The translations under genes and the position numbers were made by a program. Source: an uncultured Phycisphaerae bacterium (GTDB lineage: Bacteria; Planctomycetota; Phycisphaerae; UBA1845; Fen-1342). Taken from it: a stretch of DNA of 64,000 nucleotides. The notes under the pieces were generated by a model. That model did no database searches and was not told where the DNA came from. It was given only the letters and a program-made list of their open reading frames with translations. The DNA lies in the NCBI GenBank assembly GCA_937928595.1, contig CALGJV010000012.1, positions 124,001 through 188,000 of the forward strand. Reading direction: 5' to 3'. Positions 1 to 64,000 of the stretch are shown in pieces. Every line of letters begins with the position of its first letter. Positions within the stretch are counted from its first letter, which is position 1.

Positions 1-269
1 GCGGGCTGTACATCGTCGTGATGACCGACCCGACGACGGCCGGCGTGGCGGCGAGCTTCGCCTTCCTGGCCGATGTCACCCTGGCGGAACCCGGCGCGTT
101 GATCGGCTTCGCGGGGCCGCGGGTGATCGCGAACACGATCAAGGCGACGCTGCCGGAGGGGTTCCAGCGGGCAGAGTTCATGCTCGAGCACGGGTTCGTC
201 GACCGGATCGTGCACCGCCGCGACCTGCGGAGCGAGATCGCCCGCATCATCGACTATTGCAACAAGTGA
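1..269 (+). CDS. accD: Acetyl-CoA carboxylase carboxyltransferase beta subunit, C-terminal end (partial)
   Basis: This is the 3' end of a gene cut by the left window edge; the reading frame enters at base 3. About 88 residues remain. They carry the ending typical of Acc[18 protein letters not shown], then [14 protein letters not shown] and a tail with [20 protein letters not shown]. AccD is the zinc-containing half of the carboxyltransferase that moves the carboxyl group from biotin to acetyl-CoA, the first committed step of fatty acid synthesis in the cytoplasm. The N-terminal zinc ribbon lies outside the window. The next gene starts 7 bases after the stop, so the two are probably cotranscribed. 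Confidence 0.93.
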
Positions 270-276
270 GCCCCCG

Positions 277-642
277 GTGCTCGCCAGCCTCTCGTGGGAA
301 TGGATCGTCGCGGAGGTCCGCAACCCCCTGGTGCTCTTCGGGTTCGCGGGGCAGTTCGTCTTTTTCCTGCGGTTCGTCGTCCAGTGGTTCGCGTCCGAGC
401 GCCGCGGACGCAGCCACATTCCGATCGCGTTCTGGTACCTCAGCCTCGTCGGCGGCGGCATGACGTTCGTTTACGCCGTCCTGAAGCCCGACCTCGTGTT
501 CATGATCGCGCAGGGCTTGGGCCTGTTCATCTACATCCGCAACCTGATGCTCATCCACGGCCGGCGGCGGCGCGCCTCGGGCCGGCGGAGCCGTGGTTTA
601 CCGGCTCCGCCGCGGGCCGAAGCCGGTGAGCCGGGCGGCTGA
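277..642 (+). CDS. Small membrane protein with lipid-A biosynthesis N-terminal (LAB_N) domain
   Basis: A 121-residue protein with a GTG start 7 bases after accD. The core (about residues 10-95) matches the LAB_N family, which occurs alone or fused to lipid A disaccharide synthase or glycosyltransferases. It shows a WxxxxVRNPLVLFGFAGQ opening, a hydrophobic segment ending FVVQWFASER, then FWYLSLVGG and a further membrane segment before IYIRNLMLIH. Three membrane helices are likely. The function of stand-alone LAB_N proteins is not settled; a role with lipid carriers or lipid A precursors is usually inferred. The last 25 residues are Arg/Pro/Gly rich and probably disordered. A weak hairpin (648-666) follows the stop. 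Confidence 0.75.
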   Translation: MLASLSWEWIVAEVRNPLVLFGFAGQFVFFLRFVVQWFASERRGRSHIPIAFWYLSLVGGGMTFVYAVLKPDLVFMIAQGLGLFIYIRNLMLIHGRRRRASGRRSRGLPAPPRAEAGEPGG

Positions 643-705
643 GACGGGACACGACTTTCGCGTGTCTTCCTCCGGCCCGGCGGCGTAAAATGTGCGCGGG
701 CGAGC

Positions 706-1569
706 ATGCAGACGCGCGGAGGCCGGCGCGTGGGCTGGCAGGAACGAGACTACTCGGATCAGACGTACCGGGAGCGCCTCTCGGCGGCGTGGGCTGTGGC
801 CCGTCCACCCCGCGTCACCCTGGCGCTGATGATCCTGCACGGCGTTGCGTTCGTGATCCTGCTGGTGCTGTCGGCGCGGGAGGGCGGCGGACCGGCGCTG
901 GCGCTCGTGGCGCCGGTCGACACGGTGGGCGTCGTGGCGCATGCAGTGGCCACGACCAGCCTGTTCACGGCGCTGTTCGTCGTGCTGGCGCTGTGGTCGC
1001 TCGGCGGGCGGCTGGAGCCGCTGCTCGGCGGGCCGCGGTTGTTGGGATACTACCTGCTGGGGACGGCGGCCGGCGGAGCGGCGTACTTCGGCACGGCCCG
1101 GGCGGCGGCGCTGCTGGCCACCGGTCCGCTGGACTACCCGGTCGGCGTGCTGGCGGGGCTCTGCCTGCTGGCGGCCCGCGCCTTTCGGCACGAGCGCGTG
1201 CACGTCCTCGGGTGGGCGACGTCCGCGGGCCGCTTGTACGCAATCCTGGCTGCGATCGTGGTCGGGTTGGAGGTCGTCCGCTACGGGCCGGGAGGCGCGG
1301 CCTGGCTGTCGGCGGCGGTCGCCGGGGCGGCCGCCGTCGGGCTGGCGGAGGAGGTCGGACGCCGTCCGCATCGGACGGGTCACCGCCGCGGCCGCCGCTC
1401 CGTGCGGCCGTCGATTCCGGAAGATGACGCCCCGCACCCGCTGTTCGAGACGCCCGACATCGACGACCTGCTCGCGAAGATTTCCCGTTCGGGGCTCGGA
1501 TCGCTCACGCCGGCCGAGCGGCAGCGGCTGGAGGACGCCCGGCGAGCGCTGCGCCGTCGGATCGAGTGA
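706..1569 (+). CDS. Rhomboid-like membrane protein lacking the catalytic serine (pseudoprotease)
   Basis: A 287-residue protein with about six hydrophobic segments between residues 38 and 205, laid out like a rhomboid. The L1 loop and second helix carry LWSLGGRLEPLLGGPRLLGYYLLG, close to rhomboid protease sequences. Where a protease has GxSG, this protein reads DYPVGVLAG, and the last-helix histidine is replaced in AAWLSAAVAG, so no catalytic dyad is visible. The C-terminal 45 residues contain IDDLLAKISRSGLGSLTPAE, a helical tail common on planctomycete rhomboids. I infer a membrane-bound pseudoprotease that may bind or traffic other membrane proteins. A -10-like TAAAAT lies at 686-691. Alternative: an uncharacterised rhomboid-fold protein never derived from an active protease. 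Confidence 0.7.
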   Translation: MQTRGGRRVGWQERDYSDQTYRERLSAAWAVARPPRVTLALMILHGVAFVILLVLSAREGGGPALALVAPVDTVGVVAHAVATTSLFTALFVVLALWSLGGRLEPLLGGPRLLGYYLLGTAAGGAAYFGTARAAALLATGPLDYPVGVLAGLCLLAARAFRHERVHVLGWATSAGRLYAILAAIVVGLEVVRYGPGGAAWLSAAVAGAAAVGLAEEVGRRPHRTGHRRGRRSVRPSIPEDDAPHPLFETPDIDDLLAKISRSGLGSLTPAERQRLEDARRALRRRIE

Positions 1570-1643
1570 GGAGCGGCCGGGGGACGCCTTTTCCGCGGCC
1601 GTCGCGGCGGAGTAGACTCCGGCGGCGCACGGTGGAGGGGGGG

Positions 1644-1655
1644 CCCGGTACCGGG
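1644..1655. promoter_or_regulatory. Perfect 12-bp palindrome just upstream of nikR
   Basis: CCCGGTACCGGG ends seven bases before the nikR ATG and overlaps the ribosome-binding region. Its position would suit autoregulation, but it does not resemble the known E. coli NikR operator (GTATGA and its inverse 16 bases apart) and is short. A weak promoter (TTTCCG at 1590-1595, TAGACT at 1613-1618, 17-base spacing) lies upstream. Confidence 0.3.
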
Positions 1656-1662
1656 AGCGACC

Positions 1663-2082
1663 ATGTCGGAACTCGCGCGTCTGAGCATTTCGCTGGAGCA
1701 GCCGCTGCTGGCGCGGCTCGAGCGGCTGGTTCGCGGGAGCGGATACACGAACCGCTCGGAGTTCGTGCGGGACATGATCCGCGAACGGCTGGTGGAGCAG
1801 GAGTGGGCGGACCAGCACAGCGAGGTCGTGGGCACGATCACGCTGCTCTACGACCACGACGCGCGGCAGCTCTCCGACCGGCTGATCGACATCCAGCACG
1901 AGCACCACGAGCAGATCCTCGCGACGACGCACGTGCACCTGTCGCGCCGGCTCTGCGCCGAGATGATCATGGTGCGGGGCAGCGCCGGGGAAGTCCGCCA
2001 CCTGCTGGATCATCTGCGGCAGCAGCGGGGCGTGCTGCACGCCGCGCTGGGCATGAGCTCGACCGGACAGCGGTTGCGGTAG
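1663..2082 (+). CDS. nikR: NikR-type nickel-responsive transcriptional regulator
   Basis: A 139-residue protein of normal NikR length. The N-terminal ribbon-helix-helix (residues 4-45) contains RLSISLEQPLLARLERLV and SGYTNRSEFVRDMIRERL. The C-terminal ACT-like domain holds the metal site: His79, His90, His92 and Cys98 line up with E. coli His76, His87, His89 and Cys95, the square-planar nickel ligands. The protein should be a tetrameric, nickel-dependent DNA-binding repressor or regulator. No nickel transporter, hydrogenase or urease gene is in the window, so its targets are elsewhere or it regulates the adjacent damaged symporter. All four ligands are present, so a working sensor is likely. 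Confidence 0.92.
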   Translation: MSELARLSISLEQPLLARLERLVRGSGYTNRSEFVRDMIRERLVEQEWADQHSEVVGTITLLYDHDARQLSDRLIDIQHEHHEQILATTHVHLSRRLCAEMIMVRGSAGEVRHLLDHLRQQRGVLHAALGMSSTGQRLR

Positions 2083-2167
2083 CGGTCAGGGGCGCGAAAG
2101 CGCACGGTCGATGCCCTCCCAATCAAGCGGGCTCGCGTGACGCCGAGCGCCGGCCCATACGGACCAG

Positions 2168-3173
2168 ATGACCCGCGGAGCGGTCCCCGCAGACGACATG
2201 AACGTCTACCTCGGGGTCGCGTCGCTGGCGGCCACCGAGTTCGGCATCGTCACGTGCATGTACACGGCCCAGAACGCGTACGAGTACGGCTTTGCGGGCG
2301 CGATTCCGGGTCTGACGAACGTCGTGGCGATGTTCCTCGCGGGCTGCACGGGGCTCGGCGTCAGGCCGTTGTGCGTCGCAGGCGTGATGACCATTCGCGA
2401 TCTGTTCGAGCAGCGCTCCGGCCGTTTCTTGCGCTGGCTGGCGGGCGTCCTTCGTCCTCGTCGCGCCCTGGATGCTGCCGGGCGTGTGGGCGCTGGGCGC
2501 GGTTGCGGCCGCGGTGACGCCCGGGGTGCTGGACGGGCTGGCGAAGCAGTTCGGGGAGCGGGACGGCAGTCTGTTCGCGATACCGTACTGCCTGAGCCTG
2601 GTGGTGCCGAGCGGGCTGATGGGCATCCTGATCGCGGCGATGCTCGCGGCGGACATGCCGACGGACTCGTCGTACATGCTGACGTGGGGCAGCGTGATCT
2701 ACAACGACTTCCTCGCGCCGTTCCAACGCGCGTGGACGGAGCGCCGCGGGCTGATCATCAACCGGTTCATCGTGGCCTGCATCGGCCTGTTCCTGCTCGT
2801 CTGGGGGCTCTGGTACAAGCTCGAGGGCGACCTGTGGGCGTACCTCCAGACCACGGGCACGATCTACCTCGCGAGCATGTCGATTCTGCTGGTCGCGTGC
2901 TGTTCCTGGCGGGGCGCGAACAGCTGGGGGGTGATCGCCGCGATCATCGTCGGGGCGGCGCTGCCGGTGGCGGCGCTGGCGGTCAACAAGGGCTGGTCGG
3001 TGTCGGTGGTCGATGAGAACGGGCTGCCGAAGACCATCGGCTGGGTCTCGCACCGCATCGGGGACGCGTGGGTGAACGTCGGCACGTACGCGGCCGTGGC
3101 CGTCGCGATGATCGTGGGGTCGTTGCTCAAGCCGGGCCGCGCGGCACGGGCGGCGGCGGAGGTGCGGTCATGA
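2168..3173 (+). pseudogene. Sodium:solute symporter (SSS family), internally deleted and frameshifted
   Basis: Two pieces of one SSS transporter lie in different frames. The first (2168 to about 2445) reads LGVASLAATEFGIV and AYEYGFAGAIPGL, typical of the first membrane helices, through TIRDLFEQRSGRFLRWLAG. The frame then changes, and the second piece (from about 2448 to 3173) gives VLVAPWMLPGVW, SGLMGILIAAMLAADMPTDS, the conserved region near the Na2 site, and the later helices. Together they encode about 335 residues against roughly 500-600 in the family, so helices from the middle are missing. The 5' end may also be shortened because the usual FxxAGR opening is absent. A functional transporter is unlikely. 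The next small gene overlaps its stop codon. Confidence 0.8.
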
Positions 3174-3367
3174 ACGCGGGACTGCCGATGCTGCTGGCGA
3201 GCGCGGTCGGACCGGGGCTCCGCTGGTTCTGGGGCCTGCTGTTGCTCGCATGCCTGGTCTGGTACGCGACGGTCACCGTGTGCGTCGCGGTCCGCGGCGT
3301 GCGCGACATCCGCACGATGCTGGCGCGCCTACGCGCGACGCGCGCGGGTGAGCCGCCCCCGCGTTGA
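3170..3367 (+). CDS. Small single-helix membrane protein, symporter accessory type
   Basis: A 65-residue protein whose ATG overlaps the stop of the symporter remnant (ATGA). It has one long hydrophobic stretch (about residues 15-42, PGLRWFWGLLLLACLVWYAT and onward) followed by an Arg-rich tail with RGVRDIRTMLARLRATR. SSS transporters of planctomycetes and other bacteria are often followed by such a small, translationally coupled protein. The function is not established. With the partner transporter broken, this may be an orphan that still has an open frame by chance or recency. Confidence 0.6.
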   Translation: MNAGLPMLLASAVGPGLRWFWGLLLLACLVWYATVTVCVAVRGVRDIRTMLARLRATRAGEPPPR

Positions 3368-3894
3368 TCCGCGCCAGAGGCGCGATTGTAACCGCTCGCG
3401 AGAACGCGAAAGGGAAGCTGGGATGGTGGAGCGCGCGTGTGACCGACCTGAGCTGCGTTGCAGGCATCGAGGCGGTTGGCCCGCCGGGAGCGCAATCGAC
3501 GACGGATGGCTCGGCGAGGTGGCCGACGGCCGACGAGCAGTCCGGGTTCGGCGTGTTCGGCGATTCATGGGGCTTGGAGCTTGAGGACGGGTTTCTTTTT
3601 GGGGCGGAGCGTTTGCACGCGTCGGTCGTGCGTTGGAGGTTTGTGCAACCGCTCCCGGACGGGGGGGGAGGGGGGGATGGGGGTCTAGGGAAAGCGGGGC
3701 GCGCTCGCGCGTGGGCGTGGGTTGACGCACCGTGAACGGCGGGAGACCCGTATTTAATCGCATCCACATCTGAAACTAACGTCAATATAACAATACATCG
3801 GGAGTTTAGGGAGTTGGGAGGTTCGGGGCGGCCGCCGGCGCGGTACGGCTGCGAAAGCCCCCTTTTTTTTCCCAACCATTGAGGAGGAGTAGAG
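3368..3894. other. Intergenic region, 527 bases, no supported gene
   Basis: I see no gene with family support here. The first part is ordinary GC-rich DNA with a G-run tract at about 3660-3690. From about 3750 the composition becomes much more AT rich, which fits a promoter and untranslated leader for the gene at 3895. The leader ends in a run of eight Ts (about 3863-3870) and a strong GAGGAGGAG ribosome-binding site. Confidence 0.6.
3763..3791 (+). promoter_or_regulatory. Candidate sigma-70 promoter for the lamin-tail PEP-CTERM gene
   Basis: TCCACA (3763-3768) and TATAAC (3786-3791) are separated by 17 bases in an AT-rich patch of otherwise GC-rich DNA. The predicted transcript starts near 3798 and has a leader of about 97 bases. 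Confidence 0.4.
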
Positions 3895-4518
3895 ATGCTG
3901 CATCGTATGGTTGCTGTGTTGGTGACGGGATCGGTGGTCTGCGGGTTGGCTCAGGCGAGCATTCGGATCACGGAGTGGATGTACACCGGGCAGAACGGCG
4001 AGTTCGTCGAGTTCACGAACGTCGGGGCGGCGCCGGTGGACATGACGGGCTGGAGCTACGACGACGACAGCCGGATCCCGGGTGTGTTCAGCCTGAGCGG
4101 GTTCGGCGTAGTGCAGCCGGGGGAGTCGGTCATCATCACGGAGAGCACGGCGGCCGACTTCCGCGTCGCGTGGAACCTGCCCGCGTCGGTGAAGGTGCTG
4201 GGCGGCTACACCAACAACCTCGGCCGGAACGACGAGATCAACTTGTTCGACGCGAGCGATCAACTGGTCGATCGGCTGACGTACGGTGATCAGAACTTCG
4301 TCGGCTCGATTCGCACGCAGCGTGTGAGCGGGAACCCGACGACCCCTGCGGCGCTGGGCGCGAACGACGTCTACCAGTGGACGCTGTCGTCGGTCGGTGA
4401 CGCGTTCGGGTCGTACACCTCGACGGGCGGCGACATCGGCAACCCGGGCGTTTACATCCCCGAGCCGAGCGCCCTGGCCCTGATTGCGCTGGGCGCGCTG
4501 GCCGTTCGGCGGCGGTAA
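3895..4518 (+). CDS. Exported lamin-tail-domain protein with PEP-CTERM sorting signal
   Basis: A 207-residue secreted protein. Residues 1-22 form a signal peptide ending near LAQAS. Residues 23-130 resemble a lamin tail domain (LTD): ITEWMYTGQNGEFVEFTNVG, then DMTGWSYDDDSRIPGVFSL and PGESVIIT. The C-terminus is a PEP-CTERM signal, IPEPSALALIALGALAVRRR: a PEP motif, a hydrophobic helix and a basic end. Such tails are recognised by exosortase and tie surface or exopolysaccharide-associated proteins to export. No exosortase gene is in the window. The ATG is preceded by a strong GAGGAGGAG site. A hairpin terminator follows, so it is probably monocistronic. Confidence 0.85.
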   Translation: MLHRMVAVLVTGSVVCGLAQASIRITEWMYTGQNGEFVEFTNVGAAPVDMTGWSYDDDSRIPGVFSLSGFGVVQPGESVIITESTAADFRVAWNLPASVKVLGGYTNNLGRNDEINLFDASDQLVDRLTYGDQNFVGSIRTQRVSGNPTTPAALGANDVYQWTLSSVGDAFGSYTSTGGDIGNPGVYIPEPSALALIALGALAVRRR

Positions 4519-4539
4519 TCGGCAGATCGGTTCATGGGC

Positions 4540-4575
4540 GGCCGTCGGCCGGGCCTGCTCGGCCGACGGCCCTTT
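4540..4575 (+). terminator. Rho-independent-type terminator
   Basis: A perfect 12-bp stem (4540-4551 with 4560-4571) has an 8-base loop and is followed by CTTTG. It sits 21 bases after the PEP-CTERM gene stop and 20 bases before the next start. Confidence 0.65.
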
Positions 4576-4595
4576 GTAGCTGGCGGAGAGTCGTG

Positions 4596-5519
4596 ATGCA
4601 CGGCGAGCAGCGACGGACGGCGGCCTTCACCCTGATCGAGTTGCTGGTGGTCGTGGCGATCATCGCGTTGCTCATCTCGATCCTGCTACCGTCGCTCGCG
4701 CGGGCGCGGGAGCAGGCGAAGGAGGCCAAGTGCGCCGCCGGCCTGCGGAGCTTCGGGGTGGGCTTCCATACCTACGCCGGCGAGCAGCGCGACTATCTGT
4801 GCAGCGGCTCGTTCGATCCCGAGGTCAGCAACGGCCGGGACGGTCCGGTGGACCGCGTGGGGTGGGTGGCGGATCTGGTCAACGCCACGCTGGCGTTCCC
4901 AGCGACGCAGCTGTGTCCGTCGAATCCGGCCCGGTATAACCAGAAGCTCGGGGCGAATGCGGCGGGGGCGAACTCCTACACGCCCGAGCAGGCACGGGAT
5001 CTGGTGCAGCGCGGCTACAACACGAACTACACACAGGCGTGGTACATGGCCCGCACCGAGTGGAACCCGTCGCAGAACGACTATAACGTCAAGCGCGTGC
5101 GGGCCACGCGCGGGCCGTTGCAGGTTGGCCGTTGGGTGCGCGTCGGGGAGGCCCGCCTGCCGATTCTCGGCGACGGCCGAACGGATCTCGAGGACCGCGT
5201 GCTGGGCGAGCGCTCGGTCAAGACGATGACGGACGGGCCGTGGGACGGTCCGTACGGCGTGCAGAACTGGCGTGATTTCGGCCCGGCGCACGGCTTCGGC
5301 GCCTGGGTCTTCGGCAACAAGGACCACAATCGCGTGCGCGCGAACGTGCTGTTCGCGGACGGGCACGTCCGCGTGTTCGTGGACCGGGACCGCGACGGCG
5401 AGTTCGGCCTCGATACGTCGGGCGAGGTCCCGTGGCAGAAGGATCTGGACGAGGGGGCGGTTTTCGACGGCGTGCTGAGCCTGGGCCGGCGCTCGGCGGA
5501 CGCCTGGGCGCTGCAATAG
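4596..5519 (+). CDS. Prepilin-type N-terminal cleavage/methylation protein (planctomycete H-X9-DG family)
   Basis: A 307-residue pseudopilin-like protein. Residues 11-35 carry the type IV prepilin signature [20 protein letters not shown], with processing expected before the Phe by a prepilin peptidase. Near the C-terminus, HNRVRANVLFADGHVRVF gives the H-X9-DG motif that defines a large planctomycete family. The central part is a variable, probably extracellular domain with several cysteines. A GTG three bases upstream is a possible alternative start; I chose the ATG. Families of this type are numerous and scattered in planctomycete genomes, and the function of single members is unknown. Two relatives lie at 51615-52511 and 57316-58230. 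Confidence 0.88.
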   Translation: MHGEQRRTAAFTLIELLVVVAIIALLISILLPSLARAREQAKEAKCAAGLRSFGVGFHTYAGEQRDYLCSGSFDPEVSNGRDGPVDRVGWVADLVNATLAFPATQLCPSNPARYNQKLGANAAGANSYTPEQARDLVQRGYNTNYTQAWYMARTEWNPSQNDYNVKRVRATRGPLQVGRWVRVGEARLPILGDGRTDLEDRVLGERSVKTMTDGPWDGPYGVQNWRDFGPAHGFGAWVFGNKDHNRVRANVLFADGHVRVFVDRDRDGEFGLDTSGEVPWQKDLDEGAVFDGVLSLGRRSADAWALQ

Positions 5520-5610
5520 GGTGGCGGGGGCCTGGTCAAGTTCAGTCGATTCCCGAGCGGCGCCACCGCGCGGTCGTCGCGATGCTTTTTTTTCAGGAGG
5601 CGAGATTTCC

Positions 5611-7785
5611 ATGCAAAAGATTTGCTCCGTCGTGTTGCTCGCCGTCGCGGTGCTTCCCACCGCTACGGCCACCGTGTTCATCAATGAGGTGTTCATCAAT
5701 CCGCCGGGGAGCTCGGCGGACGACACCCGCGAGTTCATTGAGCTGCTGGGCACCCCGGGCCGCAGCCTGGACGGCTACGCCGTCGCGCTGGTCAACGGCG
5801 CGCTCACAAAGTACTACCCGCTCGGTTCGATTCCGCCCCGGCCGGCGGCGCAAGAGATCGACGAGTTTTTCAGTCTCGACGGTCTGCGGCTGGGGCCCAA
5901 CGGCCTGCTGGTCATCGGCATCGGCTCGAGCTCGATGTACCCGACGCTGCTGGCCGACACGAACTTCCAGCGGTGGAACACGCTCTGGAACGGCGGGTTG
6001 GACACGCCGGGCAAGCTGAACAACGACGGGAGCAACACGGTGCTACTGCTGCGGCGGCGGCCCGGCCGGACGCAGGCGGACCCGACCAACCCGGCCGGTC
6101 TGCGGTGGGGCAAGGACATCAACCCGGATGACGAGCTCATCACGCCGGTGACGGATCCGCAGACGGACCAGGCGGTGGATCAGTATGGCGACGGGGATCT
6201 CGACCAGGGCCAGCCGAACGGCATCGACGGCTTCACGCTCGACATGGTCGGGGCGAGCACGCCAGTGGATCCGCTGGACGATCTCGAAGTCGTGGACGAG
6301 GTCAGCTACGAGCACGAGCGCGGCTGGGAATATGACACCGACGCGCGTCGGGTGGATCTGGACAGCCCGGTGCCGGGTCTGCCGCCGCGGCGCGTGCACG
6401 CGCTCGACGACCCGCAGGGCTTCAACCCCGACTGCTTGATCCGCGTGGACTACCGCACGAAGGGCCCCGGCTGGCTGCCGGCGCCGGGGGCGACGGGAGC
6501 GGGCCCGAACGGGATGAACTGGCAGGACACGGCCACGGAGCAGTGGATCCGCGGCGAGAGCGTGGTGGGCAGCGGCGGTCAGGGCGGCAGCCCGCAGTTC
6601 TTCCTCGACAACAGCCCCAACAGCAACCCGGATGCGATTCAGCCGTATATGGTCAACGTCCCGCTGTGGCTGGCCGACGGCCAGGCGCCGGACTACAACT
6701 TCACGGCGCCGAACACATACCAGATCATGGCCGGGCGGCTGAACCCGCTGGCGGTGCCGTACGTCCCGGGCGACGCCGACCGCGACGGCGACTGCGATGC
6801 GGACGACTTGACCAAGGTCGCGGCCGTGTTCGGCGAGCCCGACTGGGTGTTCAGCAATGCCTTCGCCGGAGCGCCGGCCGGCAACGACGGGGATCCCGCC
6901 ACCCAGACGCGGCCCTGGGATGTCGATGCCACCGGCGACAACGGCGTGGAGCCCAGCGACCTCCAGTGGACGCTGAACTTCCAGGGGAGCACTGACGGCC
7001 GCATCGTCGGACGGCAGTACGACAGCACGACGCCCGCTGCGACCGGCGTTTACCTGAACCCGAACACCGGCGTTGCCTGTGCGGTCACGTGGACGGCGCT
7101 GGTGCCCAGCGGTCGGCCGCTGAACGGGCTGCGGGCGGGGGACGTGGTCGAGTTGACGGTGCGCGGGCAGGTGGCAGCCGGGGCGAACACGTTGCCGCAG
7201 CAGCAGAACGGCATCATGCAGTTCGTGCACGACGTGACGCTGAGCACGGGCGGCGTTGCCCGGGTCGAGCAGGTCGTCGCGCTGGGCGCCTTCAGCAAGA
7301 CGCGCGCGGCCCTCGAAGCCCCGGTGGGTTTGTCCGGCGACCAGGGTCTGCGTCGGATCAACGGTCACACCACGAGCTTCACCCAGGGGCTCGCTGCCGC
7401 GGCTGACCTGTACCGCATCCGCCTGCGGGTGTTCGGCGCCGGCACGACGACGGTGGGGCTGGGACCGTCCAGTGAGCCGGGGTTTGCCCTTAGCACGCCG
7501 CATGGAGTGAAGGTCGGTCGGACGGCCGCGAACGGAAATCCGCAGACCGCGACGTACCCGGCGGTACTGACTCTGACGGCGTCGGGTCAGTTGCTGCCCG
7601 GCGACACGAACTGCGACGGCGTCGTGAACTTCGACGACATCGACCCGTTCGTCGTCGCGCTGGGCGGGCAGGCGGCGTACGAAGCCGCGTACCCGGGGTG
7701 CGTGTGGCTGAACGCGGATTGCGACGGCGATGGTGCCGTCACGTTCGATGACATCGATCCGTTCGTGACAATCTTGTCGAGCTGA
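5611..7785 (+). CDS. Large exported lamin-tail protein with dockerin-like repeats (GC-type dockerin tail)
   Basis: A 724-residue secreted protein. The ATG at 5611 follows a T-run and CAGGAGG, and gives a signal peptide (residues 1-20, CSVVLLAVAVLPTATA). Residues 21-125 look like a lamin tail domain (VFINEVFINPPG, EFIELLGTPG). Calcium-binding dockerin/EF-hand-like segments occur at about 386-411 (PGDADRDGDCDADDLTKVAA), about 430-455, and at the end (about 662-724), where GDTNCDGVVNFDDIDPFVVA and DCDGDGAVTFDDIDPFV repeat with paired cysteines. That ending fits the GC-type dockerin anchors annotated in planctomycetes. It is probably a surface or extracellular-matrix protein. A terminator hairpin follows. 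The partner that binds the dockerin tail is unknown. Confidence 0.82.
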   Translation: MQKICSVVLLAVAVLPTATATVFINEVFINPPGSSADDTREFIELLGTPGRSLDGYAVALVNGALTKYYPLGSIPPRPAAQEIDEFFSLDGLRLGPNGLLVIGIGSSSMYPTLLADTNFQRWNTLWNGGLDTPGKLNNDGSNTVLLLRRRPGRTQADPTNPAGLRWGKDINPDDELITPVTDPQTDQAVDQYGDGDLDQGQPNGIDGFTLDMVGASTPVDPLDDLEVVDEVSYEHERGWEYDTDARRVDLDSPVPGLPPRRVHALDDPQGFNPDCLIRVDYRTKGPGWLPAPGATGAGPNGMNWQDTATEQWIRGESVVGSGGQGGSPQFFLDNSPNSNPDAIQPYMVNVPLWLADGQAPDYNFTAPNTYQIMAGRLNPLAVPYVPGDADRDGDCDADDLTKVAAVFGEPDWVFSNAFAGAPAGNDGDPATQTRPWDVDATGDNGVEPSDLQWTLNFQGSTDGRIVGRQYDSTTPAATGVYLNPNTGVACAVTWTALVPSGRPLNGLRAGDVVELTVRGQVAAGANTLPQQQNGIMQFVHDVTLSTGGVARVEQVVALGAFSKTRAALEAPVGLSGDQGLRRINGHTTSFTQGLAAAADLYRIRLRVFGAGTTTVGLGPSSEPGFALSTPHGVKVGRTAANGNPQTATYPAVLTLTASGQLLPGDTNCDGVVNFDDIDPFVVALGGQAAYEAAYPGCVWLNADCDGDGAVTFDDIDPFVTILSS

Positions 7786-8161
7786 GCCCGGCGAGACGCC
7801 ACGCATAGACGCATGGCGGCGGAGCGGTGCGCCCGAGAACGGGGCGGCCGCTCCGCCGATGCTTTTTGCGGCACATCCGTCGGGGGGTCGCCGGGGCGCC
7901 CGATAACGATTCGCCGGCGTTGGAGCCCGCGGCGCGGGTTATCGGGCGGGGGTCGGGCCGGCCGGCGCGGCTCTGCTTCATCCCGCACTCGATTTAACCA
8001 CCCATTGCGGCGGAACGATAACGCCAGTGACCGCCGCACAAGTGTCCGTGCGGGAGTGGGCGGTGTGCCTCGAGGGCGCGCCGCGGGCGGATGGTTGCGG
8101 CGTGTCGGAGCCCGCTCGCGCAACCGCGCGTGAGGACGCGCACAGAAACGATGGGACCGCC
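7786..8161. other. Intergenic region between the dockerin protein and cheA
   Basis: The region holds the terminator of the upstream gene (7817-7867) and a second dyad, CCCGATAAC at 7899-7907 with its inverse GTTATCGGG at 7938-7946, 30 bases apart. The second dyad is a possible protein site or weak hairpin. No gene is supported here, and no clear promoter for cheA was found. Confidence 0.5.
7817..7867 (+). terminator. Rho-independent terminator
   Basis: An 11-bp perfect stem (7817-7827 with 7848-7858) with a 20-base loop is followed by five Ts (7863-7867), 30 bases after the dockerin-protein stop. Confidence 0.65.
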
Positions 8162-10462
8162 ATGAGCCAGCTCGACGAAGCGGTGGCCGGACTGCTCGAC
8201 GCAATCGCGCAGCCCCCGGAGCGGAACGACCTGGGGCGCCTGGCCCGCATGCATTCGTGGTGCCAGCGTCTCGAGGATCCGGACGAGAACGCGCCCACGC
8301 CCGTGCGCAGCCTGGTGGGCGCCGTCCGCGTGCTGCTCGAGCGGCTCATTCTGGACGAGGCCGCCAACCCGGACGCCGGCGTGGCGCTCCTCCCGCGCGC
8401 CGTGCAGGCGCTCGACGCCCTGCGCCGCAACGAGCCGGTGGACGCCGCGCCGCTGCTGGCGGAGATCGCGGCCGCCAGCGGGGCCGCCGCGCCGCCGCCG
8501 GGCGAGAGCGCTGCGACGGAACCCGCCGCACCGGCGCCGGCGCCCGCGCCCGTGATGGCCGCACCGCCGCCACCGCCGCCGCCTCCTCCGCCGGCCCCGC
8601 CACCGGCGAACTCGGGGACGGACGCGGGCGAGATCGAGGAGTACGTGGCCGAGCCGCTCCTCATCGACCTGAACGAGAAGGAGCACCTCGTCGGGTTCCT
8701 CGAGGAGTCGACGGAGCACATGGACGCGATCGAGACCGGGCTGCTGGAGGTGGAGGCCGATCCGGCGGACACGGGCAAGATCAACGAGCTTTTCCGTCCG
8801 TTCCACACGATCAAGGGCATCGCGGGCTTCCTCAACCTGCGCGACATCAACCGACTCACGCACGAGATCGAGACGATTCTCGACCTCGGCCGCAAGGGGG
8901 AGCTGCGCATCACCGCCGGGACGGTGGACCTGATTTTCGCCAGCGTGGACGTGCTGAAGACGCAGCTCGACGCGATTCGGACCTACCTCGCCGCGCCGAC
9001 CGAAGGGCCGTGCCCGCAGCCGGACATCACGGCGATCATGCGGCGCCTGCGCCTGGCGGCGCGGGGGCAGCCCTGCGAGCCGGGTGGGGCGCGGACGGCG
9101 GGTGCCGCGACGGCACCGGCGGCGGACGCGCCGGCCGAGGACCGGGAGGGCGCGGCGGAGGGTGGCGCCGCGCGACCGGGGAGCAAGGCCGTACTGGACC
9201 AGTCGATCCGCGTCGATACGGCGAAGCTGGACATGCTGGTCGACGCCGTCGGCGAACTCGTCATCGCCCAGTCGATGGTGAGCCTGAGCGACACGATCCG
9301 CAGCGACGACAAGCTGCTCCGCAACGTGGCGCAGGTCTCGAAGATCGTGCGCGACGTGCAGGAAACGGCGATGGCCATGCGGATGGTGCCGATCGGCCAG
9401 ACGTTCCAGAAGATGCGGCGGCTGGTGCGCGACGTGTCCCGCAAGGCCGGCAAGCAGGTGGAGCTGGCGATCAGCGGCGAGGAGACCGAGCTGGACAAGA
9501 ACGTGATCCAGCAGATCTCCGACCCGCTGGTGCACATGGTGCGGAACGCGGTGGACCACGGCATCGAGGCCCCCGCGGACCGGCTGGCGGCGGGCAAGCC
9601 CGCGGTGGGCACGGTGACGCTCGACGCCTACCACCAGGGCGACAGCATCGTCATCGAGATCCGCGACGACGGGCGCGGGCTGGATCCGCAGAAGCTGATC
9701 GCCAAGGCGATCGAGCGCGGCATGCTCCAGCCGGGCGAGACGCTGAGCGACCAGCAGGCGTTCGGGCTGATCATGGCCCCGGGGTTCTCGACGGCGGAGC
9801 GGATCACGGACATCTCCGGGCGGGGCGTCGGCATGGACGTCGTCCGGCGGAACGTCGAGCAGCTGCGCGGCAAGATCGAGATCCAGTCGGAGAAGGGCCG
9901 TGGGAGCACGTTCCGGATCCGACTGCCGCTCACGCTGGCGATCATCGACGGCATGATCGTGCGGGTCGGAACGGAGCGGCTGATCATTCCGACGATCCTG
10001 ATCGAGCAGTCGCTGCGGCCGGAGACCAAGCAGATCACGACCGTGCAGCAGCGCGGGGCGATGCTTCAGGTGCGCGGCGAGCTGTGCCCGCTGATCCAGC
10101 TGGGCGTGCTGTTCGACTACGGACCGGCGATCGACCCGTGCAGCAACCTGGTCGTCATCACGCAGTGCGGCGGCCAGAAGATCGCGCTGGTGGTCGAGGA
10201 GCTGATCGGGCAGCAGCAGGTGGTCATCAAGACGCTGGGGGAGCGGTTCAAGAAGGTCATGGGGGTGTCGGGCGCCGCCATTCTGGGCGACGGACGCGTT
10301 GGGCTGATCCTTGAGCCCAGCGGGCTGCTGGCCCTGCACAACGAGCGCGGCGGCGGGATGTTCGCGCCGCCGGCTGCGGCCGCGGCGCCGCGCAGGGTGG
10401 ATACGACATGTACGAACGTTGACAGCGAGGCGCCGGTCGAACCGGCGCTGGTCTCGGTTTAG
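8162..10462 (+). CDS. cheA: Chemotaxis-type histidine kinase CheA
   Basis: A 766-residue cytoplasmic kinase. Order: an N-terminal helical region (1-112) of unknown role; a Pro/Ala-rich linker with ten consecutive prolines (about 113-155); an HPt domain with His215 in FHTIKGIAGFLN; a second linker; dimerisation and P3 helices from about 350; the ATPase domain with the N-box DPLVHMVRNAVDHG (His458), a DDGRGLDP box and SGRGVGMDVV; and a CheW-like regulatory domain from about 600. Typical CheA begins with HPt, so the extra N-terminal region is unusual. The ATG at 8162 was chosen over an upstream GTG (8027) because homology-like sequence begins after it. It is followed 10 bases later by cheW. No receptor, CheY, CheB or CheR gene is adjacent, so partners must be elsewhere. 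Confidence 0.92.
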   Translation: MSQLDEAVAGLLDAIAQPPERNDLGRLARMHSWCQRLEDPDENAPTPVRSLVGAVRVLLERLILDEAANPDAGVALLPRAVQALDALRRNEPVDAAPLLAEIAAASGAAAPPPGESAATEPAAPAPAPAPVMAAPPPPPPPPPPAPPPANSGTDAGEIEEYVAEPLLIDLNEKEHLVGFLEESTEHMDAIETGLLEVEADPADTGKINELFRPFHTIKGIAGFLNLRDINRLTHEIETILDLGRKGELRITAGTVDLIFASVDVLKTQLDAIRTYLAAPTEGPCPQPDITAIMRRLRLAARGQPCEPGGARTAGAATAPAADAPAEDREGAAEGGAARPGSKAVLDQSIRVDTAKLDMLVDAVGELVIAQSMVSLSDTIRSDDKLLRNVAQVSKIVRDVQETAMAMRMVPIGQTFQKMRRLVRDVSRKAGKQVELAISGEETELDKNVIQQISDPLVHMVRNAVDHGIEAPADRLAAGKPAVGTVTLDAYHQGDSIVIEIRDDGRGLDPQKLIAKAIERGMLQPGETLSDQQAFGLIMAPGFSTAERITDISGRGVGMDVVRRNVEQLRGKIEIQSEKGRGSTFRIRLPLTLAIIDGMIVRVGTERLIIPTILIEQSLRPETKQITTVQQRGAMLQVRGELCPLIQLGVLFDYGPAIDPCSNLVVITQCGGQKIALVVEELIGQQQVVIKTLGERFKKVMGVSGAAILGDGRVGLILEPSGLLALHNERGGGMFAPPAAAAAPRRVDTTCTNVDSEAPVEPALVSV

Positions 10463-10472
10463 GAGCGCGCGT

Positions 10473-10979
10473 ATGCAAGCGACAGCGGAGAAGACGAGCC
10501 GGACGACCGCGGTGGGCGGCAAGTACCTGACGTTCAGCCTCGCGTCGGAAGAGTACGGCGTCGAGATCCTGAAGGTGCGGGAGATCATCGGCATCATGGA
10601 CATCACGGCGATGCCGCAGATGCCGGCCTACGTGAAGGGCGTGATCAACCTGCGCGGCAAGGTGATCCCGGTGATCGACCTACGGCTGAAGTTCGGGATG
10701 GAGCCGGCCGAGTACACCGACCAGACGTGCATCGTCGTGGTGGACGTGGGCTCGCTGGTCGGCGTCATTGTCGACACCGTGCAGGAAGTGCTCGACATCC
10801 AGGACAGCCAGATCGATCCGCCGCCCCCGCTGGGTGCGTCGGTCGATACGAGCTTCGTGATGGGCATGGGCAAGATCAAGGACGACGTCAAGATCCTGCT
10901 CGACATCGACAAGGTCCTCGGCGCGGCGGAGCTCGCCGCGATGATCGAGGACAGCAACGCCGCCACGCCGACGCTCTAG
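10473..10979 (+). CDS. cheW: Chemotaxis coupling protein CheW
   Basis: A 168-residue single CheW domain. It contains KYLTFSLASEEYGVEILKVR, then TAMPQMPAYVKGVINLRGKV and IPVIDLRLKFG, all hallmarks of the family. CheW links CheA to chemoreceptors through paired SH3-like beta barrels. The start 10 bases after the cheA stop, with AGGAGCG upstream, indicates one operon. A loop residue stretch with four prolines (SQIDPPPPLG) is a small peculiarity. Confidence in the family is high; whether it serves motility or another chemosensory output cannot be told here. Confidence 0.94.
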   Translation: MQATAEKTSRTTAVGGKYLTFSLASEEYGVEILKVREIIGIMDITAMPQMPAYVKGVINLRGKVIPVIDLRLKFGMEPAEYTDQTCIVVVDVGSLVGVIVDTVQEVLDIQDSQIDPPPPLGASVDTSFVMGMGKIKDDVKILLDIDKVLGAAELAAMIEDSNAATPTL

Positions 10980-10993
10980 CGGCCGTGCGACCC

Positions 10994-11021
10994 GACCCCC
11001 GCCCGCTGGCAGGTGGGGGTC
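10994..11021 (+). terminator. Possible terminator hairpin after cheW
   Basis: GACCCCCGCC (10994-11003) pairs with GGTGGGGGTC (11012-11021) through one wobble, with an 8-base loop. No T-run follows, so termination efficiency is doubtful. Confidence 0.35.
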
Positions 11022-11125
11022 CGGCCGCCGCGTGTCGCGGGGGCTGCCCGGCGCGGCCGGATCGTCCCCTACCGGAGGACCGCTCGGCGCGCCCCTTGTT
11101 CGCGCTGCGCCCCGCGCGATACGGT

Positions 11126-11162
11126 ACACGCCGCGCTGCCGCACGTCGGCGGCGCGGCGTGT
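11126..11162. repeat. Very strong hairpin upstream of the GH172 gene
   Basis: An 11-bp perfect stem (11126-11136 with 11152-11162) continues inward through one wobble and four further pairs to a 5-base loop CACGT. It ends 48 bases before the start codon at 11210. It could be a transcription-termination or leader element; no T-run follows. Confidence 0.5.
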
Positions 11163-11209
11163 GTCGTGTCTGGCGTGGGCGGCCCGCCGCGCGGGCCCGG
11201 GAGCAGCGC

Positions 11210-12397
11210 ATGCCCATCGGTCTGACGACGTTGACGTCCCTCGCGCAGCTGCGGGACTTTCGCGCCCGGCGGCTCAGCAGCTTCGACCGCTCCGGGGGCA
11301 ACAAGGACGCCATTCCGATCGAGCCGGGCAAGAAGCTCGTCGTGGCCGAGATCGACGGCCCCGGCTGCATCAAGCACATCTGGTCCACCAACAGCCACGC
11401 CCACCAGCGCGACGCGATGCGCAGCCTCGTGCTCCGCATGTGGTGGGACGGCGAGCGGACCCCTAGCGTCGAGGTCCCGGTCGTCGACTTCTTCGGCGGC
11501 GGCTTCGGCATCTGCAAGAATTTCTGGTCGCTGCCGCTCCAGATGAACCCGGACAGCGGCCGCGGCATGGTCTGCTGGTTTCCAATGCCCTTTCGGCGGC
11601 ACGCGCGGATCGAGGTGCACAACGAGTGGAAGGAGCCGATCGACTTCTTCTACTACGTGGACCACGAGCTGTACCCGCGCTGGGAGGCCGACCTCGCCTA
11701 CTTTCACGCCCAGTGGCGCCGCGAGAACCCCACCCGCGGCTGGGGCCGCAAGGATCTCAAGGGCCCCGAGTACATCGAAAACCTGCGCTGGTACTGGGCG
11801 ACGAAGAACACGACCGGCGCCGAGAACTACGTCATCCTCGAGGCCCGCGGCTCCGGCCAGTACGTCGGCTGCCACCTCGACGTGGACTGCTTCCGCCGCG
11901 AGAAGAACGACTGGTACGGCGAGGGCGACGACATGATCTTCGTCGACGGCGAGCCCTGGCCGCCCAGCTTCCACGGCACCGGCACCGAGGACTACTTCAG
12001 CACCGCCTACTGCCCGCGCCACGAGTTCAGCTCACCCTACTGCGGCATCACGCAGTACAACGGCTCGCCCGAGTGGGGCCCCCAGGCCACGAGCTGGGTC
12101 TTCCGCGGTAAGAATTCGCTCTACCGCTTTCACATCGAAGACCCCATCCGGTTCCACAAGTCCATCCGGGTCACGATCGAGCACGGCCACAACAACAAGC
12201 TCAGCAACGACTACAGCAGCACCGCCTACTGGTATCAGCTCGAGCCGCACGCGCCGTTCCCGAAGCTCCCCCCCGCCAGGGACCGGCTGCCCCGGCCGGA
12301 CTGGCCCATCTTCGAGCCCGCGCCGGGCGTGCCGGCCGGGCCGCCTTCGAGCGCGACAAAGGCTCCGCGCGGCCGGGCCCGGCGGAAGCGGAAGTAG
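11210..12397 (+). CDS. DUF2961 / glycoside hydrolase family 172 protein
   Basis: A 395-residue protein of the DUF2961 family, now grouped in GH172. Visible landmarks are a start region with RRLSSFDRSGGNKDAIPIEP, then GPGCIKHIWST, DFFGGGFGICK near the middle, and the acidic motif HGTGTEDYFSTAYCP (about residues 259-273) that lies at the active site in this fold. Characterised GH172 enzymes act on alpha-D-fructofuranosides, difructose dianhydrides or D-arabinofuranosyl chains; the substrate here cannot be read from sequence. No signal peptide is evident, so it is probably cytoplasmic, unlike many polysaccharide-degrading relatives. The C-terminal 25 residues are Arg/Pro-rich. The ATG was chosen because homology begins within a few residues of it. 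Confidence 0.85.
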   Translation: MPIGLTTLTSLAQLRDFRARRLSSFDRSGGNKDAIPIEPGKKLVVAEIDGPGCIKHIWSTNSHAHQRDAMRSLVLRMWWDGERTPSVEVPVVDFFGGGFGICKNFWSLPLQMNPDSGRGMVCWFPMPFRRHARIEVHNEWKEPIDFFYYVDHELYPRWEADLAYFHAQWRRENPTRGWGRKDLKGPEYIENLRWYWATKNTTGAENYVILEARGSGQYVGCHLDVDCFRREKNDWYGEGDDMIFVDGEPWPPSFHGTGTEDYFSTAYCPRHEFSSPYCGITQYNGSPEWGPQATSWVFRGKNSLYRFHIEDPIRFHKSIRVTIEHGHNNKLSNDYSSTAYWYQLEPHAPFPKLPPARDRLPRPDWPIFEPAPGVPAGPPSSATKAPRGRARRKRK

Positions 12398-12438
12398 CGG
12401 GCGGCGCGACGGTTGCAACCGGGCGAAGGCAGGCGCGG

Positions 12439-13362
12439 ATGCGCATTCTCCTGGCGGAAGCAATCCACCCGGCGGCCGAGGCGCGGCTGGCGGCCGCGGC
12501 CGAGCTGGTCCGCGCTCCGACGGGCGACACCGACACGCTCTGCGGACTGATCGGCGACTGCGACGGGCTGGTGGCGCGGACGCACACGCGGGTGACGCGG
12601 GCGCTGCTGACGGCAGGGCGCCGGCTGCGGGTCGTGGGCGTGGCCGGGGTGGGCGTCGAGCACGTGGACCTGGCGGCGGCGGCGGAACTCGGCATCCGCG
12701 TGCTGAACACGCCGGGCGCGGCCACGGATGCGGTCGCCGACTACGCGGTCGGGCTCATGTTGCAACTGCTCCGGCCGTTCCCGCGACTGGCGGCGGAGTA
12801 TCGCGCGGGCCGCTTCGCTGCCGCGCGGGCCGCGCCGCACGGGCGGGAGCTGTGCGAGCTGACGGTCGGGATCGTGGGCATGGGGCGGATCGGTTCGGCC
12901 GTCGGGCGGCGGCTGGCCGCGGGGTTCGGCGCGCGGGTGCTGTACAACGACATCGTGCCGGTCGGACCGTTTCCGTTCGCGGCCGCCGCGGTGGACAAGC
13001 CGGCGCTGTGGGCCGAGAGCGACATTGTGACGCTGCACGTGCCGCTGACGGCGGAAACGCGGGGCCTGGTGTCGGCGGAGGTGCTCGGGCGGATGCGTCC
13101 CGGGGCGCTGCTGATCAACACGGCGCGGGGGGCGGTGGTGGACACGGCGGCGCTGGCGGCCGCGTTGCGGGAGGGGCGCCTGGGCGGCGCGGCGCTCGAC
13201 GTGGTGGAGCCGGAGCCGCTGCCGGTGGGGCACCCGCTGTTCGCGCTGGAGAACTGCCTGGTGCTGCCGCACGCGGCGGCGCGGACGGAGCGCGGGTGGG
13301 AGCGGATGTGCGCCGTGGTGGACGAGGTGATCGCCTACCTGCGCGCGCTCGGCCGGGTCTGA
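12439..13362 (+). CDS. D-isomer-specific 2-hydroxyacid dehydrogenase (phosphoglycerate dehydrogenase-like)
   Basis: A 307-residue NAD-dependent dehydrogenase. The catalytic domain opens with MRILLAEAIHPAAEARL. The nucleotide-binding domain has GIVGMGRIGSAVG (about residues 143-155). The three catalytic residues are in place: Arg230 in NTARGAVVD, Glu259 in VVEPEPLP and His278 in VLPHAAA. The enzyme should interconvert a 2-hydroxyacid and a 2-oxoacid. It resembles SerA without the regulatory ACT domain, but hydroxypyruvate or glyoxylate reductase activity is equally possible. It follows the GH172 gene by 41 bases and precedes the beta-CASP RNase by 53, so cotranscription is possible but not required. 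Confidence 0.85.
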   Translation: MRILLAEAIHPAAEARLAAAAELVRAPTGDTDTLCGLIGDCDGLVARTHTRVTRALLTAGRRLRVVGVAGVGVEHVDLAAAAELGIRVLNTPGAATDAVADYAVGLMLQLLRPFPRLAAEYRAGRFAAARAAPHGRELCELTVGIVGMGRIGSAVGRRLAAGFGARVLYNDIVPVGPFPFAAAAVDKPALWAESDIVTLHVPLTAETRGLVSAEVLGRMRPGALLINTARGAVVDTAALAAALREGRLGGAALDVVEPEPLPVGHPLFALENCLVLPHAAARTERGWERMCAVVDEVIAYLRALGRV

Positions 13363-13415
13363 GCCGGCCCGCCGCCGGCGTAGTGCTTCCGTGAAGTCGG
13401 TGCGGAGAAGAGCGT

Positions 13416-14816
13416 ATGCGAACGCTGTTGTTTCACGGCGCGGCGGAGGAAGTGACCGGGTCGATGCATCTGCTCCAGGTGGACGGCCGCTGGATCGCGC
13501 TGGACTGCGGCCTGTTCCAGGGCCGCCGGGCGGAGGCCGACGCGAAGAACCGCACTTGGGCCGTCCCGCCCCGCCAGCTCGCCGCCGTCCTCCTGTCCCA
13601 CGCCCACACCGACCACAGCGGCCGGCTGCCGTTGCTTGTCAAGGCGGGCTTCGACGGGCCGATTTACAGCACGCCCGCGACCCGCGACCTGTGCGCGATC
13701 ATGCTGCCCGATTCGGCGCACATCCAGGAGGAAGATGTCTTCTACCTGAACAAGCGGCGCCGGCGCCGGGGCCTGCCCCCGGTGGAGCCGCTGTACGACT
13801 ACGACGACGCCCTCGCCGCGGTCAGGCTTTTCCAGACGGTTTCGTACGACCGCTGGATCCCGGTCGTGCCCGGCCTGCTCGCGAGTTTCCAGGAGGCCGG
13901 GCACATGCTCGGCTCCGCCGGCATCCGGCTCGAGCTGGCCAAGCGCAACGGCCGCACGCCGTCGCTGTACTACAGCGGCGACCTGGGGCGGCCGGCGGCG
14001 CCGATTCTGCGCGACCCCGCGCCCTTCCCCCCGGCGGAGACCATTCTCTGCGAGAGCACGTACGGAGGGCGGGTCAACGAGGCGGTGGACCAGGCCAAGG
14101 AGGAGCTGGTCGCGGTCGTGACGCGCACGGTCGAGCGCGGCGGCAAGGTGATCGTGCCGGCGTTCGCGGTCGGCCGCACGCAGACGATCGTGTACTACCT
14201 GCACGAACAGATGCTGGCCGGGCGGCTGCCGCGGCTGCCGGTTTACGTGGACAGCCCGCTGGCGGTGAACGCGACCGAAGTCTTCAAGATGCACCCGGAG
14301 TGTTACGACGCGGAAGCGCGGGCGTTCCACCGCGTGACCGGCGACATTCTCGGCGGCGGCTGCTGCACGTACGTACGGAGTCTCGAGCAGAGCAAAGCGC
14401 TGCACGAGCGGACCGAGCCGTGCGTCATCATCTCGGCCAGCGGCATGTGCGAGACCGGCCGCATCCTGCACCACATCAAGAACAACATCAGCAGTCCGAA
14501 GAACACGCTGCTGGTGCCGGGCTATCAGGCGGAGAACACGCTCGGCCGGCGGCTCGTGGAGGGCGCGCGGCGCATCACGCTGTTCCACGAGGAGTACGAG
14601 GTGCGGGCCGAGGTCGTGCAGATCCACGGCTTTTCGGGTCACGCGGACCAGGCGGACCTGCAGCGGACGCTGACGCCACTGGTGGGCACGGCGCGGCGCG
14701 TCGTGCTCGTTCACGGCGAGCCCGCCCAGAGCACGGCGCTGGCGGAGAAGCTGCGGGCGGCGGGCTTCGCCGACGTGATCATCGGCCGGCGCGGCGAGCA
14801 GCTGCCATTGGAGTAG
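13416..14816 (+). CDS. MBL-fold beta-CASP ribonuclease (YSH1/CPSF-like)
   Basis: A 466-residue metallo-beta-lactamase protein. The metal-binding motif is SHAHTDHSGRLP with His62, His64, Asp66 and His67. Then come AGHMLGSAGIRLEL, YYSGDLGRP, the beta-CASP region with FAVGRTQTIVYYL and SASGMCETGRILHH, and the closing IHGFSGHADQADL. This order is that of the RNA-processing exonuclease group related to CPSF-73 and archaeal aCPSF. It probably processes RNA in the cytoplasm with two zinc ions. Length agrees with the family. The gene ends 18 bases from the convergent coiled-coil gene with no obvious terminator between them. Confidence 0.92.
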   Translation: MRTLLFHGAAEEVTGSMHLLQVDGRWIALDCGLFQGRRAEADAKNRTWAVPPRQLAAVLLSHAHTDHSGRLPLLVKAGFDGPIYSTPATRDLCAIMLPDSAHIQEEDVFYLNKRRRRRGLPPVEPLYDYDDALAAVRLFQTVSYDRWIPVVPGLLASFQEAGHMLGSAGIRLELAKRNGRTPSLYYSGDLGRPAAPILRDPAPFPPAETILCESTYGGRVNEAVDQAKEELVAVVTRTVERGGKVIVPAFAVGRTQTIVYYLHEQMLAGRLPRLPVYVDSPLAVNATEVFKMHPECYDAEARAFHRVTGDILGGGCCTYVRSLEQSKALHERTEPCVIISASGMCETGRILHHIKNNISSPKNTLLVPGYQAENTLGRRLVEGARRITLFHEEYEVRAEVVQIHGFSGHADQADLQRTLTPLVGTARRVVLVHGEPAQSTALAEKLRAAGFADVIIGRRGEQLPLE

Positions 14817-14834
14817 CGGCGCGAACCGCCCGTG

Positions 14835-17800
14835 CTACCCGGCCGCTTGCGTCGGGGGCGCCGGCTGCCCGGCCGGGTCGCGGCGCAGCGTCAGCGCCGC
14901 CGTCGCCAGCCAGGCCGCGACGAACGCCGCGCCGGCGGCGGCCGCCGCGCGGGCTTCCCGCCCGGAAGACAGCGCAGCCACGGTGACCGCCCCGGGGACG
15001 AGCCGGTCGGGCGCGGGCCCGTCGCGGCGCGCGGTCTCGAGTTGCTCGTCGAGCTGCGCGGCCAGCGCCGTCCCGGCCGCGAGCTGCGCGTCGAGGCCCG
15101 CGACCTCCGCGATGAGCGCGCCCCGCCGCTGCACGCTGGCCTCGATTTCGGCCAGGCCGCGCAGCCCGGCGAGAAGCTGGGCGATCTGCTCCTCGCGCTG
15201 CTGTTCGAGGCCGTGCACGCGCTGGCGCGCAGCGTCGATGCGGGTTTGCAGCTCGCGGCGCGCGGCCCGCTCGGCCTCGACTTGCAGCCGCTGCGCGACG
15301 GCTTCGCGCCGCTGTGTGAGCCGCCCGCGCAGCCCGCGGAGCTTGCGATCAAGCGCGTCCAGTTCGAAGTTTTCCGTCAGGGCGACCCGGCCGGCGGCCG
15401 TCGCGAGCGCTTCCCCGGCCGACTGCACCGCCGCCTGCTCGCCGCGGAGCACGGCCGCCACGACCACGGCGCGGGTGCTGCCGCCGCCCGCCGCCGTGAG
15501 GGCCTCGATCCGCTCGCCGAGGCGGGCGGCCAGCGCGACGAGCGCGTCGGCCAGTTGCCGCACGCGGTCGGCGGCCTGCGTCTGGAGCTCGACCAGCCGG
15601 AGGCCCTCGTCGCGCGTGTCGAGCGCCGCGTCGGTGGAGGCGGGGGCCGCGGTGCTGGCGTCGCGGCCGACGGCCACGGCCTGCACGGCGTCGGTGGCGG
15701 AACGCCACTCGTCGACGAACCGGCCGGCGCGCTCGGCGAGCTGCTGGGCCTCGCTCAGGGTCTCCTCCAGCGGGCCGCGGATCTCGGGGGGCGGGCCGAG
15801 GTCGCGCTGTTCGGTCAGCGTCGCGACGAGCTGCGCGAGCGACTTGGACGCGGCGCGGGCCGGGTCGATCGCCAGCAGCATGTTGACGGTCAGCTCGGTG
15901 CGAAATTGGAGGGCGACGCTGCGAAACTCGGCCTGGTCCTCGCGAAAGATCTCGTCCCCGGCCAGCGCGGCATCGACGTCGGCCGGGGGCAGGACGACCG
16001 GCGGCGGCTCCGCGGAGAGCGCGGCGGCGAGGCCGGCCCGGGCTTCCTCGAGTTCGCGAAGGGTGTCCCGCAGGCGCGCGTCCTGGCCCACGCTCCCGGC
16101 CCGCGCGCGTTCCAGCTCCTCCGGGGCCGGCAGGGCTGCGGCCGCGGTCGCGGCGTTCTCGCGGCGGCCTTGTAACGCGATCAGCTCGTCCGCCAGGCGA
16201 CGTCGCCACGCGGCGAGCTCGTCGAACGGCCACGGCAGCCGATCGCGGGGCGGCACGGCCGCGAGGCGGTCCGCGTAGGTCTGCGTCGCGGCGCGGGCGA
16301 GGCGCGTGGCCGACTCGGCGTCGGTGTCGTCGACGAACACGACGAGTCCGGCCGGGGTCTCGTCCGGTCGAACCCGCACGCGCCCGGCGGCGCAAGCCGC
16401 GCTCCAGGCGGCCGCATCCGCGGTGCCGGCCAGCAGGGCCGGGTCGCTCAGGGCGTCGCGGTGACGCGCCAGCACGGGGGGGGGCGGTGCGGCGCCGGCG
16501 AAGGTCAGGACCGCGGTGGCCCGCTGGAGCGGCCGATCGAGCGCCAGCCACAGCAGTCCGGTGGCGAGCGCGGCGACGGCCGCAGCGCCCGTGGCGCGCC
16601 ACGGCCAGCCGCGCGGCAGGGCCCGCTGCTCGCGGCGGGCGGCCTCGACACGCTGCCGCAGCTCGCGGAGGGCGTCGCGCGCGGCCGTGAGCTCGTGGAT
16701 GTGGGCGGCCCGCTCCGCCTGGAATTGGGCCGACTCGGCCTCGAAGGCCTGTCGCTCGGCGTCGAGCCGCTGCTGCTCGACCTCGAGCGCCAGGGCGGCC
16801 TGCCGCGTGTCGCGTTCGCGGGCCTCGGCCTGCTCGCTCAGCGCCCGGACCTCCTCCCGCACGCGGCGGAGCTGCTGCTCGGCGGCCAGCCGCTGCTGCT
16901 CGGCGTCGGCGAGGGCGGCGGCCTTCTGCTCCAGTTCCGTCCGCAGCGCTTCGAGCGCGTCGCGCTGCTGCTGCACCTGGCTCGCGTGCGTGCGTGCCTG
17001 AGCGGCGCGCTGGCGCAGGCGGCCGAGACGCTCCTCGTGGGCGGCGATCTCCTGCTGCAGCGTGCGCCGTCGGTCGGCGAGCTCCTCAACCTGCCGCACG
17101 AGGTCGTGGCGCTGCTCGCGCGCGGCGTGCCATTCGGCATCCTGCGTGCGCAGCTGCGTGACCACGTCCGCCTGTCGGCGGGCCAGCTCGTCGCGCGCGG
17201 CCTCGGCCGCGGCGCGCTCCTGCGTGAGCGCCGCCTGCTGCTGTTCGAGCTCCGTCTGCTCGGCGGCGATGCGCGCCTCGCGCGTCGCGAGGTCGGCGGC
17301 CCGGGTTTCCAGGAGCCGCGTTCGCGTTTCGAGCTCGTCCTGCGCGACGGTGACGGACCGGAGCTTGTCCGCGAGTGCCGCCGCCTGCGTTTCGAGCTCC
17401 TGCCGCCGGGCCGCCAGCGCAGCGCGTTGCGCGTCGATGTCGTGGCGCGCCCGATCGAGACGCCGCCGCAGCTCGGCCTGTTGGTCGCGGACCCGCGTGA
17501 TGCGCTGCCGCAGGAGGCGCCGGCTGCGTTCGTACCGCAGACGGAACTGCTCCGCCCGGGTCTGGAGCGCCGCCGACTCCCGCAACAGCCCCGTGCGCAG
17601 CTGCTCGACCTCAAGCGACCGCTGGCGGAGCTGCGTCTCCCGCTCGTCCAGCCGTGCGCGGCGCGCCTGCAACTCGGCTCCCAGCACCCGCAACTCGGCC
17701 GCCTGGCGCGACAACTCCTCCTGACTGTGCTCGACCGCCTGCTCGGCCGCCTGACGCGCAGCCTGCTCGAGCCGCCGGTACTGCCGCTCGAACTCCTGCT

Positions 17801-18059
17801 CGCGGCGGCGCAGCTCCAGCTCGCGGCCGGAGATCTCCGCCAGACGCCCGCGGATCTCGGCGACCATGTCCTCGATGCCACCGAGCGGGCTGAGGGCGGG
17901 CGCAGCCGGGCGGTTGGCCGGCGCGCCGGGTGCAGCCGCTTCCGGCGCGATCGTGTCGACCGGCGGCGGCGCAACGGCCGCCGTGGAGGCGGGTGGAGCC
18001 TGCGCGGTCGGGGTCGGGCGTTTCTCGGGCGCCGGATGTTCATCCAGAGGCGCGGGCAT
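14835..18059 (-). CDS. Giant coiled-coil membrane protein with Wzz-like two-helix topology
   Basis: A 1074-residue protein I do not recognise as a named family. Residues 1-60 are Pro/Ala-rich. Residues about 65-480 are an almost unbroken Gln/Glu/Arg/Ala coiled coil. A membrane helix follows at about 488-508 (GAAAVAALATGLLWLALDRP). The next stretch (512-600) resembles the external domain of polysaccharide co-polymerases (Wzz): RATAVLTF, SDPALLAGTADAAAW, and DDTDAESATRLARAATQTYA. More helix continues to a second membrane helix at about 1037-1058. Two helices around an external coiled domain match Wzz topology, but the 480-residue cytoplasmic coiled coil is extra. A structural or chain-length role in envelope assembly is an inference. 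GAGGAAG precedes the ATG. Confidence 0.75.
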   Translation of the reverse strand: MPAPLDEHPAPEKRPTPTAQAPPASTAAVAPPPVDTIAPEAAAPGAPANRPAAPALSPLGGIEDMVAEIRGRLAEISGRELELRRREQEFERQYRRLEQAARQAAEQAVEHSQEELSRQAAELRVLGAELQARRARLDERETQLRQRSLEVEQLRTGLLRESAALQTRAEQFRLRYERSRRLLRQRITRVRDQQAELRRRLDRARHDIDAQRAALAARRQELETQAAALADKLRSVTVAQDELETRTRLLETRAADLATREARIAAEQTELEQQQAALTQERAAAEAARDELARRQADVVTQLRTQDAEWHAAREQRHDLVRQVEELADRRRTLQQEIAAHEERLGRLRQRAAQARTHASQVQQQRDALEALRTELEQKAAALADAEQQRLAAEQQLRRVREEVRALSEQAEARERDTRQAALALEVEQQRLDAERQAFEAESAQFQAERAAHIHELTAARDALRELRQRVEAARREQRALPRGWPWRATGAAAVAALATGLLWLALDRPLQRATAVLTFAGAAPPPPVLARHRDALSDPALLAGTADAAAWSAACAAGRVRVRPDETPAGLVVFVDDTDAESATRLARAATQTYADRLAAVPPRDRLPWPFDELAAWRRRLADELIALQGRRENAATAAAALPAPEELERARAGSVGQDARLRDTLRELEEARAGLAAALSAEPPPVVLPPADVDAALAGDEIFREDQAEFRSVALQFRTELTVNMLLAIDPARAASKSLAQLVATLTEQRDLGPPPEIRGPLEETLSEAQQLAERAGRFVDEWRSATDAVQAVAVGRDASTAAPASTDAALDTRDEGLRLVELQTQAADRVRQLADALVALAARLGERIEALTAAGGGSTRAVVVAAVLRGEQAAVQSAGEALATAAGRVALTENFELDALDRKLRGLRGRLTQRREAVAQRLQVEAERAARRELQTRIDAARQRVHGLEQQREEQIAQLLAGLRGLAEIEASVQRRGALIAEVAGLDAQLAAGTALAAQLDEQLETARRDGPAPDRLVPGAVTVAALSSGREARAAAAAGAAFVAAWLATAALTLRRDPAGQPAPPTQAAG

Positions 18060-18207
18060 CGGGCTTCCTCAGGCCGGGCCGGAGCCGGCGCGCACCGCCG
18101 CCGCGGCCCCGCGAGCAGGTCCATTGTAAGTAACGGCATCCCCCGCGGGGCGTCCGCAGGCGAATTTGGCTCGGAATCTGTCCCGGCCGCCGGCGGTGGG
18201 GACGCCG

Positions 18208-18969
18208 CTACGTCGCCCTGCTGGCCACCAGCAGCCCGAGTTGCCGGACCGTCGCCCGGAAGTCCTTGGGCACGGGCGCCTCGAACGTGAGTTCCCGCGA
18301 CTCGACGGGGTGCCCGAAGGTGATTCGCCAGGCGTGGAGGGTGAGGCGTGCGATCAGCGGGCGCTCCTCGCGCCGGCGGCTCTCGCGGTAGCCGGCCTTG
18401 AAGCGCGACAGGCGGATTTCGAGGGTCCCGCCGTAAAGGGGATCGACCCCCAGCGGGTGCCCGATCGCGGCGAGGTGCGCGCGGATCTGGTGCGTCCGGC
18501 CGGTCACGGGGCGGCACTCGAGCAGCGTGTGGCCCGCCAGGCGCTGGACGATGCGGTAGTGCGTGACGGCGGTCTGCCCGCGGTGGGGCGTGGCCTCGAT
18601 CCGGTTCGTCCGCTTGTTGAACGCCAGCCGCAGGTCGATCGTGCCGTCCTGCGCGACGTAGCCGGTCGCGATGGCCAGGTAGGTCTTCTGGACGGTCCGC
18701 GCGACGAACTGGCCGACGAGGGCGCGCTGGGCTGCGAGCGTGCGGGCGTACACGAGCACCCCGCTGGCGTCGCGGTCGAGCCGGTGCACGATCCGCAGCG
18801 CCGGGTTGTCCGCCAAAGCGGGCGCGCCGCGGAGCAGGTCGGCCACGGTGCGCTCCGTCCCGCTGCGGCCGGGTGCGGAGAGCACGCCGGGGGGCTTGTC
18901 GACCACGGCGAGGTGCTCGTCGCAGTACAACAGGGGGACGGCGGCGGGGCGCGGCGCGCGGCGGGTCAC
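18208..18969 (-). CDS. RluA-family pseudouridine synthase
   Basis: A 253-residue enzyme that isomerises uridine to pseudouridine in rRNA or tRNA. It carries the family core: LYCDEHLAVVDKPPGVLS, the catalytic-aspartate motif RIVHRLDRDASGVLVYAR, QKTYLAIATG and GRTHQIRAHLAAIGHPLGVD. No S4 domain is present at the N-terminus, so it belongs with the short RluA/TruC-like members. The GTG start at 18969 overlaps the stop of the upstream cyclase-YbbR gene (GTGA), which indicates translational coupling. The open frame extends upstream, but that part is a shadow of the YbbR gene. The target nucleotide cannot be told. Confidence 0.9.
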   Translation of the reverse strand: MTRRAPRPAAVPLLYCDEHLAVVDKPPGVLSAPGRSGTERTVADLLRGAPALADNPALRIVHRLDRDASGVLVYARTLAAQRALVGQFVARTVQKTYLAIATGYVAQDGTIDLRLAFNKRTNRIEATPHRGQTAVTHYRIVQRLAGHTLLECRPVTGRTHQIRAHLAAIGHPLGVDPLYGGTLEIRLSRFKAGYRESRRREERPLIARLTLHAWRITFGHPVESRELTFEAPVPKDFRATVRQLGLLVASRAT

Positions 18970-20888
18970 GGCGTGCCACCGGTCCGGGGCACGAGGTTGA
19001 CGCGGACCGTGCGCGTGCTGACCACCGTCACGCCCCGCGTCTTGGGCACGATCGTGACGTCGATGGTCCGCAACTGGGCCTCGCCGGCCTGGCCGATCGG
19101 CGGCAGCATGTCCGGTGTGACGCGCACGAAGGCTTCGAGGTCGGTGGCGCGCAGGTCGTCGAGGATCGCCTCCTCGCCCTGAACTTCGACGCTGATGCGC
19201 CATTCGTTCAGGTCGCTGCGACGCACGTCGTACCGCTCGAACACCTCCGGGCTGACCAGCAGCGCGACCGGCACGTTCTCGATCCGTTTCGGCAGCGCCA
19301 CGACCCGGAGCTGAATGCGGACGTCGCGGGGCTCCACGCGCAGCGCGGTCAGCGGCTGCGAGCGGTACGGCACCATGATCTGCCGGTCGAGCCGCACGTG
19401 CTCGAAGACCTGCGCCGGGCCGGGCTTCAGGTCGGCCAGTTCGTTGCCGAAGATCGCCCGGACCGTGCCCTCGAACCGCTCTCCGCCCGGCGGCAGGTCT
19501 CCGGCGCGGAGCGTGGCGGTGGCCTCGGGCGGGCGGATTTCCTCGATGACGGCGCGGACCCGGCCGGTGTCGGGCACGATGCGCACGGGCAGCACGGCGG
19601 TCTGCACGACCGTGAACTGCAACTCGCGCGGGTCAACGTTGGTGACGCGCAGGCCGCGCGCGCCGATTTCCCGCTGGTTTTCGATAATCGCGCGGATCTC
19701 TCGCGGGCCGAGCGAGAAGCGCCCCGGCGCGTAGTCGTCGGGCAGGCTCCACGTCATCTGCAACGGCTGATTCGTCGTCTCGAACCGCAGTCGATCGATC
19801 GCCCGCACGGGCCCGCTGAGCGTGACCGTGAAGGGCGCGGCGGGGGCCTCCAGCGCGTCACCGGGCGGGGTGGGGCGCGGCCAGGCGGCCTGCGTGGCCG
19901 GCGTGTCCAGCTCGACCAGCCGCGTCGTGTCCTCGTGGCGGAGGACCAGCCGCACCTTAACGCTCGCCTCCGACGACGTGGCCTGATCCGCGAGGTACCA
20001 GATCACGCATGTCAACGGAACGACCACCGCGAGGCGGGCCAACGGTCTGCGGAACCGGGCTCCTTGTCTTCCGGACCCGCCGGAGAGCGCGGTCGGCCGC
20101 GGTGCGAGGCGCGTATTGAGCTCCTCGGTCAGGTCATCCAGCGAAAGGTAGCGGGTCAACTTGCCGCCGTCGGCGAGCGAGACGACGCCCGTCTCCTCGG
20201 ACACCACCAGCACCAGCGCGTCGGTCTCGTAGCTCATGCCGACTGCGGCGAGGTGTCGGCTGCCCAGCGCCGCGTCGAGCTCGTCGCTTTCCGCGGACGG
20301 GAACTGGCAGTTGGCCGCGACGACGCGCGTGTCGTGGATGATCACCCCCAGGTCGTGCAGCGGCGAGCCGGGGTAGAAGATCGAGTTCAGCAGGTTCGCC
20401 GACACCTGGGCGTTGAGCAGGGTGCCGTTCTCGGCCCAACCCGTCAGGTCGACCTGCCGCTGAATCGCGATCAGGGCCCCGAACTTGTTCCGCGACAGAT
20501 ACCCGGCCGACTTGACCAGCGCGGCGACGACTTGCGACTGCGGGGCGCTGCCCAGGCGGAACCGCACGTCGCCCATGCGAATCACCGCCCGGCGAAGCTC
20601 CGGCTGGAACGCCACCAGCGCGATGAACGCCAGCCCGAACAGCACGTAGCTGTACAGCAGGTCCAGCCGCACCAGCTCGTACCGCGCCGCCAGGACGCGC
20701 ACCGCCACCGTCGCCACGATCAGGATGACCAGCACCCCCCGCAGCGGTCGCGTGCCGCGCGTACCTTGCAGCACGCCGACCACCCAGTTCACGCACAGCC
20801 CGATCAGCAGCAGCTCGACGAGCACGACCGGCAGCACGTACGCGTCGCTGCCCAGGCGGTACAGGAAGCCGAACAGGGTGCGTTCCAT
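18966..20888 (-). CDS. cdaA: Fused diadenylate cyclase (CdaA-type) and YbbR-domain (CdaR-type) protein
   Basis: One 640-residue open frame joins two proteins that are normally separate neighbours. Residues 15-95 hold three membrane helices as in CdaA. Residues 118-250 are the DisA_N cyclase domain: NKFGALIAIQRQVDL, NSIFYPGSPLHDLGVIIH and SYETDALVLVVSEETG. A further membrane helix (about 283-300) leads to external YbbR-like repeats up to the end. CdaA makes the second messenger c-di-AMP, and CdaR/YbbR is its membrane regulator. The usual DGA motif reads DLG (Asp179), and RHR reads RHL (211-213), so activity is uncertain. The ATG at 20888 is the natural CdaA start. The rluA-type gene overlaps the stop. 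Confidence 0.88.
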   Translation of the reverse strand: MERTLFGFLYRLGSDAYVLPVVLVELLLIGLCVNWVVGVLQGTRGTRPLRGVLVILIVATVAVRVLAARYELVRLDLLYSYVLFGLAFIALVAFQPELRRAVIRMGDVRFRLGSAPQSQVVAALVKSAGYLSRNKFGALIAIQRQVDLTGWAENGTLLNAQVSANLLNSIFYPGSPLHDLGVIIHDTRVVAANCQFPSAESDELDAALGSRHLAAVGMSYETDALVLVVSEETGVVSLADGGKLTRYLSLDDLTEELNTRLAPRPTALSGGSGRQGARFRRPLARLAVVVPLTCVIWYLADQATSSEASVKVRLVLRHEDTTRLVELDTPATQAAWPRPTPPGDALEAPAAPFTVTLSGPVRAIDRLRFETTNQPLQMTWSLPDDYAPGRFSLGPREIRAIIENQREIGARGLRVTNVDPRELQFTVVQTAVLPVRIVPDTGRVRAVIEEIRPPEATATLRAGDLPPGGERFEGTVRAIFGNELADLKPGPAQVFEHVRLDRQIMVPYRSQPLTALRVEPRDVRIQLRVVALPKRIENVPVALLVSPEVFERYDVRRSDLNEWRISVEVQGEEAILDDLRATDLEAFVRVTPDMLPPIGQAGEAQLRTIDVTIVPKTRGVTVVSTRTVRVNLVPRTGGTP

Positions 20889-20969
20889 CTCGGCCGCAGT
20901 ATAGAATGAGCGACGCACGGGCTCCACCCGCCGCCGCGGGATCCGTGTTTCCGGCGAGGCGCGGGCAAG

Positions 20970-21737
20970 ATGCTGACTCCGGCCGAACACGACCGTTTGC
21001 GCGAGAATCTCGCCGGAGTGCGGGCGCGGATCGTCGCGGCCGCCGGGCGCGCCGGCCGTTCCCCCGACGAGGTGCGCCTCGTGGCCGTCACGAAGTACGT
21101 CGGCCCGGACGTGATCCGCGCGCTGGTGGCGCTGGGGGTACCGGACATCGGCGAGAGCCGCGTCCAGCAGCTCGTGGAGCGGGCGCGGGTCTGCGGGCCC
21201 GCCGTGACGGGCTGGCCCGGCGACGCGCCCGACCCGGCCTCCGTGCCGCGCTGGCACATGATCGGTCACCTCCAGCGGAACAAGGTCAAGCCGCTCCTGG
21301 GAGCGGCCCGCATCGTGCACTCGCTGGATTCGGAGCGGCTGGCCGAGGCGCTGGAGCAGCAGGCGGCCGCGGCCGGCCTCGGCGTGGACGTGCTGATCGA
21401 GGTCAACGTGCCGGGGGAAGCGACCAAGACGGGCATCGCGGCGGACGTCGTGGCGCCGCTGGCGGAGTGCGTCGGCCGGTGTCCCCACTTGCGGCTGCGC
21501 GGACTCATGACGATGGCGCCGTATGATCCGAACCCCGAGGCGTCGCGGCCGCACTTCGCGCGGCTGCGCGCCTTGCTCGCGGACCTGCGGCAGCGGGGCG
21601 TCGTGGGGCCGCTCTGTGCCCACCTGTCGATGGGCATGAGCCAGGACTACGCCGTGGCGGTGGAGGAGGGGGCGACGCTGGTGCGGGTCGGGTCGGCGCT
21701 GTTCGAGGGGCTGCCGACCACGGATCCGCGCGGGTAG
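20970..21737 (+). CDS. yggS: YggS/PROSC-family pyridoxal-phosphate homeostasis protein
   Basis: A 255-residue single-domain TIM-barrel PLP protein. The cofactor lysine is Lys42 in LVAVTKYVGPDVI. Other family signatures are PDIGESRVQQL, RWHMIGHLQRNKVK, DVLIEVNVPGEATKTGI and HLSMGMSQDYAVAVEEGATLVRVGSALFEG, cut here only for length. YggS binds PLP and keeps the free cofactor and amino- and keto-acid pools in balance; it has no proven catalytic reaction. It is divergent from the cyclase fusion (81 bases between starts) and is followed at 9 bases by a small membrane protein. Confidence 0.94.
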   Translation: MLTPAEHDRLRENLAGVRARIVAAAGRAGRSPDEVRLVAVTKYVGPDVIRALVALGVPDIGESRVQQLVERARVCGPAVTGWPGDAPDPASVPRWHMIGHLQRNKVKPLLGAARIVHSLDSERLAEALEQQAAAAGLGVDVLIEVNVPGEATKTGIAADVVAPLAECVGRCPHLRLRGLMTMAPYDPNPEASRPHFARLRALLADLRQRGVVGPLCAHLSMGMSQDYAVAVEEGATLVRVGSALFEGLPTTDPRG

Positions 21738-21746
21738 GAGCGGGCC

Positions 21747-22010
21747 GTGGAATCGCCGGACCTGTTCGTCGTCTTTCGCACGACCCTGTTCTTCGTGCTG
21801 ACGGTGTACACGCTCGTAACGACGGCGACGGCCGGCTGGCACGTGCTGCGGCTGTTGCGGGGCGACACGAGCCGTCACCGGTTACTGAGGACGTACCTCG
21901 GGTACCAGCTCCTCTCGGTGCGGCTGGAACCGCTGCGAGGCGAGTTGCTTCAGATCGCGCTTTGGCTGACCATGCTCGGGGTGTTGTGGTGGCTGCACGG
22001 AGTGGTGTAG
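21747..22010 (+). CDS. Small two-helix membrane protein of unknown function
   Basis: An 87-residue protein with a GTG start preceded by TAGGAGCGGG. Two hydrophobic segments are visible: about residues 6-33 (LFVVFRTTLFFVLTVYTLVT) and 69-86 (LLQIALWLTMLGVLWWLHGV). Between them lies a basic loop with RLLRGDTSRHRLLRTYLGYQ. I recognise no family. Its position 9 bases after yggS and 39 bases before another membrane protein suggests one transcript. It could be a small scaffold or regulator. Confidence 0.6.
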   Translation: MESPDLFVVFRTTLFFVLTVYTLVTTATAGWHVLRLLRGDTSRHRLLRTYLGYQLLSVRLEPLRGELLQIALWLTMLGVLWWLHGVV

Positions 22011-22049
22011 CCTGCGGGCCGGCTGCCCGTGCGGCCGGGGAGAGTGTGC

Positions 22050-22559
22050 ATGGACGACCGTCCGGACAGCGCGCAACCGCCGCCGCAAGCCGCGGACGCC
22101 AGTGCGCCGCCGACCAGCCCGCCGGCGAGCCTGCTGGACCGGGTGGTGGGGCACGTCCGGCAAGCGGGCAGCGACCTGATGTCGGTGACGCTGGGCCGCC
22201 TGCTGGACGCGGGCGGTCCGCCGCCGGCCCCTCCCGGTGCGGCCCCCGCCGAGCCAGCGCCCCACCCGCCCGAGAAGGCGGGAATGCTGCACGCGGTGGC
22301 CGAGCGGCTGCGCGGCGCGGCCGATGCGTACGTCGCGGCCAAGATGGACGAGCTCTCGGCGCGGGTGGACGAGAAGCTCGACCACATCGAGGCGCGGATC
22401 GACCGCAAGGTCGAGGAGCTGCACCGGCAGTTCACGGAGCTGCGCGACCGCGAACTGCGACACCGGCTGCGGATGCTGAAGTACACGCTCGTGTTCACCG
22501 TGCTTGTCGGGGTTCTGTCGCTGCTATATAAGTGGCTGAGCAAGCACTGGATCGCGTGA
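22050..22559 (+). CDS. Tail-anchored coiled-coil membrane protein of unknown function
   Basis: A 169-residue protein. The first 75 residues are Pro/Ala-rich and probably disordered, with a short helical island LLDRVVGHVRQAGSDLM. Residues about 80-140 are a charged amphipathic helix with heptad character (DELSARVDEKLDHIEARIDR). A single membrane helix near the C-terminus (about 147-165, LKYTLVFTVLVGVLSLLYKW) makes it tail-anchored. I chose ATG 22050, which has GGGGAGAG upstream, over an earlier alternative start at 22029. No family is recognised. It lies between the two-helix protein and the Clp N-domain protein in a tightly spaced plus-strand group. Confidence 0.6.
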   Translation: MDDRPDSAQPPPQAADASAPPTSPPASLLDRVVGHVRQAGSDLMSVTLGRLLDAGGPPPAPPGAAPAEPAPHPPEKAGMLHAVAERLRGAADAYVAAKMDELSARVDEKLDHIEARIDRKVEELHRQFTELRDRELRHRLRMLKYTLVFTVLVGVLSLLYKWLSKHWIA

Positions 22560-22570
22560 GAGGAGCGCCC

Positions 22571-23017
22571 ATGCCGCACCGCCGCCTGGATGACGCCGGC
22601 CGGGCCGTGATCGAGCTGGCCAACACGATCGCCCACGAGTACGAGCTGGAGTACGTCGGCTCGGAGCACATTCTGCTGGCGATCCTGCGGCACAACCGGA
22701 GCGTCGCGGCCACGGCGCTGCGGAACCTGGGGCTGAACGAGGCGCAGGTGCGCGCCCAGATTGACGAGCTGGTGCAGCGGTCCAAGGAGGACACGTGGGT
22801 TTTCGGGCGGCTGCCGGGGACCCCGCACTACCTCAACATGATCGAGAAGGCGATGGAGATCGCCGAGCAGCTCGAGGCGCAGAAGATCTCCCCGGAGCAC
22901 CTGCTGCTCGCGCTCTTCCACGATCGCGAGAGCACGGCCCGCCGGGCGCTGGTGACGCTGGGTGTGACGCAGAAGAAGTGCCGGGACGAGGTGCTGAAGT
23001 CGCTGTCGGGGAAGTAG
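22571..23017 (+). CDS. Stand-alone Clp N-terminal (Clp_N repeat) domain protein
   Basis: A 148-residue protein made only of the double Clp repeat found at the N-terminus of ClpA/ClpC/ClpB. Repeat one contains NTIAHEYELEYVGSEHILLA, repeat two AMEIAEQLEAQKISPEHLLL, each followed by an LxxLG-type turn. No ATPase module follows; the stop is clear. Stand-alone Clp_N proteins can act as adaptors or substrate receptors, or as modifiers of Clp ATPases; the role here is an inference. The ATG follows GAGAGGAGCGCCC. It is the last gene of the yggS group. Confidence 0.85.
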   Translation: MPHRRLDDAGRAVIELANTIAHEYELEYVGSEHILLAILRHNRSVAATALRNLGLNEAQVRAQIDELVQRSKEDTWVFGRLPGTPHYLNMIEKAMEIAEQLEAQKISPEHLLLALFHDRESTARRALVTLGVTQKKCRDEVLKSLSGK

Positions 23018-23211
23018 GGGGGGAACGCGGGTCGGGCCGGACGACGGGGTTCGAATACCGAATAGCGAAGAGCGCGTGGCGATTCTGCGGAGCGGCGTCG
23101 CCGAACCTGGAGCGCGTGCCGGGTGACCTCGGTCGCGGCGTTCGCCGGCGCTTCGCGCTCGGCACCCGGTGCTTCTGTCGCCGGCACGTGGAGGCGGCGG
23201 CCCCCCCGCCG

Positions 23212-23457
23212 TCATGGTTGCGCGGCCGCTTCGCCAAGCCCATCAAGCAGCGCGCAATCAATCGGTTGCCCGTCCCGGAAGCACTGCCGCTCGATGACGA
23301 CGATCGGTGGCAGGGTCAGCGCCCGCACTTGACTGAAGAGCGCACCGGCCGCGAACGACAGCACACTCGTGCCCAACAGCGTGCAACCGCAGAGCGGGAC
23401 GGACAGGAGCGCCAGCACCGTCAGTAGCACCGCACGCGGAACCCTCGGAGCGATCAT
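23212..23457 (-). CDS. Small predicted lipoprotein
   Basis: An 81-residue protein whose ATG overlaps the stop of the upstream gene (ATGA). A hydrophobic signal with a lipobox-like end, LLSVPLCGC, would place the modified cysteine near residue 23. The mature part is short, with hydrophobic SFAAGALFSQVRALTL and then VIERQCFRDGQPIDCALLDG, containing two cysteines that could form a disulfide. No family is recognised. Translational coupling to the large surface protein upstream suggests they work together at the envelope. Confidence 0.55.
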   Translation of the reverse strand: MIAPRVPRAVLLTVLALLSVPLCGCTLLGTSVLSFAAGALFSQVRALTLPPIVVIERQCFRDGQPIDCALLDGLGEAAAQP

Positions 23458-25514
23458 GGCTTCTCCCGGCAATCGCGACTCCCGTGAGGGCTTGGGCCCG
23501 CGGTGCGCGGCTGCGACCGCGACGCGGCCGGATCCCCGAAGCGCGTGGCCGCGTGGCCGCGCCGCAGTCGTTTCATCGCCACGAGCGAGGTGGTTGTCGC
23601 GGCCAGGTATGCGAGCGGAACGGCACCGCAGACCTGTACGGGCAGGAAGTACCTCGTCACCGTGATGACCTCGTCGTAGATTGGCCTCGGCCCCGTGTCG
23701 CCGGCCTCGACCGGAGGATTCGGACCCGCGGGGGGCGGATCGGACGGGGGCAGAACACCCGTCGGCGGCGGCTCGGGGCCCGTTTCGTCGGCGGGATCAT
23801 CATCGAGGTTCGTGACGCTGACGTCCGCGGCGTCCAGCCCATCGTAAGCCGGGTCCGTGCTGACCGCCGGCAGGGTGACCACGTTGTAGGCCGTGTCCCC
23901 GTCGGCCACAGCATCGTCAACGCCGGTGACGGTCACGGCCTGCGGCGTGCTCCAGTCGGCGGCCGTGAAGGTCAGGGCGTCCGGGGCGACGGTGCCCTCG
24001 GTCGCGTCGGAGCTGCTCAGCGTAATGACCACCGCGGCGGTGGGCTCGCTGGTGAGCTGGACGGTGAACGTGGCCGTGCCGCCGGCCTCGGTCGTGACGA
24101 GGCCGCTTACGGGACTGACGGTCACGCCCGCCGTGTCGTCGTCCGTGATGGTCAGGGTGTGCACCGAGGTCGCGCCCAGGATCGCACCGGTGGGGCTTCC
24201 CAGCGTGATGATCACGGTCTCGTCGCTCTCGTCGATGTCGTTGTCGATCACCGTCACGATCATATCCACGCCGGTGCTGCCGGCGGGGATCGTCAACGGG
24301 CCGGCGGCAGCGGTGTAGTCGGCGGGGTCTGACGCCGTGCCGCCGATGCTGAACGGCACTTCCACGTCGTAGGGCATTGCGGCCGAGAGTTGTACGCGCA
24401 CCGTAACTACCCCGGCGTCTTCGGCTGCTTCCGAGACCGCGGCCGTGAACGTGACCGTCGGGACCGACACGGGGCTGCCGAGCGCGTAGAACGTGCTCGG
24501 CGAGGACTGGTTGTTGTACTCGGTCGCGATCCACTGGGCGGTTCGAACCGCGCTCGAGATCCGGATTTCGTCCAGGATGCCCTGGTAGCGCCCGTCGACG
24601 CCGTTTCCGATCTGAAGCGTGCCGGTGTTGGTGAAAGAAGCGGAGGAACTGCTGGAGGCATTAAGCACGCCGTTGATGTACAGCCGCATGACTCCGGCAT
24701 CGGCCACGCCGTCGACCTTGTACCACTGCCCGATGTTGTACGAGACGGTGCTGGTCGCCCACACGCTCGAGTTCTGCTTGCCCCACCGGATCTTGGTGCC
24801 GTCCTGCCACAGAGCGTAGCCGTTGGCGCCCCCCTTTTCGAGCAGGTTCGACTGCTTCGACGTGCCGAAGCGGAACCACGCCGAGACCGTGCCGTTGTTG
24901 GTGAGCTCGATCGAGGTCGCGGCCGATACGCGAATCACGTGCGAGCTCCCGTTGAAGCTCTGTCCCTTGTGGATCACGCCGTTGACCTGCGCCGGGTCGG
25001 TGCCGCCGGAGCTGTGGTTCGCGTTGCTGGTCGAGTCGAGGTAGGGGGCTGCGCTCTGGCTTAGGTGCCACACCGCTCCGTAGTTCGCGCTCCACACGCC
25101 GCTTGCGTTCTGCTGGTTCGGGGCGGCCGGGTTGCCGTAGTACAGGTACAGGGCCGTGTCGCTCGTGGACGACAGGGTCGGCACCTTCACCCAGGCCACC
25201 AGCGCCCCGGTTGTCGGCGTGTAGCTCTCGATCTCGTGGTCGAGCTTCGTGACGCCGTCGCCCGCAGTGAAGAGGATGTCCGCGCCCGCCGCCTGCGCCG
25301 CCCCCGCCAGGTCGGCGTCGCTCGTCAGCTGTACCAACACCGGGAACGCCGTGAGGCTCCCGGCGACCTGGGCCGCCTGGATCGTGAGCGGCTTGCGATA
25401 CGGCCATGCGACGTCGTACCAGCCGTCGGCCACGGCCACTGCCGGTGTCAGGAACCCCCCGGCCAGGATGGCGGCGGTTGCACCGACCCGCACCGCCCAC
25501 CGTGCCGTTCGCAT
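23454..25514 (-). CDS. Exported DUF2341 / LamG-like / Calx-beta surface protein
   Basis: A 686-residue secreted protein. Signal peptide: residues 1-30 (ending AVAVADG). Residues 31-140 match DUF2341 (WPYRKPLTIQ, FPVLVQLTSDADL, ALYLYYGNP). Residues about 150-325 form a LamG/concanavalin-like domain (AVWHLSQS, GTVSAWFRFG, GILDEIRISSAVRTAQWIAT). Two beta-sandwich segments follow, the first a Calx-beta motif (GTASDPADYT and TVIDNDIDESDETVII). A Pro-rich spacer leads to a hydrophobic C-terminal helix with basic residues after it (AVPLAYLAATTTSLVAMKRL). It is probably a surface adhesin or matrix protein. The ATG was chosen over an upstream TTG because GGAAGAG precedes it. Confidence 0.8.
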   Translation of the reverse strand: MRTARWAVRVGATAAILAGGFLTPAVAVADGWYDVAWPYRKPLTIQAAQVAGSLTAFPVLVQLTSDADLAGAAQAAGADILFTAGDGVTKLDHEIESYTPTTGALVAWVKVPTLSSTSDTALYLYYGNPAAPNQQNASGVWSANYGAVWHLSQSAAPYLDSTSNANHSSGGTDPAQVNGVIHKGQSFNGSSHVIRVSAATSIELTNNGTVSAWFRFGTSKQSNLLEKGGANGYALWQDGTKIRWGKQNSSVWATSTVSYNIGQWYKVDGVADAGVMRLYINGVLNASSSSSASFTNTGTLQIGNGVDGRYQGILDEIRISSAVRTAQWIATEYNNQSSPSTFYALGSPVSVPTVTFTAAVSEAAEDAGVVTVRVQLSAAMPYDVEVPFSIGGTASDPADYTAAAGPLTIPAGSTGVDMIVTVIDNDIDESDETVIITLGSPTGAILGATSVHTLTITDDDTAGVTVSPVSGLVTTEAGGTATFTVQLTSEPTAAVVITLSSSDATEGTVAPDALTFTAADWSTPQAVTVTGVDDAVADGDTAYNVVTLPAVSTDPAYDGLDAADVSVTNLDDDPADETGPEPPPTGVLPPSDPPPAGPNPPVEAGDTGPRPIYDEVITVTRYFLPVQVCGAVPLAYLAATTTSLVAMKRLRRGHAATRFGDPAASRSQPRTAGPSPHGSRDCREKP

Positions 25515-26142
25515 CTGCTCTTCCGTCAACCGCGCGCGGTGAACTTGGGGCGCATTCCGCGCATAACCGGCCGTGACGCAATCCCTTGCGCCCTACCGGA
25601 TGTATCGGCTTGGGGGACCTGGGTTTGCGGTAACGGTGGCCCGAACGTTTCCGCTTTCGAGCCGTTTATTGGCGGCTTGCTGGTTTCCGGACTTGACGAA
25701 CGGTCCCTGTTCCCCGAGCGGCGGTCGCGAGTCGCGCCGCTGATCCGGTGAACCATCGCGATGGTGCCAGTTCGTCACCGCTTGGGCTGATAATGCACCT
25801 GAACCCAGAGCAACCAGCGGATCTCGATGTTGTCGCGTGTCGGCGCAACACCGACTTCGATTAGGCCCGAAGATCGCTCTTGGAATCCGCGCGGCATTCA
25901 AGGGACGGCGACGAGAGCGCAAAAACCGCAGACCGCCCGACGCGGCGGAAAGGCGCCATAAGTGCCATTTGAAGCGTGGCTTATGAAAACAGCTGGTCTA
26001 TCTTGCGAGTGCCGGCCGCAAGCGCGATGGTCGCTGCGGATCACGGAAAGCGATTCGGTCCGGGGACGGCCTATCACGGTCGATGGCGGGTTGCTATACT
26101 CGCTCAGCTGGGAATGAAACCCATTCGGTGAGGAGGAAAGGC
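25515..26142. other. Intergenic region between divergent surface-protein genes
   Basis: 628 bases separate two divergently transcribed exported proteins. Open frames here lack family resemblance and look like chance readings. The right end holds an extended -10 promoter for the HAF-repeat gene. A short dyad, CATAAG (25957-25962) with CTTATG (25980-25985), lies in the most AT-rich part. Nothing else is supported. Confidence 0.55.
26092..26100 (+). promoter_or_regulatory. Extended -10 promoter element for the HAF-repeat gene
   Basis: TGCTATACT gives the TGn extension plus TATACT, 43 bases before the ATG. No good -35 is present, which is tolerated by extended -10 promoters. Confidence 0.45.
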
Positions 26143-27243
26143 ATGTTCAACCAAAAGCGTTTCATCCTGATTTTCGCGGGCGTCATTCTGGCCGGTCCCA
26201 CGCTCGCATTGCCGCCCTACGAGTTCGTGCCTCTTGACCAGCCGGGCGTCCCGTACTCGCGGGCGTTCGAGATCAACAACCTCGGCGTAGTCGCGCTGGA
26301 AGCCGGGGCGAACGCGGGTACGACGACCGGGTTCCGCTGGTCGAGCGGCGTGTTCGAAGTGCTGCCCACGATCGTCCCCGCTGGCTCAAACGCGCGGGCC
26401 ACGGTGCGGTCGATCAATGACGCCAATCAGGTCGTGGGCAACAGCTACGGTCCCGGCGGTTTGTTCGATCAGCGGGGCGTGCGGTGGGATGCGGATGGCA
26501 CGCTGAACGACCTCGGCCGCTACAACTCTTCGAATACGTTCTTCCAGGACATTAACGAGGCCGGGGTGATCGTGGGCAACTCCAACCGCGCCTTTCGCTA
26601 TACGCCAGGCGGCGGTTACACCGAACTCCCAGCGCTGAACGGCTCGACCACGGCCACCACCCAGGCGATCAACGAACTGGGTTGGATCGTCGGAAGTTCG
26701 CAGGCCGAGGTGTCCCCCGGCGTGAACCAGACCCGGGCGACGTTGTGGAAGCCGGACGGAACGCTCGTGAATCTGGGGATGCTGGAGGTTCCCGGGCAGA
26801 CGAACAACACGTCCGTGGCGTTCGGCGTCAACGATCTGGGTGTGATCGTAGGCTACTTCGGGAACGCGTTGGCCTTCAGCCATGCGTTCTACTGGACCGA
26901 AGCCACGGGCATGGTCGATCTCGGGGCGCCCGGCGGTCGCAGCAGCTTCGCGAACGACATCAACAACAGCGGTTACATCGTCGGCTACGCGAGCTTCGCC
27001 AACGCGCCGCAGCAGCGGGCGTACCTCTGGTACGAGGGCCAAGCGTACAATCTTAACGACTTTCTCCCGCCGGGCAGCGGCTGGGTTCTCACCGAGGCGT
27101 ACGGCATCAACGAGCAGGGCGACATCGTCGGCCGCGGCGAGTTCGGCGGGCAGACGCAGGCGTTCCTGCTGCGCGCGATCCCCGAGCCGTCTTCACTCGC
27201 GCTGCTGAGCCTCGGGTTGGTGGGGCTGCTGCGGCGCCGTTGA
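26143..27243 (+). CDS. Exported HAF-repeat protein with PEP-CTERM signal
   Basis: A 366-residue secreted protein. The ATG follows GAGGAGGAAAGGC and begins a signal peptide (residues 1-23, ending TLALPP). The body is a series of about seven beta-rich repeats of the HAF type, each with an (I/V)N(D/E)xGxIVG core: SINDANQVVGNSYG, DINEAGVIVGNSN, AINELGWIVGSSQ, GVNDLGVIVGYFG, DINNSGYIVGYAS, GINEQGDIVGRG. The C-terminus IPEPSSLALLSLGLVGLLRR is a PEP-CTERM sorting signal. It probably forms a beta-propeller-like extracellular protein. Codon use is less GC-biased than that of housekeeping neighbours. The IS remnant begins 94 bases after its stop. Confidence 0.88.
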   Translation: MFNQKRFILIFAGVILAGPTLALPPYEFVPLDQPGVPYSRAFEINNLGVVALEAGANAGTTTGFRWSSGVFEVLPTIVPAGSNARATVRSINDANQVVGNSYGPGGLFDQRGVRWDADGTLNDLGRYNSSNTFFQDINEAGVIVGNSNRAFRYTPGGGYTELPALNGSTTATTQAINELGWIVGSSQAEVSPGVNQTRATLWKPDGTLVNLGMLEVPGQTNNTSVAFGVNDLGVIVGYFGNALAFSHAFYWTEATGMVDLGAPGGRSSFANDINNSGYIVGYASFANAPQQRAYLWYEGQAYNLNDFLPPGSGWVLTEAYGINEQGDIVGRGEFGGQTQAFLLRAIPEPSSLALLSLGLVGLLRRR

Positions 27244-27337
27244 GCGCCGTTCCAGGCACGCGCCGATTGGAAGCGGCTGGGCCTGCCAACCCCCGACCGG
27301 CGGGGTGGTGGAAGACGCATTCATTCTCAACGCTGGT

Positions 27338-27367
27338 CTAACAGTCCGCTGCGGCAGTCGGTTTGTC
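27338..27367 (+). repeat. Left terminal inverted repeat of the IS remnant
   Basis: This 30-bp end starts CTAACAGTCCGCTGCGG. It is the inverse of the right end with about five mismatches. Confidence 0.75.
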
Positions 27368-27374
27368 GCTGTGG

Positions 27375-28347
27375 TTACGCGGCGGCTGGGCCACGGTGAG
27401 CGGCGAACAGCGCGTTCCGGCGCGCGGCCGGAACGCGCGCCCCGCGGCGTAGGCGCACCAGCAGACCATTCCACAGCGCGCACAGGCGCCGCGCCGCGGC
27501 CGCACGGGCGTCCGCCCAGCCCCGCGGCGTGCCGAACCCGGTCCGCTGGCGCGTGATCAGGCCCAGATGGAACGCCGCCGTGTGGATCAGGTAGCGTTTG
27601 GCGATGTTCTCCCGACCGCGCAGATGCACCCGCCGCATCCCGCCATCGTCCAGTACATGCTCGAAGCTGCGCTCGACCCGCTCGGCCCGCTGCCGGTGTA
27701 GACGTTTGGAGCGCGGACTCCGCCGCCGTCGGCGTCGCGAGCCCCGAGGCCTGCGCCAACTCGGTCAGGAACTCCCGGTAGCTCTGGCCCGTCTCCCGCC
27801 GCCCGATCGACCGCATGGCCGCATTCGCTTCCAGCGTCGCGGCGTCGATCCCCAGCCGTTGGCCTTTCAGCAACTCGTGCTCCGCCAGGCGTTTCAGCAC
27901 CCCGTCGAACACCGCCGGGTGCGTCTCCAGATCAATCCGCAGCCGCGCCCGGTTGAGCGAACTGTCGTCCGGCGAACCGTCCCCCGGCGCCAGTCCTAGG
28001 AACGCCCGCAGCGACAGCGAATCCGCGCAGCGCCACGCGATCTGCCGCTCGCTGGGCAGCTTCTCGAAGTACCCCACCGGCAACATCCGGAAGTACACCC
28101 CCGGCGGCACCGGCGGCCGGCCCAGCTTCGCGTGGTAGAACGGCCGGCAGCGCTCCTCGCAGAACCGGTCGAAGCCGGCGCCCGCCAGCACCGCATTGAG
28201 CGGCTCGTAGAAGGGATGCCCCGGCAACCGCGGCAGGTCCGCCGTCGGCACCCAGAAGTCCCCCTGCGTCTCCGCTGCCCGCCGACCCAACGCCGTGGCC
28301 GCGCCCTCCCGGACCTGCTCCCCCCACCACGGCCCGTATTCTAGCAT
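27375..28347 (-). pseudogene. IS1182/IS5-like transposase, internal deletion and frameshift
   Basis: The N-terminal piece starts at ATG 28347 and shows the DUF772-type transposase start: HPFYEPLNAVLAGAGFDRF, PPGVYFRMLPVGYFEKLPSE, SLNRARLRIDLETH, and the first catalytic aspartate region GQRLGIDAATLEANAAM. At about 27700 the frame shifts, and the C-terminal piece reads RLHRQRAERVERSFEHVLDD and GRENIAKRYLIHTAAFHLGL, typical of the end of the family, up to a stop at 27375. The segment that should carry the second catalytic aspartate is missing. The protein is therefore inactive. Confidence 0.8.
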
Positions 28348-28361
28348 CTCTAGGATCCGCG

Positions 28362-28391
28362 GACAAGGCGACTTCCGCGGCGGACTGCTAG
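28362..28391 (-). repeat. Right terminal inverted repeat of the IS remnant
   Basis: Read on the minus strand it starts CTAGCAGTCCGCCGCGG and pairs with the left end at 27338-27367. Confidence 0.75.
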
Positions 28392-28484
28392 GGGTTTGGA
28401 CCAACGGCAGCGCGGGCGTCGGCCGGTACAAGCTCGGACCAACGGCCAACGAAGGCATCGGCTGCTACGGGGCGACCGCGAGGT

Positions 28485-29390
28485 CTACTCCCGAGCGCTG
28501 CGGTCGGCTCGCGCGGGCGCCGTCGGGGCAAGGCGCTCGAGCACCGGGGTCAAGACGGTCGTCCAGACCTCGTAGCCGGCCGGGTTGAGGTGCAACCGAT
28601 CCGGCAGGAACAGCTCGCCGCGCGGCCGGCCGTCGTCGCCCAGGAGGGGCGTCGCGACGTCCAGATACGTTACTCCGGGCTGCTCCGCCGCCAGTGCCCG
28701 CACCAGCGCGTTGGCCTCCTGCATGCGCGGCCAGTGCTGCCAGCGGCTTGCGCTCGGCTTGATCGACAGGAACACGATCGGCGTGTCCGGTTGCACGGCC
28801 CGCACGCGCCGCACGAACTCGGCGAAATCGTCGCGGACCTGCGCCGGGCTCACGCCGGCCGCGATGTCATTGTCGCCGGCGTAGAACACGATGACCCGCG
28901 CGCGGTACGGCCGCACGACGTGGTCGAAGTAGTGGTTCACGTCGCGGACGTGGGCCCCGCCGAAGCCGCGGTTGATCACCGGCCGCCCCGGGAAGCTTTC
29001 GCGTGTCGGCCAGCCGCGGATGCTCGAGCTGCCGACGAAGAGACACGCGTCGGGCGGAAACGAGTTCCGGCGATCCCACTCCTCGAAGCGGCGGATTTCC
29101 TCCGCGAAACGCGCCGGGTCCGGCGCGGCGGGCGGGGACGCGGACTGCGTGACCGGACGCGAGGCCGGTGCCGTGCCGGGTTCCGGAGCAAGCTCCCCGG
29201 GCGGACGCGACGCCGGTGCCGTGGCCGGTCGTGACGGACGCTCGGCGGCCGGGCGCGATGGAGGCTGTTCGGCCGGGGGAGATTCCTGCGGCGCTGCTGC
29301 GACGGGGCGGAGGTCGGTGAGCAGCGCGGCGGCGGCAAGGGCGGCGACGGCGAGGACGCCGGCGGCGAGTGAGCCGAGTGAGCGATTCAT
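28485..29390 (-). CDS. Exported SGNH/GDSL-type hydrolase
   Basis: A 301-residue protein. Residues 1-33 form a signal peptide or anchor (LAAGVLAVAALAAAALLTDL). A Pro/Ser/Ala/Arg-rich linker follows (35-90). The SGNH hydrolase domain then shows block I FVGSSSIRGW, block II NRGFGGAHVRDV, block III YAGDNDIAAG and block V DRLHLNPAGY, with Asp264 and His267 of the triad and the serine near residue 122. Enzymes of this group deacetylate or de-esterify carbohydrates or lipids outside the cytoplasm; the substrate is unknown. The longer open frame (from 29516) has no signal logic, so ATG 29390 was chosen. Confidence 0.85.
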   Translation of the reverse strand: MNRSLGSLAAGVLAVAALAAAALLTDLRPVAAAPQESPPAEQPPSRPAAERPSRPATAPASRPPGELAPEPGTAPASRPVTQSASPPAAPDPARFAEEIRRFEEWDRRNSFPPDACLFVGSSSIRGWPTRESFPGRPVINRGFGGAHVRDVNHYFDHVVRPYRARVIVFYAGDNDIAAGVSPAQVRDDFAEFVRRVRAVQPDTPIVFLSIKPSASRWQHWPRMQEANALVRALAAEQPGVTYLDVATPLLGDDGRPRGELFLPDRLHLNPAGYEVWTTVLTPVLERLAPTAPARADRSARE

Positions 29391-29753
29391 GTGCGTTTCT
29401 CCGGGGCGGCCGGGGCGGCGTGGCGACCCCGAGATGGAGCGGCCACGCCGGGCCGCGGCGATTTCATTGAGGCGGCCGAGGCTCGGCATCGCTGGACACG
29501 GCACACGCCGTCCCATGCCGGGGTTTCGGCACCCGGCCAGTGTGACACGGCCGGCCGTCCGAGGCTACGGCTGGAGATGATCGGAAGCGGGGCCGGAGCG
29601 AATAGGGCAGTCGAGTGGGAGGCTCGCGGCTGGAACCCCGGGTGCGGCGGGATGGGGCGCCGGGGAGATGGGCCTGGGAGGGGCGGTTCGAGCGGCCGCC
29701 AGACCTGCTCTTCGGGGTGCCGCACCCCGCTCCCGCGGCGGGCGGATTTGGGT
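29391..29753. other. Intergenic region between the SGNH gene and tRNA-Asp
   Basis: This stretch separates the divergent SGNH hydrolase gene from the tRNA promoter. The open frames across it have no family support. Nothing besides the tRNA promoter just to the right is recognised. Confidence 0.5.
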
Positions 29754-29782
29754 TTGACAGGATTGGGGCAGGGTGGCATACT
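29754..29782 (+). promoter_or_regulatory. Sigma-70 promoter of tRNA-Asp
   Basis: A perfect TTGACA (29754-29759) is followed after 17 bases by CATACT (29777-29782). The tRNA begins 44 bases after the -10. Confidence 0.8.
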
Positions 29783-29825
29783 TGCGGGTCTCGCCGGTGG
29801 TGACGGACCCCGGCGGGCGACGGCT

Positions 29826-29900
29826 GGGGCCGTAGCTCAATTGGTCCAGAGCGCCGCCCTGTCACGGCGGAGGTTGCGGGTTCGAGCCCCGTCGGCCTCG
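29826..29900 (+). tRNA. tRNA-Asp (anticodon GTC)
   Basis: A full cloverleaf can be drawn. The acceptor is GGGGCCG with CGGCCTC (one wobble), the D-stem GCTC with GAGC, and the anticodon stem CCGCC with GGCGG around loop CTGTCAC (GTC at 29861-29863). The T arm is GCGGG-TTCGAGC-CCCGT, and the discriminator is G. The 3' CCA is not encoded. A strong promoter lies just upstream, so it is a single-gene tRNA unit. Confidence 0.96.
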
Positions 29901-29922
29901 TCCCCCGGCAGACGAATCATGC

Positions 29923-31269
29923 TTACCCCGACGCGCGTTGGGCGTTCGGCGTCTCTGCGCTGCCCAGTCGGCCGTGCCGGCCTGCGCTCCCGCGCATTCC
30001 GCCGGCGAAGCAGGCCGCGTAGAGGGCGAACTGCACCACCGCCCGGACGAGAGCGGTCAGCGCCGCGCCCCGGACGGGGTCGCGGGGGATGAGCCACCAC
30101 CCGGCCGCGACGGTTGCCAGCAGCGTCAGCCCCTGCACCGGGACCTGCACCCAGAAGCGCCGCATCAGCGTCGTCGCGCTCCCCAGTACGTTGGTCAGCA
30201 GCGCCAGCGCGTGGGCCCCGGTTACGATCAGAAACTCGCGTTGGAAGGCGGCGTATTCCGGCCGGAACAGCGTCCGCAAGAGCCACTCGCCGCACACCGC
30301 CACGGCCAGCAGGACGCCGCCGCCCAGGAGCGCCGCGGCGAGCAGCAAGCGGGCGGTCAGGCGCAGGAACGCGCGGCGGTCGGGACCGTAGCTTGCGGAA
30401 AGGCGGCTCGAGGCCGCGGCGACGGCCTGAAGGATCACGAGGTTGCCGGCCAGCGTTACGTAGGCCAGCGAGCCGAAGTGCGCGAGATGGGTCGTGCCGT
30501 CGGGCTGAGCCGCGACGAGCCAGCGCGGCACGGCGTCGCAGAGATTGACCGCGAGGGCGATCAGGCCGAGCGGCAGGGTGCGCCGCGCCAGACGCCGGAC
30601 TTCGCCCGCGGACGTGACGCCGAGCGGCTCCAGGCCCGTGCTGCGGGGCCGGTCCCAGGCGATCAGCAGGACGAGGCTGAGGCCGGCACCGAGGCCGACG
30701 CCCACTGCGGCCCACGCCGGGGCCTGGCGCGGCGGACACGCCGCCAGCAGCAGGGTCGGCGGCAGCAGGAGGGCGATGCCCCGCGCCGCGGTGGAGGCCG
30801 CGACGCGGTCGAGGCGTTCGTGCCGCTGTTCGAGTCCCCACGGCACCTCGGTCAGCGTCCAGGCGATGCGCGCGAGGCAGACGCCGGCCGCAAGCCCCAC
30901 CGCCCACGGGGCGGCGCCGCCGGCGGCGTACGCGAGCAGCCAGGCGACGAGCAGACCGCCCGCGAGCGTGACGAGGAGGCGGCGGAGGACGAGGTAGGCG
31001 CGGATCGAGAACTCGCGACCGGCGTCGGCGACGAGCGCGCCGCGCAGCTCGAGCCCGAAGAGCAGCAGCACGGGCGTGGCGACCGCCAGCGCCAGCAGGT
31101 ACACCCCCTGCACGTCCGGGCCGGCCCGCTTGGCCAGCAGCGCCAGCAGCGCGAGTTGAGCGAGGTGAAACGCCCCGGTGCCGAGAACGGCCGCGGCCGC
31201 GTTAAACAGCAGCGAGCGCCGCGGGCCGGTCGGGACCGCCGCGCTCGCCGGGATATCGGGCGTCGCCAC
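29923..31269 (-). CDS. Polysaccharide flippase (Wzx/MOP superfamily)
   Basis: A 448-residue integral membrane protein with about twelve hydrophobic segments. The opening, LLFNAAAAVLGTGAFHLAQL and AKRAGPDVQGVYLLALA, is typical of O-antigen/teichoic acid flippases, as is the late segment FRPEYAAFQREFLIVTG. These proteins move undecaprenyl-linked oligosaccharides across the inner membrane. The gene is the last of a minus-strand group, 17 bases after the preceding gene, and ends near the tRNA. No glycosyltransferase is adjacent, so the sugar cannot be told. Confidence 0.8.
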   Translation of the reverse strand: MATPDIPASAAVPTGPRRSLLFNAAAAVLGTGAFHLAQLALLALLAKRAGPDVQGVYLLALAVATPVLLLFGLELRGALVADAGREFSIRAYLVLRRLLVTLAGGLLVAWLLAYAAGGAAPWAVGLAAGVCLARIAWTLTEVPWGLEQRHERLDRVAASTAARGIALLLPPTLLLAACPPRQAPAWAAVGVGLGAGLSLVLLIAWDRPRSTGLEPLGVTSAGEVRRLARRTLPLGLIALAVNLCDAVPRWLVAAQPDGTTHLAHFGSLAYVTLAGNLVILQAVAAASSRLSASYGPDRRAFLRLTARLLLAAALLGGGVLLAVAVCGEWLLRTLFRPEYAAFQREFLIVTGAHALALLTNVLGSATTLMRRFWVQVPVQGLTLLATVAAGWWLIPRDPVRGAALTALVRAVVQFALYAACFAGGMRGSAGRHGRLGSAETPNAQRASG

Positions 31270-31286
31270 GCGGGCTCCGCGGCGCG

Positions 31287-32132
31287 TCAGGGCAGTTCGA
31301 GATCGTGGATCTCGACGGGGAAGTCAACCACTTCGACTTTCGGATGGACCTCGAAGACCATCTGGAGTTCGTCGTTGAGGAGCTGCGGCTCGATGTAGTA
31401 GGCCGTGGCGGTCTCGCCGCCCTTGAGCGTCAGCATCGTTTCCCGGGCCTGCACGGGCCGCATCCAACCGTCGAACCAGGTGATGGTGTGGATGTTCTCC
31501 TCGTGAGCCCGCACCTGCACCACGATCGCCCGGTCGGTCGGGATCGGCTGCTCAATCTCGTCGAACGGCACGATCCGGGCCTGGATGCCGATGGCCTCCA
31601 GCCGGGCATCCGCGATGTTCTTGCCGTAGAACTGACCGGGGTTGATCACGGTCCGCTTCTCGAGCTCGGTGGCGAAGATGAGTTTGACCGTGCCCTTGAT
31701 GGACTTGACGTGCCGGGCGGCGCGGTTGGCCATCTTCACGCGCGAGACCAGCAGCAGACCCGTCTGGCGGAGCCGTTCCGTGCCCATCGTGTTGACGCGC
31801 GTGAACTTCTTCTCCTGTTCCGTGTAGATGCTGGGGTCGAGCAGTTGCGTGCCGGTGTCATCCGTGAAGTCGGTCAGGATCAGGTTGCCGAAGCGCGACA
31901 GCTCCCGCAGGCGCTCGCCCTTGATGCGATACTGCACCCGCAGATCGCTGTCGTTCTGCACCTGCTCCGGGCCGCCGAACATCTTCAGTCGCATCTCGCG
32001 GACACCGGAAATCTCCACCGCCAGCGGGCCCTCGTCGTAGACCGGGGTCGGCTGGGTCGTCGCCGGCTCGGGGCCGGGGGCCGTCGGAACCTGGGGCAGG
32101 AGCAGCAGCAGGGGCAGCATCAGGTGCAACAT
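31287..32132 (-). CDS. Exported protein of unknown function
   Basis: A 281-residue protein with a short signal sequence (LHLMLPLLLLLPQVPTAPG) and then a Pro/Thr spacer. The mature part appears beta-rich, with two similar halves: around YRIKGERLRELSRFGNLILT and around SIKGTVKLIFATELEKRTVI each begin an extended-strand region. I recognise no family. It lies between the TIM-barrel gene (66 bases upstream) and the flippase (17 bases downstream), so an envelope role is plausible. No lipobox or membrane helix is visible apart from the signal. Confidence 0.6.
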   Translation of the reverse strand: MLHLMLPLLLLLPQVPTAPGPEPATTQPTPVYDEGPLAVEISGVREMRLKMFGGPEQVQNDSDLRVQYRIKGERLRELSRFGNLILTDFTDDTGTQLLDPSIYTEQEKKFTRVNTMGTERLRQTGLLLVSRVKMANRAARHVKSIKGTVKLIFATELEKRTVINPGQFYGKNIADARLEAIGIQARIVPFDEIEQPIPTDRAIVVQVRAHEENIHTITWFDGWMRPVQARETMLTLKGGETATAYYIEPQLLNDELQMVFEVHPKVEVVDFPVEIHDLELP

Positions 32133-32198
32133 GAGCGCGTTACCTCCGGGAGTACGCTCGGTCGGCGACCGGCGGCGGGCCGTCCCGTCGCGCGCCCG

Positions 32199-32972
32199 TC
32201 ACGGACGCGGCGACCGGCCCAACAACGTCTCCATATATACTCGCCCCGCGCGCAACGCGTCAACGCGGCCCGGTGTGTCATGGCGGAGGACCAGTCCAGC
32301 GTCCGGCGCCGCGGTCGCCAGGTCCGCCAGCCACCGGGCGAAGTCGACCTCGCCCGTACCGAATTCCGTCTCCTCGAAGCCGTGCGCCCGATGGCGACCG
32401 TCGCGCAGGAAGACGTCCCCGGCGGCGACCAGATCGGACGGTGAGAGCCCGCCCGCGGGTCGAGTGGCGGTGTCGAACCCGGCCCGCAGGAGCGGCGCGC
32501 CGGTCGCCCGGATCGCCGCCGGTAGGTCGTCGGGGCTGCCGGGGTCGCGGATGGTGGTAACCACGCCGACGCGGTCGGCTTCCGCCGCGACGACGCCCAG
32601 CAGTTCGCGGGCCAGGTCGGCCGTGGCGGGGTCGGCCCGCCCGCCGAGCGTGACGCCGGCGCGGCGGACGCCGAGGTCGGCGCACAGCTCGAGGGTGGCG
32701 CGCAGCCGCGCCACGCGGGCGTCCGCTTCGCGCGGGTCGGCCAGGCCCGCGCCCGGGAACTCGAGCGTCAGGCCCTGGAGCGTCAAGCCGCGGTCGCGCA
32801 GGTAGCGGCGGAAGTGCCGGCGGGCGCTCGGCGGCCACTGGCGCGGGTCGAACTCGTCGCGGGCCGCGTTGGCGTGCACGTGATGGAAGTCGTGCGCAGC
32901 GGCGCAGTCCAGGGCCGCCCGCAGGTCGGTGTGGTACGAGTCGAGCCAGGCCGCGAGCGGCAGCGCGGGCAT
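32199..32972 (-). CDS. Sugar phosphate isomerase/epimerase-like TIM-barrel protein (AP endonuclease 2 fold)
   Basis: A 257-residue protein with the alternating pattern of a xylose-isomerase-like TIM barrel. Useful segments are DFHHVHANAARDEFDPRQW, GLTLQGLTLEFPGAG, DLGVRRAGVTLGG and LVLRHDTPGR. Metal-binding residues of the family are usually Glu, Asp and His at strand ends; candidates are the Glu in LTLEFPG and the His in VLRHDTP, but I cannot fix a complete set. It starts one base after the response-regulator stop, so the two are cotranscribed. The substrate is unknown. Confidence 0.65.
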   Translation of the reverse strand: MPALPLAAWLDSYHTDLRAALDCAAAHDFHHVHANAARDEFDPRQWPPSARRHFRRYLRDRGLTLQGLTLEFPGAGLADPREADARVARLRATLELCADLGVRRAGVTLGGRADPATADLARELLGVVAAEADRVGVVTTIRDPGSPDDLPAAIRATGAPLLRAGFDTATRPAGGLSPSDLVAAGDVFLRDGRHRAHGFEETEFGTGEVDFARWLADLATAAPDAGLVLRHDTPGRVDALRAGRVYMETLLGRSPRP

Positions 32973-32973
32973 G

Positions 32974-33360
32974 TCAGTTGGCGAGCAGCTTCTCGGTGAC
33001 CTCGAGCAGCCGCTCCATGCGGAAGGGCTTGTTGAGGTACTCGTCCACGCCCAGGGCCTCGGCGTACTGGCGGTGCCGCTTGCCCTGATTACCGGTGATC
33101 ATGACGACGCGGGGGCCGGCGGACCGCGGTTTGCCCTGCCGCAGTTTCTCGAGCACGAGGAACCCGCTTTTCTGCGGAAGCATGATGTCGAGGATCACGA
33201 GGTCGAAGTCCTGCGACTCGGCCAGCGCCACCGCGGCGTTGCCGTCGGCCGCCGTCTGGATGGTCGCCCCCGTATCAGACAATCCGGTCCTGATTGCGGT
33301 TACGATGTCCGGGTCGTCATCGACGACGAGGATGCTTTTGCCTTCGAGCTTGCCGGGCAC
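32974..33360 (-). CDS. Single-domain response regulator (CheY-like)
   Basis: A 128-residue receiver domain with no output domain. The acidic pocket is ILVVDDDPD (Asp14, Asp15, Asp16), the phospho-acceptor is Asp58 in LVILDIMLPQKSGF, the conserved Thr is in VVMITGN and the Lys in EYLNKPFR. It should act by protein-protein contact, like CheY or Spo0F. The GTG start at 33360 is set by AAGGAG six bases upstream; the much longer open frame upstream is a shadow over other genes. It heads a minus-strand operon with its own promoter. A link to the CheA at 8-10 kb is possible but not shown. Confidence 0.92.
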   Translation of the reverse strand: MPGKLEGKSILVVDDDPDIVTAIRTGLSDTGATIQTAADGNAAVALAESQDFDLVILDIMLPQKSGFLVLEKLRQGKPRSAGPRVVMITGNQGKRHRQYAEALGVDEYLNKPFRMERLLEVTEKLLAN

Positions 33361-33384
33361 GGAGTTCTCCTTGGACGCGCCGCA

Positions 33385-33413
33385 AGTGTAGTATGTCCCC
33401 CCGGACGTGACAA
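33385..33413 (-). promoter_or_regulatory. Sigma-70 promoter of the response-regulator operon
   Basis: On the minus strand TTGTCA (33413-33408) and TACACT (33390-33385) are separated by 17 bases. The predicted leader is about 18 bases long and contains AAGGAG. Confidence 0.6.
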
Positions 33414-33537
33414 CGGTGCGGCCGGGCGGGTGGTCGTCGGCCGCGGCCTCGCAGGCGGCGCCCGGCGTGCCGCCCACGGACGGCCGGTCGGAGCGCACGG
33501 CCCGTGCGCGCCTCACGCCTCGAGCAGGAGCGGTCAT

Positions 33538-34605
33538 ATGCAGGAACTGCGACGCAACGTGCTGGTCGGGACGTTCGTTCTCGCGGGGCTGGTCGCCCTC
33601 GGAGCGCTCGTCATGCTGTTCGGGCGCGGCCCCACCATGTTCATGCAGGGGCGCACCTACCCGCTGCACATCCGGTTCGACTCGGTGACCGGCATTCGCC
33701 CGGGCAACCAGGTGACGCTCCGCGGGTTGCCCGTCGGCCGCGTGATCGACGTCCGCCTGTACGACCACACGCGCCCGGAGGACGGCGTGGACGTTGTGGT
33801 GGCGATCGATCAGCAGTACCGCATCCCGCTCGGCATCAAAGCCCGCACCATCGAGCCCGTCCTCGGTCAGGGCCGACCGCCGATCGAGCTGATCGTCGAG
33901 GGCATCACCGCGGGCGAGTACCTGGCGCCCGGGGCCGAGCTGCGCGGCGAGCTCCGCACCGCCGTCGAGAGCATCTTCCCCTCGGGCGTGGTCGGCACGT
34001 TCCAGACGGCGGCTCGCCAAATCGGCGACGCGGCCGAGGAGCTGACGCCGGTGCTGTCCGAGTTGCAGAAGCTGCTGGCCGCCCGCACGCCCGGCGAGGT
34101 AGACAGCGGCGTGCTGCCGGGCAACCTGGCCAGCGCGGTCACGCGCATGGATTCGGCCCTGCGGCACTTCAACGAGGTGCTCGGGGATCCGCAGGTCAAG
34201 AGCCGGCTGCGCGAGACGGTGGCGAACGTGCACGCGATGTCGGAAGAGGGCAAGCAGGTCGTCGGCGACCTGCGCGCCGCCGCCGGCGACGGGCGCGAGA
34301 TGATCGCCGACGCCCGCAAGCTCATCGCCCGCGCGGACCAGACGCTCACGAACATCGATACGCAGACCACCACGCTGGCGCAGGCCACGCTGAACACGCT
34401 GAACCGCCTTGATACGGCCCTTGACAACGTCGCGACCATCACGCGCCAGATCGCCCTCGGCGAGGGCACGGTCGGGCGGATCATCATGGACGGCAAGCTG
34501 TACGATGCGCTCGTGATCAGCGCGGACCGGCTCGCGCTGGCCCTCGACGAGTTCCGGTCGCTGGTGGCCGAGTGGCGACAGGGCAAGGTGCGGGTCGCCT
34601 TCTAG
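33538..34605 (+). CDS. mlaD: MlaD/MCE-family lipid-transport protein
   Basis: A 355-residue protein anchored by one N-terminal helix (about residues 9-29, VGTFVLAGLVALGALVMLFG). The MCE domain follows (35-120) with LHIRFDSVTGIRPGNQVTLR and GLPVGRVIDVRLYD. Residues 150-345 are mainly helical, with long amphipathic stretches. MCE proteins form hexameric rings that carry lipids between inner and outer membranes, with MlaE permease and MlaF ATPase partners; neither is in this window. The ATG follows CAGGAGCGGTCAT. The long upstream open frame is a shadow. The domain supports a diderm envelope. Confidence 0.88.
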   Translation: MQELRRNVLVGTFVLAGLVALGALVMLFGRGPTMFMQGRTYPLHIRFDSVTGIRPGNQVTLRGLPVGRVIDVRLYDHTRPEDGVDVVVAIDQQYRIPLGIKARTIEPVLGQGRPPIELIVEGITAGEYLAPGAELRGELRTAVESIFPSGVVGTFQTAARQIGDAAEELTPVLSELQKLLAARTPGEVDSGVLPGNLASAVTRMDSALRHFNEVLGDPQVKSRLRETVANVHAMSEEGKQVVGDLRAAAGDGREMIADARKLIARADQTLTNIDTQTTTLAQATLNTLNRLDTALDNVATITRQIALGEGTVGRIIMDGKLYDALVISADRLALALDEFRSLVAEWRQGKVRVAF

Positions 34606-34899
34606 GCGGGCGCGCGGCGCGCCGGAATCCACAGCGGCGGCCGAAAAAGCCCCACGGCCGCCCGACACCGGGGCCCGCAGGCCACCGTGGGAGCCAGCTT
34701 CGACGCGTCGCGGAGCTGTCGGGCATGGCGCGGACCACTGGATTATCGGTCTATAAATTCGGAACGTGACTTGCCGTTTCGGATCGTCGCGGCCGAGCCG
34801 CCTGTGGATCCGGAAGCGGTTGCGGCCGAATGACACTTCGCAGCGGCCGGTCTCCGCCGGTGGCAGCACCTCCTCCGGCGGGGCGGAGCAGGTGTACGC
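34606..34899. other. Intergenic region after the MCE gene
   Basis: An 8-bp stem (GGCGGCCG at 34636-34643 with CGGCCGCC at 34655-34662, 11-base loop) may terminate the MCE transcript, but no T-run follows. A -10-like TATAAA lies at 34752-34757 without a matching -35. The rest is featureless. Confidence 0.4.
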
Positions 34900-37116
34900 A
34901 TGGTCGAGATCACGATTCACGGGCGCGGCGGGCAAGGGGGCGTCACGCTGGCCAAGCTGATCGCGTCGGCTTACTTCCTGCGCGACAAGTACGTGCAGGC
35001 GTTCGGCGTGTACGCGGCGGAGCGGTCGGGTGCGCCGGTCCAGGCGTACGTGCGGATCGACGACGTCGAGATCACGAATCACAATCAGGTGCGAACGCCG
35101 GATCACGTCATCGTGCTGGACCGCACGCTCATCGGTCCGCGGGTGCAGGCGGGGCTCAAACCCGAGGGATGGCTGATCCTGAACTCGGCGGACCCCCCGG
35201 AGAAGTTCGCCGAGGTGTTCCCCGGCCGGCGGGTAGCCACGGTGGACGCAACCGGAATTGCGGTCGCGAACGGCCTGGGTACGCGAACCGTCCCGATCGT
35301 CAACACGACGATGCTGGGAGCGGTAGCGAAGGTGCTCGGGCTCGAACGGAAGGATGTTGATGCGGCCCTGCACCACACGGGCTTTCGCGGGGCGAATCTC
35401 CAGTCGGCCGAGCAGGCGTACGCGGCGGTCGCGTTGAAGACGTTGCCGGGACGCATCGCGGCGCCGGTGCCGGCGGCCGCCGGGCGGGTCGCGAGCCTGT
35501 TCGACAGCGACGTGGGCGCGATGCCGGCCATACGCACGGGCAACTGGGCGACGCGGAGGCCCGAGCGGCACGAGCTGACCCCGCCGTGCAACCACGGGTG
35601 CCCCGCGGCGAATGACGTCCGCGGCTTCGTGCAGGCCGTCGGCCGCAAGGACTACGACCAGGCGTTGGAGATCATCCTGCGGACATCGCCCTTGCCCGGG
35701 GTGTGCGGGCGCGTCTGTCCGGCGCCGTGCATGGAGGCCTGCAACCGGCGCGAGCACGACGAAGCGGTCAACGTGCGGGAGCTGGAGCGGTACGTCGCCG
35801 ACCACGCGCGTTGGCCGATGCCCACGCGGCCGTCGCGCGCCGAGCGGATTGCGGTGGTCGGGTCGGGCCCGGCGGGGCTGAGTGCGGCGTATCACCTGGC
35901 CCGGCTGGGGTATCCGGTCACGATCTACGAGTCGCAGGCCGAGCTGGGTGGCGTGATGCGCACGGGCATCCCGGCGTATCGCCTGCCGCGGGACGTGCTG
36001 GATCGCGAGATCAGCTTCATCCTGCGGCACGGGATCGAGGCGCGGACCGGCCTGCAGGTGGATCGGTCGAAACTGCTGGAGCTGACGCACCTGCACGCGG
36101 CGGTGTTCGTGGCGACGGGGCTTCAGGAATCGCGGGCGCTCAATCTGGGGCAGGTCAGTTCGGAGACGGTCTCGCAAGGCATCGACTTCCTGGACCGGGC
36201 CCGGCGCGGGGAGGAGCGGCTCGCGGGGCTGCGGGTCGCGGTCATCGGGGGCGGCAACACGGCCATGGATGCGGCCCGCACGGCGCGGCGGCTCGGCGCT
36301 CGCAACGTGGTGGTGCTCTACCGTCGAACTCGGGCGGAGATGCCGGCAATCCACGAGGAGATCGAGGAAGCGCTTGAGGAGGGCATCGAGTTGCAGGAGC
36401 TGGTGAGCCCCTTGCGGCTGCACCACGACGCGCTCGGCCCGGTCCTGACCTGCCAGCGGATGCGCCTGGGAGAACCGGATGCGTCGGGCCGGCGCAGTCC
36501 CGTGCCGATCGAGAGCGAGGATGCCCAGTTCGAGGTGCGGTGCGACCGCGTGCTGCTGGCGCTGGGGCAGACGCCGGACCTGTCGATCTTCCCCGAGGGC
36601 AGCGACGTTCACGACGGGCAGAAGCTGCTGGGGTTGACGGGCGCGCCGGTCTTCGCGGGCGGCGACTTCGCGACGAACGACGGCACGGTGACGGCTGCGA
36701 TCGGCAGCGGGCGGCGCGCGGCGCTGCACATCCACCGCACGCTGACGGGCGAGGACCTGTTCCCGCCGGAGCCGGCCCCGGTGGCGGGCCCCGAGGTCAT
36801 CGCGCTGCACCATTTCGCGCACGCCCCGCGCGAGCGCGGCGTGACGGTGCCGGCAGCGGTGCGGCGGCACAGCTTCACCGAAGTGCGGCTGGGGCTGGTG
36901 GACGAGCCGGGGCACGCGGCCGCGGCGCTGGAGGCGCAGCGGTGCCTGAGCTGCGGCGTGTGCAACGAGTGCGACCGCTGCCTGTCGTACTGTCCGGAGG
37001 GGATCCTGCTGCACCGCGGGCCGGGCGAGTACGAGTTCGACTACGACTACTGCAAGGGCTGCGGCATCTGCGCGAGCCAGTGCCCGCGCGGGGTCGTGTA
37101 CATGGCGGAGCTATAG
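34900..37116 (+). CDS. 2-oxoacid:ferredoxin oxidoreductase gamma-FAD/NAD(P)-delta fusion
   Basis: A 738-residue fusion. Residues 1-190 are the gamma subunit (HGRGGQGGVTLAKLIASAYF). Residues about 225-300 are a GltD-type iron-sulfur domain (CNHGCPAANDV with Cys230 and Cys234, then PGVCGRVCPAPCMEACNR). Residues 316-640 are a glutamate-synthase-small-subunit-like FAD/NAD(P)H module: VVGSGPAGLSAAYHLARLG, VIGGGNTAMDAARTARRLG and a GGDFATNDGTV end. Residues 680-738 are the delta ferredoxin with CLSCGVCNECDRCLSYCPEG (from Cys682) and YCKGCGICASQCPRG. Alpha and beta genes follow. The fusion should let the enzyme exchange electrons directly with NAD(P)H. Pyruvate is the likeliest substrate but other 2-oxoacids are possible. 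Confidence 0.9.
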   Translation: MVEITIHGRGGQGGVTLAKLIASAYFLRDKYVQAFGVYAAERSGAPVQAYVRIDDVEITNHNQVRTPDHVIVLDRTLIGPRVQAGLKPEGWLILNSADPPEKFAEVFPGRRVATVDATGIAVANGLGTRTVPIVNTTMLGAVAKVLGLERKDVDAALHHTGFRGANLQSAEQAYAAVALKTLPGRIAAPVPAAAGRVASLFDSDVGAMPAIRTGNWATRRPERHELTPPCNHGCPAANDVRGFVQAVGRKDYDQALEIILRTSPLPGVCGRVCPAPCMEACNRREHDEAVNVRELERYVADHARWPMPTRPSRAERIAVVGSGPAGLSAAYHLARLGYPVTIYESQAELGGVMRTGIPAYRLPRDVLDREISFILRHGIEARTGLQVDRSKLLELTHLHAAVFVATGLQESRALNLGQVSSETVSQGIDFLDRARRGEERLAGLRVAVIGGGNTAMDAARTARRLGARNVVVLYRRTRAEMPAIHEEIEEALEEGIELQELVSPLRLHHDALGPVLTCQRMRLGEPDASGRRSPVPIESEDAQFEVRCDRVLLALGQTPDLSIFPEGSDVHDGQKLLGLTGAPVFAGGDFATNDGTVTAAIGSGRRAALHIHRTLTGEDLFPPEPAPVAGPEVIALHHFAHAPRERGVTVPAAVRRHSFTEVRLGLVDEPGHAAAALEAQRCLSCGVCNECDRCLSYCPEGILLHRGPGEYEFDYDYCKGCGICASQCPRGVVYMAEL

Positions 37117-37164
37117 GGCGCCGCGGCCCGTGCCGTGCGCGGGCCGCACGCGACGGAGACTCAC

Positions 37165-38352
37165 GTGGCGCGCTCACTCGTCACCGGTAATCACGCCGCC
37201 GGGCACACGCTCGCGCTGGCCGGCGAGGCCAACCGCGCCGCCCGCGGCTGCGTCTGCGGCGCCTACCCGATCACCCCGCAGACCGAGATCATCGAGTTCC
37301 TGCGGAGTTTCCCGTTTTCGAAGGGCCGCGTCGTCCCGGTCGAGTCCGAGCACAGCGCGATGGCCGTGTGCATCGGCGGCGCGCTGGCCGGCGCCCGCAC
37401 GTTCACGGCCAGCTCGGCCAACGGGCTGGCGTACATGACCGAGAACGTCTTCGCCGCGGGGTACTACCGGCTGCCGATCGTGCTGATCGGCGTGAACCGC
37501 ACGCTCGGCCCGCCGTGGAACATCTGGGTGGACCAGGGCGACACGCTCGCGCTGCGCGACGCCGCCTGGCTCCAGTTCTACACCGAGTCGCACCAGGACC
37601 TCGTCGATACGATCCTGCTGGCGTTCCGCGTGGCCGAGGACCCGCGCATCCTCCTGCCGGCGCTCGTCGCCGAAGACGGCTTCGTCGTCTCGCACACGCA
37701 GATGGTCGTCGATCTGCCCGAGCTGCCGCAGGTCGAGAAGTTCCTGCGGCCGTGCGACCTCCCGCACCGCCTGCGCGGCAAGGGCGTGACGGTCGGCGGC
37801 ATGATCTTTCCGCAGGACACCGCGCATCACCGCCACGAGATCCAGGCCGCGATGGACCGCGTGCCGGCCGTCCTCGCCGAGGCCCTGGACGAGTTCGAGC
37901 GGGTCTTCGGGCGCCGGCCGCACGGCGTGCTGTCGGCCGAGCACACCGAGGACGCGGAGACCGTGCTGGTGGCCTGCAACACGATGGTCCGCACGGCCCG
38001 CACCGTGGTCGAGCAGCGGCGGGCCCGCGGCGAGCGGATCGGCCTGGTCAAGGTCAAGCTGTTCCGGCCGTTCCCGCGGCGCGAGTACGCTCGCGTGCTG
38101 AAGGGGGCGCGGCGCATCGCCGTGCTCGACCGCAACCACTCGCCGGGCTCGGGCGGCATCCTCTGGCAGGAGATCGCGGCGAGCCTGCGGCCGCCCTACG
38201 TCAACGGCGACTGCCGGGTCGAGGTGTTGCAGGATTATCTGGTCGGGCTGGGCGGGGGCGACGTGACGCCCGCGGTGCTCGACGAGATCCTGGCGGACCT
38301 GGCCGGACGCAAGACGGCCGGCGAACCCGAGTTCAAGGAGGTGCCGCTATGA
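37165..38352 (+). CDS. porA: 2-oxoacid (pyruvate):ferredoxin oxidoreductase alpha subunit
   Basis: A 395-residue alpha subunit. It contains the N-terminal pyrimidine-binding domain with GAYPITPQTEIIEFL, the Glu-containing VESEHSAMAV, TASSANGLAYMTENVFAAGY and NRTLGPPWNIWVDQGD. Domain II follows with the VKVKLFRPFP segment and AVLDRNHSPGSGG. The protein pairs with PorB to decarboxylate a 2-oxoacid with CoA and reduce ferredoxin. I chose the GTG at 37165 (CGGAGACTCAC upstream), which leaves the usual short lead-in to TGNHAAG; the next in-frame GTG is at 37135. The stop overlaps the porB start (ATGA). Confidence 0.92.
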   Translation: MARSLVTGNHAAGHTLALAGEANRAARGCVCGAYPITPQTEIIEFLRSFPFSKGRVVPVESEHSAMAVCIGGALAGARTFTASSANGLAYMTENVFAAGYYRLPIVLIGVNRTLGPPWNIWVDQGDTLALRDAAWLQFYTESHQDLVDTILLAFRVAEDPRILLPALVAEDGFVVSHTQMVVDLPELPQVEKFLRPCDLPHRLRGKGVTVGGMIFPQDTAHHRHEIQAAMDRVPAVLAEALDEFERVFGRRPHGVLSAEHTEDAETVLVACNTMVRTARTVVEQRRARGERIGLVKVKLFRPFPRREYARVLKGARRIAVLDRNHSPGSGGILWQEIAASLRPPYVNGDCRVEVLQDYLVGLGGGDVTPAVLDEILADLAGRKTAGEPEFKEVPL

Positions 38353-39257
38353 CGACGCTGGCCGCACCCGCGGCGGCCGCCCGCTGCGACGGCGTGCTGC
38401 GCCCCGGCAACACGAACTGCGCCGGCTGCGGCATGTCGATCGGCCTCCAGTGGCTGGAGCAGGCGTTGGAGGGCGCCCGGCCGACGCTGTGCATCCCGGC
38501 CTGCTGCGGCATCGTGACGGCGGGCGCGTTTCCGACCAGCGCGTACGGGGTGCCGACGATCGCGACGACGTTCGCCAGCGCGGCGGCGGTGGCGACCGGC
38601 GTGGCGTCGGTCGTGGAGCTGAACCGCGAGGCCGACCTGACGGTGTGCTGGACGGGCGACGGCGGCACGTACGACATCGGCTTGGCGACGCTCTCGGCCG
38701 CCGCCGAACGCAACGAGAACATCCTGTACGTCTGCTACGACAACGAGATCTACGGGAACACCGGGGGGCAGCGGAGCAGCGCGACGCCGCAGGGCGTGAA
38801 GACCAGCACGACCACGCAGGGGAAGGCCGAGCCGAAAAAGGACATCGTCGCGATTCTCGCGGCGCACCGCATCCCGTACGCGGCGACGTTGTCCGTCGCG
38901 CACCGCGACGACTTCCTGCGGAAGGTCCGCACCGCGCGCGACACGCGCGGCTTCCGGTTTCTGCTGATGCTCTCGCCGTGCCCCACCGGCTGGAAGAGCG
39001 AGCCGGAGGACAGCGTCGAGCTCATCCGCATGGCTGTCGGCTGCGGCCTGTTCCCGCTCTACGAGGTTTTCGAGGGTCGGCGCTATCGGATCAACGCCCG
39101 GCCGGACGGCACGCCGCTCGAGGATTACCTGGGCCGCCAGCGGCGGTACAAGTCCGAGTCGCTTGACCTGGCGCGGCTGAAGGCGGACATCGCCGCCCAG
39201 TGGGCCTACCTCGAGGCGATGGAGCGGGCCTTCCCCGCGGCCACCGACGGTGCCTGA
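38349..39257 (+). CDS. porB: 2-oxoacid (pyruvate):ferredoxin oxidoreductase beta subunit
   Basis: A 302-residue thiamine-diphosphate subunit. It shows the N-terminal [4Fe-4S] cysteines in NTNCAGCGMSI, a downstream ACCGIVTAG, and the ThDP/Mg motif GDGGTYDIGLATLSAAAERN with NEIYGNTGGQRS. It overlaps porA by four bases, so the two are translationally coupled. With porA and the gamma-FAD-delta fusion it makes a complete enzyme. The C-terminal half contains CPTGWKSEPEDS, giving one more conserved cysteine. Confidence 0.94.
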   Translation: MTTLAAPAAAARCDGVLRPGNTNCAGCGMSIGLQWLEQALEGARPTLCIPACCGIVTAGAFPTSAYGVPTIATTFASAAAVATGVASVVELNREADLTVCWTGDGGTYDIGLATLSAAAERNENILYVCYDNEIYGNTGGQRSSATPQGVKTSTTTQGKAEPKKDIVAILAAHRIPYAATLSVAHRDDFLRKVRTARDTRGFRFLLMLSPCPTGWKSEPEDSVELIRMAVGCGLFPLYEVFEGRRYRINARPDGTPLEDYLGRQRRYKSESLDLARLKADIAAQWAYLEAMERAFPAATDGA

Positions 39258-39282
39258 CGCGGTCGCGCGGTACACTGCCCGC

Positions 39283-40146
39283 ATGCCGCGCTGCCTGTTC
39301 GCGTCCGATCTGCACGGGCGCACCGACCGCTACGAGACGCTGCTGGCCGAGGTCCGGGCCCGGCCGCCGGCCGCGGTGTTCCTGGGGGGCGACCTGCTGC
39401 CGCACGGGCTGCGGCCCGTCCGTGCGGCGGAGGCGGAGTACGCGGACTTCCTGGGGGACTACCTCGCGCCGCGCCTGCGGGCGCTGCGGGCCGACCTGGG
39501 CGGTGCGTATCCGCGCGTGTTCGTGATTCTCGGGAACGATGATCCGCGCTCCGCGGAGGCGATGGTGCGGGCGCTGGCCGACGAGGGTCTCTGGGAGTAC
39601 GTCCACGAGCGGCGAGCGACGCTGGAAGGCTGGGACATCTTCGGCTACGCGTGTGTCCCGCCGACGCCGTTCCAGTTGAAGGACTGGGAGCGGTACGACG
39701 TGTCGCGGTATGTCGACCCGGGCTGCGTCGCCCCGGAGGACGGCCGGCGGACCGTGCCGGCGCCGGAATCGGAGTTGCGCTACGCGACGATCGCGGACGA
39801 CCTGGCGCGGCTCACGGGCGACGGGCCGCTGGACCGCGCGATCCTGCTGCTGCACACGCCGCCGTACCGCACGGCGCTGGACCGGGCGGCGCTGGACGGC
39901 CGCGTCATCGACCATGTACCGGTGGATGTGCACGTCGGCAGCATCGCGGTGCGGCGGCTGATCGAGACCCGCCGGCCGGCGGTCGTGCTGTGCGGACACA
40001 TCCACGAGGCGCCACGGCTGACGGGCACGTGGTGCGACCGGGTTGGCGCGACGCCGTGTTTGACGGCGGCGCACGACGGCCCGGAGCTGGCGCTGGTCGA
40101 GTTCGACCCGGCGGATCCGGGCGCCGCTACGCGGACCCTGCGCTGA
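39283..40146 (+). CDS. Calcineurin-like metallophosphoesterase
   Basis: A 287-residue phosphoesterase. The dinuclear-metal motifs are in order: FASDLHGR (Asp, His), GGDLLPHG, GNDDPRS, a late LLHTPP, and CGHIHEAP. The family hydrolyses phosphomonoesters or diesters; no substrate can be assigned. The chosen ATG lies seven bases after a TACACT -10-like element (39271-39276), so a leaderless transcript is possible; a GTG at 39250 that overlaps porB is the alternative start. The 3' end overlaps the convergent PEP/pyruvate-binding gene by 20 bases. Confidence 0.85.
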   Translation: MPRCLFASDLHGRTDRYETLLAEVRARPPAAVFLGGDLLPHGLRPVRAAEAEYADFLGDYLAPRLRALRADLGGAYPRVFVILGNDDPRSAEAMVRALADEGLWEYVHERRATLEGWDIFGYACVPPTPFQLKDWERYDVSRYVDPGCVAPEDGRRTVPAPESELRYATIADDLARLTGDGPLDRAILLLHTPPYRTALDRAALDGRVIDHVPVDVHVGSIAVRRLIETRRPAVVLCGHIHEAPRLTGTWCDRVGATPCLTAAHDGPELALVEFDPADPGAATRTLR

Positions 40147-43100
40147 CGTCGCGGCCCTTGAGGGGCAGGGGGCGGGCGGCGTCGCTGACGGCGTTGATCT
40201 TCAGCGCGAAGCTCGAGCCGCGGGCGATGTCGTCGTCCGTGACGATGTGGACGTCGAGCAGGCCGTCGGACCGGTAGCCGGTCCGCAGGTAGTTCATCTC
40301 GGCCAGGCACAGGCTCCAGCCCTCGAGCCAGCGCTCGAGTTCGGCGCGCTGGGTCTCGGTGCCGCGGAAGTGGACCAGCAGGTCGATGTCGCTGGCGGGG
40401 CCGGCCGTCGCGTTCTTAGTGCTGCCGAACACGTAGAGCCCGACGACGCCGAAGCGCTCGGGGTCGAGCTGGGCGCCGACGCGCTCGGCCATGCGCAGCC
40501 GCCAGCGCCAGTCCTGGTCGCGGGCGGGCTTGCCGACGACTTCCGGGGTGTCGATGGTCTCGACCGCCGCGGCGGGCGGGACCAGCACGCCGACGGCCTC
40601 GTCGAGATCGGCGTTGAGCAGGACGCGCAGCACCTGGCCGCCGGCGGCGGCGGGGACGTCGATCACGCGGAGCACGGGGCTCAGCGCGGCGAAATCGGGC
40701 AGCAGGCTGCCGAGCAGGTTGGTGGAGCGGGTGAAGAAGTCCTCCTGGAAGCGGACGCCCGGCTCGTCGGGATACAGCGGCAGGTAGCGGATGTTCGCCT
40801 CGACGAGGTCCTGGAAGAAGTGCGTGCCGAACGACAGATCAGGCGTGTATTCGCCGCGCTGCCGGGCGATCTCGATCAGCATGGCCGTGTTGCAGATGTC
40901 GGAGTACGTGACGCGCACGCCGAGCTTGATGTCGCCGCGGCTGCCCCAGCGGCCGGGGCCCATCAAGGCGAACTGCCGCTTGGGCAGCAGCTTGTTGAGA
41001 CGCCCCACGGCGCGCCCGACCGCGGCCAGCTCGTCGTAGCTGCTGAGCCGCGCGTAGCCGTCGGGGTCCACGTAGACGATGTGCGTGAGGTCGGGCACGT
41101 GGCCATTGGATACGTGCCGATGGGCGGAGAAGAGCAGACGCTCGACGGGGATGTCCCGCGGGATCGGCGTGGGCGAAGCGCGTTGGGCCGGGTTCTGGGT
41201 GCGGCACTGGAGCAGGTACAGGTCGCGGCCGTCACAAGCGAACTCGATGTCGACCGGGCTGTGGATCTTGTCCTCCAGCAGCTTGAGCACGGTGTGCATC
41301 TGCTTGAGGAAGGGGGTCCGGGTCAGCAGCCCTTCGAAGGTCACGACGATGTCGTCCTCGTTGAAGTCGAGCTGGCCGAGCAGGGGCGGGCGCAGGTGCC
41401 CGTGGCTGCACACGGAGACGAGCTGCTCGATGCCCGGCATCTGGTCGCCGCACATCCGCAGGAAGTCGGTCACTTCGACCGTCTCGAACGTGTTCTGCGC
41501 GAGGTTGATGACGTCCATGAAGCGCGGGGCGTAGCGGACGACCTCCTCCATCGTGGAGTTGACCCGCAGGCCGGGCTGGCCGGGCGAAACCAGGACGGGG
41601 TAGTCGTCGCCGAGACGGTCGACGGCCCGAGTGCCCAGGCCGGGCACGAGCCGCACGAGGCCGTCCTCGCGCTTGATGCGCGGCGACCAGCGGAACTCGT
41701 TGTGGCTGAAGGCCACTCCGGCGAAGGTGGGCGCGAAGTACGGCCAGGCCCTCGCCCCGACGACTTCCTGGATCATGATCCCCATGCCCTCCTGGAAGTC
41801 GAGCAGGTTGCGCTCGGCCCGATACTGGATCGGGTCGGGACTGAAGACCGACGCGTAGATTTCGGTGAGGGCGTCGACGAGCGCGCGGAGACGGTCGGCC
41901 TTGGGGCCCTGGTTGGCCAGGAACAGGCTCTTGTACTTTCCGGAGAACGCGGCCCCGAAGCGGTCCTCGAGCAGGCTCGAGCTGCGGACGATCAGCGGTT
42001 GCTCGCCGAAGTCGTCCAGCGCCAGCGAGAGGCCCTTGATGATGTCGTTGGGGATCTGCGAGTGCTTGAACACCTGCACGATGTCCGGGTACTCCTGCCG
42101 GACCTCGTCGATGTCCTTGTACTTCTGCGTGAAGACGTCCTCGAGATGGTTGCAGTAGATGAAGTCGTGCAGCGCGTCCGAGGTCAGGTACCAGCTCTTG
42201 GGCGTGCGGATGTTCGCGAGCAGGTCGCCGTCGCGGCGGTGCCGGCGGACGATCTGGCTGGCGAGGAACAGCCCGGCGCTCTTGCCGCCGATCTTCCCGT
42301 GCCCGCGGGCCGGGTAGATCATGCGCTGCATGAGGTCGTGGAAATCCTTGATGTCCACGTAATCCTTGGCGATGTTGATGTACTCGAGCTGATCGGTGAG
42401 GAAGCGCCGGATCAGCGAGACGCGCAGCCCCTTGCGCGTCGAGGTGGACAGCTCGACCTCGCCGTGCGTCGCGTGCTGGTAGCGGTGGATGGCCTCGCTG
42501 ACCTCGGCCAGGGACGTGTGGTAGTTCTCCAGCGCGTTCACGAGGAAGCTGGCCCGGTCCTGCTTGATCCACTTCTGGATGCAGGCCACGATCTCCTCGT
42601 CGCTCAGGTGCATCGCGGCGATGCGGAAGGCCTCGTCGACCAGCGTGTCGGCGCTGACCGGGTCGCCGACCTGCCGCGGGCGGTTGGTCTCGATCAGCAG
42701 GTCCGGCGCCGGGCCCCGCTGCCCGTGGGCGAACTGCCGCAGCAGCGCGTCGGCCTCCTTGACGCCGCTCCAGCACAGGTGGTTGATCATCTTGCGGGCG
42801 ACGCGCAGCAGCAGGGCCTGGTCCGTGCGCCGCAGCAGGTCGAGGATCACCGACCAGTCGCGCATCGTGTACTTCGCGATGTTGCGCTCGGCCTTGCGCC
42901 ACTGCTGCATCGACTCGACCAGCTGCCGGTGCATCACGAAGCTGGCCAGCCGGTCCGCGATCGTGTCGATCAGCCGCCGCTCCTCCTTGAGGAACGGCCC
43001 CTCGTCCAGCGGCGGCAGCTCGGCGGTGTAGCACACCTCGAGCTGCCCGACGGACTGGCCCTGCACGCGGATGTCGGTGCGCTGGATCCAGGGCGTTTCC

Positions 43101-43330
43101 GCGAAGTTCTTCGACTCGTAGATCGCGCCGCGGTACGTGATGCGGGCGCCGCACAGGTCCGGGTACTGCCACCCGGACGGCAGCGCGTTGATCACCCCCA
43201 CGAACACCTGGTCCATCGTCAGGGTCTCGTCGCTGGCGAGCTCCTCGACGGTGTACAGGCAGTTCAGTTCCTTGGCCCGCTCGTGCAGGTCGCGAAGGAT
43301 GCTCTCGATCGGCGTGTTCGACGCCGGCAT
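40127..43330 (-). CDS. GAF / PEP-pyruvate-binding / nucleotidyltransferase multidomain protein
   Basis: A 1067-residue protein. Residues 1-150 resemble a GAF domain (PSGWQYPDLCGARITYRG and onward). Residues about 343-720 are the PPDK_N PEP/pyruvate-binding (ATP-grasp) domain: HGKIGGKSAGLFLASQIVRR, VRSSSLLEDRFGAAFSGKY and a DLYLLQCRTQNP end. The usual phosphohistidine swivel domain is absent. Instead a module with ALMGPGRWGSRGDIKLGVRV (Gly793-Ser797) and SFGTHFFQDL (His837) follows. Residues about 945-1050 are a nucleotidyltransferase (VFGSTKNATAGPASDIDLLV). It probably senses a ligand and binds ATP and PEP or pyruvate, but no reaction can be assigned. A shorter relative is immediately upstream. 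Confidence 0.82.
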   Translation of the reverse strand: MPASNTPIESILRDLHERAKELNCLYTVEELASDETLTMDQVFVGVINALPSGWQYPDLCGARITYRGAIYESKNFAETPWIQRTDIRVQGQSVGQLEVCYTAELPPLDEGPFLKEERRLIDTIADRLASFVMHRQLVESMQQWRKAERNIAKYTMRDWSVILDLLRRTDQALLLRVARKMINHLCWSGVKEADALLRQFAHGQRGPAPDLLIETNRPRQVGDPVSADTLVDEAFRIAAMHLSDEEIVACIQKWIKQDRASFLVNALENYHTSLAEVSEAIHRYQHATHGEVELSTSTRKGLRVSLIRRFLTDQLEYINIAKDYVDIKDFHDLMQRMIYPARGHGKIGGKSAGLFLASQIVRRHRRDGDLLANIRTPKSWYLTSDALHDFIYCNHLEDVFTQKYKDIDEVRQEYPDIVQVFKHSQIPNDIIKGLSLALDDFGEQPLIVRSSSLLEDRFGAAFSGKYKSLFLANQGPKADRLRALVDALTEIYASVFSPDPIQYRAERNLLDFQEGMGIMIQEVVGARAWPYFAPTFAGVAFSHNEFRWSPRIKREDGLVRLVPGLGTRAVDRLGDDYPVLVSPGQPGLRVNSTMEEVVRYAPRFMDVINLAQNTFETVEVTDFLRMCGDQMPGIEQLVSVCSHGHLRPPLLGQLDFNEDDIVVTFEGLLTRTPFLKQMHTVLKLLEDKIHSPVDIEFACDGRDLYLLQCRTQNPAQRASPTPIPRDIPVERLLFSAHRHVSNGHVPDLTHIVYVDPDGYARLSSYDELAAVGRAVGRLNKLLPKRQFALMGPGRWGSRGDIKLGVRVTYSDICNTAMLIEIARQRGEYTPDLSFGTHFFQDLVEANIRYLPLYPDEPGVRFQEDFFTRSTNLLGSLLPDFAALSPVLRVIDVPAAAGGQVLRVLLNADLDEAVGVLVPPAAAVETIDTPEVVGKPARDQDWRWRLRMAERVGAQLDPERFGVVGLYVFGSTKNATAGPASDIDLLVHFRGTETQRAELERWLEGWSLCLAEMNYLRTGYRSDGLLDVHIVTDDDIARGSSFALKINAVSDAARPLPLKGRDVSAGSA

Positions 43331-43422
43331 CGGTCACTCCCAGTTCGGCGGCCGCGGCCGCACCTCCGTGTAAAGGATAGAGCGTTCGCGACCGCGCGGC
43401 GACGGGCCCGCCCGTCCGTGCG

Positions 43423-45177
43423 TCAATCCCGGGCGGGCACGATGACCCCCCGCCCCGTGCGGCCGTCGACCCGCACCGCCAGCGGCCGCGGGCACCGGAC
43501 GTGCCGCACCAGCGGCCCCTCGCCGACCAGCGGCAGGGCGGCCAGCGCGTCCCAGTGAATCCGCCCGGGCCCGGCGTGGTGCACCGTGAAGTACAGCACG
43601 CCGAAGCTCGTCATGTTGTGAAAGAAGTGCGAGCCCTGGCTCGGCGTGACGTGCATATCCGGCCGCGTCGCCTCCACGATCACGCGCGCGGCGGCGATCT
43701 GGGGCCAGGTCACCGGGATGCCCAGCCACGGATCGCTGCTGCCCCAGCGGCCGAACCCGATCAGGACGCAGTGCCGGCCGGCCTCCACCAGCGCCCGCGA
43801 CAGGGTTTCAAGCTCGGCCGCCGCGGCCCGCGTGTGCTTCGGCTCGAAGGTGTCCGGGCGGACGTAAACGATGTCGGTCAGGTCGTCCCGGGCCCCGTTG
43901 CCCAGTACCCGGTCGCTGCTGACCAGGGCGGCGGGGTCGGCCAGCACGTGGTCGGGCACCTCGATGCGTTCCCCGGACACGAGCGTCGGGCGAAGCTGGA
44001 GAAAGCCGAACTCGGCCGGGCCGCGGCGCTCCGGATCGAACGTGACGGCGAACTCGATCTCCACGTCGCTGGCCAGCGCCTCGCGGCAGACGGTCATCAG
44101 GTGGCGAATGGCGGAATTGAGCGGGATTTCGTCGAGTTCGAGGAGCGGGGCGAACGTGAGCGCCCGGGGCCCGCTGCGGCCGAGGCCCATGACGAGCCGG
44201 TCCGACTCGCCGTCGTACGTGGACGCAAGGGGGCGGAGCGTGCCGTCGGCTTCGGCATCGGCGAGCGAGCCGCTGACGAGATACTCGGCCTCGTTGATCG
44301 GGTCATAGGCGGGCGGCGGGCCCATGTTGACGGCCCAGAACTCGGTCTGGGTGTTGTCGAGGAGTTCGCGGGCGGAGCCGTAGGGCGGGGGCAGCGCCGG
44401 GTAGGCGGGGGAATACGTCCAGACGACGCCGCCGTCGACGATCGTTTTGCCCAGGCCCAGCGCGAGGCTGACGACCCCGTCCTCGGGCCGGGCGGGGGGC
44501 ATCGGATAGAAGTTGTACGTGCGGATGACGCCGCTCAGGGCAGGGTAGAAACGGTCGCCGTGGCGCCGGCCGACGACTTCCTGGATGATGACGGCCATGC
44601 GCTCGTCCTCGCACGCGCGGCCGATGGCGCGGAGGTAGCGGCGGGCGTCCTGGAAGAAGGTGGAGGCCCAGACGTACTTGATCGCCTCGGCCAGGCGCTG
44701 GAAGCGGTGGTCGGTGTCCGGCTGGTTGTTGGCGATCATCTTGGTGGCGTACGTGCCGGCGAAGGGGTGGCGCAGGGCGTCCTCGAGCAGGCTCGAGGAG
44801 CGGACCGCCAGCGGCGTATGCATCTCCTGCACGATCGCGCGCAGGTCGCCGACAATGAGGGGTGGCAAGTCGGCCCGCTGGAACGCATGCGCGAGGCGAT
44901 CGTCGGGCGGCTCTTCGCGGACCACGTCCCACAACCGGTTGTGGGCCATGAACTGCTCGAACGTGTCGGTCTGTACGACCGTGAGGCGCGGAATGCGGAT
45001 GGTCAGCCCCGGGATCAGCCCCGGGGGGCACTGCTCCGTGATGATGCGCTTGATGAAGGCCAGCCCCAGGGCCTTGCCGCCGAGCGCGCCGGTCCCAATG
45101 ACGGTAAAGTCGCGGTCCGAGGACAGGAACTGCCGGTCGAACGGAGGGAAGCTACTTTCGGCCGCGACGACGGGCAT
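43423..45177 (-). CDS. PEP/pyruvate-binding (PPDK_N) protein lacking the swivel and TIM-barrel domains
   Basis: A 584-residue relative of the neighbouring multidomain protein, without GAF and nucleotidyltransferase parts. The PPDK_N domain shows GTGALGGKALGLAFIKRI, VRSSSLLEDALRHPFAGTYA and MAVIIQEVVG. The C-terminal module shares the GFGRWGSSDPWLGIPVTWPQ motif (Gly476-Ser480) and SQGSHFFHNM (His517). Full PEP synthase or PPDK would add a phosphohistidine domain and a catalytic barrel; neither is present. ATG 45177, with GGGAGAAGG upstream, was chosen over a longer frame. It lies 92 bases upstream of the larger relative and is divergent from gdhA. Confidence 0.82.
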   Translation of the reverse strand: MPVVAAESSFPPFDRQFLSSDRDFTVIGTGALGGKALGLAFIKRIITEQCPPGLIPGLTIRIPRLTVVQTDTFEQFMAHNRLWDVVREEPPDDRLAHAFQRADLPPLIVGDLRAIVQEMHTPLAVRSSSLLEDALRHPFAGTYATKMIANNQPDTDHRFQRLAEAIKYVWASTFFQDARRYLRAIGRACEDERMAVIIQEVVGRRHGDRFYPALSGVIRTYNFYPMPPARPEDGVVSLALGLGKTIVDGGVVWTYSPAYPALPPPYGSARELLDNTQTEFWAVNMGPPPAYDPINEAEYLVSGSLADAEADGTLRPLASTYDGESDRLVMGLGRSGPRALTFAPLLELDEIPLNSAIRHLMTVCREALASDVEIEFAVTFDPERRGPAEFGFLQLRPTLVSGERIEVPDHVLADPAALVSSDRVLGNGARDDLTDIVYVRPDTFEPKHTRAAAAELETLSRALVEAGRHCVLIGFGRWGSSDPWLGIPVTWPQIAAARVIVEATRPDMHVTPSQGSHFFHNMTSFGVLYFTVHHAGPGRIHWDALAALPLVGEGPLVRHVRCPRPLAVRVDGRTGRGVIVPARD

Positions 45178-45283
45178 GACACCTTCTCCCGGCGGGCGGG
45201 CGGGCGCAGCGCCGGCCCCGGCCTGGCCGTGGCCCGTGCATTCTAAACAGGACCCGGCCGGTCCGCGACGCGCCGCGGGCGCG

Positions 45284-45313
45284 TTGACACGGCCGGCGGC
45301 CGTCACCTAAGCT
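45284..45313 (+). promoter_or_regulatory. Candidate sigma-70 promoter of gdhA
   Basis: A perfect TTGACA (45284-45289) and TAAGCT (45308-45313) are 18 bases apart. The -10 is weak. The expected leader is about 55 bases. On the opposite strand TAGAAT (45245-45240) may serve the divergent gene. Confidence 0.5.
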
Positions 45314-45375
45314 GAAGTCCGTCGCGCGCCCCGAGCGCAGCCCGACACTTCTCTCGTGAGGCGGCAGGATCGGTC

Positions 45376-46662
45376 ATGAGCAGCAAGCCGTTCAATCCCT
45401 TCCAGATGGCCCAGCAGCAGTTCGACAAGGTGGCCGAGATCCTCGGCCTGGATCAGGCCACCCGCGACCTCCTGCGTGTGCCGATGCGGGAGTACCACTT
45501 CAGCCTGCCGATCCGGATGGACGACGGCGGCTTCAAGGTGTTTCGCGGGTTCCGTATCCAGCACAACGACGCGCGCGGGCCGGGCAAGGGCGGCATTCGC
45601 TTCCACCCGCAGGAGACGGTGGACACGGTGCGGGCGCTGTCGATGTGGATGACGTGGAAGTGCGCGTGCGTGAACATTCCCCTCGGCGGCAGCAAGGGCG
45701 GCATCGTGTGCTCGCCGCACAGCCTGAGCATGACCGAGCAGGAGCGGCTGTGCCGGGCGTGGGTGCGGGCGGTGGCCCGCGACGTCGGGCCGGTGCTGGA
45801 CGTGCCCGCGCCGGACGTGATGACCAACGCGCAGCACATGCTGTGGATGCTGGACGAGTTCGAGCACATCCACGGCGGCAAGTACCCCGGCTTCATCACC
45901 GGCAAGCCGGTCGGCATGGGCGGCTCGCTGGGACGCACGGAGGCCACGGGCTACGGCGTCGTGTTCACGATCCGCGAAGCGCTGAAGGAGCTGGGCGCCA
46001 AGGCCGCCGACACGAAGGCCGCGGTGCAGGGCTTCGGCAACGTCGCCCAGTACGCGATCGAACTCTACCAGCAGATCGGCGGCAAGGTGGTGTGCGTGTC
46101 CTGCTGGGACGAGGGCGCCCAGCAGGCGTTCTCGTTCCTCAAGAAGGACGGGATCGATCTCGCGGCGCTGCGCAAGATCACGGACCGGTTCGGCAGCATC
46201 GACCGCAAGAAGGCCGCCGACCTGGGGTATGAAATCGCCCCGGGCGAGGCGTGGCTCGAGCAGGAGGTCGACATCCTCATTCCGGCCGCGCTGGAGCACT
46301 CGATCACGGGCGAGAATGTGCACAAGATCGACCGCCGCGTGCGGCTGATCGCCGAGGGCGCGAACGGCCCGACGACGCCCGAGGCCGACCACGTGCTCCA
46401 GGAGCGCAACATCTTCACGATCCCGGACTTCCTCGCGAACGCCGGCGGCGTGACGTGCAGCTACCTCGAGCAGGTCCAGAGCAACATGAACTACTTCTGG
46501 GAGAAGGACGAGGTCCTGAGCAAGCTCGACGTGATGATGACCTCGGCCTTCATCGCCGTGAGCGACACCGCCAAGAAGCGCAAGCTCTCGATGCGCGACG
46601 CGGCTTACGTGATCGCGGTTGCGCGCGTGGCGCAGGCCTGCAAGGACCGCGGCTGGGTCTAG
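45376..46662 (+). CDS. gdhA: Glutamate dehydrogenase
   Basis: A 428-residue Glu/Leu/Phe/Val dehydrogenase that interconverts glutamate with 2-oxoglutarate and ammonium. The substrate-side motif is NIPLGGSKGGIVCSP (Lys107), preceded by GPGKGGIRFHPQ. The catalytic-Asp region is DVPAPDVMTNAQHM. The nucleotide-binding domain contains GFGNVAQYA, and the closing conserved part has EGANGPTTPEAD and FLANAGGVTCSYLEQVQ. Length fits the hexameric GDH-I type of about 420-450 residues. The start is set by the first ATG after GGCAGGATC; the ribosome site is modest. It probably draws on 2-oxoacid metabolism next door. Confidence 0.95.
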   Translation: MSSKPFNPFQMAQQQFDKVAEILGLDQATRDLLRVPMREYHFSLPIRMDDGGFKVFRGFRIQHNDARGPGKGGIRFHPQETVDTVRALSMWMTWKCACVNIPLGGSKGGIVCSPHSLSMTEQERLCRAWVRAVARDVGPVLDVPAPDVMTNAQHMLWMLDEFEHIHGGKYPGFITGKPVGMGGSLGRTEATGYGVVFTIREALKELGAKAADTKAAVQGFGNVAQYAIELYQQIGGKVVCVSCWDEGAQQAFSFLKKDGIDLAALRKITDRFGSIDRKKAADLGYEIAPGEAWLEQEVDILIPAALEHSITGENVHKIDRRVRLIAEGANGPTTPEADHVLQERNIFTIPDFLANAGGVTCSYLEQVQSNMNYFWEKDEVLSKLDVMMTSAFIAVSDTAKKRKLSMRDAAYVIAVARVAQACKDRGWV

Positions 46663-46828
46663 CAGCCCGTCGGGAAGCCGCCGAGCTGGGACTTCGCACG
46701 TCCGGAGCGCACAGGCCGGGCGTCCCGCGCGAGGGGCGCGGCGTGCGTCGGGAACGCCCCACGGCCGCCAATTGCGCTCCAGACCGGATGGGCCCGGCGC
46801 TTGGCTCGCGGGTTCGGTTCGGCCGAGG

Positions 46829-47944
46829 CTACAGCAGGCTGCGCAGCGTCTTCACGACGTGATCCACGTCGCCCTCGCTCAGGTTATTGAAGAACGGCAG
46901 CGCGATCGTGCGCGCCGACAGGGCTTCCGTCGCCGGGAAGTCGCCCGGCTTGTATCCGAACCGTTCCTGGTAAAACGGCTGGAGGTGGATCGGGGGGAAG
47001 TACACGTTTGATCCGATTCCGTTCGCCTGCAGCCGCTCGAGCAGCCGGTCCCGGTCCGTCTGCGTGTACTCGTCGCTGAGCCGCACGACGAACACGAACC
47101 AGCTCACGCGGTCCTCCGCCGGAATCCGCTGGAGCGTCAGCCGTCGTTCGTCGGACAGCCGCTCGATGTACCAGCGCGCCACCCGGTCGCGCTTCGCGAG
47201 GAATTCGTCCAGCCGCCGCATCTGCTGCGTCCCGATCGCGGCCTGGATGTCGGTCATCCGGTAGTTGTAGCCCAGCCGCGGGTGCGCGAGCCACCCGCCG
47301 CCCGGGTCGCGCCCCTGGTTCCGCAGCGAACGCACCATGAACGCGATCCGGTCGTCGTTCGTCACGACCATTCCGCCTTCGCCGGTCGTCATCTGCTTGT
47401 TGGGGTAGAACCCGAACACGCCGGCTTCGCCCAACGCTCCGCACGGCCGCCCGCGGTACGTCGCGCCGAGTGCCTCGCAGGAATCCTCCAGTACCCGCAG
47501 GTTGTACCGCCGCGCCAGCGCCCACAAGCCGTCCATGTCCGGCGCCACGCCGAACACGTCCACCGGGAGGAGCGCCCGCGTCCGCGGCGTGATCGCCGCT
47601 TCGATCCGTCCCACGTCGATCTGCCACGTCTGCGGGTCGATGTCCACGAACACCGGCTTCGCGCCGACGAACTGGATACTGTTGCTCGACGCGATGAACG
47701 AGAACGGCGTGGTGATCACCTCGTCGCCCGGACCGATGCCCAGCGCGACCCAGCACATGTGCAGGCCCGCCGTCCCGCTGCTGCACGCGATCGCGTGTCT
47801 GACCCCCAGCCGCCGCGTGAACTCGGCCTCGAACTCCGGGATCCGCGGTCCCAGGCTCAGGCGGTCCGATCGCAGCACGGCCACCGCTGCATTGATCTCG
47901 GCCTCGGTGATATCCTGACCTGACAAGGGTATCTCACGCTTCAC
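46829..47944 (-). CDS. DegT/DnrJ/EryC1/StrS-family PLP aminotransferase
   Basis: A 371-residue sugar aminotransferase. Family signatures are IACSSGTAGLHMCWVALGIG, GDEVITTPFSFIASSN, LEDSCEALGATYRG and the PLP-lysine segment GFYPNKQMTTGEGG with Lys183. Such enzymes put an amino group on a nucleotide-linked keto sugar used for surface polysaccharides or glycans. The GTG start at 47944 is set by GGAGACGAGC upstream. It is divergent from the exporter at 48111. Neighbouring sugar-modifying genes are absent, so the specific amino sugar is unknown. Confidence 0.92.
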   Translation of the reverse strand: MKREIPLSGQDITEAEINAAVAVLRSDRLSLGPRIPEFEAEFTRRLGVRHAIACSSGTAGLHMCWVALGIGPGDEVITTPFSFIASSNSIQFVGAKPVFVDIDPQTWQIDVGRIEAAITPRTRALLPVDVFGVAPDMDGLWALARRYNLRVLEDSCEALGATYRGRPCGALGEAGVFGFYPNKQMTTGEGGMVVTNDDRIAFMVRSLRNQGRDPGGGWLAHPRLGYNYRMTDIQAAIGTQQMRRLDEFLAKRDRVARWYIERLSDERRLTLQRIPAEDRVSWFVFVVRLSDEYTQTDRDRLLERLQANGIGSNVYFPPIHLQPFYQERFGYKPGDFPATEALSARTIALPFFNNLSEGDVDHVVKTLRSLL

Positions 47945-48110
47945 GCTCGTCTCCGCAGTACGCCCGGCCGACCGTCGGGCCGACCCATCCGCCGGTCGGC
48001 CGCCCGCCGGCCGGGTCGGCGCCCGTCTACTCCGGTACGCCGCCGGGGACGAACCGTGCGGCCGCACCGCTGCCCGTCGCCCGAAAGGACCGTTATGATA
48101 CCGACCAACC

Positions 48111-50252
48111 ATGGCGGACGCTCGCCCCGAACGTTGGCTGGGCCACTTTCGACGCGTGCTCAAGTACCTGCGCCCGCACCGTCGACCGCTCATTATGGGA
48201 CTGGTCGCGGCGCTGGGCGTCGGCCTGTTCTATACGTTCAGCCTGTCCAGCACGGTGCCCATCCTGAAGGTTCTTTTCGCCGAGCACGAATCCCTAACCG
48301 ACTGGCTCTACCGGGCCGAGGCCGAACGCCGGCTCGGCGTGGTCTTCCCGGCGGACGTGCCTGACGATCCGGCCGGCGTGCCGATCGACAACATTCGCGA
48401 CACCAGTCCGGCCGCGGGCGTGCTGCGGTCCGACAGCCGGATCACGGCCATCGGGTCGGAGCCGGCCGGGTCGTACGCCCTCCTGCGCCGCATCGCCGAG
48501 CACCCGGGCACGCTGCTTCCCGATGTCCGCGTGGCCGACGCCACCGGCGTGCGAGTCGTCGCGCTGCCGCTGCGGCCGCACCGCGAGTGGTGGGACCTGG
48601 CCCGCCGCGCGGCGACCTTGATGCCGGCCGGGCGCTCGGCGGAGGACCGGTTCCGCGTGCTGCTGATTCTCACGGCGGCGCTGGTGGTCGTGGCGGTGCT
48701 GGGGGGGCTATCGCGCTTCATCAACGAAGGCCTGGTGGCGACGGCGGTGCAACGGGCGATGCACGATCTGCGGACGGATCTGGCGGATCACACGCTGCGG
48801 CTGCCCGTGCAATGGCACAGCCTGCAACCGTCGGGGGACACGCTCAGCCGGTTCGCCACCGACATCGGCAAGGTCGAGGTGGGGCTGTCCACGCTGTTCG
48901 GCAAGGTCGCCCGCGAGCCGCTCAAGGCGCTGGGCGTGCTCTCGCTGGCGGTGCTGCTGGACTGGCAGATGCTCGTGATCGCGGTGCTGGGGCTGCCGAT
49001 CGGGGCGATCGTGATCCGGGCATTCGGGCGGCTGGTGAAGCGGGCCCAGCAGCGCGCGTCGGAATCGTGGGGCCGGCTGCTGGATCACCTGGGCGAGCGG
49101 CTGCTCGGCATCCGCGTGGTCAAGGCCTACGGCATGGAGTCCGCCGAGAGTCAAAGGTTCGAGTCGGAAGGGCGGGAACTGACGCGGGCCCAGACGCACA
49201 TCGAGCTCGTGGACGCGGCCAGCAACCCCGTGCTGGAGGTGCTGGCGTCGATCGCGGTGGCCGCGTTCATTCTCTACGGCGGTGCGCGGGTGTTCAACCA
49301 GCAGCTCGAGCCGCATCTGCTGTTCGGGGCGGTCGTGTGCCTGGGCGGGGTTTTCGACCCGCTGCGGAAGATGGGCAACGTCAACAATCGCCTCCAGCAG
49401 GCGGACGCCTCCGCCCGGCGGTTGTTCGAGGTGCTGGACCTGCCCGCGGAGCGCTCGGCGCCAGCCACGGCCGGGCGGGAGCTGCCGCGTTTCCAGCGGG
49501 CGATCGAGTTCCGCAACGTGTCGTTCGCGTACCCGTCGAGCCCGCACCGGCTCGTGCTGGACGGGATCGACCTGACCGTGCAGCGCGGCCAGGTCGTCGC
49601 GCTGGTGGGGGCCAACGGCTCCGGCAAGACGACCCTGGTGTCACTGCTGCTGCGGTTCTTCGAGCCGCGGGACGGCGCGATCCTGATCGACGGGCACAAC
49701 ATCGCCGAGGTCACGCTCGAGTCGCTGCGCCAGCAGATCGGCCTGGTGACGCAGGACGCGATCGTGTTCTCCGACACCGTGCGGGCCAACATCGCGTACG
49801 GCGCCAACGGCGTGACGGAGGAGGCGGTGCGGCGGGCGGCGCGCCTGGCACACGTCGAGGAGTTCGTCGACGCCCTGCGCATCGAACAGGGCGGCGCCGT
49901 GTCTTCGGGCTACGATGCCCCCGTCAGCAACCGCACGCTCTCCGGCGGCCAGCGCCAGCGGATCGTCATCGCGCGGGCCATCCTCCGCGACCCGCCCATC
50001 CTGATCCTCGACGAGGCCACCAGCCAGGTGGACAGCGAGTCCGAACGGAAGATTCAGGAGGCGCTCGAGGACGTCACCCGCGACCGCACGACCTTCATCA
50101 TCGCCCACCGGTTCAGTACGATCGCGCGGGCCGACCTGATCGTCGTGCTCGACGCCGGGCGGATCGTGGGGCAGGGTCGCCACGACGAGCTCATGCGCAC
50201 CTGCCCGTTCTACGTGACGCTCGTCCGAACGCAGTTCGCGCAGGGCGTGTAG
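48111..50252 (+). CDS. ABC exporter (MsbA-like) with a large periplasmic insert
   Basis: A 713-residue fused membrane-ATPase half-transporter. Membrane helix 1 is at about 27-52 (LIMGLVAALGVGLFYTFSLS). A roughly 125-residue hydrophilic insert (55-178) follows before helix 2 (181-205). The other four helices run to about 420. The ATPase has Walker A GANGSGKTT (500-508), LSGGQRQR (from 610), Walker B ILILDEATS and switch IAHRFST. MsbA-type exporters flip lipids such as lipid A or move other amphiphiles. The insert is unusual for this group. No ribosome site is visible, and a TATGAT -10-like element lies at 48094-48099, so the transcript may be nearly leaderless. Confidence 0.9.
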   Translation: MADARPERWLGHFRRVLKYLRPHRRPLIMGLVAALGVGLFYTFSLSSTVPILKVLFAEHESLTDWLYRAEAERRLGVVFPADVPDDPAGVPIDNIRDTSPAAGVLRSDSRITAIGSEPAGSYALLRRIAEHPGTLLPDVRVADATGVRVVALPLRPHREWWDLARRAATLMPAGRSAEDRFRVLLILTAALVVVAVLGGLSRFINEGLVATAVQRAMHDLRTDLADHTLRLPVQWHSLQPSGDTLSRFATDIGKVEVGLSTLFGKVAREPLKALGVLSLAVLLDWQMLVIAVLGLPIGAIVIRAFGRLVKRAQQRASESWGRLLDHLGERLLGIRVVKAYGMESAESQRFESEGRELTRAQTHIELVDAASNPVLEVLASIAVAAFILYGGARVFNQQLEPHLLFGAVVCLGGVFDPLRKMGNVNNRLQQADASARRLFEVLDLPAERSAPATAGRELPRFQRAIEFRNVSFAYPSSPHRLVLDGIDLTVQRGQVVALVGANGSGKTTLVSLLLRFFEPRDGAILIDGHNIAEVTLESLRQQIGLVTQDAIVFSDTVRANIAYGANGVTEEAVRRAARLAHVEEFVDALRIEQGGAVSSGYDAPVSNRTLSGGQRQRIVIARAILRDPPILILDEATSQVDSESERKIQEALEDVTRDRTTFIIAHRFSTIARADLIVVLDAGRIVGQGRHDELMRTCPFYVTLVRTQFAQGV

Positions 50253-50267
50253 TCTCCGCCGCGGCGG

Positions 50268-51356
50268 CTAGGGCGCTTCGGCCGCGTACGCCTCTTGCAG
50301 CAGCGCCGCCGTCTCGTCCCACCCGATGCACTCGTCGGTGATCGACACGCCGTATTGAAGCGCCGCGGGGTCCGGCCCGAGGGGCTGCGCGCCGGCGTGC
50401 AGGTGGCTTTCCAGCATGGCGCCGACCAGCGGCCCCGGCCCGGCCCGACGCTGGGCCAGCACGCTCCGCCACGCCACGCACTGATTGGCGCTGCGCTTGC
50501 CCGAGTTCGCGTGACTGCAATCCACCATGATGCGCGGCGCCAGCCCGGCCCGTCGGAGCGCCGCGGCGGCCTCGGCCACCACCTCCGCCGCGAAGTTCGG
50601 GCCGCTGCGCCCGCCCCGCAGGATCAGGTGCGTCCACGGGTTGCCCGTCGTGTCCACGATCGCCGTCCGCCCGTCGTCGTCGATGCCCAAGAAACTGTGC
50701 GGCGTGCCGGCCGCGCAGAGCGCGTCGATCGCGCTCTGGAGATGCCCGTCCGTACCGTTCTTGAACCCGACCGGCATCGACAGGCCGCTCGCCATCTGAC
50801 GGTGCGTCTGCGATTCCGTCGTGCGCGCGCCGATGGCCGACCACGTCAGCAGGTCCGCGACGTACTGCGGGGTGATGGGCTCCAGCAGTTCCGTCGCGGC
50901 CGGGACGCCCAGCTCCGCGATGCGCAGCAGCAGCGCCCGAGCCCGTCGCAGCCCGGTCTCGATGTCGAACGAGCCGTCCAGGTGCGGGTCGTTGATGAAA
51001 CCTTTCCACCCCACGGTCGTTCGCGGCTTTTCGAAGTACACGCGCATCAGCACCAGCACGCGGTCGGCCACCGCGCCGGCCAGCGCGCGCAGCCGCGCGG
51101 CATACTCCAGCGCGGCCGCCTCGTCGTGGATCGAGCACGGGCCGACGATCGCCAACAGCCGGCGGTCCTGCCCGGCGAGGATCCGCTCGACGGCCTGTCG
51201 GCCGGCGAGAACCGATTCCTGCGCGGTCGGGGTGAGCGGCAGGGCGTCCTTGATCTGACGCGGCGTGGCCAGCGCCCGGAAGCGCCGCACGCGCACGTTC
51301 TGGATCGGGGGCGCCGGCGTGAAGCGCGCGTCGCCCGCAGGGTTCTGAACGTGCAT
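50268..51356 (-). CDS. aroF: 3-deoxy-7-phosphoheptulonate (DAHP) synthase, class I
   Basis: A 362-residue first enzyme of the shikimate pathway: it joins PEP and erythrose 4-phosphate. Class I (AroFGH-type) signatures are present: [69 protein letters not shown] and [10 protein letters not shown]. The N-terminal 25 residues hold the region used for dimer contacts and feedback inhibition in the family; the inhibiting amino acid cannot be told. Start is the ATG at 51356. It is convergent with the exporter (15 bases between stops). Confidence 0.94.
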
Positions 51357-51552
51357 GCTGCGCGGCCCTTTTGGTCAGTACTGCGTCCCGCGTACGAGCG
51401 GACGCGCCCCTGACTCCTGAGTCTAGGCGGTCGGCTGCGCCGGCGGCCACCCCGTCCGACACCGCTCCGCGGGCGGCGGTGTCCGGACAGTGTGCGGCCG
51501 GCGTCTATCGGACGCGGGGGGCGGACGAAGTGCGGCTCGGAGCCACGGACCC

Positions 51553-51588
51553 CATAAAAGCACGGCGGGCCCGCCGGAGCGGGCCCGC
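51553..51588 (-). terminator. Rho-independent terminator of the 51.6-52.5 kb gene
   Basis: On the minus strand two copies of GCGGGCCCGC (51588-51579 and 51574-51565) form a 10-bp stem with a 4-base loop, followed a few bases later by TTTTAT (51559-51554). Confidence 0.7.
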
Positions 51589-51614
51589 GCGTCACGGCCG
51601 GTGTTCCCCGCCGG

Positions 51615-52511
51615 TCAGTCGCAGTTCTTCCACGTGTACTTATAGTGGATCGGCGGAATCGGCTGGCCCGCACGGCGAATCCAGTTCGGGTTGATCGCCT
51701 TCCAGCCCGGCCCGCACCACTTACGTGTGTTGAGCGGCCGGTATTCCGCGTGGCCGTCGAGGAAGCCCACGGCATGCTTGGCGAACGCGCCGTGAGTGCC
51801 CATGGTCTCCATGCGTTGCAGGAGCCCGATGTCCGCGGGCTCATCGAGGAACAGCGTGAACTCGGCCGAATACTTCGCGAACATGTCCTTGATCAGGCGC
51901 CGTCCCACGCGCACCCAGCCCTGGCCGCCCTGCTGCCACGGGTTGTATTCGTTTATCCCTTCCTTCAGATCGGCGAACGCTTCGAGGTTGTACCAGTAGC
52001 TCGTGCCGGTGTCCTCCCACGACGGCATGTTGAGCGGCTCGTCCCACACGCTGCCACGCGCTCGGCTCTGCCGGTCGGAGGGGCACTGGAGGACGGGCAC
52101 GGGCGAGCGCTTGATCACCTGGCCGTTCTCCTCGAGGTCCGGCTCGATCGCCCCGCTCATGAGGTACGAGTTCAACGGGCGGTCCTTCGCTCGCAGGTAG
52201 AAGATGCCGTCCCAGCGCGTCTGCCACCAGGGGTCGGCCGTCTGGCCGCCGTACGTCCACGGACAGATGCCCATCCAGCTGTTGCCGACGATCACCGCGA
52301 ACGGGAACTCGTCGTTGTACTCCGTGAAGTACGTCTGCGTGGCGAGCGTGAGGCTCTTCAGATTCGCGATGCACTTGGTGATCTTCGCCTGCTCCCGGGC
52401 CCTCTGGAGCGACGGCAGCAGGATGGAGATCAGCAACGCGATGATCGCTACCACCACCAGCAGCTCGATCAGCGTGAACCCCCGCCCGCGTTTGTTCCAA
52501 TGCACGTCCAT
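51615..52511 (-). CDS. Prepilin-type N-terminal cleavage/methylation protein
   Basis: A 298-residue pseudopilin-like protein. Residues 11-36 give [20 protein letters not shown], almost identical to the two other members in this window. The rest is a large extracellular domain with aromatic-rich segments such as [18 protein letters not shown], a QCPSDRQ segment and a late [13 protein letters not shown]. The last resembles the H-X9-DG ending but with a shorter spacing. AGGAGTTGCAGG precedes the ATG at 52511. A terminator follows, so it is a single-gene unit. Function unknown; secretion-system or surface pilus-like roles are inferred from the N-terminus only. Confidence 0.85.
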
Positions 52512-52857
52512 CCTGCAACTCCTGTGCAGACCACTCACTTTCTACCCGGGGCGCAACCGTGCGGCTTATAGTCGGCCGATCTAAGCCGGACATGAGCCGA
52601 ATCCGACGGGGGGCCGGATCCGAGCCGCTCCCGACAGCCTGGTGAGCCTTCACTGGCCGCGGGTAGCAAGCACCCGCGGAAGCGCCGATTCCACCGGCCG
52701 CCGGTTCAACGGGCATTATAGCAGTGCTCCCAACCGCGACTGAAGAACTGTCCGGCAACGGTTCCGGAGCGTTCCTCGGCCGTCGTTTTCGGACACCCGG
52801 CGGTTTCGGGGCCGCAGGCCCTTGCTCCGCGGCAACGCAGTCGTAGCATCGCCGGCG
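52512..52857. other. Divergent intergenic region, 346 bases
   Basis: This region must carry promoters for the prepilin-like gene (minus) and the flavoprotein (plus). It is locally less GC-rich, with ATTATAGC near 52715. I find no well-spaced -35/-10 pair, no hairpin of note and no gene. Confidence 0.5.
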
Positions 52858-54114
52858 ATGACTGCCTGCCCTCCGAGCCGTGCGGACGTGGCCGCGGTCG
52901 GGGCCGGCGCGGCCGGCCTGATGGCGTCGATCTGGGCTGCGCGGCGTTGTCCCGGGTGGACGGTGCTGGCGCTGGACGGAGCCGAGCGGCTGGGGGCCAA
53001 AATCCTCGTGGCGGGCGGCGGCCGCTGCAACGTCACGAACGCGGAGGTGCGGGCCAAAGATTACTGGGGCGGTAGCCGGCGGGTCGTCCAACGAGTGCTG
53101 GCGGCCTGGCCGGTGTCCGAGACAGTCGCGTTCTTCGAGACGCTCGGGGTGTCGCTGCACGCGGAGGAGGGGGGCAAGCTCTTCCCGAACACGCACCGGG
53201 CGCGCACGGTACTCGATGCACTGCTTCGCGCCGCACGCGAAGCCGGCGTCCGACTCGTAACGGGCTGCCGCGTGACCGGTTTGGAGCGCACCGCCGCGGG
53301 CTTCGTGCTCACGACCGGCGGCGGACCGGTGTGGGCGCGGACGGTCGTGCTCGCGACGGGCGGGCTGGCGCTTCCCCGAAGCGGCAGCGACGGGACGGGC
53401 TACCGTCTCGCTGAGGCCCTCGGCCACACGCTGGTTCCGCCGACTCCGGCGCTGGTGCCGCTCGTGCTTGGCGGGGAGTTCCACCGGCCGCTTGCCGGCG
53501 TCTCGCACCCTGTCGAGGTCACGGTGCGGGCGGAAGGGGAGCGCCCGGTGACGCTCGGCGGGTCGCTGCTGTGGACGCATTTCGGCGTCAGCGGTCCCGT
53601 CGTGCTGAACGCATCCCGACACTGGCTGCGGGCGCAGTTGGCTGGCCGTGCGGCGACCGTGACGACGAACCTCCTTCCCGGCGAGCGGTTCGAGACGGCG
53701 GAGGCGGCGTGGCAGAGGCGGACCGCGGCGCAGCCGCGCCAGAGCGTGCAGGGGGCCCTGGCCGATCTCCTGCCGGCACGCGTGGCGGAGGCGGTGCTCA
53801 CCGAGCTGAGGATCGACCCCCGCGTGCCGCTGGCCCACCTGCCGCGTGACGGTCGCCGACGCCTGCTGAACGCGCTGCTGGCCTGGCCGCTGCCGGTGCG
53901 CGGCAGCCGCGGCTACAACTACGCGGAAGTCACCGCGGGCGGTATCCCGCTCGACGAAATCGACCCCGCGACCCTGCAATCTCGCGTCTGCCCGGGGCTT
54001 TTCCCGGTCGGCGAGATTCTCGACGTGGACGGCCGCATCGGCGGGTTCAACTTCCAATGGGCGTGGTCGAGCGGGTACGTGGCCGCGGAGGGAGTGGCGG
54101 CCGCGCTGGACTGA
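52858..54114 (+). CDS. HI0933/YhiN-family FAD-dependent oxidoreductase
   Basis: A 418-residue flavoprotein. The N-terminal dinucleotide motif is VAAVGAGAAGLMASIWAARR, and the hallmark GAKILVAGGGRCNVTNAE follows. Others are LFPNTHRARTVLDALL, VLATGGLALPRSGSDGTGYR, GSLLWTHFGVSGPVVLNASR, and the end GLFPVGEILDVDGRIGGFNF with WAWSSGY. The family is widespread and its substrate is not known; some members modify RNA or act in redox chemistry. The open frame begins 12 codons earlier (52822), but ATG 52858 places the FAD motif at the normal distance. Confidence 0.9.
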   Translation: MTACPPSRADVAAVGAGAAGLMASIWAARRCPGWTVLALDGAERLGAKILVAGGGRCNVTNAEVRAKDYWGGSRRVVQRVLAAWPVSETVAFFETLGVSLHAEEGGKLFPNTHRARTVLDALLRAAREAGVRLVTGCRVTGLERTAAGFVLTTGGGPVWARTVVLATGGLALPRSGSDGTGYRLAEALGHTLVPPTPALVPLVLGGEFHRPLAGVSHPVEVTVRAEGERPVTLGGSLLWTHFGVSGPVVLNASRHWLRAQLAGRAATVTTNLLPGERFETAEAAWQRRTAAQPRQSVQGALADLLPARVAEAVLTELRIDPRVPLAHLPRDGRRRLLNALLAWPLPVRGSRGYNYAEVTAGGIPLDEIDPATLQSRVCPGLFPVGEILDVDGRIGGFNFQWAWSSGYVAAEGVAAALD

Positions 54115-54169
54115 AACGTGCGGACCCGCGAAGTCGGCGCCGGGTCGTGTCCGCGGCCGGCGAGGGGTT

Positions 54170-55609
54170 TCACGCGAGCAGGAGCGGCCGGCCGGGCTCC
54201 ACTTTGAGCGGCGGCATCGTGGCGAGGCGCGCGCGCAGGTCTTCCACGTCGAGCGCGAACGCCGGGCTGATCTCCAGCGGGGCGGCCGGCTCCCCGTCAA
54301 CGCCGCGGGGCACGGGCACGCCGCAGGCTTCGAGCCAACGCGCGGCCCGGCGCACGAGGTCGCGCCGCGTGGTCGCGGGCGAATCGACGCCCTCGGCGTT
54401 CTTCACGGGGCTGAACTCCTCCTCGCGCCGCGTGAACAGCACGAGCGGGCGCTCGGCCAGCGGGATCGCGTCGAAAACGAAGAGCTCGAGCTTGACCGCA
54501 TTGGGGGCCGTCGGCTCGGCGACCCGGCCGGCGTCATCGACGGTCGGCACCTTCTTCTCGGCCCGATGCCACGGGAGCTGCACACGGGCACCGGGCGCCG
54601 TCAGCCGCTCCACGAAACTCCGGCTCAGCACATGAATCGCGATGCTGCCGGCGTCAAAGCGCCGGGAGCCGTCCGCGTTGCGCGCCGTCGCGAGCGATTC
54701 CGGCAAGTCGCTGTACTCGATCACCGTCACGCGGCCGTCCACGAGACAGAAGTTGCCGACTTTCTCGGTGTCGAACGCCTTCGTGACCGCCTTGCTCGAC
54801 ATCTCCGAGCCGGTGAGCAGATGCAACCCGATGAACAACGGATCGATTGTTCGCACCAGCGGGTTGTCCACCTGGAAGTAGCTGATCGTGTCGATGCCGT
54901 GGGCACGCATGTCGTCGAGCGCACCGCGCTCTCGCAGCGCCCGCAGGCTGCCGCCGTGTCCGTCGGGCGACAGCGCGAGCCGGTGACGCTCCGCCAGGGC
55001 CATCCGCCCGTCCGGCAGGAATGCCGGCATCTGACCCTGCTGGAAAAATACGACCTCATCCGCTCGCAGGCCGAAGTAGCGGTGATCGGCAAAGAAGGCG
55101 GTCGTCTGCGCGTGGTTCACCGGGCTGGTCATGATGTACCAGCGGGGGCGGCGGCCGTAACGGCGCTCGACGCCGAGCAGCCCCTCGGCGAAAAGCTGGA
55201 AAAGCGTCGCGTTGCGCACCGGGCTGATCGAAAACGCGCCCTTCGGGCCGTCGAACCCCAGCCGCGTGCCCTGTCCGCCCGCCACGGTAAACGCGGCCAC
55301 GCGCCCCGCCCGAAGCGCCTCTTCGCCGGTCCGGCGGGCCCGGTTGTACAGGTCCGCCCGGTCCGGCCCGGGCTCTGCGGGGTAGCTCGGCGGCGGCTCG
55401 ATGTGTTCCGGGATGTGCACCGTCGGCCGCTGTCGCACGTGCGTCTCGATGAGTGACGCGCAGAGCTCAAAATCCACCTGATCGAGGTCGTCAAGCAACT
55501 GCGCCCGCTCGCCGTCGGTCAGCTCCGTCCAGAAGCGGAGGAGGTGCGTCTGGTGGTGCCGGGACAACTTCTGCGTCCAGTCGGCGTATCGATCGGACAA
55601 CGTGGCCAT
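54170..55609 (-). CDS. UDP-sugar pyrophosphorylase (UDPGP/UAP type 1 family)
   Basis: A 479-residue nucleotidyltransferase of the eukaryote-like UDPGP family. The nucleotide loop is FTVAGGQGTRLGFDGPKGAF (about residues 107-126). Further marks are YIMTSPVNHAQTTAFFADH, FFQQGQMPAF, SPDGHGGSLRALRERG, YFQVDNPLVR and KVPTVDDAG. It resembles UDP-N-acetylglucosamine pyrophosphorylase more than UDP-glucose pyrophosphorylase, and should make UDP-HexNAc from the sugar 1-phosphate and UTP. That product feeds peptidoglycan-like or surface glycan synthesis. It is divergent from the DUF362 gene (50 bases). Confidence 0.88.
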   Translation of the reverse strand: MATLSDRYADWTQKLSRHHQTHLLRFWTELTDGERAQLLDDLDQVDFELCASLIETHVRQRPTVHIPEHIEPPPSYPAEPGPDRADLYNRARRTGEEALRAGRVAAFTVAGGQGTRLGFDGPKGAFSISPVRNATLFQLFAEGLLGVERRYGRRPRWYIMTSPVNHAQTTAFFADHRYFGLRADEVVFFQQGQMPAFLPDGRMALAERHRLALSPDGHGGSLRALRERGALDDMRAHGIDTISYFQVDNPLVRTIDPLFIGLHLLTGSEMSSKAVTKAFDTEKVGNFCLVDGRVTVIEYSDLPESLATARNADGSRRFDAGSIAIHVLSRSFVERLTAPGARVQLPWHRAEKKVPTVDDAGRVAEPTAPNAVKLELFVFDAIPLAERPLVLFTRREEEFSPVKNAEGVDSPATTRRDLVRRAARWLEACGVPVPRGVDGEPAAPLEISPAFALDVEDLRARLATMPPLKVEPGRPLLLA

Positions 55610-55659
55610 CTTCCGGATTCCATCAAAGCGGGAGGCGCTCGCGTCGCGATAGGGTAGTT

Positions 55660-56709
55660 ATGCTCCGGGAACCGGTCAAACCGCCGGGTGGCTTGACCCG
55701 CCGCGACGTTCTCCGTGCGGCTGCGGCGGCGGGCACCGCCGCCTTTGTCGGCCGGTCCACCGCTTTCGCTCCCGTTCCGCCGCTGGTCGAGTCGCCGCCG
55801 ACCAGCCGCCCGGCGACTGCGCCCGCGGAGCGTCCTTGGTGGCTGGCCGCGCAGCCGCGACGGTCCCGGGTCGCGGAGATCACTTCTGGCGAGGTGTTTC
55901 GGCAGGGGGGCATCGATTCGGCCGTCTTGCGGCGGATGCTGGACGCCGGGTTGGCTGCGGCGGTGGGGCTCCCGACGGCGGCTGCGGCTTGGCGGCAGGT
56001 CCTGGGCCCGGCCCAGCGGATCCTGCTGAAGTTTAACCACGTCGGCGGATTGGTAATCGGGACGAACGAAGCCTTAGCGCAGGCGATGGTTGCATCGCTG
56101 ACTGAGGCCGGATACGCCGCCGAGCGGCTGGTCCTGGCCGAGGTGCCGTCGCCGACAACTTCCGCCGCGGGCGCGCGTCGGCCTGTTCCCGGGTGGGGTG
56201 GCGGGCTGCCGCTCGGGGAGGCGACGGAGGAAATCGCGGCGGCATTCCTTGAGGCCGACGCGGTCGTGAGCATCGGACAGCTCAAGACGCATGGCCTGGC
56301 CGGCATGAGCGGGGTGATGAAGAACCTCGCGTACGGCATCATTCGCCGCCCCGGACGGTACCACGCGAACGCATGTTCGCCGTTCGTTGGCCAGATTATC
56401 GGACATCCGGATGTCAGTCGGCGTCTCCGCCTATGTGTCTTGTCGGCGCTCAGGGTCCTGGTCCGCGGAGGGCCGGAGGCATTCGAGGAGGACCTGTACC
56501 AGTCCCGGACGCTGCTGGTCGGGGTTGACCCGGTGGCAGTCGACGTGGTAGGGCTCGATCACTTGCTATTTGCCCGGCGGAAGATGGGCGAGACCGAAGG
56601 GGTACGAGTACCTCATCTGGCCGCAGCGGCGGCCGCCGGCGTTGGTCGGGGCGACCCGCTCGACATTGAGCGGGTCGCAGTGGCCGACCCCGGCCAAGTG
56701 ATGGGGTAA
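55660..56709 (+). CDS. Tat-exported DUF362 protein
   Basis: A 349-residue protein. The N-terminus has a twin-arginine signal, LTRRDVLRAAAAAGTAAFVG, suggesting folded export, perhaps with a metal or cofactor. A linker with TSRPATAPAERP follows. The DUF362 core shows RILLKFNHVGG, AEVPSPTTSAAGARRPVPGW, DAVVSIGQLKTHGLAGMSGV, MKNLAYGIIRRPGRYHANAC and VDPVAVDVVGLDHLLFARRK. DUF362 proteins are often fused to ferredoxins; none is present here. Enzymatic role unknown. The ATG at 55660 overlaps no neighbour and lies 50 bases from the divergent pyrophosphorylase start. Confidence 0.85.
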   Translation: MLREPVKPPGGLTRRDVLRAAAAAGTAAFVGRSTAFAPVPPLVESPPTSRPATAPAERPWWLAAQPRRSRVAEITSGEVFRQGGIDSAVLRRMLDAGLAAAVGLPTAAAAWRQVLGPAQRILLKFNHVGGLVIGTNEALAQAMVASLTEAGYAAERLVLAEVPSPTTSAAGARRPVPGWGGGLPLGEATEEIAAAFLEADAVVSIGQLKTHGLAGMSGVMKNLAYGIIRRPGRYHANACSPFVGQIIGHPDVSRRLRLCVLSALRVLVRGGPEAFEEDLYQSRTLLVGVDPVAVDVVGLDHLLFARRKMGETEGVRVPHLAAAAAAGVGRGDPLDIERVAVADPGQVMG

Positions 56710-56763
56710 GTCAGTCGGCGTTGGCCGGCGAACGGAGCCCGGCGGTCCGACCATCCCGAAATG

Positions 56764-56821
56764 GTCACTTTTTCGTTGACAGCCCCATTTGTCCCGGTAT
56801 TCTTAGGATGTGAAAAGTGAC
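56764..56821 (+). promoter_or_regulatory. Strong sigma-70 promoter flanked by an inverted repeat
   Basis: TTGACA (56776-56781) and TATTCT (56798-56803), 16 bases apart, lie between GTCACTTTT (56764-56772) and its exact inverse AAAAGTGAC (56813-56821). One arm sits just upstream of the -35 and the other on the likely start site, as a repressor operator could. The transcript would start near 56810, about 500 bases before the next gene. Confidence 0.6.
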
Positions 56822-57315
56822 GGTTTAGGACGAATGAGGGCGATATAGCAATCAGGGCAAGGCATAAATCGTTTCATACGCATCATCAGCTGGCTTTCGT
56901 TTGCCCCTCGTTCATCGCGTTCTCCCCGACGTTCGTTCCTGCCGTATGCGGCTTCACGCTGCTGTTCGCGCGCCGACGATTTCGCGTCGTTCGTGCTTCT
57001 TCGCAGTGTGGGGTTGAACTACGCCCGAGCCGCGCAAATGTTGCGGGCCTGCGAGGCGGAGCCGCATAGATCTCTCGAGGCGCTTGATCCGCGGCGACCG
57101 GGTCCCATGCGGTCGCGAGGCGTCGGCCTGCGTCGGGCCGGCGCCTGTGCGCGGCGATCAGTTGCGGCGAGTGTCGAGGACGAGCGCAGTCGGACCTGAC
57201 ACAGTCCCGGCTGAGAAGGATCAGCCACGTTCTCGTACGTAACATTGTCGCATCAGCCGGTTTTGCGTGTCGCGGGCTGATCGGCAGGCGGTGATGGGAA
57301 CACAGGAGATTTCTC
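56822..57315. other. Long untranslated leader or unannotated RNA region
   Basis: No gene is supported in this 494-base stretch, though a minus-strand open frame crosses it. Two adjacent hairpins can be drawn: GCGACCG (57092-57098) with CGGTCGC (57108-57114), and an 11-bp stem with one wobble (57118-57128 with 57136-57146). Because a strong promoter lies just upstream, the region is either a structured leader of the prepilin-like gene or a separate small RNA. Confidence 0.45.
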
Positions 57316-58230
57316 GTGAAAAAGTCGAAGGCGTTTACCCTGATCGAGCTGCTGGTGGTGGTGGCGATCATCGCATTGCTGATCTCCATCCTGCTGCCCA
57401 GCCTCGCCCGTGCGCGCGAGATCGCGAAGCGGGCGGTGTGCGCCGCGAACCTGAAGGGCATCGGCACCGGGTTCAAGACGTACGCGAACGACAACTACGA
57501 TTCATACCCGATCTCGCTCTTCCAGGAAGGCGGGACGGGCGTGAACGGGACCGCAGTCAACTTCGTGGGGCAGATGAGCGTCAACTACACGTCGCAGATC
57601 ACGACGGCGACGTGGTCGAACGTGCACCCGAGCCGCTCGCTGTTCATCCTCGTGATCGACGGCACGGTGACGGCCAAGCAGTTCATCTGCCCGAGCTCCG
57701 GCGATGCGGAAGACGACCTCCGCAACCGCAGCGGCTCGACCGAAGTCGCGTCACAGCCCGGCACGAACCGGTTCGACTTCAAGGGCTACCCGTTCCTGAG
57801 CTACGGCTATCAGCTCCCGTTCGGGAAGGGCAAGCCCAATGAGAACCTGGACGCCCGCATGGCCATCTCGGCCGACAAGGGCCCGTTCTTCACTGCGGAC
57901 GCGCAGCAGGCCGATGGGACGGTCCGGGACAAGTACGAGACGGGCGTCAACAACCCGGCTCTGCTGGGTGCGACCACCGCGTCGGACATCCTCAAGGCCG
58001 AGAACGAGAAGTGGCGGCCGTACAACAGCCGCAACCACGCGGGCGAGGGCGAGAACGTACTGTTCCAGGACGGCCACGTCGAGTTCGTGAAGAAGCCGAT
58101 CGTCGGCGTGAACTACGACAACATTTACACCATGCACGACGGTTTCACGCTGGAGCGGACCCTGCTCGGCGTCAAGCCCGCCAACCAGCTCGGCCCGTAC
58201 CGGAACACGGATTCCGTCATCGTGCCGTAG
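57316..58230 (+). CDS. Prepilin-type N-terminal cleavage/methylation protein (H-X9-DG type)
   Basis: A 304-residue pseudopilin-like protein with a GTG start after ACAGGAGATTTCTC. The mature N-terminus is [20 protein letters not shown] (residues 6-25), followed by [20 protein letters not shown]. The C-terminal domain contains [18 protein letters not shown], the characteristic DGH motif. Between lie variable Ser/Thr/Asn-rich sequences. It has a long candidate leader with its own promoter and a terminator after it, so it is regulated as a single unit. Role unknown; cleavage by prepilin peptidase and membrane or pilus-like assembly are expected from the N-terminus. Confidence 0.88.
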
Positions 58231-58272
58231 TTGTCAGAAGCACCGAGACCGAGCGCCGGGCGGGGCTTGTCC

Positions 58273-58301
58273 AACCGGACGGGTTCCGCCCGGTTCCTTT
58301 T
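58273..58301 (+). terminator. Rho-independent terminator of the third prepilin-like gene
   Basis: AACCGGACGG (58273-58282) pairs with CCGCCCGGTT (58286-58295) with one mismatch and a 3-base loop, followed by CCTTTT. Confidence 0.6.
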
Positions 58302-58364
58302 CCCGGGAGCGGGGCCGGACGGGGGCCCCGACCAGAGCCGCGCCTGGGTCCCGCGTAAAAACCG

Positions 58365-58393
58365 TTGTGCCTGCCGGGGGTTGCGCGTACGAT
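58365..58393 (+). promoter_or_regulatory. Candidate sigma-70 promoter of rpsA
   Basis: TTGTGC (58365-58370) and TACGAT (58388-58393) have 17-base spacing. An alternative GATAAT at 58391-58396 overlaps. The predicted leader is about 35 bases. Confidence 0.5.
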
Positions 58394-58436
58394 AATCTAT
58401 TCGGGACCGAAAGGACTCCCCTTGAGGAACGGTGCC

Positions 58437-59912
58437 GTGTCGATCGACCCGCGTGAACTGGACGAAGCGCAGCTGAACCGCGAGCTGGCCGCCGAGGTGG
58501 GGGACCTGTCCCCGGCCGACCTCGACCGGCTGGCCAGCGCGGAGCCAAGTCATGCCCCCGCACCCGACGAGAAAGGGCGGATCCGCGGGCGGATCATTAG
58601 TATCAACGGCCCGGACGTGTTCGTGGACATCGGGTCGAAGAGCGAGGGGGTGCTGCCGCTCGACGAGTTCGAGCCGGATTCGCCCCCGCATGTGGGGCAG
58701 GTGCTGTCGCTCGTGGCGCAGGGGTTCGACCGCGAATCGGGGCTCATGCGCCTGTCGCTCAAGGAGGCCAAGGCCCGGGCGAACCTGGAGGAGCTGCGGG
58801 TCGGGGACATCGTCAAGGGGCGGGTCACCGGAAGCAATACGGGCGGGCTCGAGTTGCGGATCCACGGGCTGCGCGGCTTCCTGCCGATGAGCCAGATCGA
58901 CATCGTGCGTCACGACAACGTGGCGGCGTTCATGGGGCACTGGCTGGAGTGCGAAGTCACCGAGATCGACCGGCGCGGCAAGAACCTGATCCTCAGCCGC
59001 CGGCGGATTCTCGAGCGGCAGCGGGACGAGGAGCGGGAGCAGTTGCGGTTCCAGTTGGCCGAGGGCCAGGTTCGCAAGGGCGTGGTGCGCCGCATCACGG
59101 ACTTCGGCGCGTTCGTGGACATCGGCGGCCTGGACGGTCTGCTCCACGTCAGCGACATCAGCTACAGCCGCGTCAATCATCCCGGCGACGTGCTCAAGGT
59201 CGGGCAGGAGCTCGAGGTCAAGGTCCTGAAGGTCGATCTGGTGAAGGACCGGATCTCGCTCGGGCTCAAGCAGCTTGCGCCGGACCCGTGGACGCTCGCC
59301 GAAGGGCGCTACCACCCGGGCGACACGCTCGAGGGTCGCGTGACGAAGCTGATGGACTTCGGGGCGTTCGTCACGCTGGCGGACGGCATCGAGGGGCTCA
59401 TCCCCGTGAGCGAGATGAGCTGGACCCAGCGGGTCATGCATCCGAAGGACGTCGTCAAGGTCGGAGACGCGGTCCGGGTCGCGGTTCTCGCGGTGGACGT
59501 CGCCAAGCGCAAGATTACTCTCAGTTTGAAAGCACTCAGCGCCGACCCGTGGAACGGCATTACGGAGCGCTACGCGCCGGACAGCGTCGTCAGCGGCGCG
59601 GTCACGCGCCTCACCCAGTTCGGCGCGTTCGTGCAGCTCGAGGAGGGCGTCGAGGGGCTCATCCACATCTCGCAGCTTTCCGACAAGCGCATTCGCACAC
59701 CGGGCGACGTCGTCAAGGTCGGGGAGGTCATCCAGGTGAAGGTGCTGTCGGTCGACACCGAGCAGCGGCGCATCTCCCTGTCGCTGCGGGCACTGACCGC
59801 GGCGGGCGGCGGGGGTGAGGAGGCTGCGGCGACGGCGGGCGGGGACGCGGCCGCGGCAGAGTCCAACAAGAAGGCCCGCCAGCGGCCGCGGCGGGGCGGC
59901 CTGAGCTGGTAA
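58437..59912 (+). CDS. rpsA: Ribosomal protein S1
   Basis: A 491-residue protein with five S1 RNA-binding domains: GRIRGRIISINGPDVFVDIG, GDIVKGRVTGSNTGGLELRI, GQVRKGVVRRITDFGAFVDI, GDTLEGRVTKLMDFGAFVTL and DSVVSGAVTRLTQFGAFVQL. The domain set and inter-domain KDRISLGLKQL and KRKITLSLKAL phrases are those of RpsA, which helps bring mRNA to the 30S subunit. E. coli S1 has six domains. The C-terminal tail is Ala/Gly rich then basic (KKARQRPRRGG). GTG 58437 (GAGG nine bases upstream) was chosen; a TTG at 58422 after AAAGGA is an alternative. Confidence 0.92.
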   Translation: MSIDPRELDEAQLNRELAAEVGDLSPADLDRLASAEPSHAPAPDEKGRIRGRIISINGPDVFVDIGSKSEGVLPLDEFEPDSPPHVGQVLSLVAQGFDRESGLMRLSLKEAKARANLEELRVGDIVKGRVTGSNTGGLELRIHGLRGFLPMSQIDIVRHDNVAAFMGHWLECEVTEIDRRGKNLILSRRRILERQRDEEREQLRFQLAEGQVRKGVVRRITDFGAFVDIGGLDGLLHVSDISYSRVNHPGDVLKVGQELEVKVLKVDLVKDRISLGLKQLAPDPWTLAEGRYHPGDTLEGRVTKLMDFGAFVTLADGIEGLIPVSEMSWTQRVMHPKDVVKVGDAVRVAVLAVDVAKRKITLSLKALSADPWNGITERYAPDSVVSGAVTRLTQFGAFVQLEEGVEGLIHISQLSDKRIRTPGDVVKVGEVIQVKVLSVDTEQRRISLSLRALTAAGGGGEEAAATAGGDAAAAESNKKARQRPRRGGLSW

Positions 59913-59948
59913 GCCCGCCACGGGTTCGGTGCGCAACTTGGAGGGCGC

Positions 59949-61721
59949 CTACCGTTCCGCGGGGCGGGTCGCGGGACCGGCGCGGCGGTGCTCGGGGCTC
60001 GGCTCGACCAGGATCATCAGGGGCATGCGGTGGGGGCTGCGGCGGGCCGCGCACCACTCGTGCCACGATCGGTCGGCGTCCGTCCGACTGGGCCACCCGA
60101 GCCGCTGCCACCAGTCGGCGGGCACCCCGCCGCGGAAGAGCTCCAGCACGCGGCGGGCGGGCGTGCCGCCGGCCGGCTCGGCTGCGGCGGCCTCGATGAG
60201 CCAACTGCCGAGGGCCGCCGCCTCCGCGTAAAAGCCGTCGATGTCGGCGGGCAGGTCCGTCGCGGCCAGCAGCCGATCCAGCGCCGGCGGCTGCGCGTCG
60301 AGCCGACGGCGGTACATCAGTCGGCGGGCGGGGGGCTCGGCCTGGAGCGCGAGCGCCTCGTCCACCGCCAGGGGCAGCGGCGCGCCGCCGGTCAGGGCGC
60401 TGATCAAGTGATGCGTCAGCTCGTGCGGCAGCGTGCTGCTGAGCAGCCACGGATCCGTCTGGAACACGTCGAGCGAGCGGGCCACGATGCGCTCCCCCTG
60501 CACGCGAGTTCGGCTGACCGCGAACGTGATGCCGCCGGTACCGGTCGCGGCGTGGAGCTCATCGCGCGAGCCGTGCACGCGGATCGTGCAGGGCGGGTCC
60601 CACGCCGGGGGCAGGTCCGCACCGAGCCACGCGGCCAGGCCGGCGAGATGGTATTCGGCGGCCTCGGCGACGCGCTCCGCGACCAGGTCGTTACGGGCTT
60701 CGACGGTTACATGGGCCGCGGCGCGCCGCTTGTTGGCCTCGGGCAAAGCGATGCTCCAGAACCCGTCCCGGCGGGCCACGGGCAGGTCCGCGTAGATCGC
60801 GCGAACACGGGCGACCGCCCGCTCGCGGAGCCGTGCCACGGCTGCGCGGCGCTGGTCGAGGGGCGGCAGTTCCCACGCGGCGCCGACGGCTTCCGCGTAC
60901 ATCCGCCCGGCCTCGAGCATCTGGCCGGCCCGCTCAGCGAGCAGTCCGCCGAGTATCTGACCGACGATCGGCTCGTTGCATTGGCGAAGTACGTCGATCG
61001 CGCGGGCGAGCAGACGCCCGGCGGCGTTCGGATCGAGCGGTTCGCGGAAGTCGCTCTCCGCGACGGCCAGAGCGAGTGAGACCGCCCAGCGGGCGTGGAC
61101 GTCGGCCGGCGCGGCGGGATGGTCGGCCAGCAGCGCCTCGTACAGCGCGAAGGCCTCGGCGAAGTTGCGGGCGAGGTATGCGTCGTCGGCCGCCCCACGC
61201 CACGCGGAGCGACGGCGCTGCGTGAGCGCCGCCCGCAGGTCCGGTCGCAGAGCCTCCACGTCGCGGATGCGCTCCAACGCGGTATCGAACAGCTCCAGGC
61301 GCAGCAGTTGGTCGAGTGCGGGGGCCTGCTCCCCCGCGGCCCGGCGGGCGGCGGCGAGGCGGTCGCGGAGTCGGGTCGCGTCGGGCTGGGCGGGCTCGAC
61401 CGCCAGGATCGCCGTCAGCGCCGTGTCGGCGTCGTCGTAGCGGCGGTCCGCCAGCCACGTTTCCGCGAGCGTGAGATGCAGATCGACGAACGCCCGGCGC
61501 ACCGCGGGGTCGTCCGGCCGGCGGCGCAGGGCGTCCTGGGCCCGCCGAACGGCGTCGGCGGTGCGACCGGCGGCGAGGTCGGCCCGCAGCGCGGCCGGCA
61601 GGGTGTCGGGTGCGGCCGACGGGGGCGGCTGAGCGGGGACCGGCGCGGCGAGCAGCAGCAGGAGCGCTGCCTTGAGCCGACCCCGTCGTGGCCTACAATG
61701 CACGATCTGTCCGCGTTTCAT
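59949..61721 (-). CDS. TPR-like protein with HEXXH gluzincin-type peptidase domain
   Basis: A 590-residue protein. A signal sequence or anchor is at 14-28 (GRLKALLLLLLAAPV in part). Residues 35-300 are helical TPR-like repeats (AGRTADAVRRAQDALRRRPD, RRYDDADTALTAILAVEP). Residues about 330-560 resemble a peptidase MA-like domain: LPHELTHHLISAL with His433, Glu434 and His437, and Glu455 in VDEALAL 18 residues later, the pattern of a gluzincin zinc peptidase. The two parts suggest a periplasmic or secreted scaffold with proteolytic activity. It is divergent from the PIN-TRAM gene. Substrates are unknown. Confidence 0.75.
   Translation of the reverse strand: MKRGQIVHCRPRRGRLKAALLLLLAAPVPAQPPPSAAPDTLPAALRADLAAGRTADAVRRAQDALRRRPDDPAVRRAFVDLHLTLAETWLADRRYDDADTALTAILAVEPAQPDATRLRDRLAAARRAAGEQAPALDQLLRLELFDTALERIRDVEALRPDLRAALTQRRRSAWRGAADDAYLARNFAEAFALYEALLADHPAAPADVHARWAVSLALAVAESDFREPLDPNAAGRLLARAIDVLRQCNEPIVGQILGGLLAERAGQMLEAGRMYAEAVGAAWELPPLDQRRAAVARLRERAVARVRAIYADLPVARRDGFWSIALPEANKRRAAAHVTVEARNDLVAERVAEAAEYHLAGLAAWLGADLPPAWDPPCTIRVHGSRDELHAATGTGGITFAVSRTRVQGERIVARSLDVFQTDPWLLSSTLPHELTHHLISALTGGAPLPLAVDEALALQAEPPARRLMYRRRLDAQPPALDRLLAATDLPADIDGFYAEAAALGSWLIEAAAAEPAGGTPARRVLELFRGGVPADWWQRLGWPSRTDADRSWHEWCAARRSPHRMPLMILVEPSPEHRRAGPATRPAER
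61672..61699 (+). promoter_or_regulatory. Sigma-70 promoter of the PIN-TRAM gene
   Basis: TTGAGC (61672-61677) and TACAAT (61694-61699) have 16-base spacing. The promoter lies inside the start region of the divergent TPR/peptidase gene, so the two genes overlap in their control regions. Confidence 0.5.
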
Positions 61722-61761
61722 CGGCGGGCCCTCCGCGGGCCCGGATTATAAGGAGTCGGAC

Positions 61762-62835
61762 ATGGTCTTGTGGGCGTTGCGGGGCATCTTTCTCGTGCTG
61801 ATCTGGGCCGTCGCGCTGGTGGCGGCGGGCAAGAGCTCGGCGGATCTGGGAACCAGCGCGTGGCTGTGGCTGGCGAGCACGCTGGTCGCGGGCCTGGCGT
61901 TCGTCCTGTTCGACATCTTTCTGACGCGCAAGTCGCTGGCGGCCTTGTCGGGCGCTTTCCTGGGGCTGGTCGTCGGCATGGTGTTCGCGTACGGTCTCGG
62001 GCTGATCGTGGACCTGATGATCGAGGTGTACTTCCCGGGGGTCGAGACCGGCCAACTCGTGAGCGCGGTGAAGCTCATCATCGGCGTGATGTGCTGCTAC
62101 CTGGCGATCAGCTTCGTGCTTCAGACGAAGGACGACATCCGCTTCGTGATCCCGTACGTCGAGTTCGCCCGGCAGACGCGCGGGGCGCGGCCGCTGCTGC
62201 TCGACACGTCGGTGATCATCGACGGCCGCATCGCCGACATCTGCGAGACGCACATCATCGACTCGCCGCTGTTCATCCCGCGCTTCGTGTTGCAGGAGCT
62301 CCAGACGATCGCGGACAGCGCGGACAAGCTCAAGCGCAACCGCGGGCGGCGCGGCCTGGACATGCTCAACAAGCTTCAGACCAACGACAAGGTCGAGATC
62401 CGCATCTCCGATACGCGGTTGCCGAGCGTCGAGGAGTCCGGGGACGTGGACCAGAAGCTGGTCGCGCTGGCCAAGAAGCTCGACGGCCGAATCGTGACCA
62501 ACGACTACAACCTCAACAAGATCGCGCAGATCCGCGGCGTCGACGTGATCAACATCAACGACCTGGCCAACGCGCTCAAGCCGGTCGTGATGCCGGGGGA
62601 GACGATGACCGTCCGGATCATCAAGCCCGGCGAGGAGCCGGGCCAGGGCGTGGGCTACCTCGAGGACGGCACGATGGTCGTCGCCGAGAACTCGCGCGAG
62701 CGGATCAACGAGGAAGTGACGCTGACGATCACGAGCGTCTTGCAGACGTCCGCGGGGCGCATGATTTTCGGACGCCCGGAAGGCTCGCCGCCCGTGCCGC
62801 GGCGGCCGCGCCCGCGTCCCGGGCACGCGCCCTGA
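61762..62835 (+). CDS. PIN-TRAM domain membrane protein (YacL-like)
   Basis: A 357-residue protein. Four hydrophobic segments fill residues 1-120. The PIN nuclease domain (about 137-265) has LLDTSVIIDGRIADICETHI, RFVLQELQTIADS and RIVTNDYNLNKIAQIRGVDV, with the acidic residues needed for metal-dependent cleavage. A TRAM domain (275-335) follows with PGEEPGQGVGYLEDGTMVVA. This is the order of YacL, a membrane-bound putative RNase. AAGGAGTCGGAC precedes the ATG. The C-terminal Pro/Arg tail is extra. It is probably active on RNA. Confidence 0.92.
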   Translation: MVLWALRGIFLVLIWAVALVAAGKSSADLGTSAWLWLASTLVAGLAFVLFDIFLTRKSLAALSGAFLGLVVGMVFAYGLGLIVDLMIEVYFPGVETGQLVSAVKLIIGVMCCYLAISFVLQTKDDIRFVIPYVEFARQTRGARPLLLDTSVIIDGRIADICETHIIDSPLFIPRFVLQELQTIADSADKLKRNRGRRGLDMLNKLQTNDKVEIRISDTRLPSVEESGDVDQKLVALAKKLDGRIVTNDYNLNKIAQIRGVDVININDLANALKPVVMPGETMTVRIIKPGEEPGQGVGYLEDGTMVVAENSRERINEEVTLTITSVLQTSAGRMIFGRPEGSPPVPRRPRPRPGHAP

Positions 62836-63007
62836 AGACGCGCGTTCCTTCGGCCGATTCTCAGCACGACCGACCGCCCGGCGCCGAGTCCGCGCCGGGC
62901 CCGCGCTGCAGCGCGGGAGGTCGTCGGCCTGCACGGCCGGCGGCGGCCTAGAATCGCGGTGCGCGGCGCAGGACCGGGCGAGTGTCCGCGCCGCTGCGGG
63001 TTGTGGC

Positions 63008-63541
63008 ATGAGAGCGTCGATCGGTCCGGACCATCCGCTGCGCCGGCTGTTCAGCGGGCTCGTCGAGCAGGCCTTCATGGTCGAAGTCGGCCTGTGCGAT
63101 CCCAAGCTCACGGACTATCTCGCCGGCTTGCTCGCGGAGTTCGTCCACGTCGACCAGATCTTTCGCCTGCGCACGATCAACGACGAGGTCATCCGCGACG
63201 TGGCCCGCATGGAGGCGGAGGCCGCGCTCGGGCCCGGAGTCACCGACCAAGAACGGCGCCGCTTGCTCAACCGTTACATCGGGGACTTCACCCTGTTCTG
63301 GACCGGCGTGTACCCGGAATCGCTCCGTCCGCGGCGTGCGTACGGCGTTGACCGGTTGGCCGCGTACGTCGCCGCGGGCAAACGCTCGTACGGGATCGCC
63401 AGCGAGCTGACCGGTGCGGCCGATGAGCCGCCGGCCGAGGTGTTGGCGCAGCTCAGCGACCAGTTCGAGTACTGCGTGCACGGGTTGCACCTGGTCCGCG
63501 TGGGCTGGGAGCAGATCGGGCGGGGTTTGGCCACCAACTGA
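63008..63541 (+). CDS. Conserved-looking protein of unknown function upstream of mraZ
   Basis: A 177-residue, mostly helical soluble protein with no signal or membrane segment. Visible segments are LFSGLVEQAFMVEVGLCDPK, YLAGLLAEFVHVDQIFRLRT, and FTLFWTGVYPESLRPRRAYG, followed by GKRSYGIASELTG and DQFEYCVHGLHLVRVGWEQI. I recognise no characterised family, but the sequence has the look of a compact conserved domain with His, Glu and Cys residues that could bind a metal. A palindrome (62900-62917) lies upstream and TAGAAT (62949-62954) may be its -10. It lies 214 bases before mraZ and probably forms a separate transcript. Confidence 0.65.
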   Translation: MRASIGPDHPLRRLFSGLVEQAFMVEVGLCDPKLTDYLAGLLAEFVHVDQIFRLRTINDEVIRDVARMEAEAALGPGVTDQERRRLLNRYIGDFTLFWTGVYPESLRPRRAYGVDRLAAYVAAGKRSYGIASELTGAADEPPAEVLAQLSDQFEYCVHGLHLVRVGWEQIGRGLATN

Positions 63542-63675
63542 CACCGGGGAACTCGCGGGACGGCGGGCTCCCCCTGGGGGGCATACCCGATGGTGGTGCC
63601 TTGCCGTCACTGGCCCTGAGGGAGCGGTCCCGGGGTGAGTCGGAGGGGGAAATCCGATAATTTGGAGAAAACCAG

Positions 63676-63704
63676 TTGCATGTGGTGGGACTGAGTGGTA
63701 GATT
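63676..63704 (+). promoter_or_regulatory. Sigma-70 promoter of the mraZ/dcw operon
   Basis: TTGCAT (63676-63681) and TAGATT (63699-63704) have 17-base spacing. The predicted start is near 63711, leaving a leader of about 45 bases. It overlaps the MraZ-box array. Confidence 0.6.
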
Positions 63705-63750
63705 ATTCCTATTGGTGCAGATCAGTGGGACTAAGTGGGCGTTGGTCGCA
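63676..63750 (+). promoter_or_regulatory. MraZ-box array (10-bp-phased TGGGN direct repeats)
   Basis: TGGGN-type pentamers begin at exact multiples of 10 bases: TGGGA 63686, TGGTA 63696, TGGGA 63726, TGGGC 63736, with weaker TTGCA 63676 and TCGCA 63746. MraZ is known to bind direct TGGGN repeats with five-base spacers, so this is its expected autorepression site. The spacing of the two clusters is also a multiple of ten, so all lie on one face of the helix around the promoter. Confidence 0.75.
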
Positions 63751-63755
63751 TCGGG

Positions 63756-64000
63756 ATGTTCTTTCTCGCCGGCACGCACGAACTCAGTATCGACAGCAAG
63801 AACCGGCTGTCGATCCCGTTCGCCATCCGGCGGAAGCTGAGCGAAGAGCAGGACGGCCAGTCGTTCTACGCGGTTCCCGGTCGACGCCCCGGCACGCTGT
63901 CGCTGTATCCGGAGAAGTACTACGAGCGTCTGCGGGCGAACTTGCCCGGTGACGACCAGCTTTCGGAAGAGGCGTACGCGTACCGCCAGTTTGAGTATTC
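63756..64000 (+). CDS. mraZ: Transcriptional regulator MraZ, N-terminal part (partial)
   Basis: The gene runs off the right edge. The 81 visible residues begin MFFLAGTHELSIDSKNRLSI and continue PFAIRRKLSEEQDGQSFYAV, then LSLYPEKYYERL. This is the AbrB-like MraZ fold whose DxK(G/N)R loop contacts DNA. MraZ is usually the first gene of the division and cell-wall (dcw) cluster and represses it. The upstream box array supports this. The ATG was set by homology; no strong ribosome site is visible, only GTCGCATCGGG. Confidence 0.93.
   Translation, partial: MFFLAGTHELSIDSKNRLSIPFAIRRKLSEEQDGQSFYAVPGRRPGTLSLYPEKYYERLRANLPGDDQLSEEAYAYRQFEY

Follow-up and report, generated by a model that had tools for sequence, protein, structure and literature searches.

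The window, a 64,000-nucleotide stretch from an uncultured Phycisphaerae bacterium, carries a fused cdaA-cdaR gene of 640 codons at positions 18966 to 20888 on the minus strand. The gene is read from 20888 to 18966, with an ATG start and a TGA stop, and the plus-strand translation of this interval is meaningless. CdaR is an envelope protein that normally regulates the cyclic di-AMP synthase CdaA. An RluA-family pseudouridine synthase gene (18208 to 18969, minus strand) lies downstream, as it does in most loci of the same family; the overlap with the stop codon of the fusion reported in the earlier note is real and amounts to only 4 nucleotides, in which the likely GTG start of rluA shares GTGA with the TGA stop. 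A divergent gene for a YggS-family PLP enzyme (20970 to 21737, plus strand) is the other neighbor conserved in the family. In the cdaA-cdaR-glmM operon, glmM adjoins cdaR, whereas the RluA gene takes that place in the window; glmM is not adjacent to the fusion, and the glmM-like genes of the window genome, which score below the cut-off, are found on other contigs. Elsewhere in the window, a minus-strand frame at 23454 to 25529 containing DUF2341, Laminin_G_3, and Calx-beta domains likely encodes a surface or secreted protein.

The N-terminal part of the fusion resembles CdaA. A membrane region at approximately residues 19 to 100 (20589 to 20834, minus strand), identified from AlphaFold2 secondary structure, is predicted to contain three helices (residues 19 to 41, 47 to 70, and 73 to 94; mean pLDDT of 80.5 for the full-length model) and has no match to Pfam CdaA_N. 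It is followed by a diadenylate cyclase (DAC) domain at residues 127 to 244 (20157 to 20510, minus strand; Pfam PF02457, E value of 6.7e-34), and the DAC part of the model aligns with Listeria monocytogenes CdaA (8c4j) with a VIA Z score of 27.0 and an rmsd of 1.3 over 152 residues. Against NCBIfam TIGR00159, the CdaA equivalog model, the protein scores 174.3 bits, below the cut-off of 188.8. With the CdaA/DacA proteins of Listeria, Bacillus, and Staphylococcus it shares the three N-terminal helices, the DAC fold (Z scores of 25 to 27), approximately 34 to 42% identity, the HD dipeptide, the first arginine and the histidine of RHR, and the SEET metal motif. It differs from them in running on into CdaR in one chain and in having HDLG for HDGA, RHL for RHR, serine for threonine before RH, and Q195 where Listeria CdaA has the stacking Tyr187.

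A linker of approximately 20 residues, modeled with a pLDDT of ~51, leads into a fourth predicted membrane helix (residues 275 to 303; 19980 to 20066, minus strand) that corresponds to the CdaR membrane anchor, and from there into three YbbR-like beta domains (residues 304 to 640; 18969 to 19979, minus strand) recognized by structure and HMM matches. The last domain of the full-length model matches the YbbR domain of lmo2119 (Z score of 8.9). When the C-terminal part was modeled alone (pLDDT of 88.9), the top seven structure matches were all YbbR proteins (Z scores of 5.6 to 8.8); 4qdy (SP_1560; Z score of 8.8) covers residues 1 to 233 of this model and 5hqh (lmo2119; Z score of 8.7) covers residues 232 to 340, and coverage of successive parts in this way fits three YbbR-like domains. 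Because these Z scores are moderate, more weight is placed on the sequence evidence for homology to CdaR. Pfam YbbR has no match in the window protein and matches 6 of 26 family members at E values of up to 1 (best, 2.5e-4). In nearly every other Phycisphaerae locus, the gene that follows cdaA is matched by the C-terminal columns of an HMM built for the family, with E values reaching ~1e-34, and the HMM also weakly matches one Clostridia and one Lentisphaeria gene, both of which (L122 and L129) are YbbR by Pfam. The structure matches, the YbbR matches in relatives, and the HMM matches to separate cdaR genes support the identification of the C-terminal half as a CdaR/YbbR homolog; the single uninterrupted CdaA-YbbR frame described in the earlier note is upheld, although Pfam YbbR is silent on it. 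Like CdaR/YbbR proteins such as lmo2119 and SP_1560, which relatives encode right after cdaA, the C-terminal half consists of a membrane anchor and, after it, YbbR-like domains in the periplasm; it differs in lacking a start of its own and in having diverged beyond the reach of the Pfam YbbR model.

The full-length protein is encoded in one stop-free frame in 26 of the 27 genomes of the window genome's family, and the remaining genome (G017) contains only a DAC fragment at a contig edge. An open frame of this length in so many genomes rules out both a chance frame and an assembly error; the latter had been considered in the earlier note, in case close relatives should carry separate genes, and the same-family relatives are instead fused as well. 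Elsewhere in the order, families mostly keep cdaA and cdaR as two adjacent genes, in agreement with the earlier description of the usual arrangement. The two genes often overlap by 4 nucleotides or share a reading frame with only a few bases between them, so that a minor change would suffice to fuse them. In a tree of CdaA-type sequences, the CdaA part of the fused family groups as a single clade (100/100) that falls within the Phycisphaerae CdaA sequences, a result that holds after the motif columns are masked, and this placement indicates that the fusion protein descends from CdaA. The separate pairs of other Phycisphaerae share with the fusion a D[L/M][G/A] motif, Q195, and a homologous CdaR; they differ in being two genes with RHR intact, and several of their loci have folP before cdaA-cdaR or a gene of the aldehyde dehydrogenase family after it, rather than the YggS and RluA neighbors seen here. 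One such Phycisphaerae-type pair (L108) occurs in a record titled Leptolyngbya sp. PLA1, which is probably a mislabeled planctomycete genome.

Across 198 genomes of the class, the full-length, stop-free homologs among the matches listed came only from the window genome's family. The idea that fusion is unique to this family was nonetheless rejected after inspection of long frames, and the search for fusions in other planctomycetes proposed in the earlier note proved productive. A locus from another Phycisphaerae family (L169) clearly encodes a second fusion, with a 665-amino-acid frame matching the DAC part at model positions 5 to 276 and CdaR at 269 to 598 (E value of 3e-15) and with the motifs DMG and RHR. 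Two further loci elsewhere in Planctomycetota (L156 and L160) probably encode fusions, and three more (L158, L159, and L161) are suggestive of them; the long frames inspected were among the matches listed, and there are thus at least this many. The clear and probable cases likewise consist of CdaA, a fourth helix, and a CdaR-like part in one frame, but they belong to other lineages and have RHR intact, with DGA also intact outside the Phycisphaerae. In the non-planctomycete loci from the GTDB scan, the cyclase and a CdaR match were never seen in one frame, and no description of a CdaA-YbbR fusion was found in the titles, abstracts, and passages of the literature consulted.

Both substitutions reported in the earlier note are present in the sequence and in the alignment. 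HDLGV at residues 178 to 182 (20343 to 20357, minus strand) replaces HDGAV, and GSRHL at residues 209 to 213 (20250 to 20264, minus strand) replaces GTRHR. The protein therefore departs from the HDGA signature, with H178 and D179 kept and L180 and G181 in place of glycine and alanine, and from the GXRHRXA signature, with GSRHLAA retaining the first arginine (R211) and H212. The metal-coordinating SEET motif (S230, E231, E232, and T233) is present. In a survey of 133 distinct aligned sequences, 72 from Phycisphaerae and 61 from elsewhere, S230 and E231 are invariant throughout, and within the family H178, D179, R211, H212, S230, and E231 are the same in each of the 27 distinct sequences. D-[LM]-[GA] together with Gln195 occurs in 72 of 72 Phycisphaerae sequences and is absent from the others, all 61 of which have D-G. 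The DGA motif is thus altered as proposed, but the change is not specific to the fusion; it is found in every unfused Phycisphaerae cyclase examined, where RHR is intact.

RHL, in contrast, is confined to the fused family. The 20 distinct sequences with RHL all have M218 and Y220, whereas the 7 fused sequences with RHR have L218 and alanine, glutamine, serine, or leucine at position 220. According to the tree, RHL arose once, within the fused clade (100/96, or 98/94 when the motif columns are masked). Residues 213 and 220 are seven apart on one predicted helix (residues 210 to 222 of the AlphaFold2 model), which makes a coupled packing change between them plausible. Fusion as the cause of the motif changes was rejected, since D[L/M][G/A] is present in Phycisphaerae that lack the fusion and RHR is intact in the other fusions; the DGA change, the RHL change, and the fusion are separate evolutionary events rather than one package.

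The altered motifs could be taken to mean that the protein, with its DLG and RHL, is a catalytically inactive ("dead") cyclase serving as a sensor of ATP or c-di-AMP coupled to the YbbR domains, in line with the question raised in the earlier note of whether c-di-AMP is made or only sensed. RHR and DGA are described as required, and conversion of RHR to AAA abolishes the activity of DisA (PMC3328451) and likewise that of CdaS. Since both mutants are triple-alanine replacements, the role of the second arginine is not isolated by them, and no single mutant of this residue was found in the parts of the literature searched. In Leptospira CdaA, alanine at the DGA aspartate or at the first RHR arginine yields a dead enzyme and the serine equivalent to S230 is partly important (PMC12974146); all three equivalents are invariant in the fused family, which argues against a dead domain. 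Mycobacterium tuberculosis DisA keeps its activity when the DGA glycine is changed to alanine (PMC3328451), and leucine at this position is a larger change than that. The DAC domain is also under strong purifying selection in RHL members: of the two RHL pairs that are closest, one has a dN/dS of 0.06 and the other of 0.00, the remaining pairs being too saturated to read. The fusion is the sole DAC in the window genome and the only one over the cut-off in most relatives, yet the genome encodes a PgpH-type protein of 770 amino acids with 7TMR-HDED, 7TM, and HD domains (the PgpH 7TM domain is present in 25 of 27 family genomes) and contains a c-di-AMP riboswitch (48.4 bits; gathering score, 38). 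That riboswitch (L147:4423-4594, minus strand) has no recognizable gene directly downstream and is oriented toward the 3' end of an opposite-strand gene for a MacB-type permease. In RHL relatives, c-di-AMP riboswitches that exceed the gathering score and have conserved cores lie upstream of trkH (G013, a close relative) and of Band-7 genes (G015 and G022), and none of these three genomes has a second DAC over the cut-off. Were the cyclase dead, a riboswitch and a phosphodiesterase would be kept without any maker of the signal, which makes a dead sensor unlikely; together with the occurrence of the DGA change in every unfused Phycisphaerae CdaA examined, this leads us to regard that reading as quite improbable.

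The remodeled pocket, with leucine or methionine for the DGA glycine, Q195, and S210 for threonine, might alternatively make another cyclic dinucleotide or a linear product. The fixation of Q195 and D[L/M][G/A] in the Phycisphaerae, and nowhere else in the survey, speaks for this reading, but the presence in these genomes of c-di-AMP riboswitches with conserved cores speaks against it. CdaA recognizes adenine through the main chain of Leu188 (PMC11066881), and changes in side chains could therefore leave adenine recognition intact; we give the reading of a different product the least credence. A broader proposal, that the Phycisphaerae DAC site (D[L/M][G/A], Q195, serine or alanine at 210, and in one clade RHL with M218 and Y220) cyclizes differently or takes other nucleotides under direct periplasmic control by the attached YbbR sensor, is doubtful to much the same degree as a dead sensor. 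It is also conceivable that the long frame, although genuine, gives rise to two proteins that act as separate CdaA and CdaR, produced either from an internal start or through cleavage of the linker by a protease. In favor of this reading, the linker is variable (23% mean identity) and modeled with low confidence, but no internal ATG in it is conserved across 26 sequences, so one polypeptide is the simplest product, and the frame has been kept open in 26 genomes although relatives manage with separate genes. Production of two proteins is unlikely, if somewhat less so than the foregoing readings.

We consider it likely that the fusion is a membrane diadenylate cyclase that produces c-di-AMP and carries its CdaR regulator in the same chain; its activity, its product, and the direction of signaling are inferred. 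Counted against an active cyclase are the changes in both CdaA motifs, the TIGR00159 score under the cut-off, and the genome's own riboswitch without a downstream gene. Because it lacks two signature motifs and falls below a curated cut-off, the protein is called a CdaA-descended variant, one that most likely works like CdaA, rather than a standard member. In the proposed mechanism, helices 1 to 3 and the cytoplasmic DAC domain would form the CdaA part, and the flexible linker would lead through helix 4 to three YbbR domains exported to the periplasm. These domains may sense the state of the envelope and pass it via helix-helix contacts to the DAC domains, which would pair face to face to make c-di-AMP from ATP, with DLG and RHL as tolerated substitutions in a working enzyme. 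In CdaA, the contact with CdaR has been placed at the membrane region, and face-to-face pairing of DAC domains yields the product (discussed in PMC8573169). The single chain would replace the adjacent, often translationally coupled cdaA-cdaR pair and fix the ratio at 1:1. Within the family, the core of helix 4 (residues 285 to 303) is conserved as strongly as the DAC domain, with a mean identity for the helix of 0.71 compared to 0.23 for the linker and 0.30 to 0.37 for the YbbR domains, a pattern that fits a mechanism in which the helix-bundle coupling is conserved and the periplasmic sensor varies.

CdaA and CdaR appear to have become fused in nature more than once, which is evolutionary evidence of the two proteins acting as one unit and bears on how CdaR controls CdaA; such fusions also offer a ready 1:1 construct for structural work. 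Their motif variants probe how much of the textbook DGA and RHR signatures a working cyclase requires. Activity of the enzyme would mean that neither the glycine of DGA nor the second arginine of RHR is indispensable, which would affect the annotation of DAC proteins and the practice of calling them dead.

Several other features were observed in these genomes. Three c-di-AMP riboswitches (L152:2506-2675, L153:3247-3414, and L154:2332-2515) are located directly upstream of Band 7/SPFH frames of 722 to 787 amino acids; to our knowledge, Band 7/SPFH genes are not a familiar target of this riboswitch. Just downstream of the Band 7 gene in the first of these loci are two matches to the Acido-Lenti-1 RNA on opposite strands (L152:5224-5269 and 5395-5440). 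Two genomes of the same family, G009 (L174) and G010 (L175), contain a second DAC-like gene, with frames of 334 and 307 amino acids, in which DGA is intact, RHQ or RHA replaces RHR, and SQSTG replaces SEETG.

Follow-up and report, generated by a model that had tools for sequence, protein, structure and literature searches.

The window, a stretch of 64,000 nucleotides of an uncultured Phycisphaerae bacterium analysed as a whole, carries two adjacent genes coding for proteins A and B (Table 1). A lies downstream of B on the minus strand with 92 bp between them. The pair is bordered by a glutamate dehydrogenase (GDH) gene on the side of B and by a metallophosphoesterase gene that overlaps the end of A by 20 bp. 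The original prediction, deduced from the sequence of the window, had located the GRWGS motif and the HFF histidine of each protein at residue positions that all prove exact.

Table 1. Genes and protein features of the A/B locus, with positions in the window
Feature	Position	Strand	Remarks
Protein A	40127..43330	-	1067 aa; GAF-like sensor, helical domain, PPDK_N ATP-grasp, GRWGS/HFF module, minimal nucleotidyltransferase
Protein B	43423..45177	-	584 aa; PPDK_N ATP-grasp and GRWGS/HFF module only
gdhA, glutamate dehydrogenase subclass GDH-I	45376..46662	+	divergent from B; proposed regulatory target
Calcineurin-like metallophosphoesterase	39250..40146	+	convergent with A; proposed reversal enzyme
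A, GAF-like domain, residues 1-140	42911..43330	-	AF2 model; Foldseek to GAF structures 8w26, 3mf0
A, helical domain, residues 159-345	42296..42856	-	AF2 model; without Pfam match
A, ATP-grasp, residues 346-715	41186..42295	-	K350, R449, S468, E696, Q708, R710 conserved
A, C-terminal module, residues 725-920	40571..41158	-	probable diverged swivel (phosphohistidine) domain; AF2 model, Foldseek
A, GRWGS motif, residues 793-797	40940..40954	-	
A, invariant His837 codon (SFGTHFF)	40820..40822	-	
A, minimal nucleotidyltransferase, residues 938-1045	40196..40519	-	G969, S970, D981, D983, D1026 conserved
B, ATP-grasp, residues 24-405	43963..45108	-	K35, R126, T145 equivalent to essential K22, R117, T136 of rifampin phosphotransferase
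B, C-terminal module, residues 419-581	43435..43923	-	predicted model, Foldseek
B, GRWGS motif, residues 476-480	43738..43752	-	
B, invariant His517 codon (SQGSHFF)	43627..43629	-	

Both proteins possess, in intact form, the PPDK_N ATP-grasp domain initially attributed to them, matched by Pfam at residues 346-722 of A (E 9.8e-54) and 31-405 of B (E 1.4e-33). R126 and T145 of B align with R117 and T136 of rifampin phosphotransferase (RPH), and K35 is equated with RPH K22 through the GGK motif. Replacement of K22, R117 or T136 abolished the resistance conferred by RPH (PMC4844700). Positions K35, R126, T145 (S468 in A), E375, Q394 and R396 are conserved among homologues, and the ATP-grasp residues together with both motifs of the C-terminal module hardly vary across 102 B-type and 40 A-type sequences. 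The catalytic residues of the ATP-grasp are intact in A and B. Pfam gives no match to the phosphohistidine domain PF00391 or to the PEP/pyruvate barrel in either protein even at E<=1, in agreement with the absence of detectable copies of these domains noticed earlier. No acceptor-binding domain of the RPH kind is found by Pfam beyond PPDK_N and the nucleotidyltransferase (NTase), and no domain of the structural models is left over. A sequence search of solved structures with these proteins matched the ATP-grasp alone. The two polypeptides had been labelled PEP/pyruvate-binding; PPDK_N is the ATP-binding part, and binding of PEP or pyruvate is without support.

The terminal modules of A and B had been described as similar. 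Comparison of their profiles by hhalign (E 2e-31) establishes their homology, and both carry the invariant motifs GRWGS and SxG[ST]HFF. All homologues covering the site keep H837 (38/38) and H517 (101/101), and GRWG is kept in 38/38 A-type and 98/101 B-type homologues, counts that are partly circular because the loci were found through peptide patterns containing the motifs. The motifs are also kept in homologues recovered by whole-protein search, and these sequences indicate that they are not due to chance. AlphaFold2 (AF2) models, computed from alignments that combine proteins of the window and of the loci, have a mean pLDDT of 89.8 and pTM of 0.89 for B, and of 82.8 and 0.63 for A. In both models the module directly follows the ATP-grasp and is predicted to consist of a strand, a helix, a strand ending in GRWGS, a short helix, a strand, a loop, the SxG[ST]H segment opening a helix, a strand and a terminal hairpin. 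The swivel domain of PPDK and PEP synthase (PEPS) has the same order of elements, and its catalytic His also starts the third helix. Foldseek with the A model relates the ATP-grasp to RPH, PEPS and PPDK. The alignments cover ~540-740 columns for most PPDK structures versus ~370-470 for RPH, with PPDK 2x0s as an exception (421 columns with B). In RPH the swivel domain sits elsewhere in the chain than in the PPDK order, and we infer, since Foldseek prints no alignment positions, that the longer PPDK alignments continue across the module into the swivel domain of PPDK.

Sequence profiles give a different picture of the module. Its profile finds nothing above reversed controls when compared by hhalign to the swivel domains of PPDK, PEPS and PTS enzyme I, also with a broader alignment, and the full-length profile alignment is confident only to the first strand of the module, then fades. 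The swivel motif GGxTSH is replaced by SxG[ST]HFF. The module had been thought to stand in place of the swivel domain, an idea to be abandoned if it matched a known one: the order of elements and Foldseek point towards such a match, and no profile match is significant. We consider it likely from the models that the module is itself a swivel domain, highly diverged, and not a substitute for one, as favoured by the PPDK/PEPS element order and the Foldseek continuation despite profile comparisons that are not significant. These profile results would also suit an unrelated alpha/beta domain in which GRWGS/HFF is structural or ligand-binding, the conserved Trp and Phe beside Gly and His forming a packing or ligand motif, in proteins that hydrolyse or merely sense ATP. 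Such a domain is an improbable explanation for a helix/strand order, a place right after the ATP-grasp and a His opening the third helix that are all as in the swivel domain, and for Foldseek alignments ~200-300 columns longer to most PPDK than to RPH.

The larger protein was also proposed to have a GAF domain at the front and a nucleotidyltransferase at the back. The latter is confirmed by Pfam (E 3.3e-7) and by Foldseek hits to 2rff, 8xeh and 1wot, including HEPN-MNT structures, whereas the GAF domain is recognised by the AF2 model and Foldseek only, with weak E-values of 0.02-0.1 to GAF structures and no Pfam match in A. The same GAF-like domain is present in a GAF-HisKA kinase near GDH in genome G045. 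Conservation of the NTase residues among A homologues reaches 34/34 for G969, S970 and D981, 32/34 for D983 and 30/32 for D1026. The domain has the GS motif, the DxD and the third Asp expected of an MNT, and is predicted to be a competent minimal nucleotidyltransferase. No gene for a HEPN partner, as in type VII HEPN-MNT toxin-antitoxin systems, is adjacent to A, whose neighbours are GDH, B and the metallophosphoesterase.

A and B belong to a large family, with at least 575 relatives confirmed in a scan of one collection, 80 of which were kept for locus analysis. These 80 loci come from Planctomycetota, Zixibacteria, Calditrichota, Bacteroidota, Ignavibacteria, Acidobacteriota, Eisenbacteria, Chloroflexota, Spirochaetes, Gemmatimonadota, Actinomycetota, Desulfobacterota and other phyla. 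Most are metagenome bins, so that single odd placements may be binning errors; one archaeal bin is found among them. Cultured Bacteroides strains carry family members. B-type proteins consist of ATP-grasp and module, and the A type has GAF, helical, ATP-grasp, module and NTase parts. The REC type (~990 aa), with a paralogue at G000 C33, has two receiver-like domains in front. The first lacks the phospho-acceptor Asp and the second is intact, with the acidic pair E187/D188, the phospho-acceptor D257 (63/63), S/T291 (63/63) and K310 (62/63). A2 (~790 aa) and A3 (~890 aa) are shorter relatives of A without NTase. An apparent stand-alone module ORF next to GDH in genome G039 was rejected as a decayed A3 gene.

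The presence of gdhA beside the pair was originally taken as meaningful, and the GDH link indeed holds across phyla. A GDH gene lies within 1.5 kb in 53 of the 80 loci, and in 28 of 37 when only loci of at least 15 kb are considered. Clustering of neighbours identifies GDH as the commonest family (51/80 loci), followed by phosphoesterase with 10. Canonical PEPS/PPDK control loci have GDH in 0/62 with flanks of 1.5 kb, to be compared with 16/60 family loci from relatives taken with the same flanks. Among 60 relatives, GDH is found within 6 kb of 14/17 A, 11/12 B, 10/30 REC and 6/9 A3 genes, for an expectation of ~0.03-0.2 each. The A2 genes of the same relatives are never that close (0/16), and 20/30 REC genes are unlinked to GDH, many of them on short contigs. 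Neighbours put to the test proved to be genuine GDHs; the ones from B. pyogenes (L139) and from loci L116 and L130 score above NCBIfam cut-offs for GDH. The GDH gene can be upstream, downstream, divergent or convergent, and since gene orientation varies a single ancestral operon does not by itself account for the link. The order gdh-B-A-metallophosphoesterase is recurrent, and at some Bacteroidota loci (L116, L145) GDH and REC genes alternate as GDH-REC-GDH-REC-GDH. The metallophosphoesterase gene accompanies A in 20/35 loci, mostly in convergent orientation, and is missing in 15/35. A 2-oxoacid oxidoreductase, also put forward as a functional neighbour, is not conserved among loci and was rejected as a partner. 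That the family is functionally linked to GDH is in our view very probable.

Grouping the GDHs of 61 genomes by score to the GDH of the window, with subclass limits set on this first sample, reveals a correspondence between dikinase-like and GDH types. GDH-I occurs in exactly the 17 genomes with A (17/17) and nowhere else (Fisher p 1.9e-15, uncorrected for phylogeny). Inside one family it is found in 12/12 genomes with A versus 0/15 others (p 5.8e-8, also phylogeny-uncorrected). GDH-II is present in 16/16 A2 genomes, where A2 is not beside GDH, and in one GDH-II-only genome (p 8e-14, without correction for phylogeny). GDH-III shows a looser association with REC or A3 (p 2e-7, again uncorrected for phylogeny). 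Genome G007 has neither A nor B and retains only a 107-aa GDH-I fragment, inside a contig, as would be left by a joint loss of the set. The matching in the first sample served as a prediction, which was then checked on 118 further genomes of the phylum, sampled separately. There, A2 directly adjoins GDH-II in 5/6 cases (G073, G088, G102, G104 and G118), and both A genes of this sample lie by GDH-I (G079, G110). Exceptions are GDH-I without A in G086 and G111, and GDH-II without A2 in G174.

We favour the hypothesis, with a probability of roughly 0.58, that A and B are self-phosphorylating dikinase-type ATP-grasp regulators dedicated to GDH. A role in regulation rather than metabolism is quite probable because of the intact ATP site, the invariant His, the lack of an acceptor domain, the sensor domains and the dedicated enzyme partner. 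The ATP-grasp would load phosphate from ATP onto His837 or His517 of the small mobile C-terminal domain, and a His-phosphate on a swivel-type domain is a likely intermediate. As A and B have no substrate domain of their own, their action would be on a protein partner: phosphorylated A/B would bind GDH or hand the phosphate to it, GDH activity being thereby tied to the energy charge. Further signals could enter through the GAF of A and the receiver domains of the REC paralogue. The NTase of A may introduce another modification, of the AMP type, and one of the two might be reversed by the metallophosphoesterase encoded beside A; covalent modification of GDH is a speculative component of the hypothesis. 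The initial proposal, a hitherto unrecognised system for metabolic sensing or phosphoryl transfer that would depend on ATP, is supported, and the conserved histidine is still, by deduction, the probable phosphate carrier. A bolder and more speculative extension is a control system spanning phyla: dikinases fused to sensors, every type paired with a GDH subclass of its own, would reversibly modify GDH by means of the phosphohistidine domain and also, for one of the types, of an adenylyl- or uridylyltransferase. If true, GDH would have a counterpart of the GlnE/GlnD control of glutamine synthetase.

The same genomic evidence is compatible with A/B being energy sensors that act on GDH by binding only, ATP binding or self-phosphorylation altering their shape to hold GDH active or inactive with no transfer. 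A model of this kind, in which the phosphorylated protein binds methylcitrate synthase, is proposed for VadK (PMC13400623). Pure binding leaves the intact NTase of A and the metallophosphoesterase linked in 20/35 loci unexplained and is rather unlikely. A dikinase for a small molecule, for instance a 2-oxoacid or amino acid linked to GDH, would agree with the nearest characterised relatives by fold (RPH, HpeI, PPDK and PEPS), all of which are small-molecule dikinases. The acceptor could then be bound by a partner subunit or by the helical domain, and two-component small-molecule dikinases do exist (HpeHI, PMC12167813). However, neither known kind of acceptor domain is found, the GAF, receivers and nucleotidyltransferase suit regulation better, and different architectures go with different GDH subclasses, so that we hold this activity to be improbable. 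In close relatives REC and A2 genes frequently lie far from GDH, which could suggest that the linkage reflects shared transcriptional control or hitch-hiking neighbours, the dikinase-like proteins acting elsewhere. We give very little credit to such an origin: neighbours are kept while orientation changes, subclasses match even when unlinked, adjacency is seen in the separate sample, and PEPS/PPDK controls have 0/62.

By analogy, the closest precedent for the proposed regulators A and B is VadK (Rv1127c) of Mycobacterium tuberculosis, an ATP-grasp and His domain protein that autophosphorylates His422, controls methylcitrate-cycle flux and co-precipitates methylcitrate enzymes encoded nearby (rv1130, rv1131) (PMC13400623). 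As described there, VadK is, like A/B, a truncated PPDK relative composed of ATP-grasp and His domain without substrate domain and encoded near its enzyme partner, which in the present case would be GDH. It differs in being described as a PPDK derivative, with a His identified by overlaying it on PPDK, whereas the A/B module is not matchable to that domain by sequence. Its target pathway is another one, it has no GAF, receiver or NTase, and it is not known to have a linked phosphoesterase. PEPS and PPDK share with A/B the PPDK_N ATP-grasp with its catalytic residues and probably the order ATP-grasp then swivel. A/B differ by the absence of a detectable PF00391 domain and PEP/pyruvate barrel and are not expected to make PEP. 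RPH and the two-component dikinase HpeHI (PMC4844700, PMC12167813) provide the closest solved ATP-grasp structures (5hv3, 5hv1, 9goj) but have their own drug- or phenol-binding domain, absent from A/B. The parts of A and B come from known superfamilies; no description was found of their combination, of the diverged module or of the pairing with GDH. Searches of the open-licence literature retrieved no description of this family or of its GDH link, and no dedicated post-translational GDH controller of such kind turned up in it. GDH joins carbon and nitrogen metabolism, and family members would be annotated only by their PPDK_N (PEP/pyruvate-binding) domain. If our explanation holds, a large orphan family gains a concrete function and provides, following VadK, a second case of PEP-synthase-like enzymes that have become regulators.

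GlnE/GlnD modify an ammonium-assimilating system in the control of glutamine synthetase. The NTase of A has no GlnE/GlnD-type matches in Pfam/NCBIfam. It shares the MNT fold and catalytic residues with MntA, which adenylylates its partner protein HepT (PMC7641770), and differs by its fusion to GAF and dikinase domains, its GDH linkage and the lack of a visible HEPN partner. A 265-aa GAF-NTase protein is encoded 9 bp from a GDH gene in genome G017, and genome G012 has a comparable protein encoded 2 kb from GDH. Because these short proteins near GDH are without ATP-grasp or module, they support an NTase-GDH link on its own.

The single polypeptide encoded by the first of the window's oxidoreductase genes joins an oxidoreductase gamma subunit with an NAD(P)-binding flavoprotein of the GltD-like kind and with a ferredoxin domain of PorD type; the alpha and beta subunit genes follow it and a stand-alone receiver gene lies upstream.

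Genes for glutamate dehydrogenase (GDH) and the REC-type dikinase, the paralogue with two receiver-like domains in front, alternate in the order GDH-REC-GDH-REC-GDH in two Bacteroidota/Ignavibacteria loci (L116 and L145). Consecutive genes of an archaeal Methanomassiliicoccales bin (L130) read GDH-REC-A-phosphoesterase-GDH-REC, A being the type of the window's 1067-aa GAF-dikinase-nucleotidyltransferase protein. This archaeal array could originate from gene transfer or be an artefact of a binning error. In Acidobacteriaceae loci L121 and L142 no GDH was found near the REC-type dikinase, which is located close to a flavoprotein gene pair. The second gene of the pair scores above the cut-off for gltA (NADPH-dependent glutamate synthase), and the pair may be NfnAB.

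GAF proteins are also found close to GDH. Two small GAF-nucleotidyltransferase proteins, lacking both the ATP-grasp and the GRWGS/HFF module, are encoded 9 bp (L164) and 2 kb (L155) from a GDH gene. The GAF of a GAF-HisKA-HATPase kinase near both GDH and A (L167) shares about 42% identity with the GAF of A, and GAF sensor proteins likewise occur near GDH in further relatives.

Genome G007, with a contig-internal fragment of the GDH-I subclass, has neither A nor B, the 584-aa dikinase-like protein. A decayed gene of the A3 type (related to A, but shorter and lacking the nucleotidyltransferase) adjoins GDH-III in G039, a genome that has A with GDH-I.

Coordinates of the genes and gene arrays
Feature	Location	Position	Strand
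CheY-like receiver	window	about 32974-33350	-
2-oxoacid:acceptor oxidoreductase fusion, 738 aa	window	34900-37116	
2-oxoacid:acceptor oxidoreductase alpha + beta	window	37135-39257	
GDH-REC array	L116	1757-12224	
GDH-REC array	L145	6323-17416	
Flavoprotein pair	L121	2738-5091	
Flavoprotein pair	L142	8359-10739	
Region with GAF-nucleotidyltransferase, about 265 aa	L164 (G017)	4096-6518	
Region with GAF-nucleotidyltransferase, about 265 aa	L155 (G012)	5994-10436	
GAF-HisKA-HATPase kinase	L167 (G045)	12164-13351	
GDH-I fragment, 107 aa	L229 (G007:C133)	7441-7761	
Decayed A3-type gene	L228 (G039:C218)	about 7000-7800

Follow-up and report, generated by a model that had tools for sequence, protein, structure and literature searches.

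The question raised by this locus is why one of the strongest-looking promoters in the window (the whole 64,000-nt stretch of DNA analysed) stands so far upstream of any gene that it could serve. A first-pass annotation had placed the promoter inside an inverted repeat and had proposed that it drives either a regulated small RNA or a long structured leader. Our analysis suggests that the region is probably the promoter and the approximately 500-nt untranslated leader of one DUF1559 prepilin gene, and that this leader is a conserved, pseudoknotted cis-acting RNA outside Rfam, which would set the translation and/or stability of that mRNA. The coordinates of the features are listed in Table 1.

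Table 1. Features of the prepilin locus, in positions of the window
Feature	Position	Strand	Remark
UDPGP-type uridylyltransferase gene	54170-55609	-	conserved divergent neighbour
Upstream ORF, DUF362 domain	55453-56709	+	start codon not settled; upstream neighbour in relatives too
Terminator-like hairpin after the DUF362 gene	56749-56766	+	such sites show no excess over shuffles
Left arm, exact 9-bp inverted repeat	56764-56772		overlaps T-run of terminator-like hairpin; not conserved
Promoter TTGACA-N16-TATTCT	56776-56803	+	matches 10 of the 12 consensus positions; RNA predicted to start near 56810
Untranslated leader of prepilin mRNA (predicted)	56810-57315	+	place kept, sequence partly, among relatives
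Right arm, exact 9-bp inverted repeat	56813-56821		in first bases of predicted transcript; not conserved
Domain 1, 5' strand of long imperfect stem (P4/P5)	56827-56841	+	strand-swap test
Domain 1, UCAU-rich segment, presumably unpaired	56872-56889	+	read from sequences, no statistic
Domain 1, inner 3' strand (P5)	56903-56913	+
Domain 1, outer 3' strand (P4)	56929-56939	+
Domain 2, three-way junction	57086-57159	+	covariation
P1	57089-57093/57150-57154	+
P2	57094-57100/57110-57116	+
P3	57121-57128/57136-57143	+	loop of GYGUN type
Pseudoknot 5' strand UCCCAU, in P2 loop	57103-57108	+
A/U-rich motif UUCUCGUACGUAACAUUGUC (CUCUNUUACGUAAU in relatives)	57230-57249	+	conserved block, no statistic
Pseudoknot 3' strand AUGGGA	57294-57299	+	4 nt before Shine-Dalgarno sequence
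Shine-Dalgarno sequence AGGAG	57304-57308	+	read from sequence
Prepilin gene, N_methyl (PF07963) + SBP_bac_10/DUF1559 (PF07596), 304 aa	57316-58230	+	start codon GTG 57316

The promoter is the best match in the window, in agreement with its earlier ranking among the best promoters. With up to two mismatches allowed, it is the single match in the whole 64 kb (0.30 expected), and it is the sole promoter-like site between 54000 and 60000 (0.3 expected). The predicted leader spans 506 nt between the predicted RNA start and the GTG at 57316, which is the next plausible start codon, so the distance of 500 bases given in the first-pass annotation holds. In several promoters of family f1, a T-run ends just before the -35 box (e.g., TTTTTCGTTGACA); these runs are perhaps UP-like elements or terminator tails.

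Direct DNA similarity to 60 relatives gives short hits of little weight, and it was the orthologs found by protein that gave the signal. The prepilin has close relatives of full length (50-70% identity) in its family, where 26 of 27 genomes match at E 1e-20. The canonical prepilin N-terminus is present at 24 family loci including the window, two of them on public contigs: L097 on CAIWOY010000275.1 ("uncultured Phycisphaerales bacterium") and L098 on JAUIEC010000010.1 ("Phycisphaerae bacterium"). A second, non-canonical group (L061, L069, L073, and L074, and also L070; L071 is partial) was kept apart; these prepilin-like proteins without the FTLIEL start (e.g., FSLADLLW) occur in several family genomes. 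When the other families of the order are searched with a profile of the family protein, 31 of 34 genomes contain candidate orthologs at E 1e-40.

The 800 nt before each prepilin start were searched with TTGACA-N16..18-TANNNT, and matches at -680 to -380 were counted, omitting the contig-truncated L062, L063, and L067 and the non-canonical L070; L199 gave no prepilin start. A consensus promoter lies in this range at 16 of the 21 family loci (shuffled mean 0.06; actual positions -393 to -573) and at 17 of the 29 loci of other families (shuffled mean 0.21), where 19 of 29 have one at any position. The genome of the window contains about 30 prepilins (30 matches including the window's own), and none of the 29 paralogs has a consensus promoter at -680 to -380 (shuffled mean 0.01); one of them has such a promoter at -94. 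The presence of the promoter at family and order orthologs and its absence from this range in all 29 paralogs indicate that the distal promoter and long leader mark this one ortholog group, order-wide. Another prepilin within the window (51615-52538, minus strand, locus L021), with an FTLIELLVV start, has neither the leader nor the promoter. By sequence comparison, a family of uncultured Phycisphaerales has kept the gene at its locus together with the promoter and the length of the leader, and the order at large has done so more loosely. The search for the leader in other species that the first pass had called for thus finds it in the same place at the family orthologs, in different genera, with blocks of sequence shared.

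We fetched 12 neighbourhoods, nine from the family and three from other families. The UDPGP gene is near the prepilin in 11 of the 12 and DUF362 in 8 (it was not found in the other 4), while the S1-domain gene downstream of the window's prepilin occupies the same place in only 3, and the leader therefore travels with the prepilin. The divergent UDPGP and DUF362 genes (54170-56709) form a conserved neighbourhood of the prepilin leader.

The leader does not belong to a known RNA family according to the Rfam searches. At the gathering score of Rfam 15, the window and 20 loci of the order show no leader match, and the only match in the window is a tRNA at 29826. Relaxing the threshold to E 10 for the window leader and to E 1 for seven family loci yields just a sub-threshold weev_FSE, on both strands. 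The gene downstream is a DUF1559 prepilin, not the ribosomal-protein gene expected of a ribosomal-protein leader. We also considered the leader as a repeat or mobile piece and rejected this, since the DNA search of its own genome returns the locus itself and short hits, the next best at E 0.002. No terminator-like site, as an attenuator would require, is present on the plus strand between 56804 and 57315.

The earlier description of the leader as structured gains nothing from single-sequence fold energy and is supported by covariation in relatives. Folding of the whole leader as a single sequence is no better than that of shuffled sequences (z -0.61; 23 of 100 shuffles fold as well). RNAalifold on 15 family leaders places a long imperfect stem (domain 1) close to the 5' end and a three-way junction (domain 2) near the middle. 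The two adjacent hairpins already seen in the first pass are part of the junction, at 57094-57116 and 57121-57143. Domain 2 was evaluated in alignment A1, which contains 19 of the 22 leaders in which it is recognised (L060, L062, and L065 were left out). In these 19 leaders, 85.8% of cells are paired, and 15 of the 18 pairs have two-sided changes. There are 55 two-sided cells compared with 19.6 in shuffled alignments (reached in 0 of 500 shuffles) and 14-19 in slid registers, and the covariation check proposed for the hairpins is thus strongly positive. Domain 2 is unrecognised in 2 of the 24 canonical family orthologs (L049 and L063).

The P2 loop UCCCAU(G) is complementary to AUGGGA near the end of the leader. 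A helix of 6-7 bp, with G-U allowed, can form at the chosen loop 7-mer in 22 of 22 leaders, and a freer search gives 5-9 bp. The two strands vary in a mutually matching way, as in CCCGUA/UACGGG, CCCAAC/GUUGGG, UUUCCAUG/CAUGGAAA, GUCCCUG/CAGGGAC, and GCCCAUU/AGUGGGC. On a free MAFFT alignment of the 22 leaders, 88.5% of the pseudoknot cells are paired, with 10 two-sided cells compared with 3.5 in shuffled alignments (0 of 500) and 0-5 in slid registers; on two of the five measures, 18 and 28 of the 500 shuffles do at least as well, and 10 of the 22 rows leave the outermost pair open. When the variant loops are tried on the sites of other species (G-U allowed), those of L051 and L065 fit their own site only, that of L066 fits one foreign site, L060 three, L054 nine, and L067 and L068 twelve each. 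The mean pseudoknot score is moderately higher than that of other windows of the same leaders (17.3 vs 15.3). The 3' strand ends 4 nt short of the Shine-Dalgarno sequence in the window and up to about 11 nt short of it elsewhere, which places a helix at the ribosome-binding site as in translational riboswitches. Because the strand lies beside the Shine-Dalgarno sequence and not over it, a simple sequestering switch is not evident.

The domain 1 stem is also conserved among the family leaders. Its alignment, A3, contains 14 of the 15 recognised leaders (L059 was left out), and column covariation of domain 1 in the MAFFT alignment is not above shuffles. The strand-swap test used 13 species, leaving out the near-duplicates L053 and L068; the mean energy is -28.0 kcal/mol for own strands vs -24.6 kcal/mol for swapped strands (1 of 20000 permutations), and the same test on six divergent species gives 1 of 720 permutations. 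The 5' strand of domain 1 pairs with either of two 3' strands, P4 and the alternative being nearly equal in the alignment, which could reflect a switch or mere ambiguity. Taken as a candidate cis-acting structured leader RNA, the element thus lies between promoter and start codon in many genomes and covaries in domain 2 and the pseudoknot, while domain 1 contributes through strand swapping only.

The junction model R1 has matches in 18 of the 114 genomes of the order, one per matching genome and always at this prepilin gene. All 18 are in family f1 and belong to the R1 training set, so this search is no independent proof by itself. For a split test, 10 leaders served to build a half model, R2, and 14 further leaders to test it. 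R2 locates the right place in 7 of the 14 at E 0.022 or better, two of which, L053 and L068, nearly duplicate rows of the training set; it reaches only E 0.19 and 0.41 at L059 and L062, and it has no match at L049, L060, L063, L064, and L065. Tried on 23 paralogs and L099 as controls (24 loci), R2 gives nothing below E 0.8, and neither R1 nor R2 finds a copy of the junction at other prepilins of the genome. A weak R1 match at 22004-22089 (25 bits, E 0.024) was considered as a further copy of domain 2 and dropped, as it does not recur with R2.

Beyond the family, R1 has no significant match at 30 orthologous loci from other families, and of 392 genomes across the phylum the window's own is the only one that it matches at E 0.001. 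With no significant match in the leaders of other families, and with domain 2 missed in two of the canonical orthologs, it is the promoter and the length, not the fold, that are shown to be common across the order. RNAalifold is weak on the f8 leaders (-14 kcal/mol) and better on those of f7, with no clear common fold. The f7 leaders (L200-L206) have the blocks CGUUAUCAU, GCCCGCGCGGGG, and CGCGAGUCAUUCC in common and may hold a conserved fold of their own. A short hairpin, GUGC(C/G)...(G/C)GCAC with a varying loop, abuts the Shine-Dalgarno sequence in all eight f4 leaders (L177 and L178 are near-identical), in 3 of 9 f8 leaders, and in the one f6 leader. The total of 12 of 29 compares with a mean of 0.8 when the upstream 60 nt are shuffled. 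Leaders with this hairpin include L177, L179, L180, L182, L184, L186, and L190 of f4 and L181, L183, and L193 of f8. In the sister family f4, the hairpin occupies the place held by the pseudoknot strand in the window's family; the hairpin of f4 and f8 is possibly a second type of ribosome-site helix, and what the families have in common may be a helix positioned at the ribosome-binding site.

Several other explanations of the region were weighed. The exact 9-bp inverted repeat described in the first pass is indeed present, its arms being 40 nt apart and flanking the promoter symmetrically, and one might regard it as an operator and the regulated promoter as the main point of the locus. Exact 9-bp inverted repeats as a class are not commoner than chance and are weak evidence, with 39 exact 9-mer inverted pairs at 20-60 nt spacing in the window vs 47 in first-order Markov simulations, but the one at the promoter is the only A/T-rich pair of such kind in the window, and the simulations contain none. 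What did not hold is its conservation: 0 of 18 orthologous promoters are spanned by an inverted repeat of at least 6 bp, and no copy of the repeat was found elsewhere in its own genome. Because no ortholog keeps it, the repeat is unsupported as a control site; a conserved operator is ruled out, and we regard the operator explanation as very improbable. Still further from credible is an unannotated protein encoded by the leader. Most of the leader is spanned antisense by a 202-aa ORF, and ORFs of 68-69 aa lie inside it, but the ORFs in the leader have no Pfam match, and the compensatory changes track RNA pairs. When stop-free stretches are compared, the leaders resemble one another in several reading frames and on either strand, from which we conclude that the leader is not coding; the first pass had named a coding gene filling the leader as grounds for rejecting its proposal, and none emerged. 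A separate trans-acting small RNA that lies upstream of the prepilin by chance would account for the strong promoter of its own, the conserved fold, and a size of about 400-570 nt. It is nonetheless improbable, and the regulated small RNA suggested earlier becomes less likely: no terminator-like site that could end an independent transcript was found between promoter and gene, the 3' strand of the pseudoknot comes to within 4 to about 11 nt of the Shine-Dalgarno sequence, and the RNA model has no significant match away from the prepilin.

Within the reach of sequence comparison, the alternative offered in the first pass, a surface prepilin-like gene controlled through a long leader, finds support in the conservation of promoter, leader length, gene, and locus and in a covarying fold whose pseudoknot adjoins the Shine-Dalgarno site. 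This cis-acting leader, our preferred explanation, could take either of two forms. In one, which is tentative but quite possible, the leader is a constitutive stabiliser or booster that shields a putatively abundant surface-protein mRNA from decay, keeps its ribosome-binding site open, and senses nothing. The consensus promoter, the helix adjoining the Shine-Dalgarno sequence in the family and in f4, and a leader free of terminator or antiterminator are consistent with this, although such a role would not require 500 nt of folded RNA in which many unpaired bases are conserved. In the other form, about which we are more doubtful, a riboswitch or a protein-controlled switch acts on translation, and ligand binding makes or breaks the pseudoknot. 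The covarying pseudoknot next to the Shine-Dalgarno sequence and the competition of two almost equal domain 1 partners for the same 5' strand point in this direction; the restriction to one gene per genome with no metabolic gene indicating a ligand, the lack of a compact aptamer, a Shine-Dalgarno sequence outside the helix, and the lack of an Rfam match argue against it.

If the leader acts in cis, formation of the pseudoknot would close it into a compact body with its last helix at the edge of the ribosome-binding site. This compact fold would govern 30S loading and the rate of mRNA decay, so that production of the prepilin would be high or regulated. The A/U-rich segments at 56872-56889 and 57230-57249 might be docking sites for the ribosome (S1) or for an RNA-binding protein.

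Known leaders offer partial parallels. The preQ1 and SAM-II translational riboswitches form a pseudoknot at the Shine-Dalgarno site within less than about 100 nt. Like the prepilin leader, they have a long-range pseudoknot near the ribosome-binding site in a 5' leader, which here is judged by covariation; the prepilin leader differs in its length of about 500 nt, its single surface-protein gene, a strand beside rather than over the Shine-Dalgarno sequence, and the lack of an assigned ligand. The autoregulatory leaders of ribosomal proteins S4 and S15 also have a pseudoknot near the translation start, but the prepilin is not a ribosomal-protein gene, and an S1-domain gene follows it in only a minority of neighbourhoods. 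S-layer and ompA mRNAs have long structured leaders for abundant surface proteins and share with this locus a strong promoter, a long leader, and a surface protein; their leaders are shorter, and no conserved combination of three-way junction and pseudoknot is known from them. The nearest working analogue, by analogy only, is the standby element of the E. coli tisB +42 mRNA, in which a leader pseudoknot and an unpaired upstream segment are proposed to load 30S and S1 (PMC7708055). The prepilin leader likewise has a pseudoknot and also a conserved A/U-rich segment. The tisB pseudoknot is reported to be near the 5' end and the ribosome-binding site is sequestered, whereas the 3' strand in the prepilin leader is by an apparently open Shine-Dalgarno sequence; tisB is, moreover, a toxin gene, and the prepilin leader has neither a toxin nor homology to it (PMC7708055). 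The candidate structured RNA "Rhodopirellula-1" of an earlier genome survey is reported from Planctomycetes and Proteobacteria and differs from the prepilin leader in this range (PMC2864571).

DUF1559/SBP_bac_10 prepilins are greatly expanded in planctomycetes. They are reported as the biggest paralog group of Planctopirus limnophila, with 68 paralogs of which two are essential (PMC10632474), and as 41 or more genes per Planctomycetales genome (PMC8567305). No description of this prepilin leader was found in the open-licence literature, and the leader looks like an undescribed RNA control element. It may be imagined as the first large RNA known in Planctomycetota to sense a signal or to load ribosomes, an approximately 500-nt pseudoknotted fold kept order-wide for a single conserved prepilin among some thirty paralogs and coupling the expression of this subunit of a surface filament or of secretion to a cell-surface or growth signal via the pseudoknot at the ribosome-binding site, but we consider this full picture unlikely. 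For the phylum, the open-licence literature yielded no mapped leaders, and this one would give it a large structured RNA. By singling out one ortholog throughout the order, such an RNA leader would mark that prepilin as special among its paralogs and would provide a handle on its regulation.
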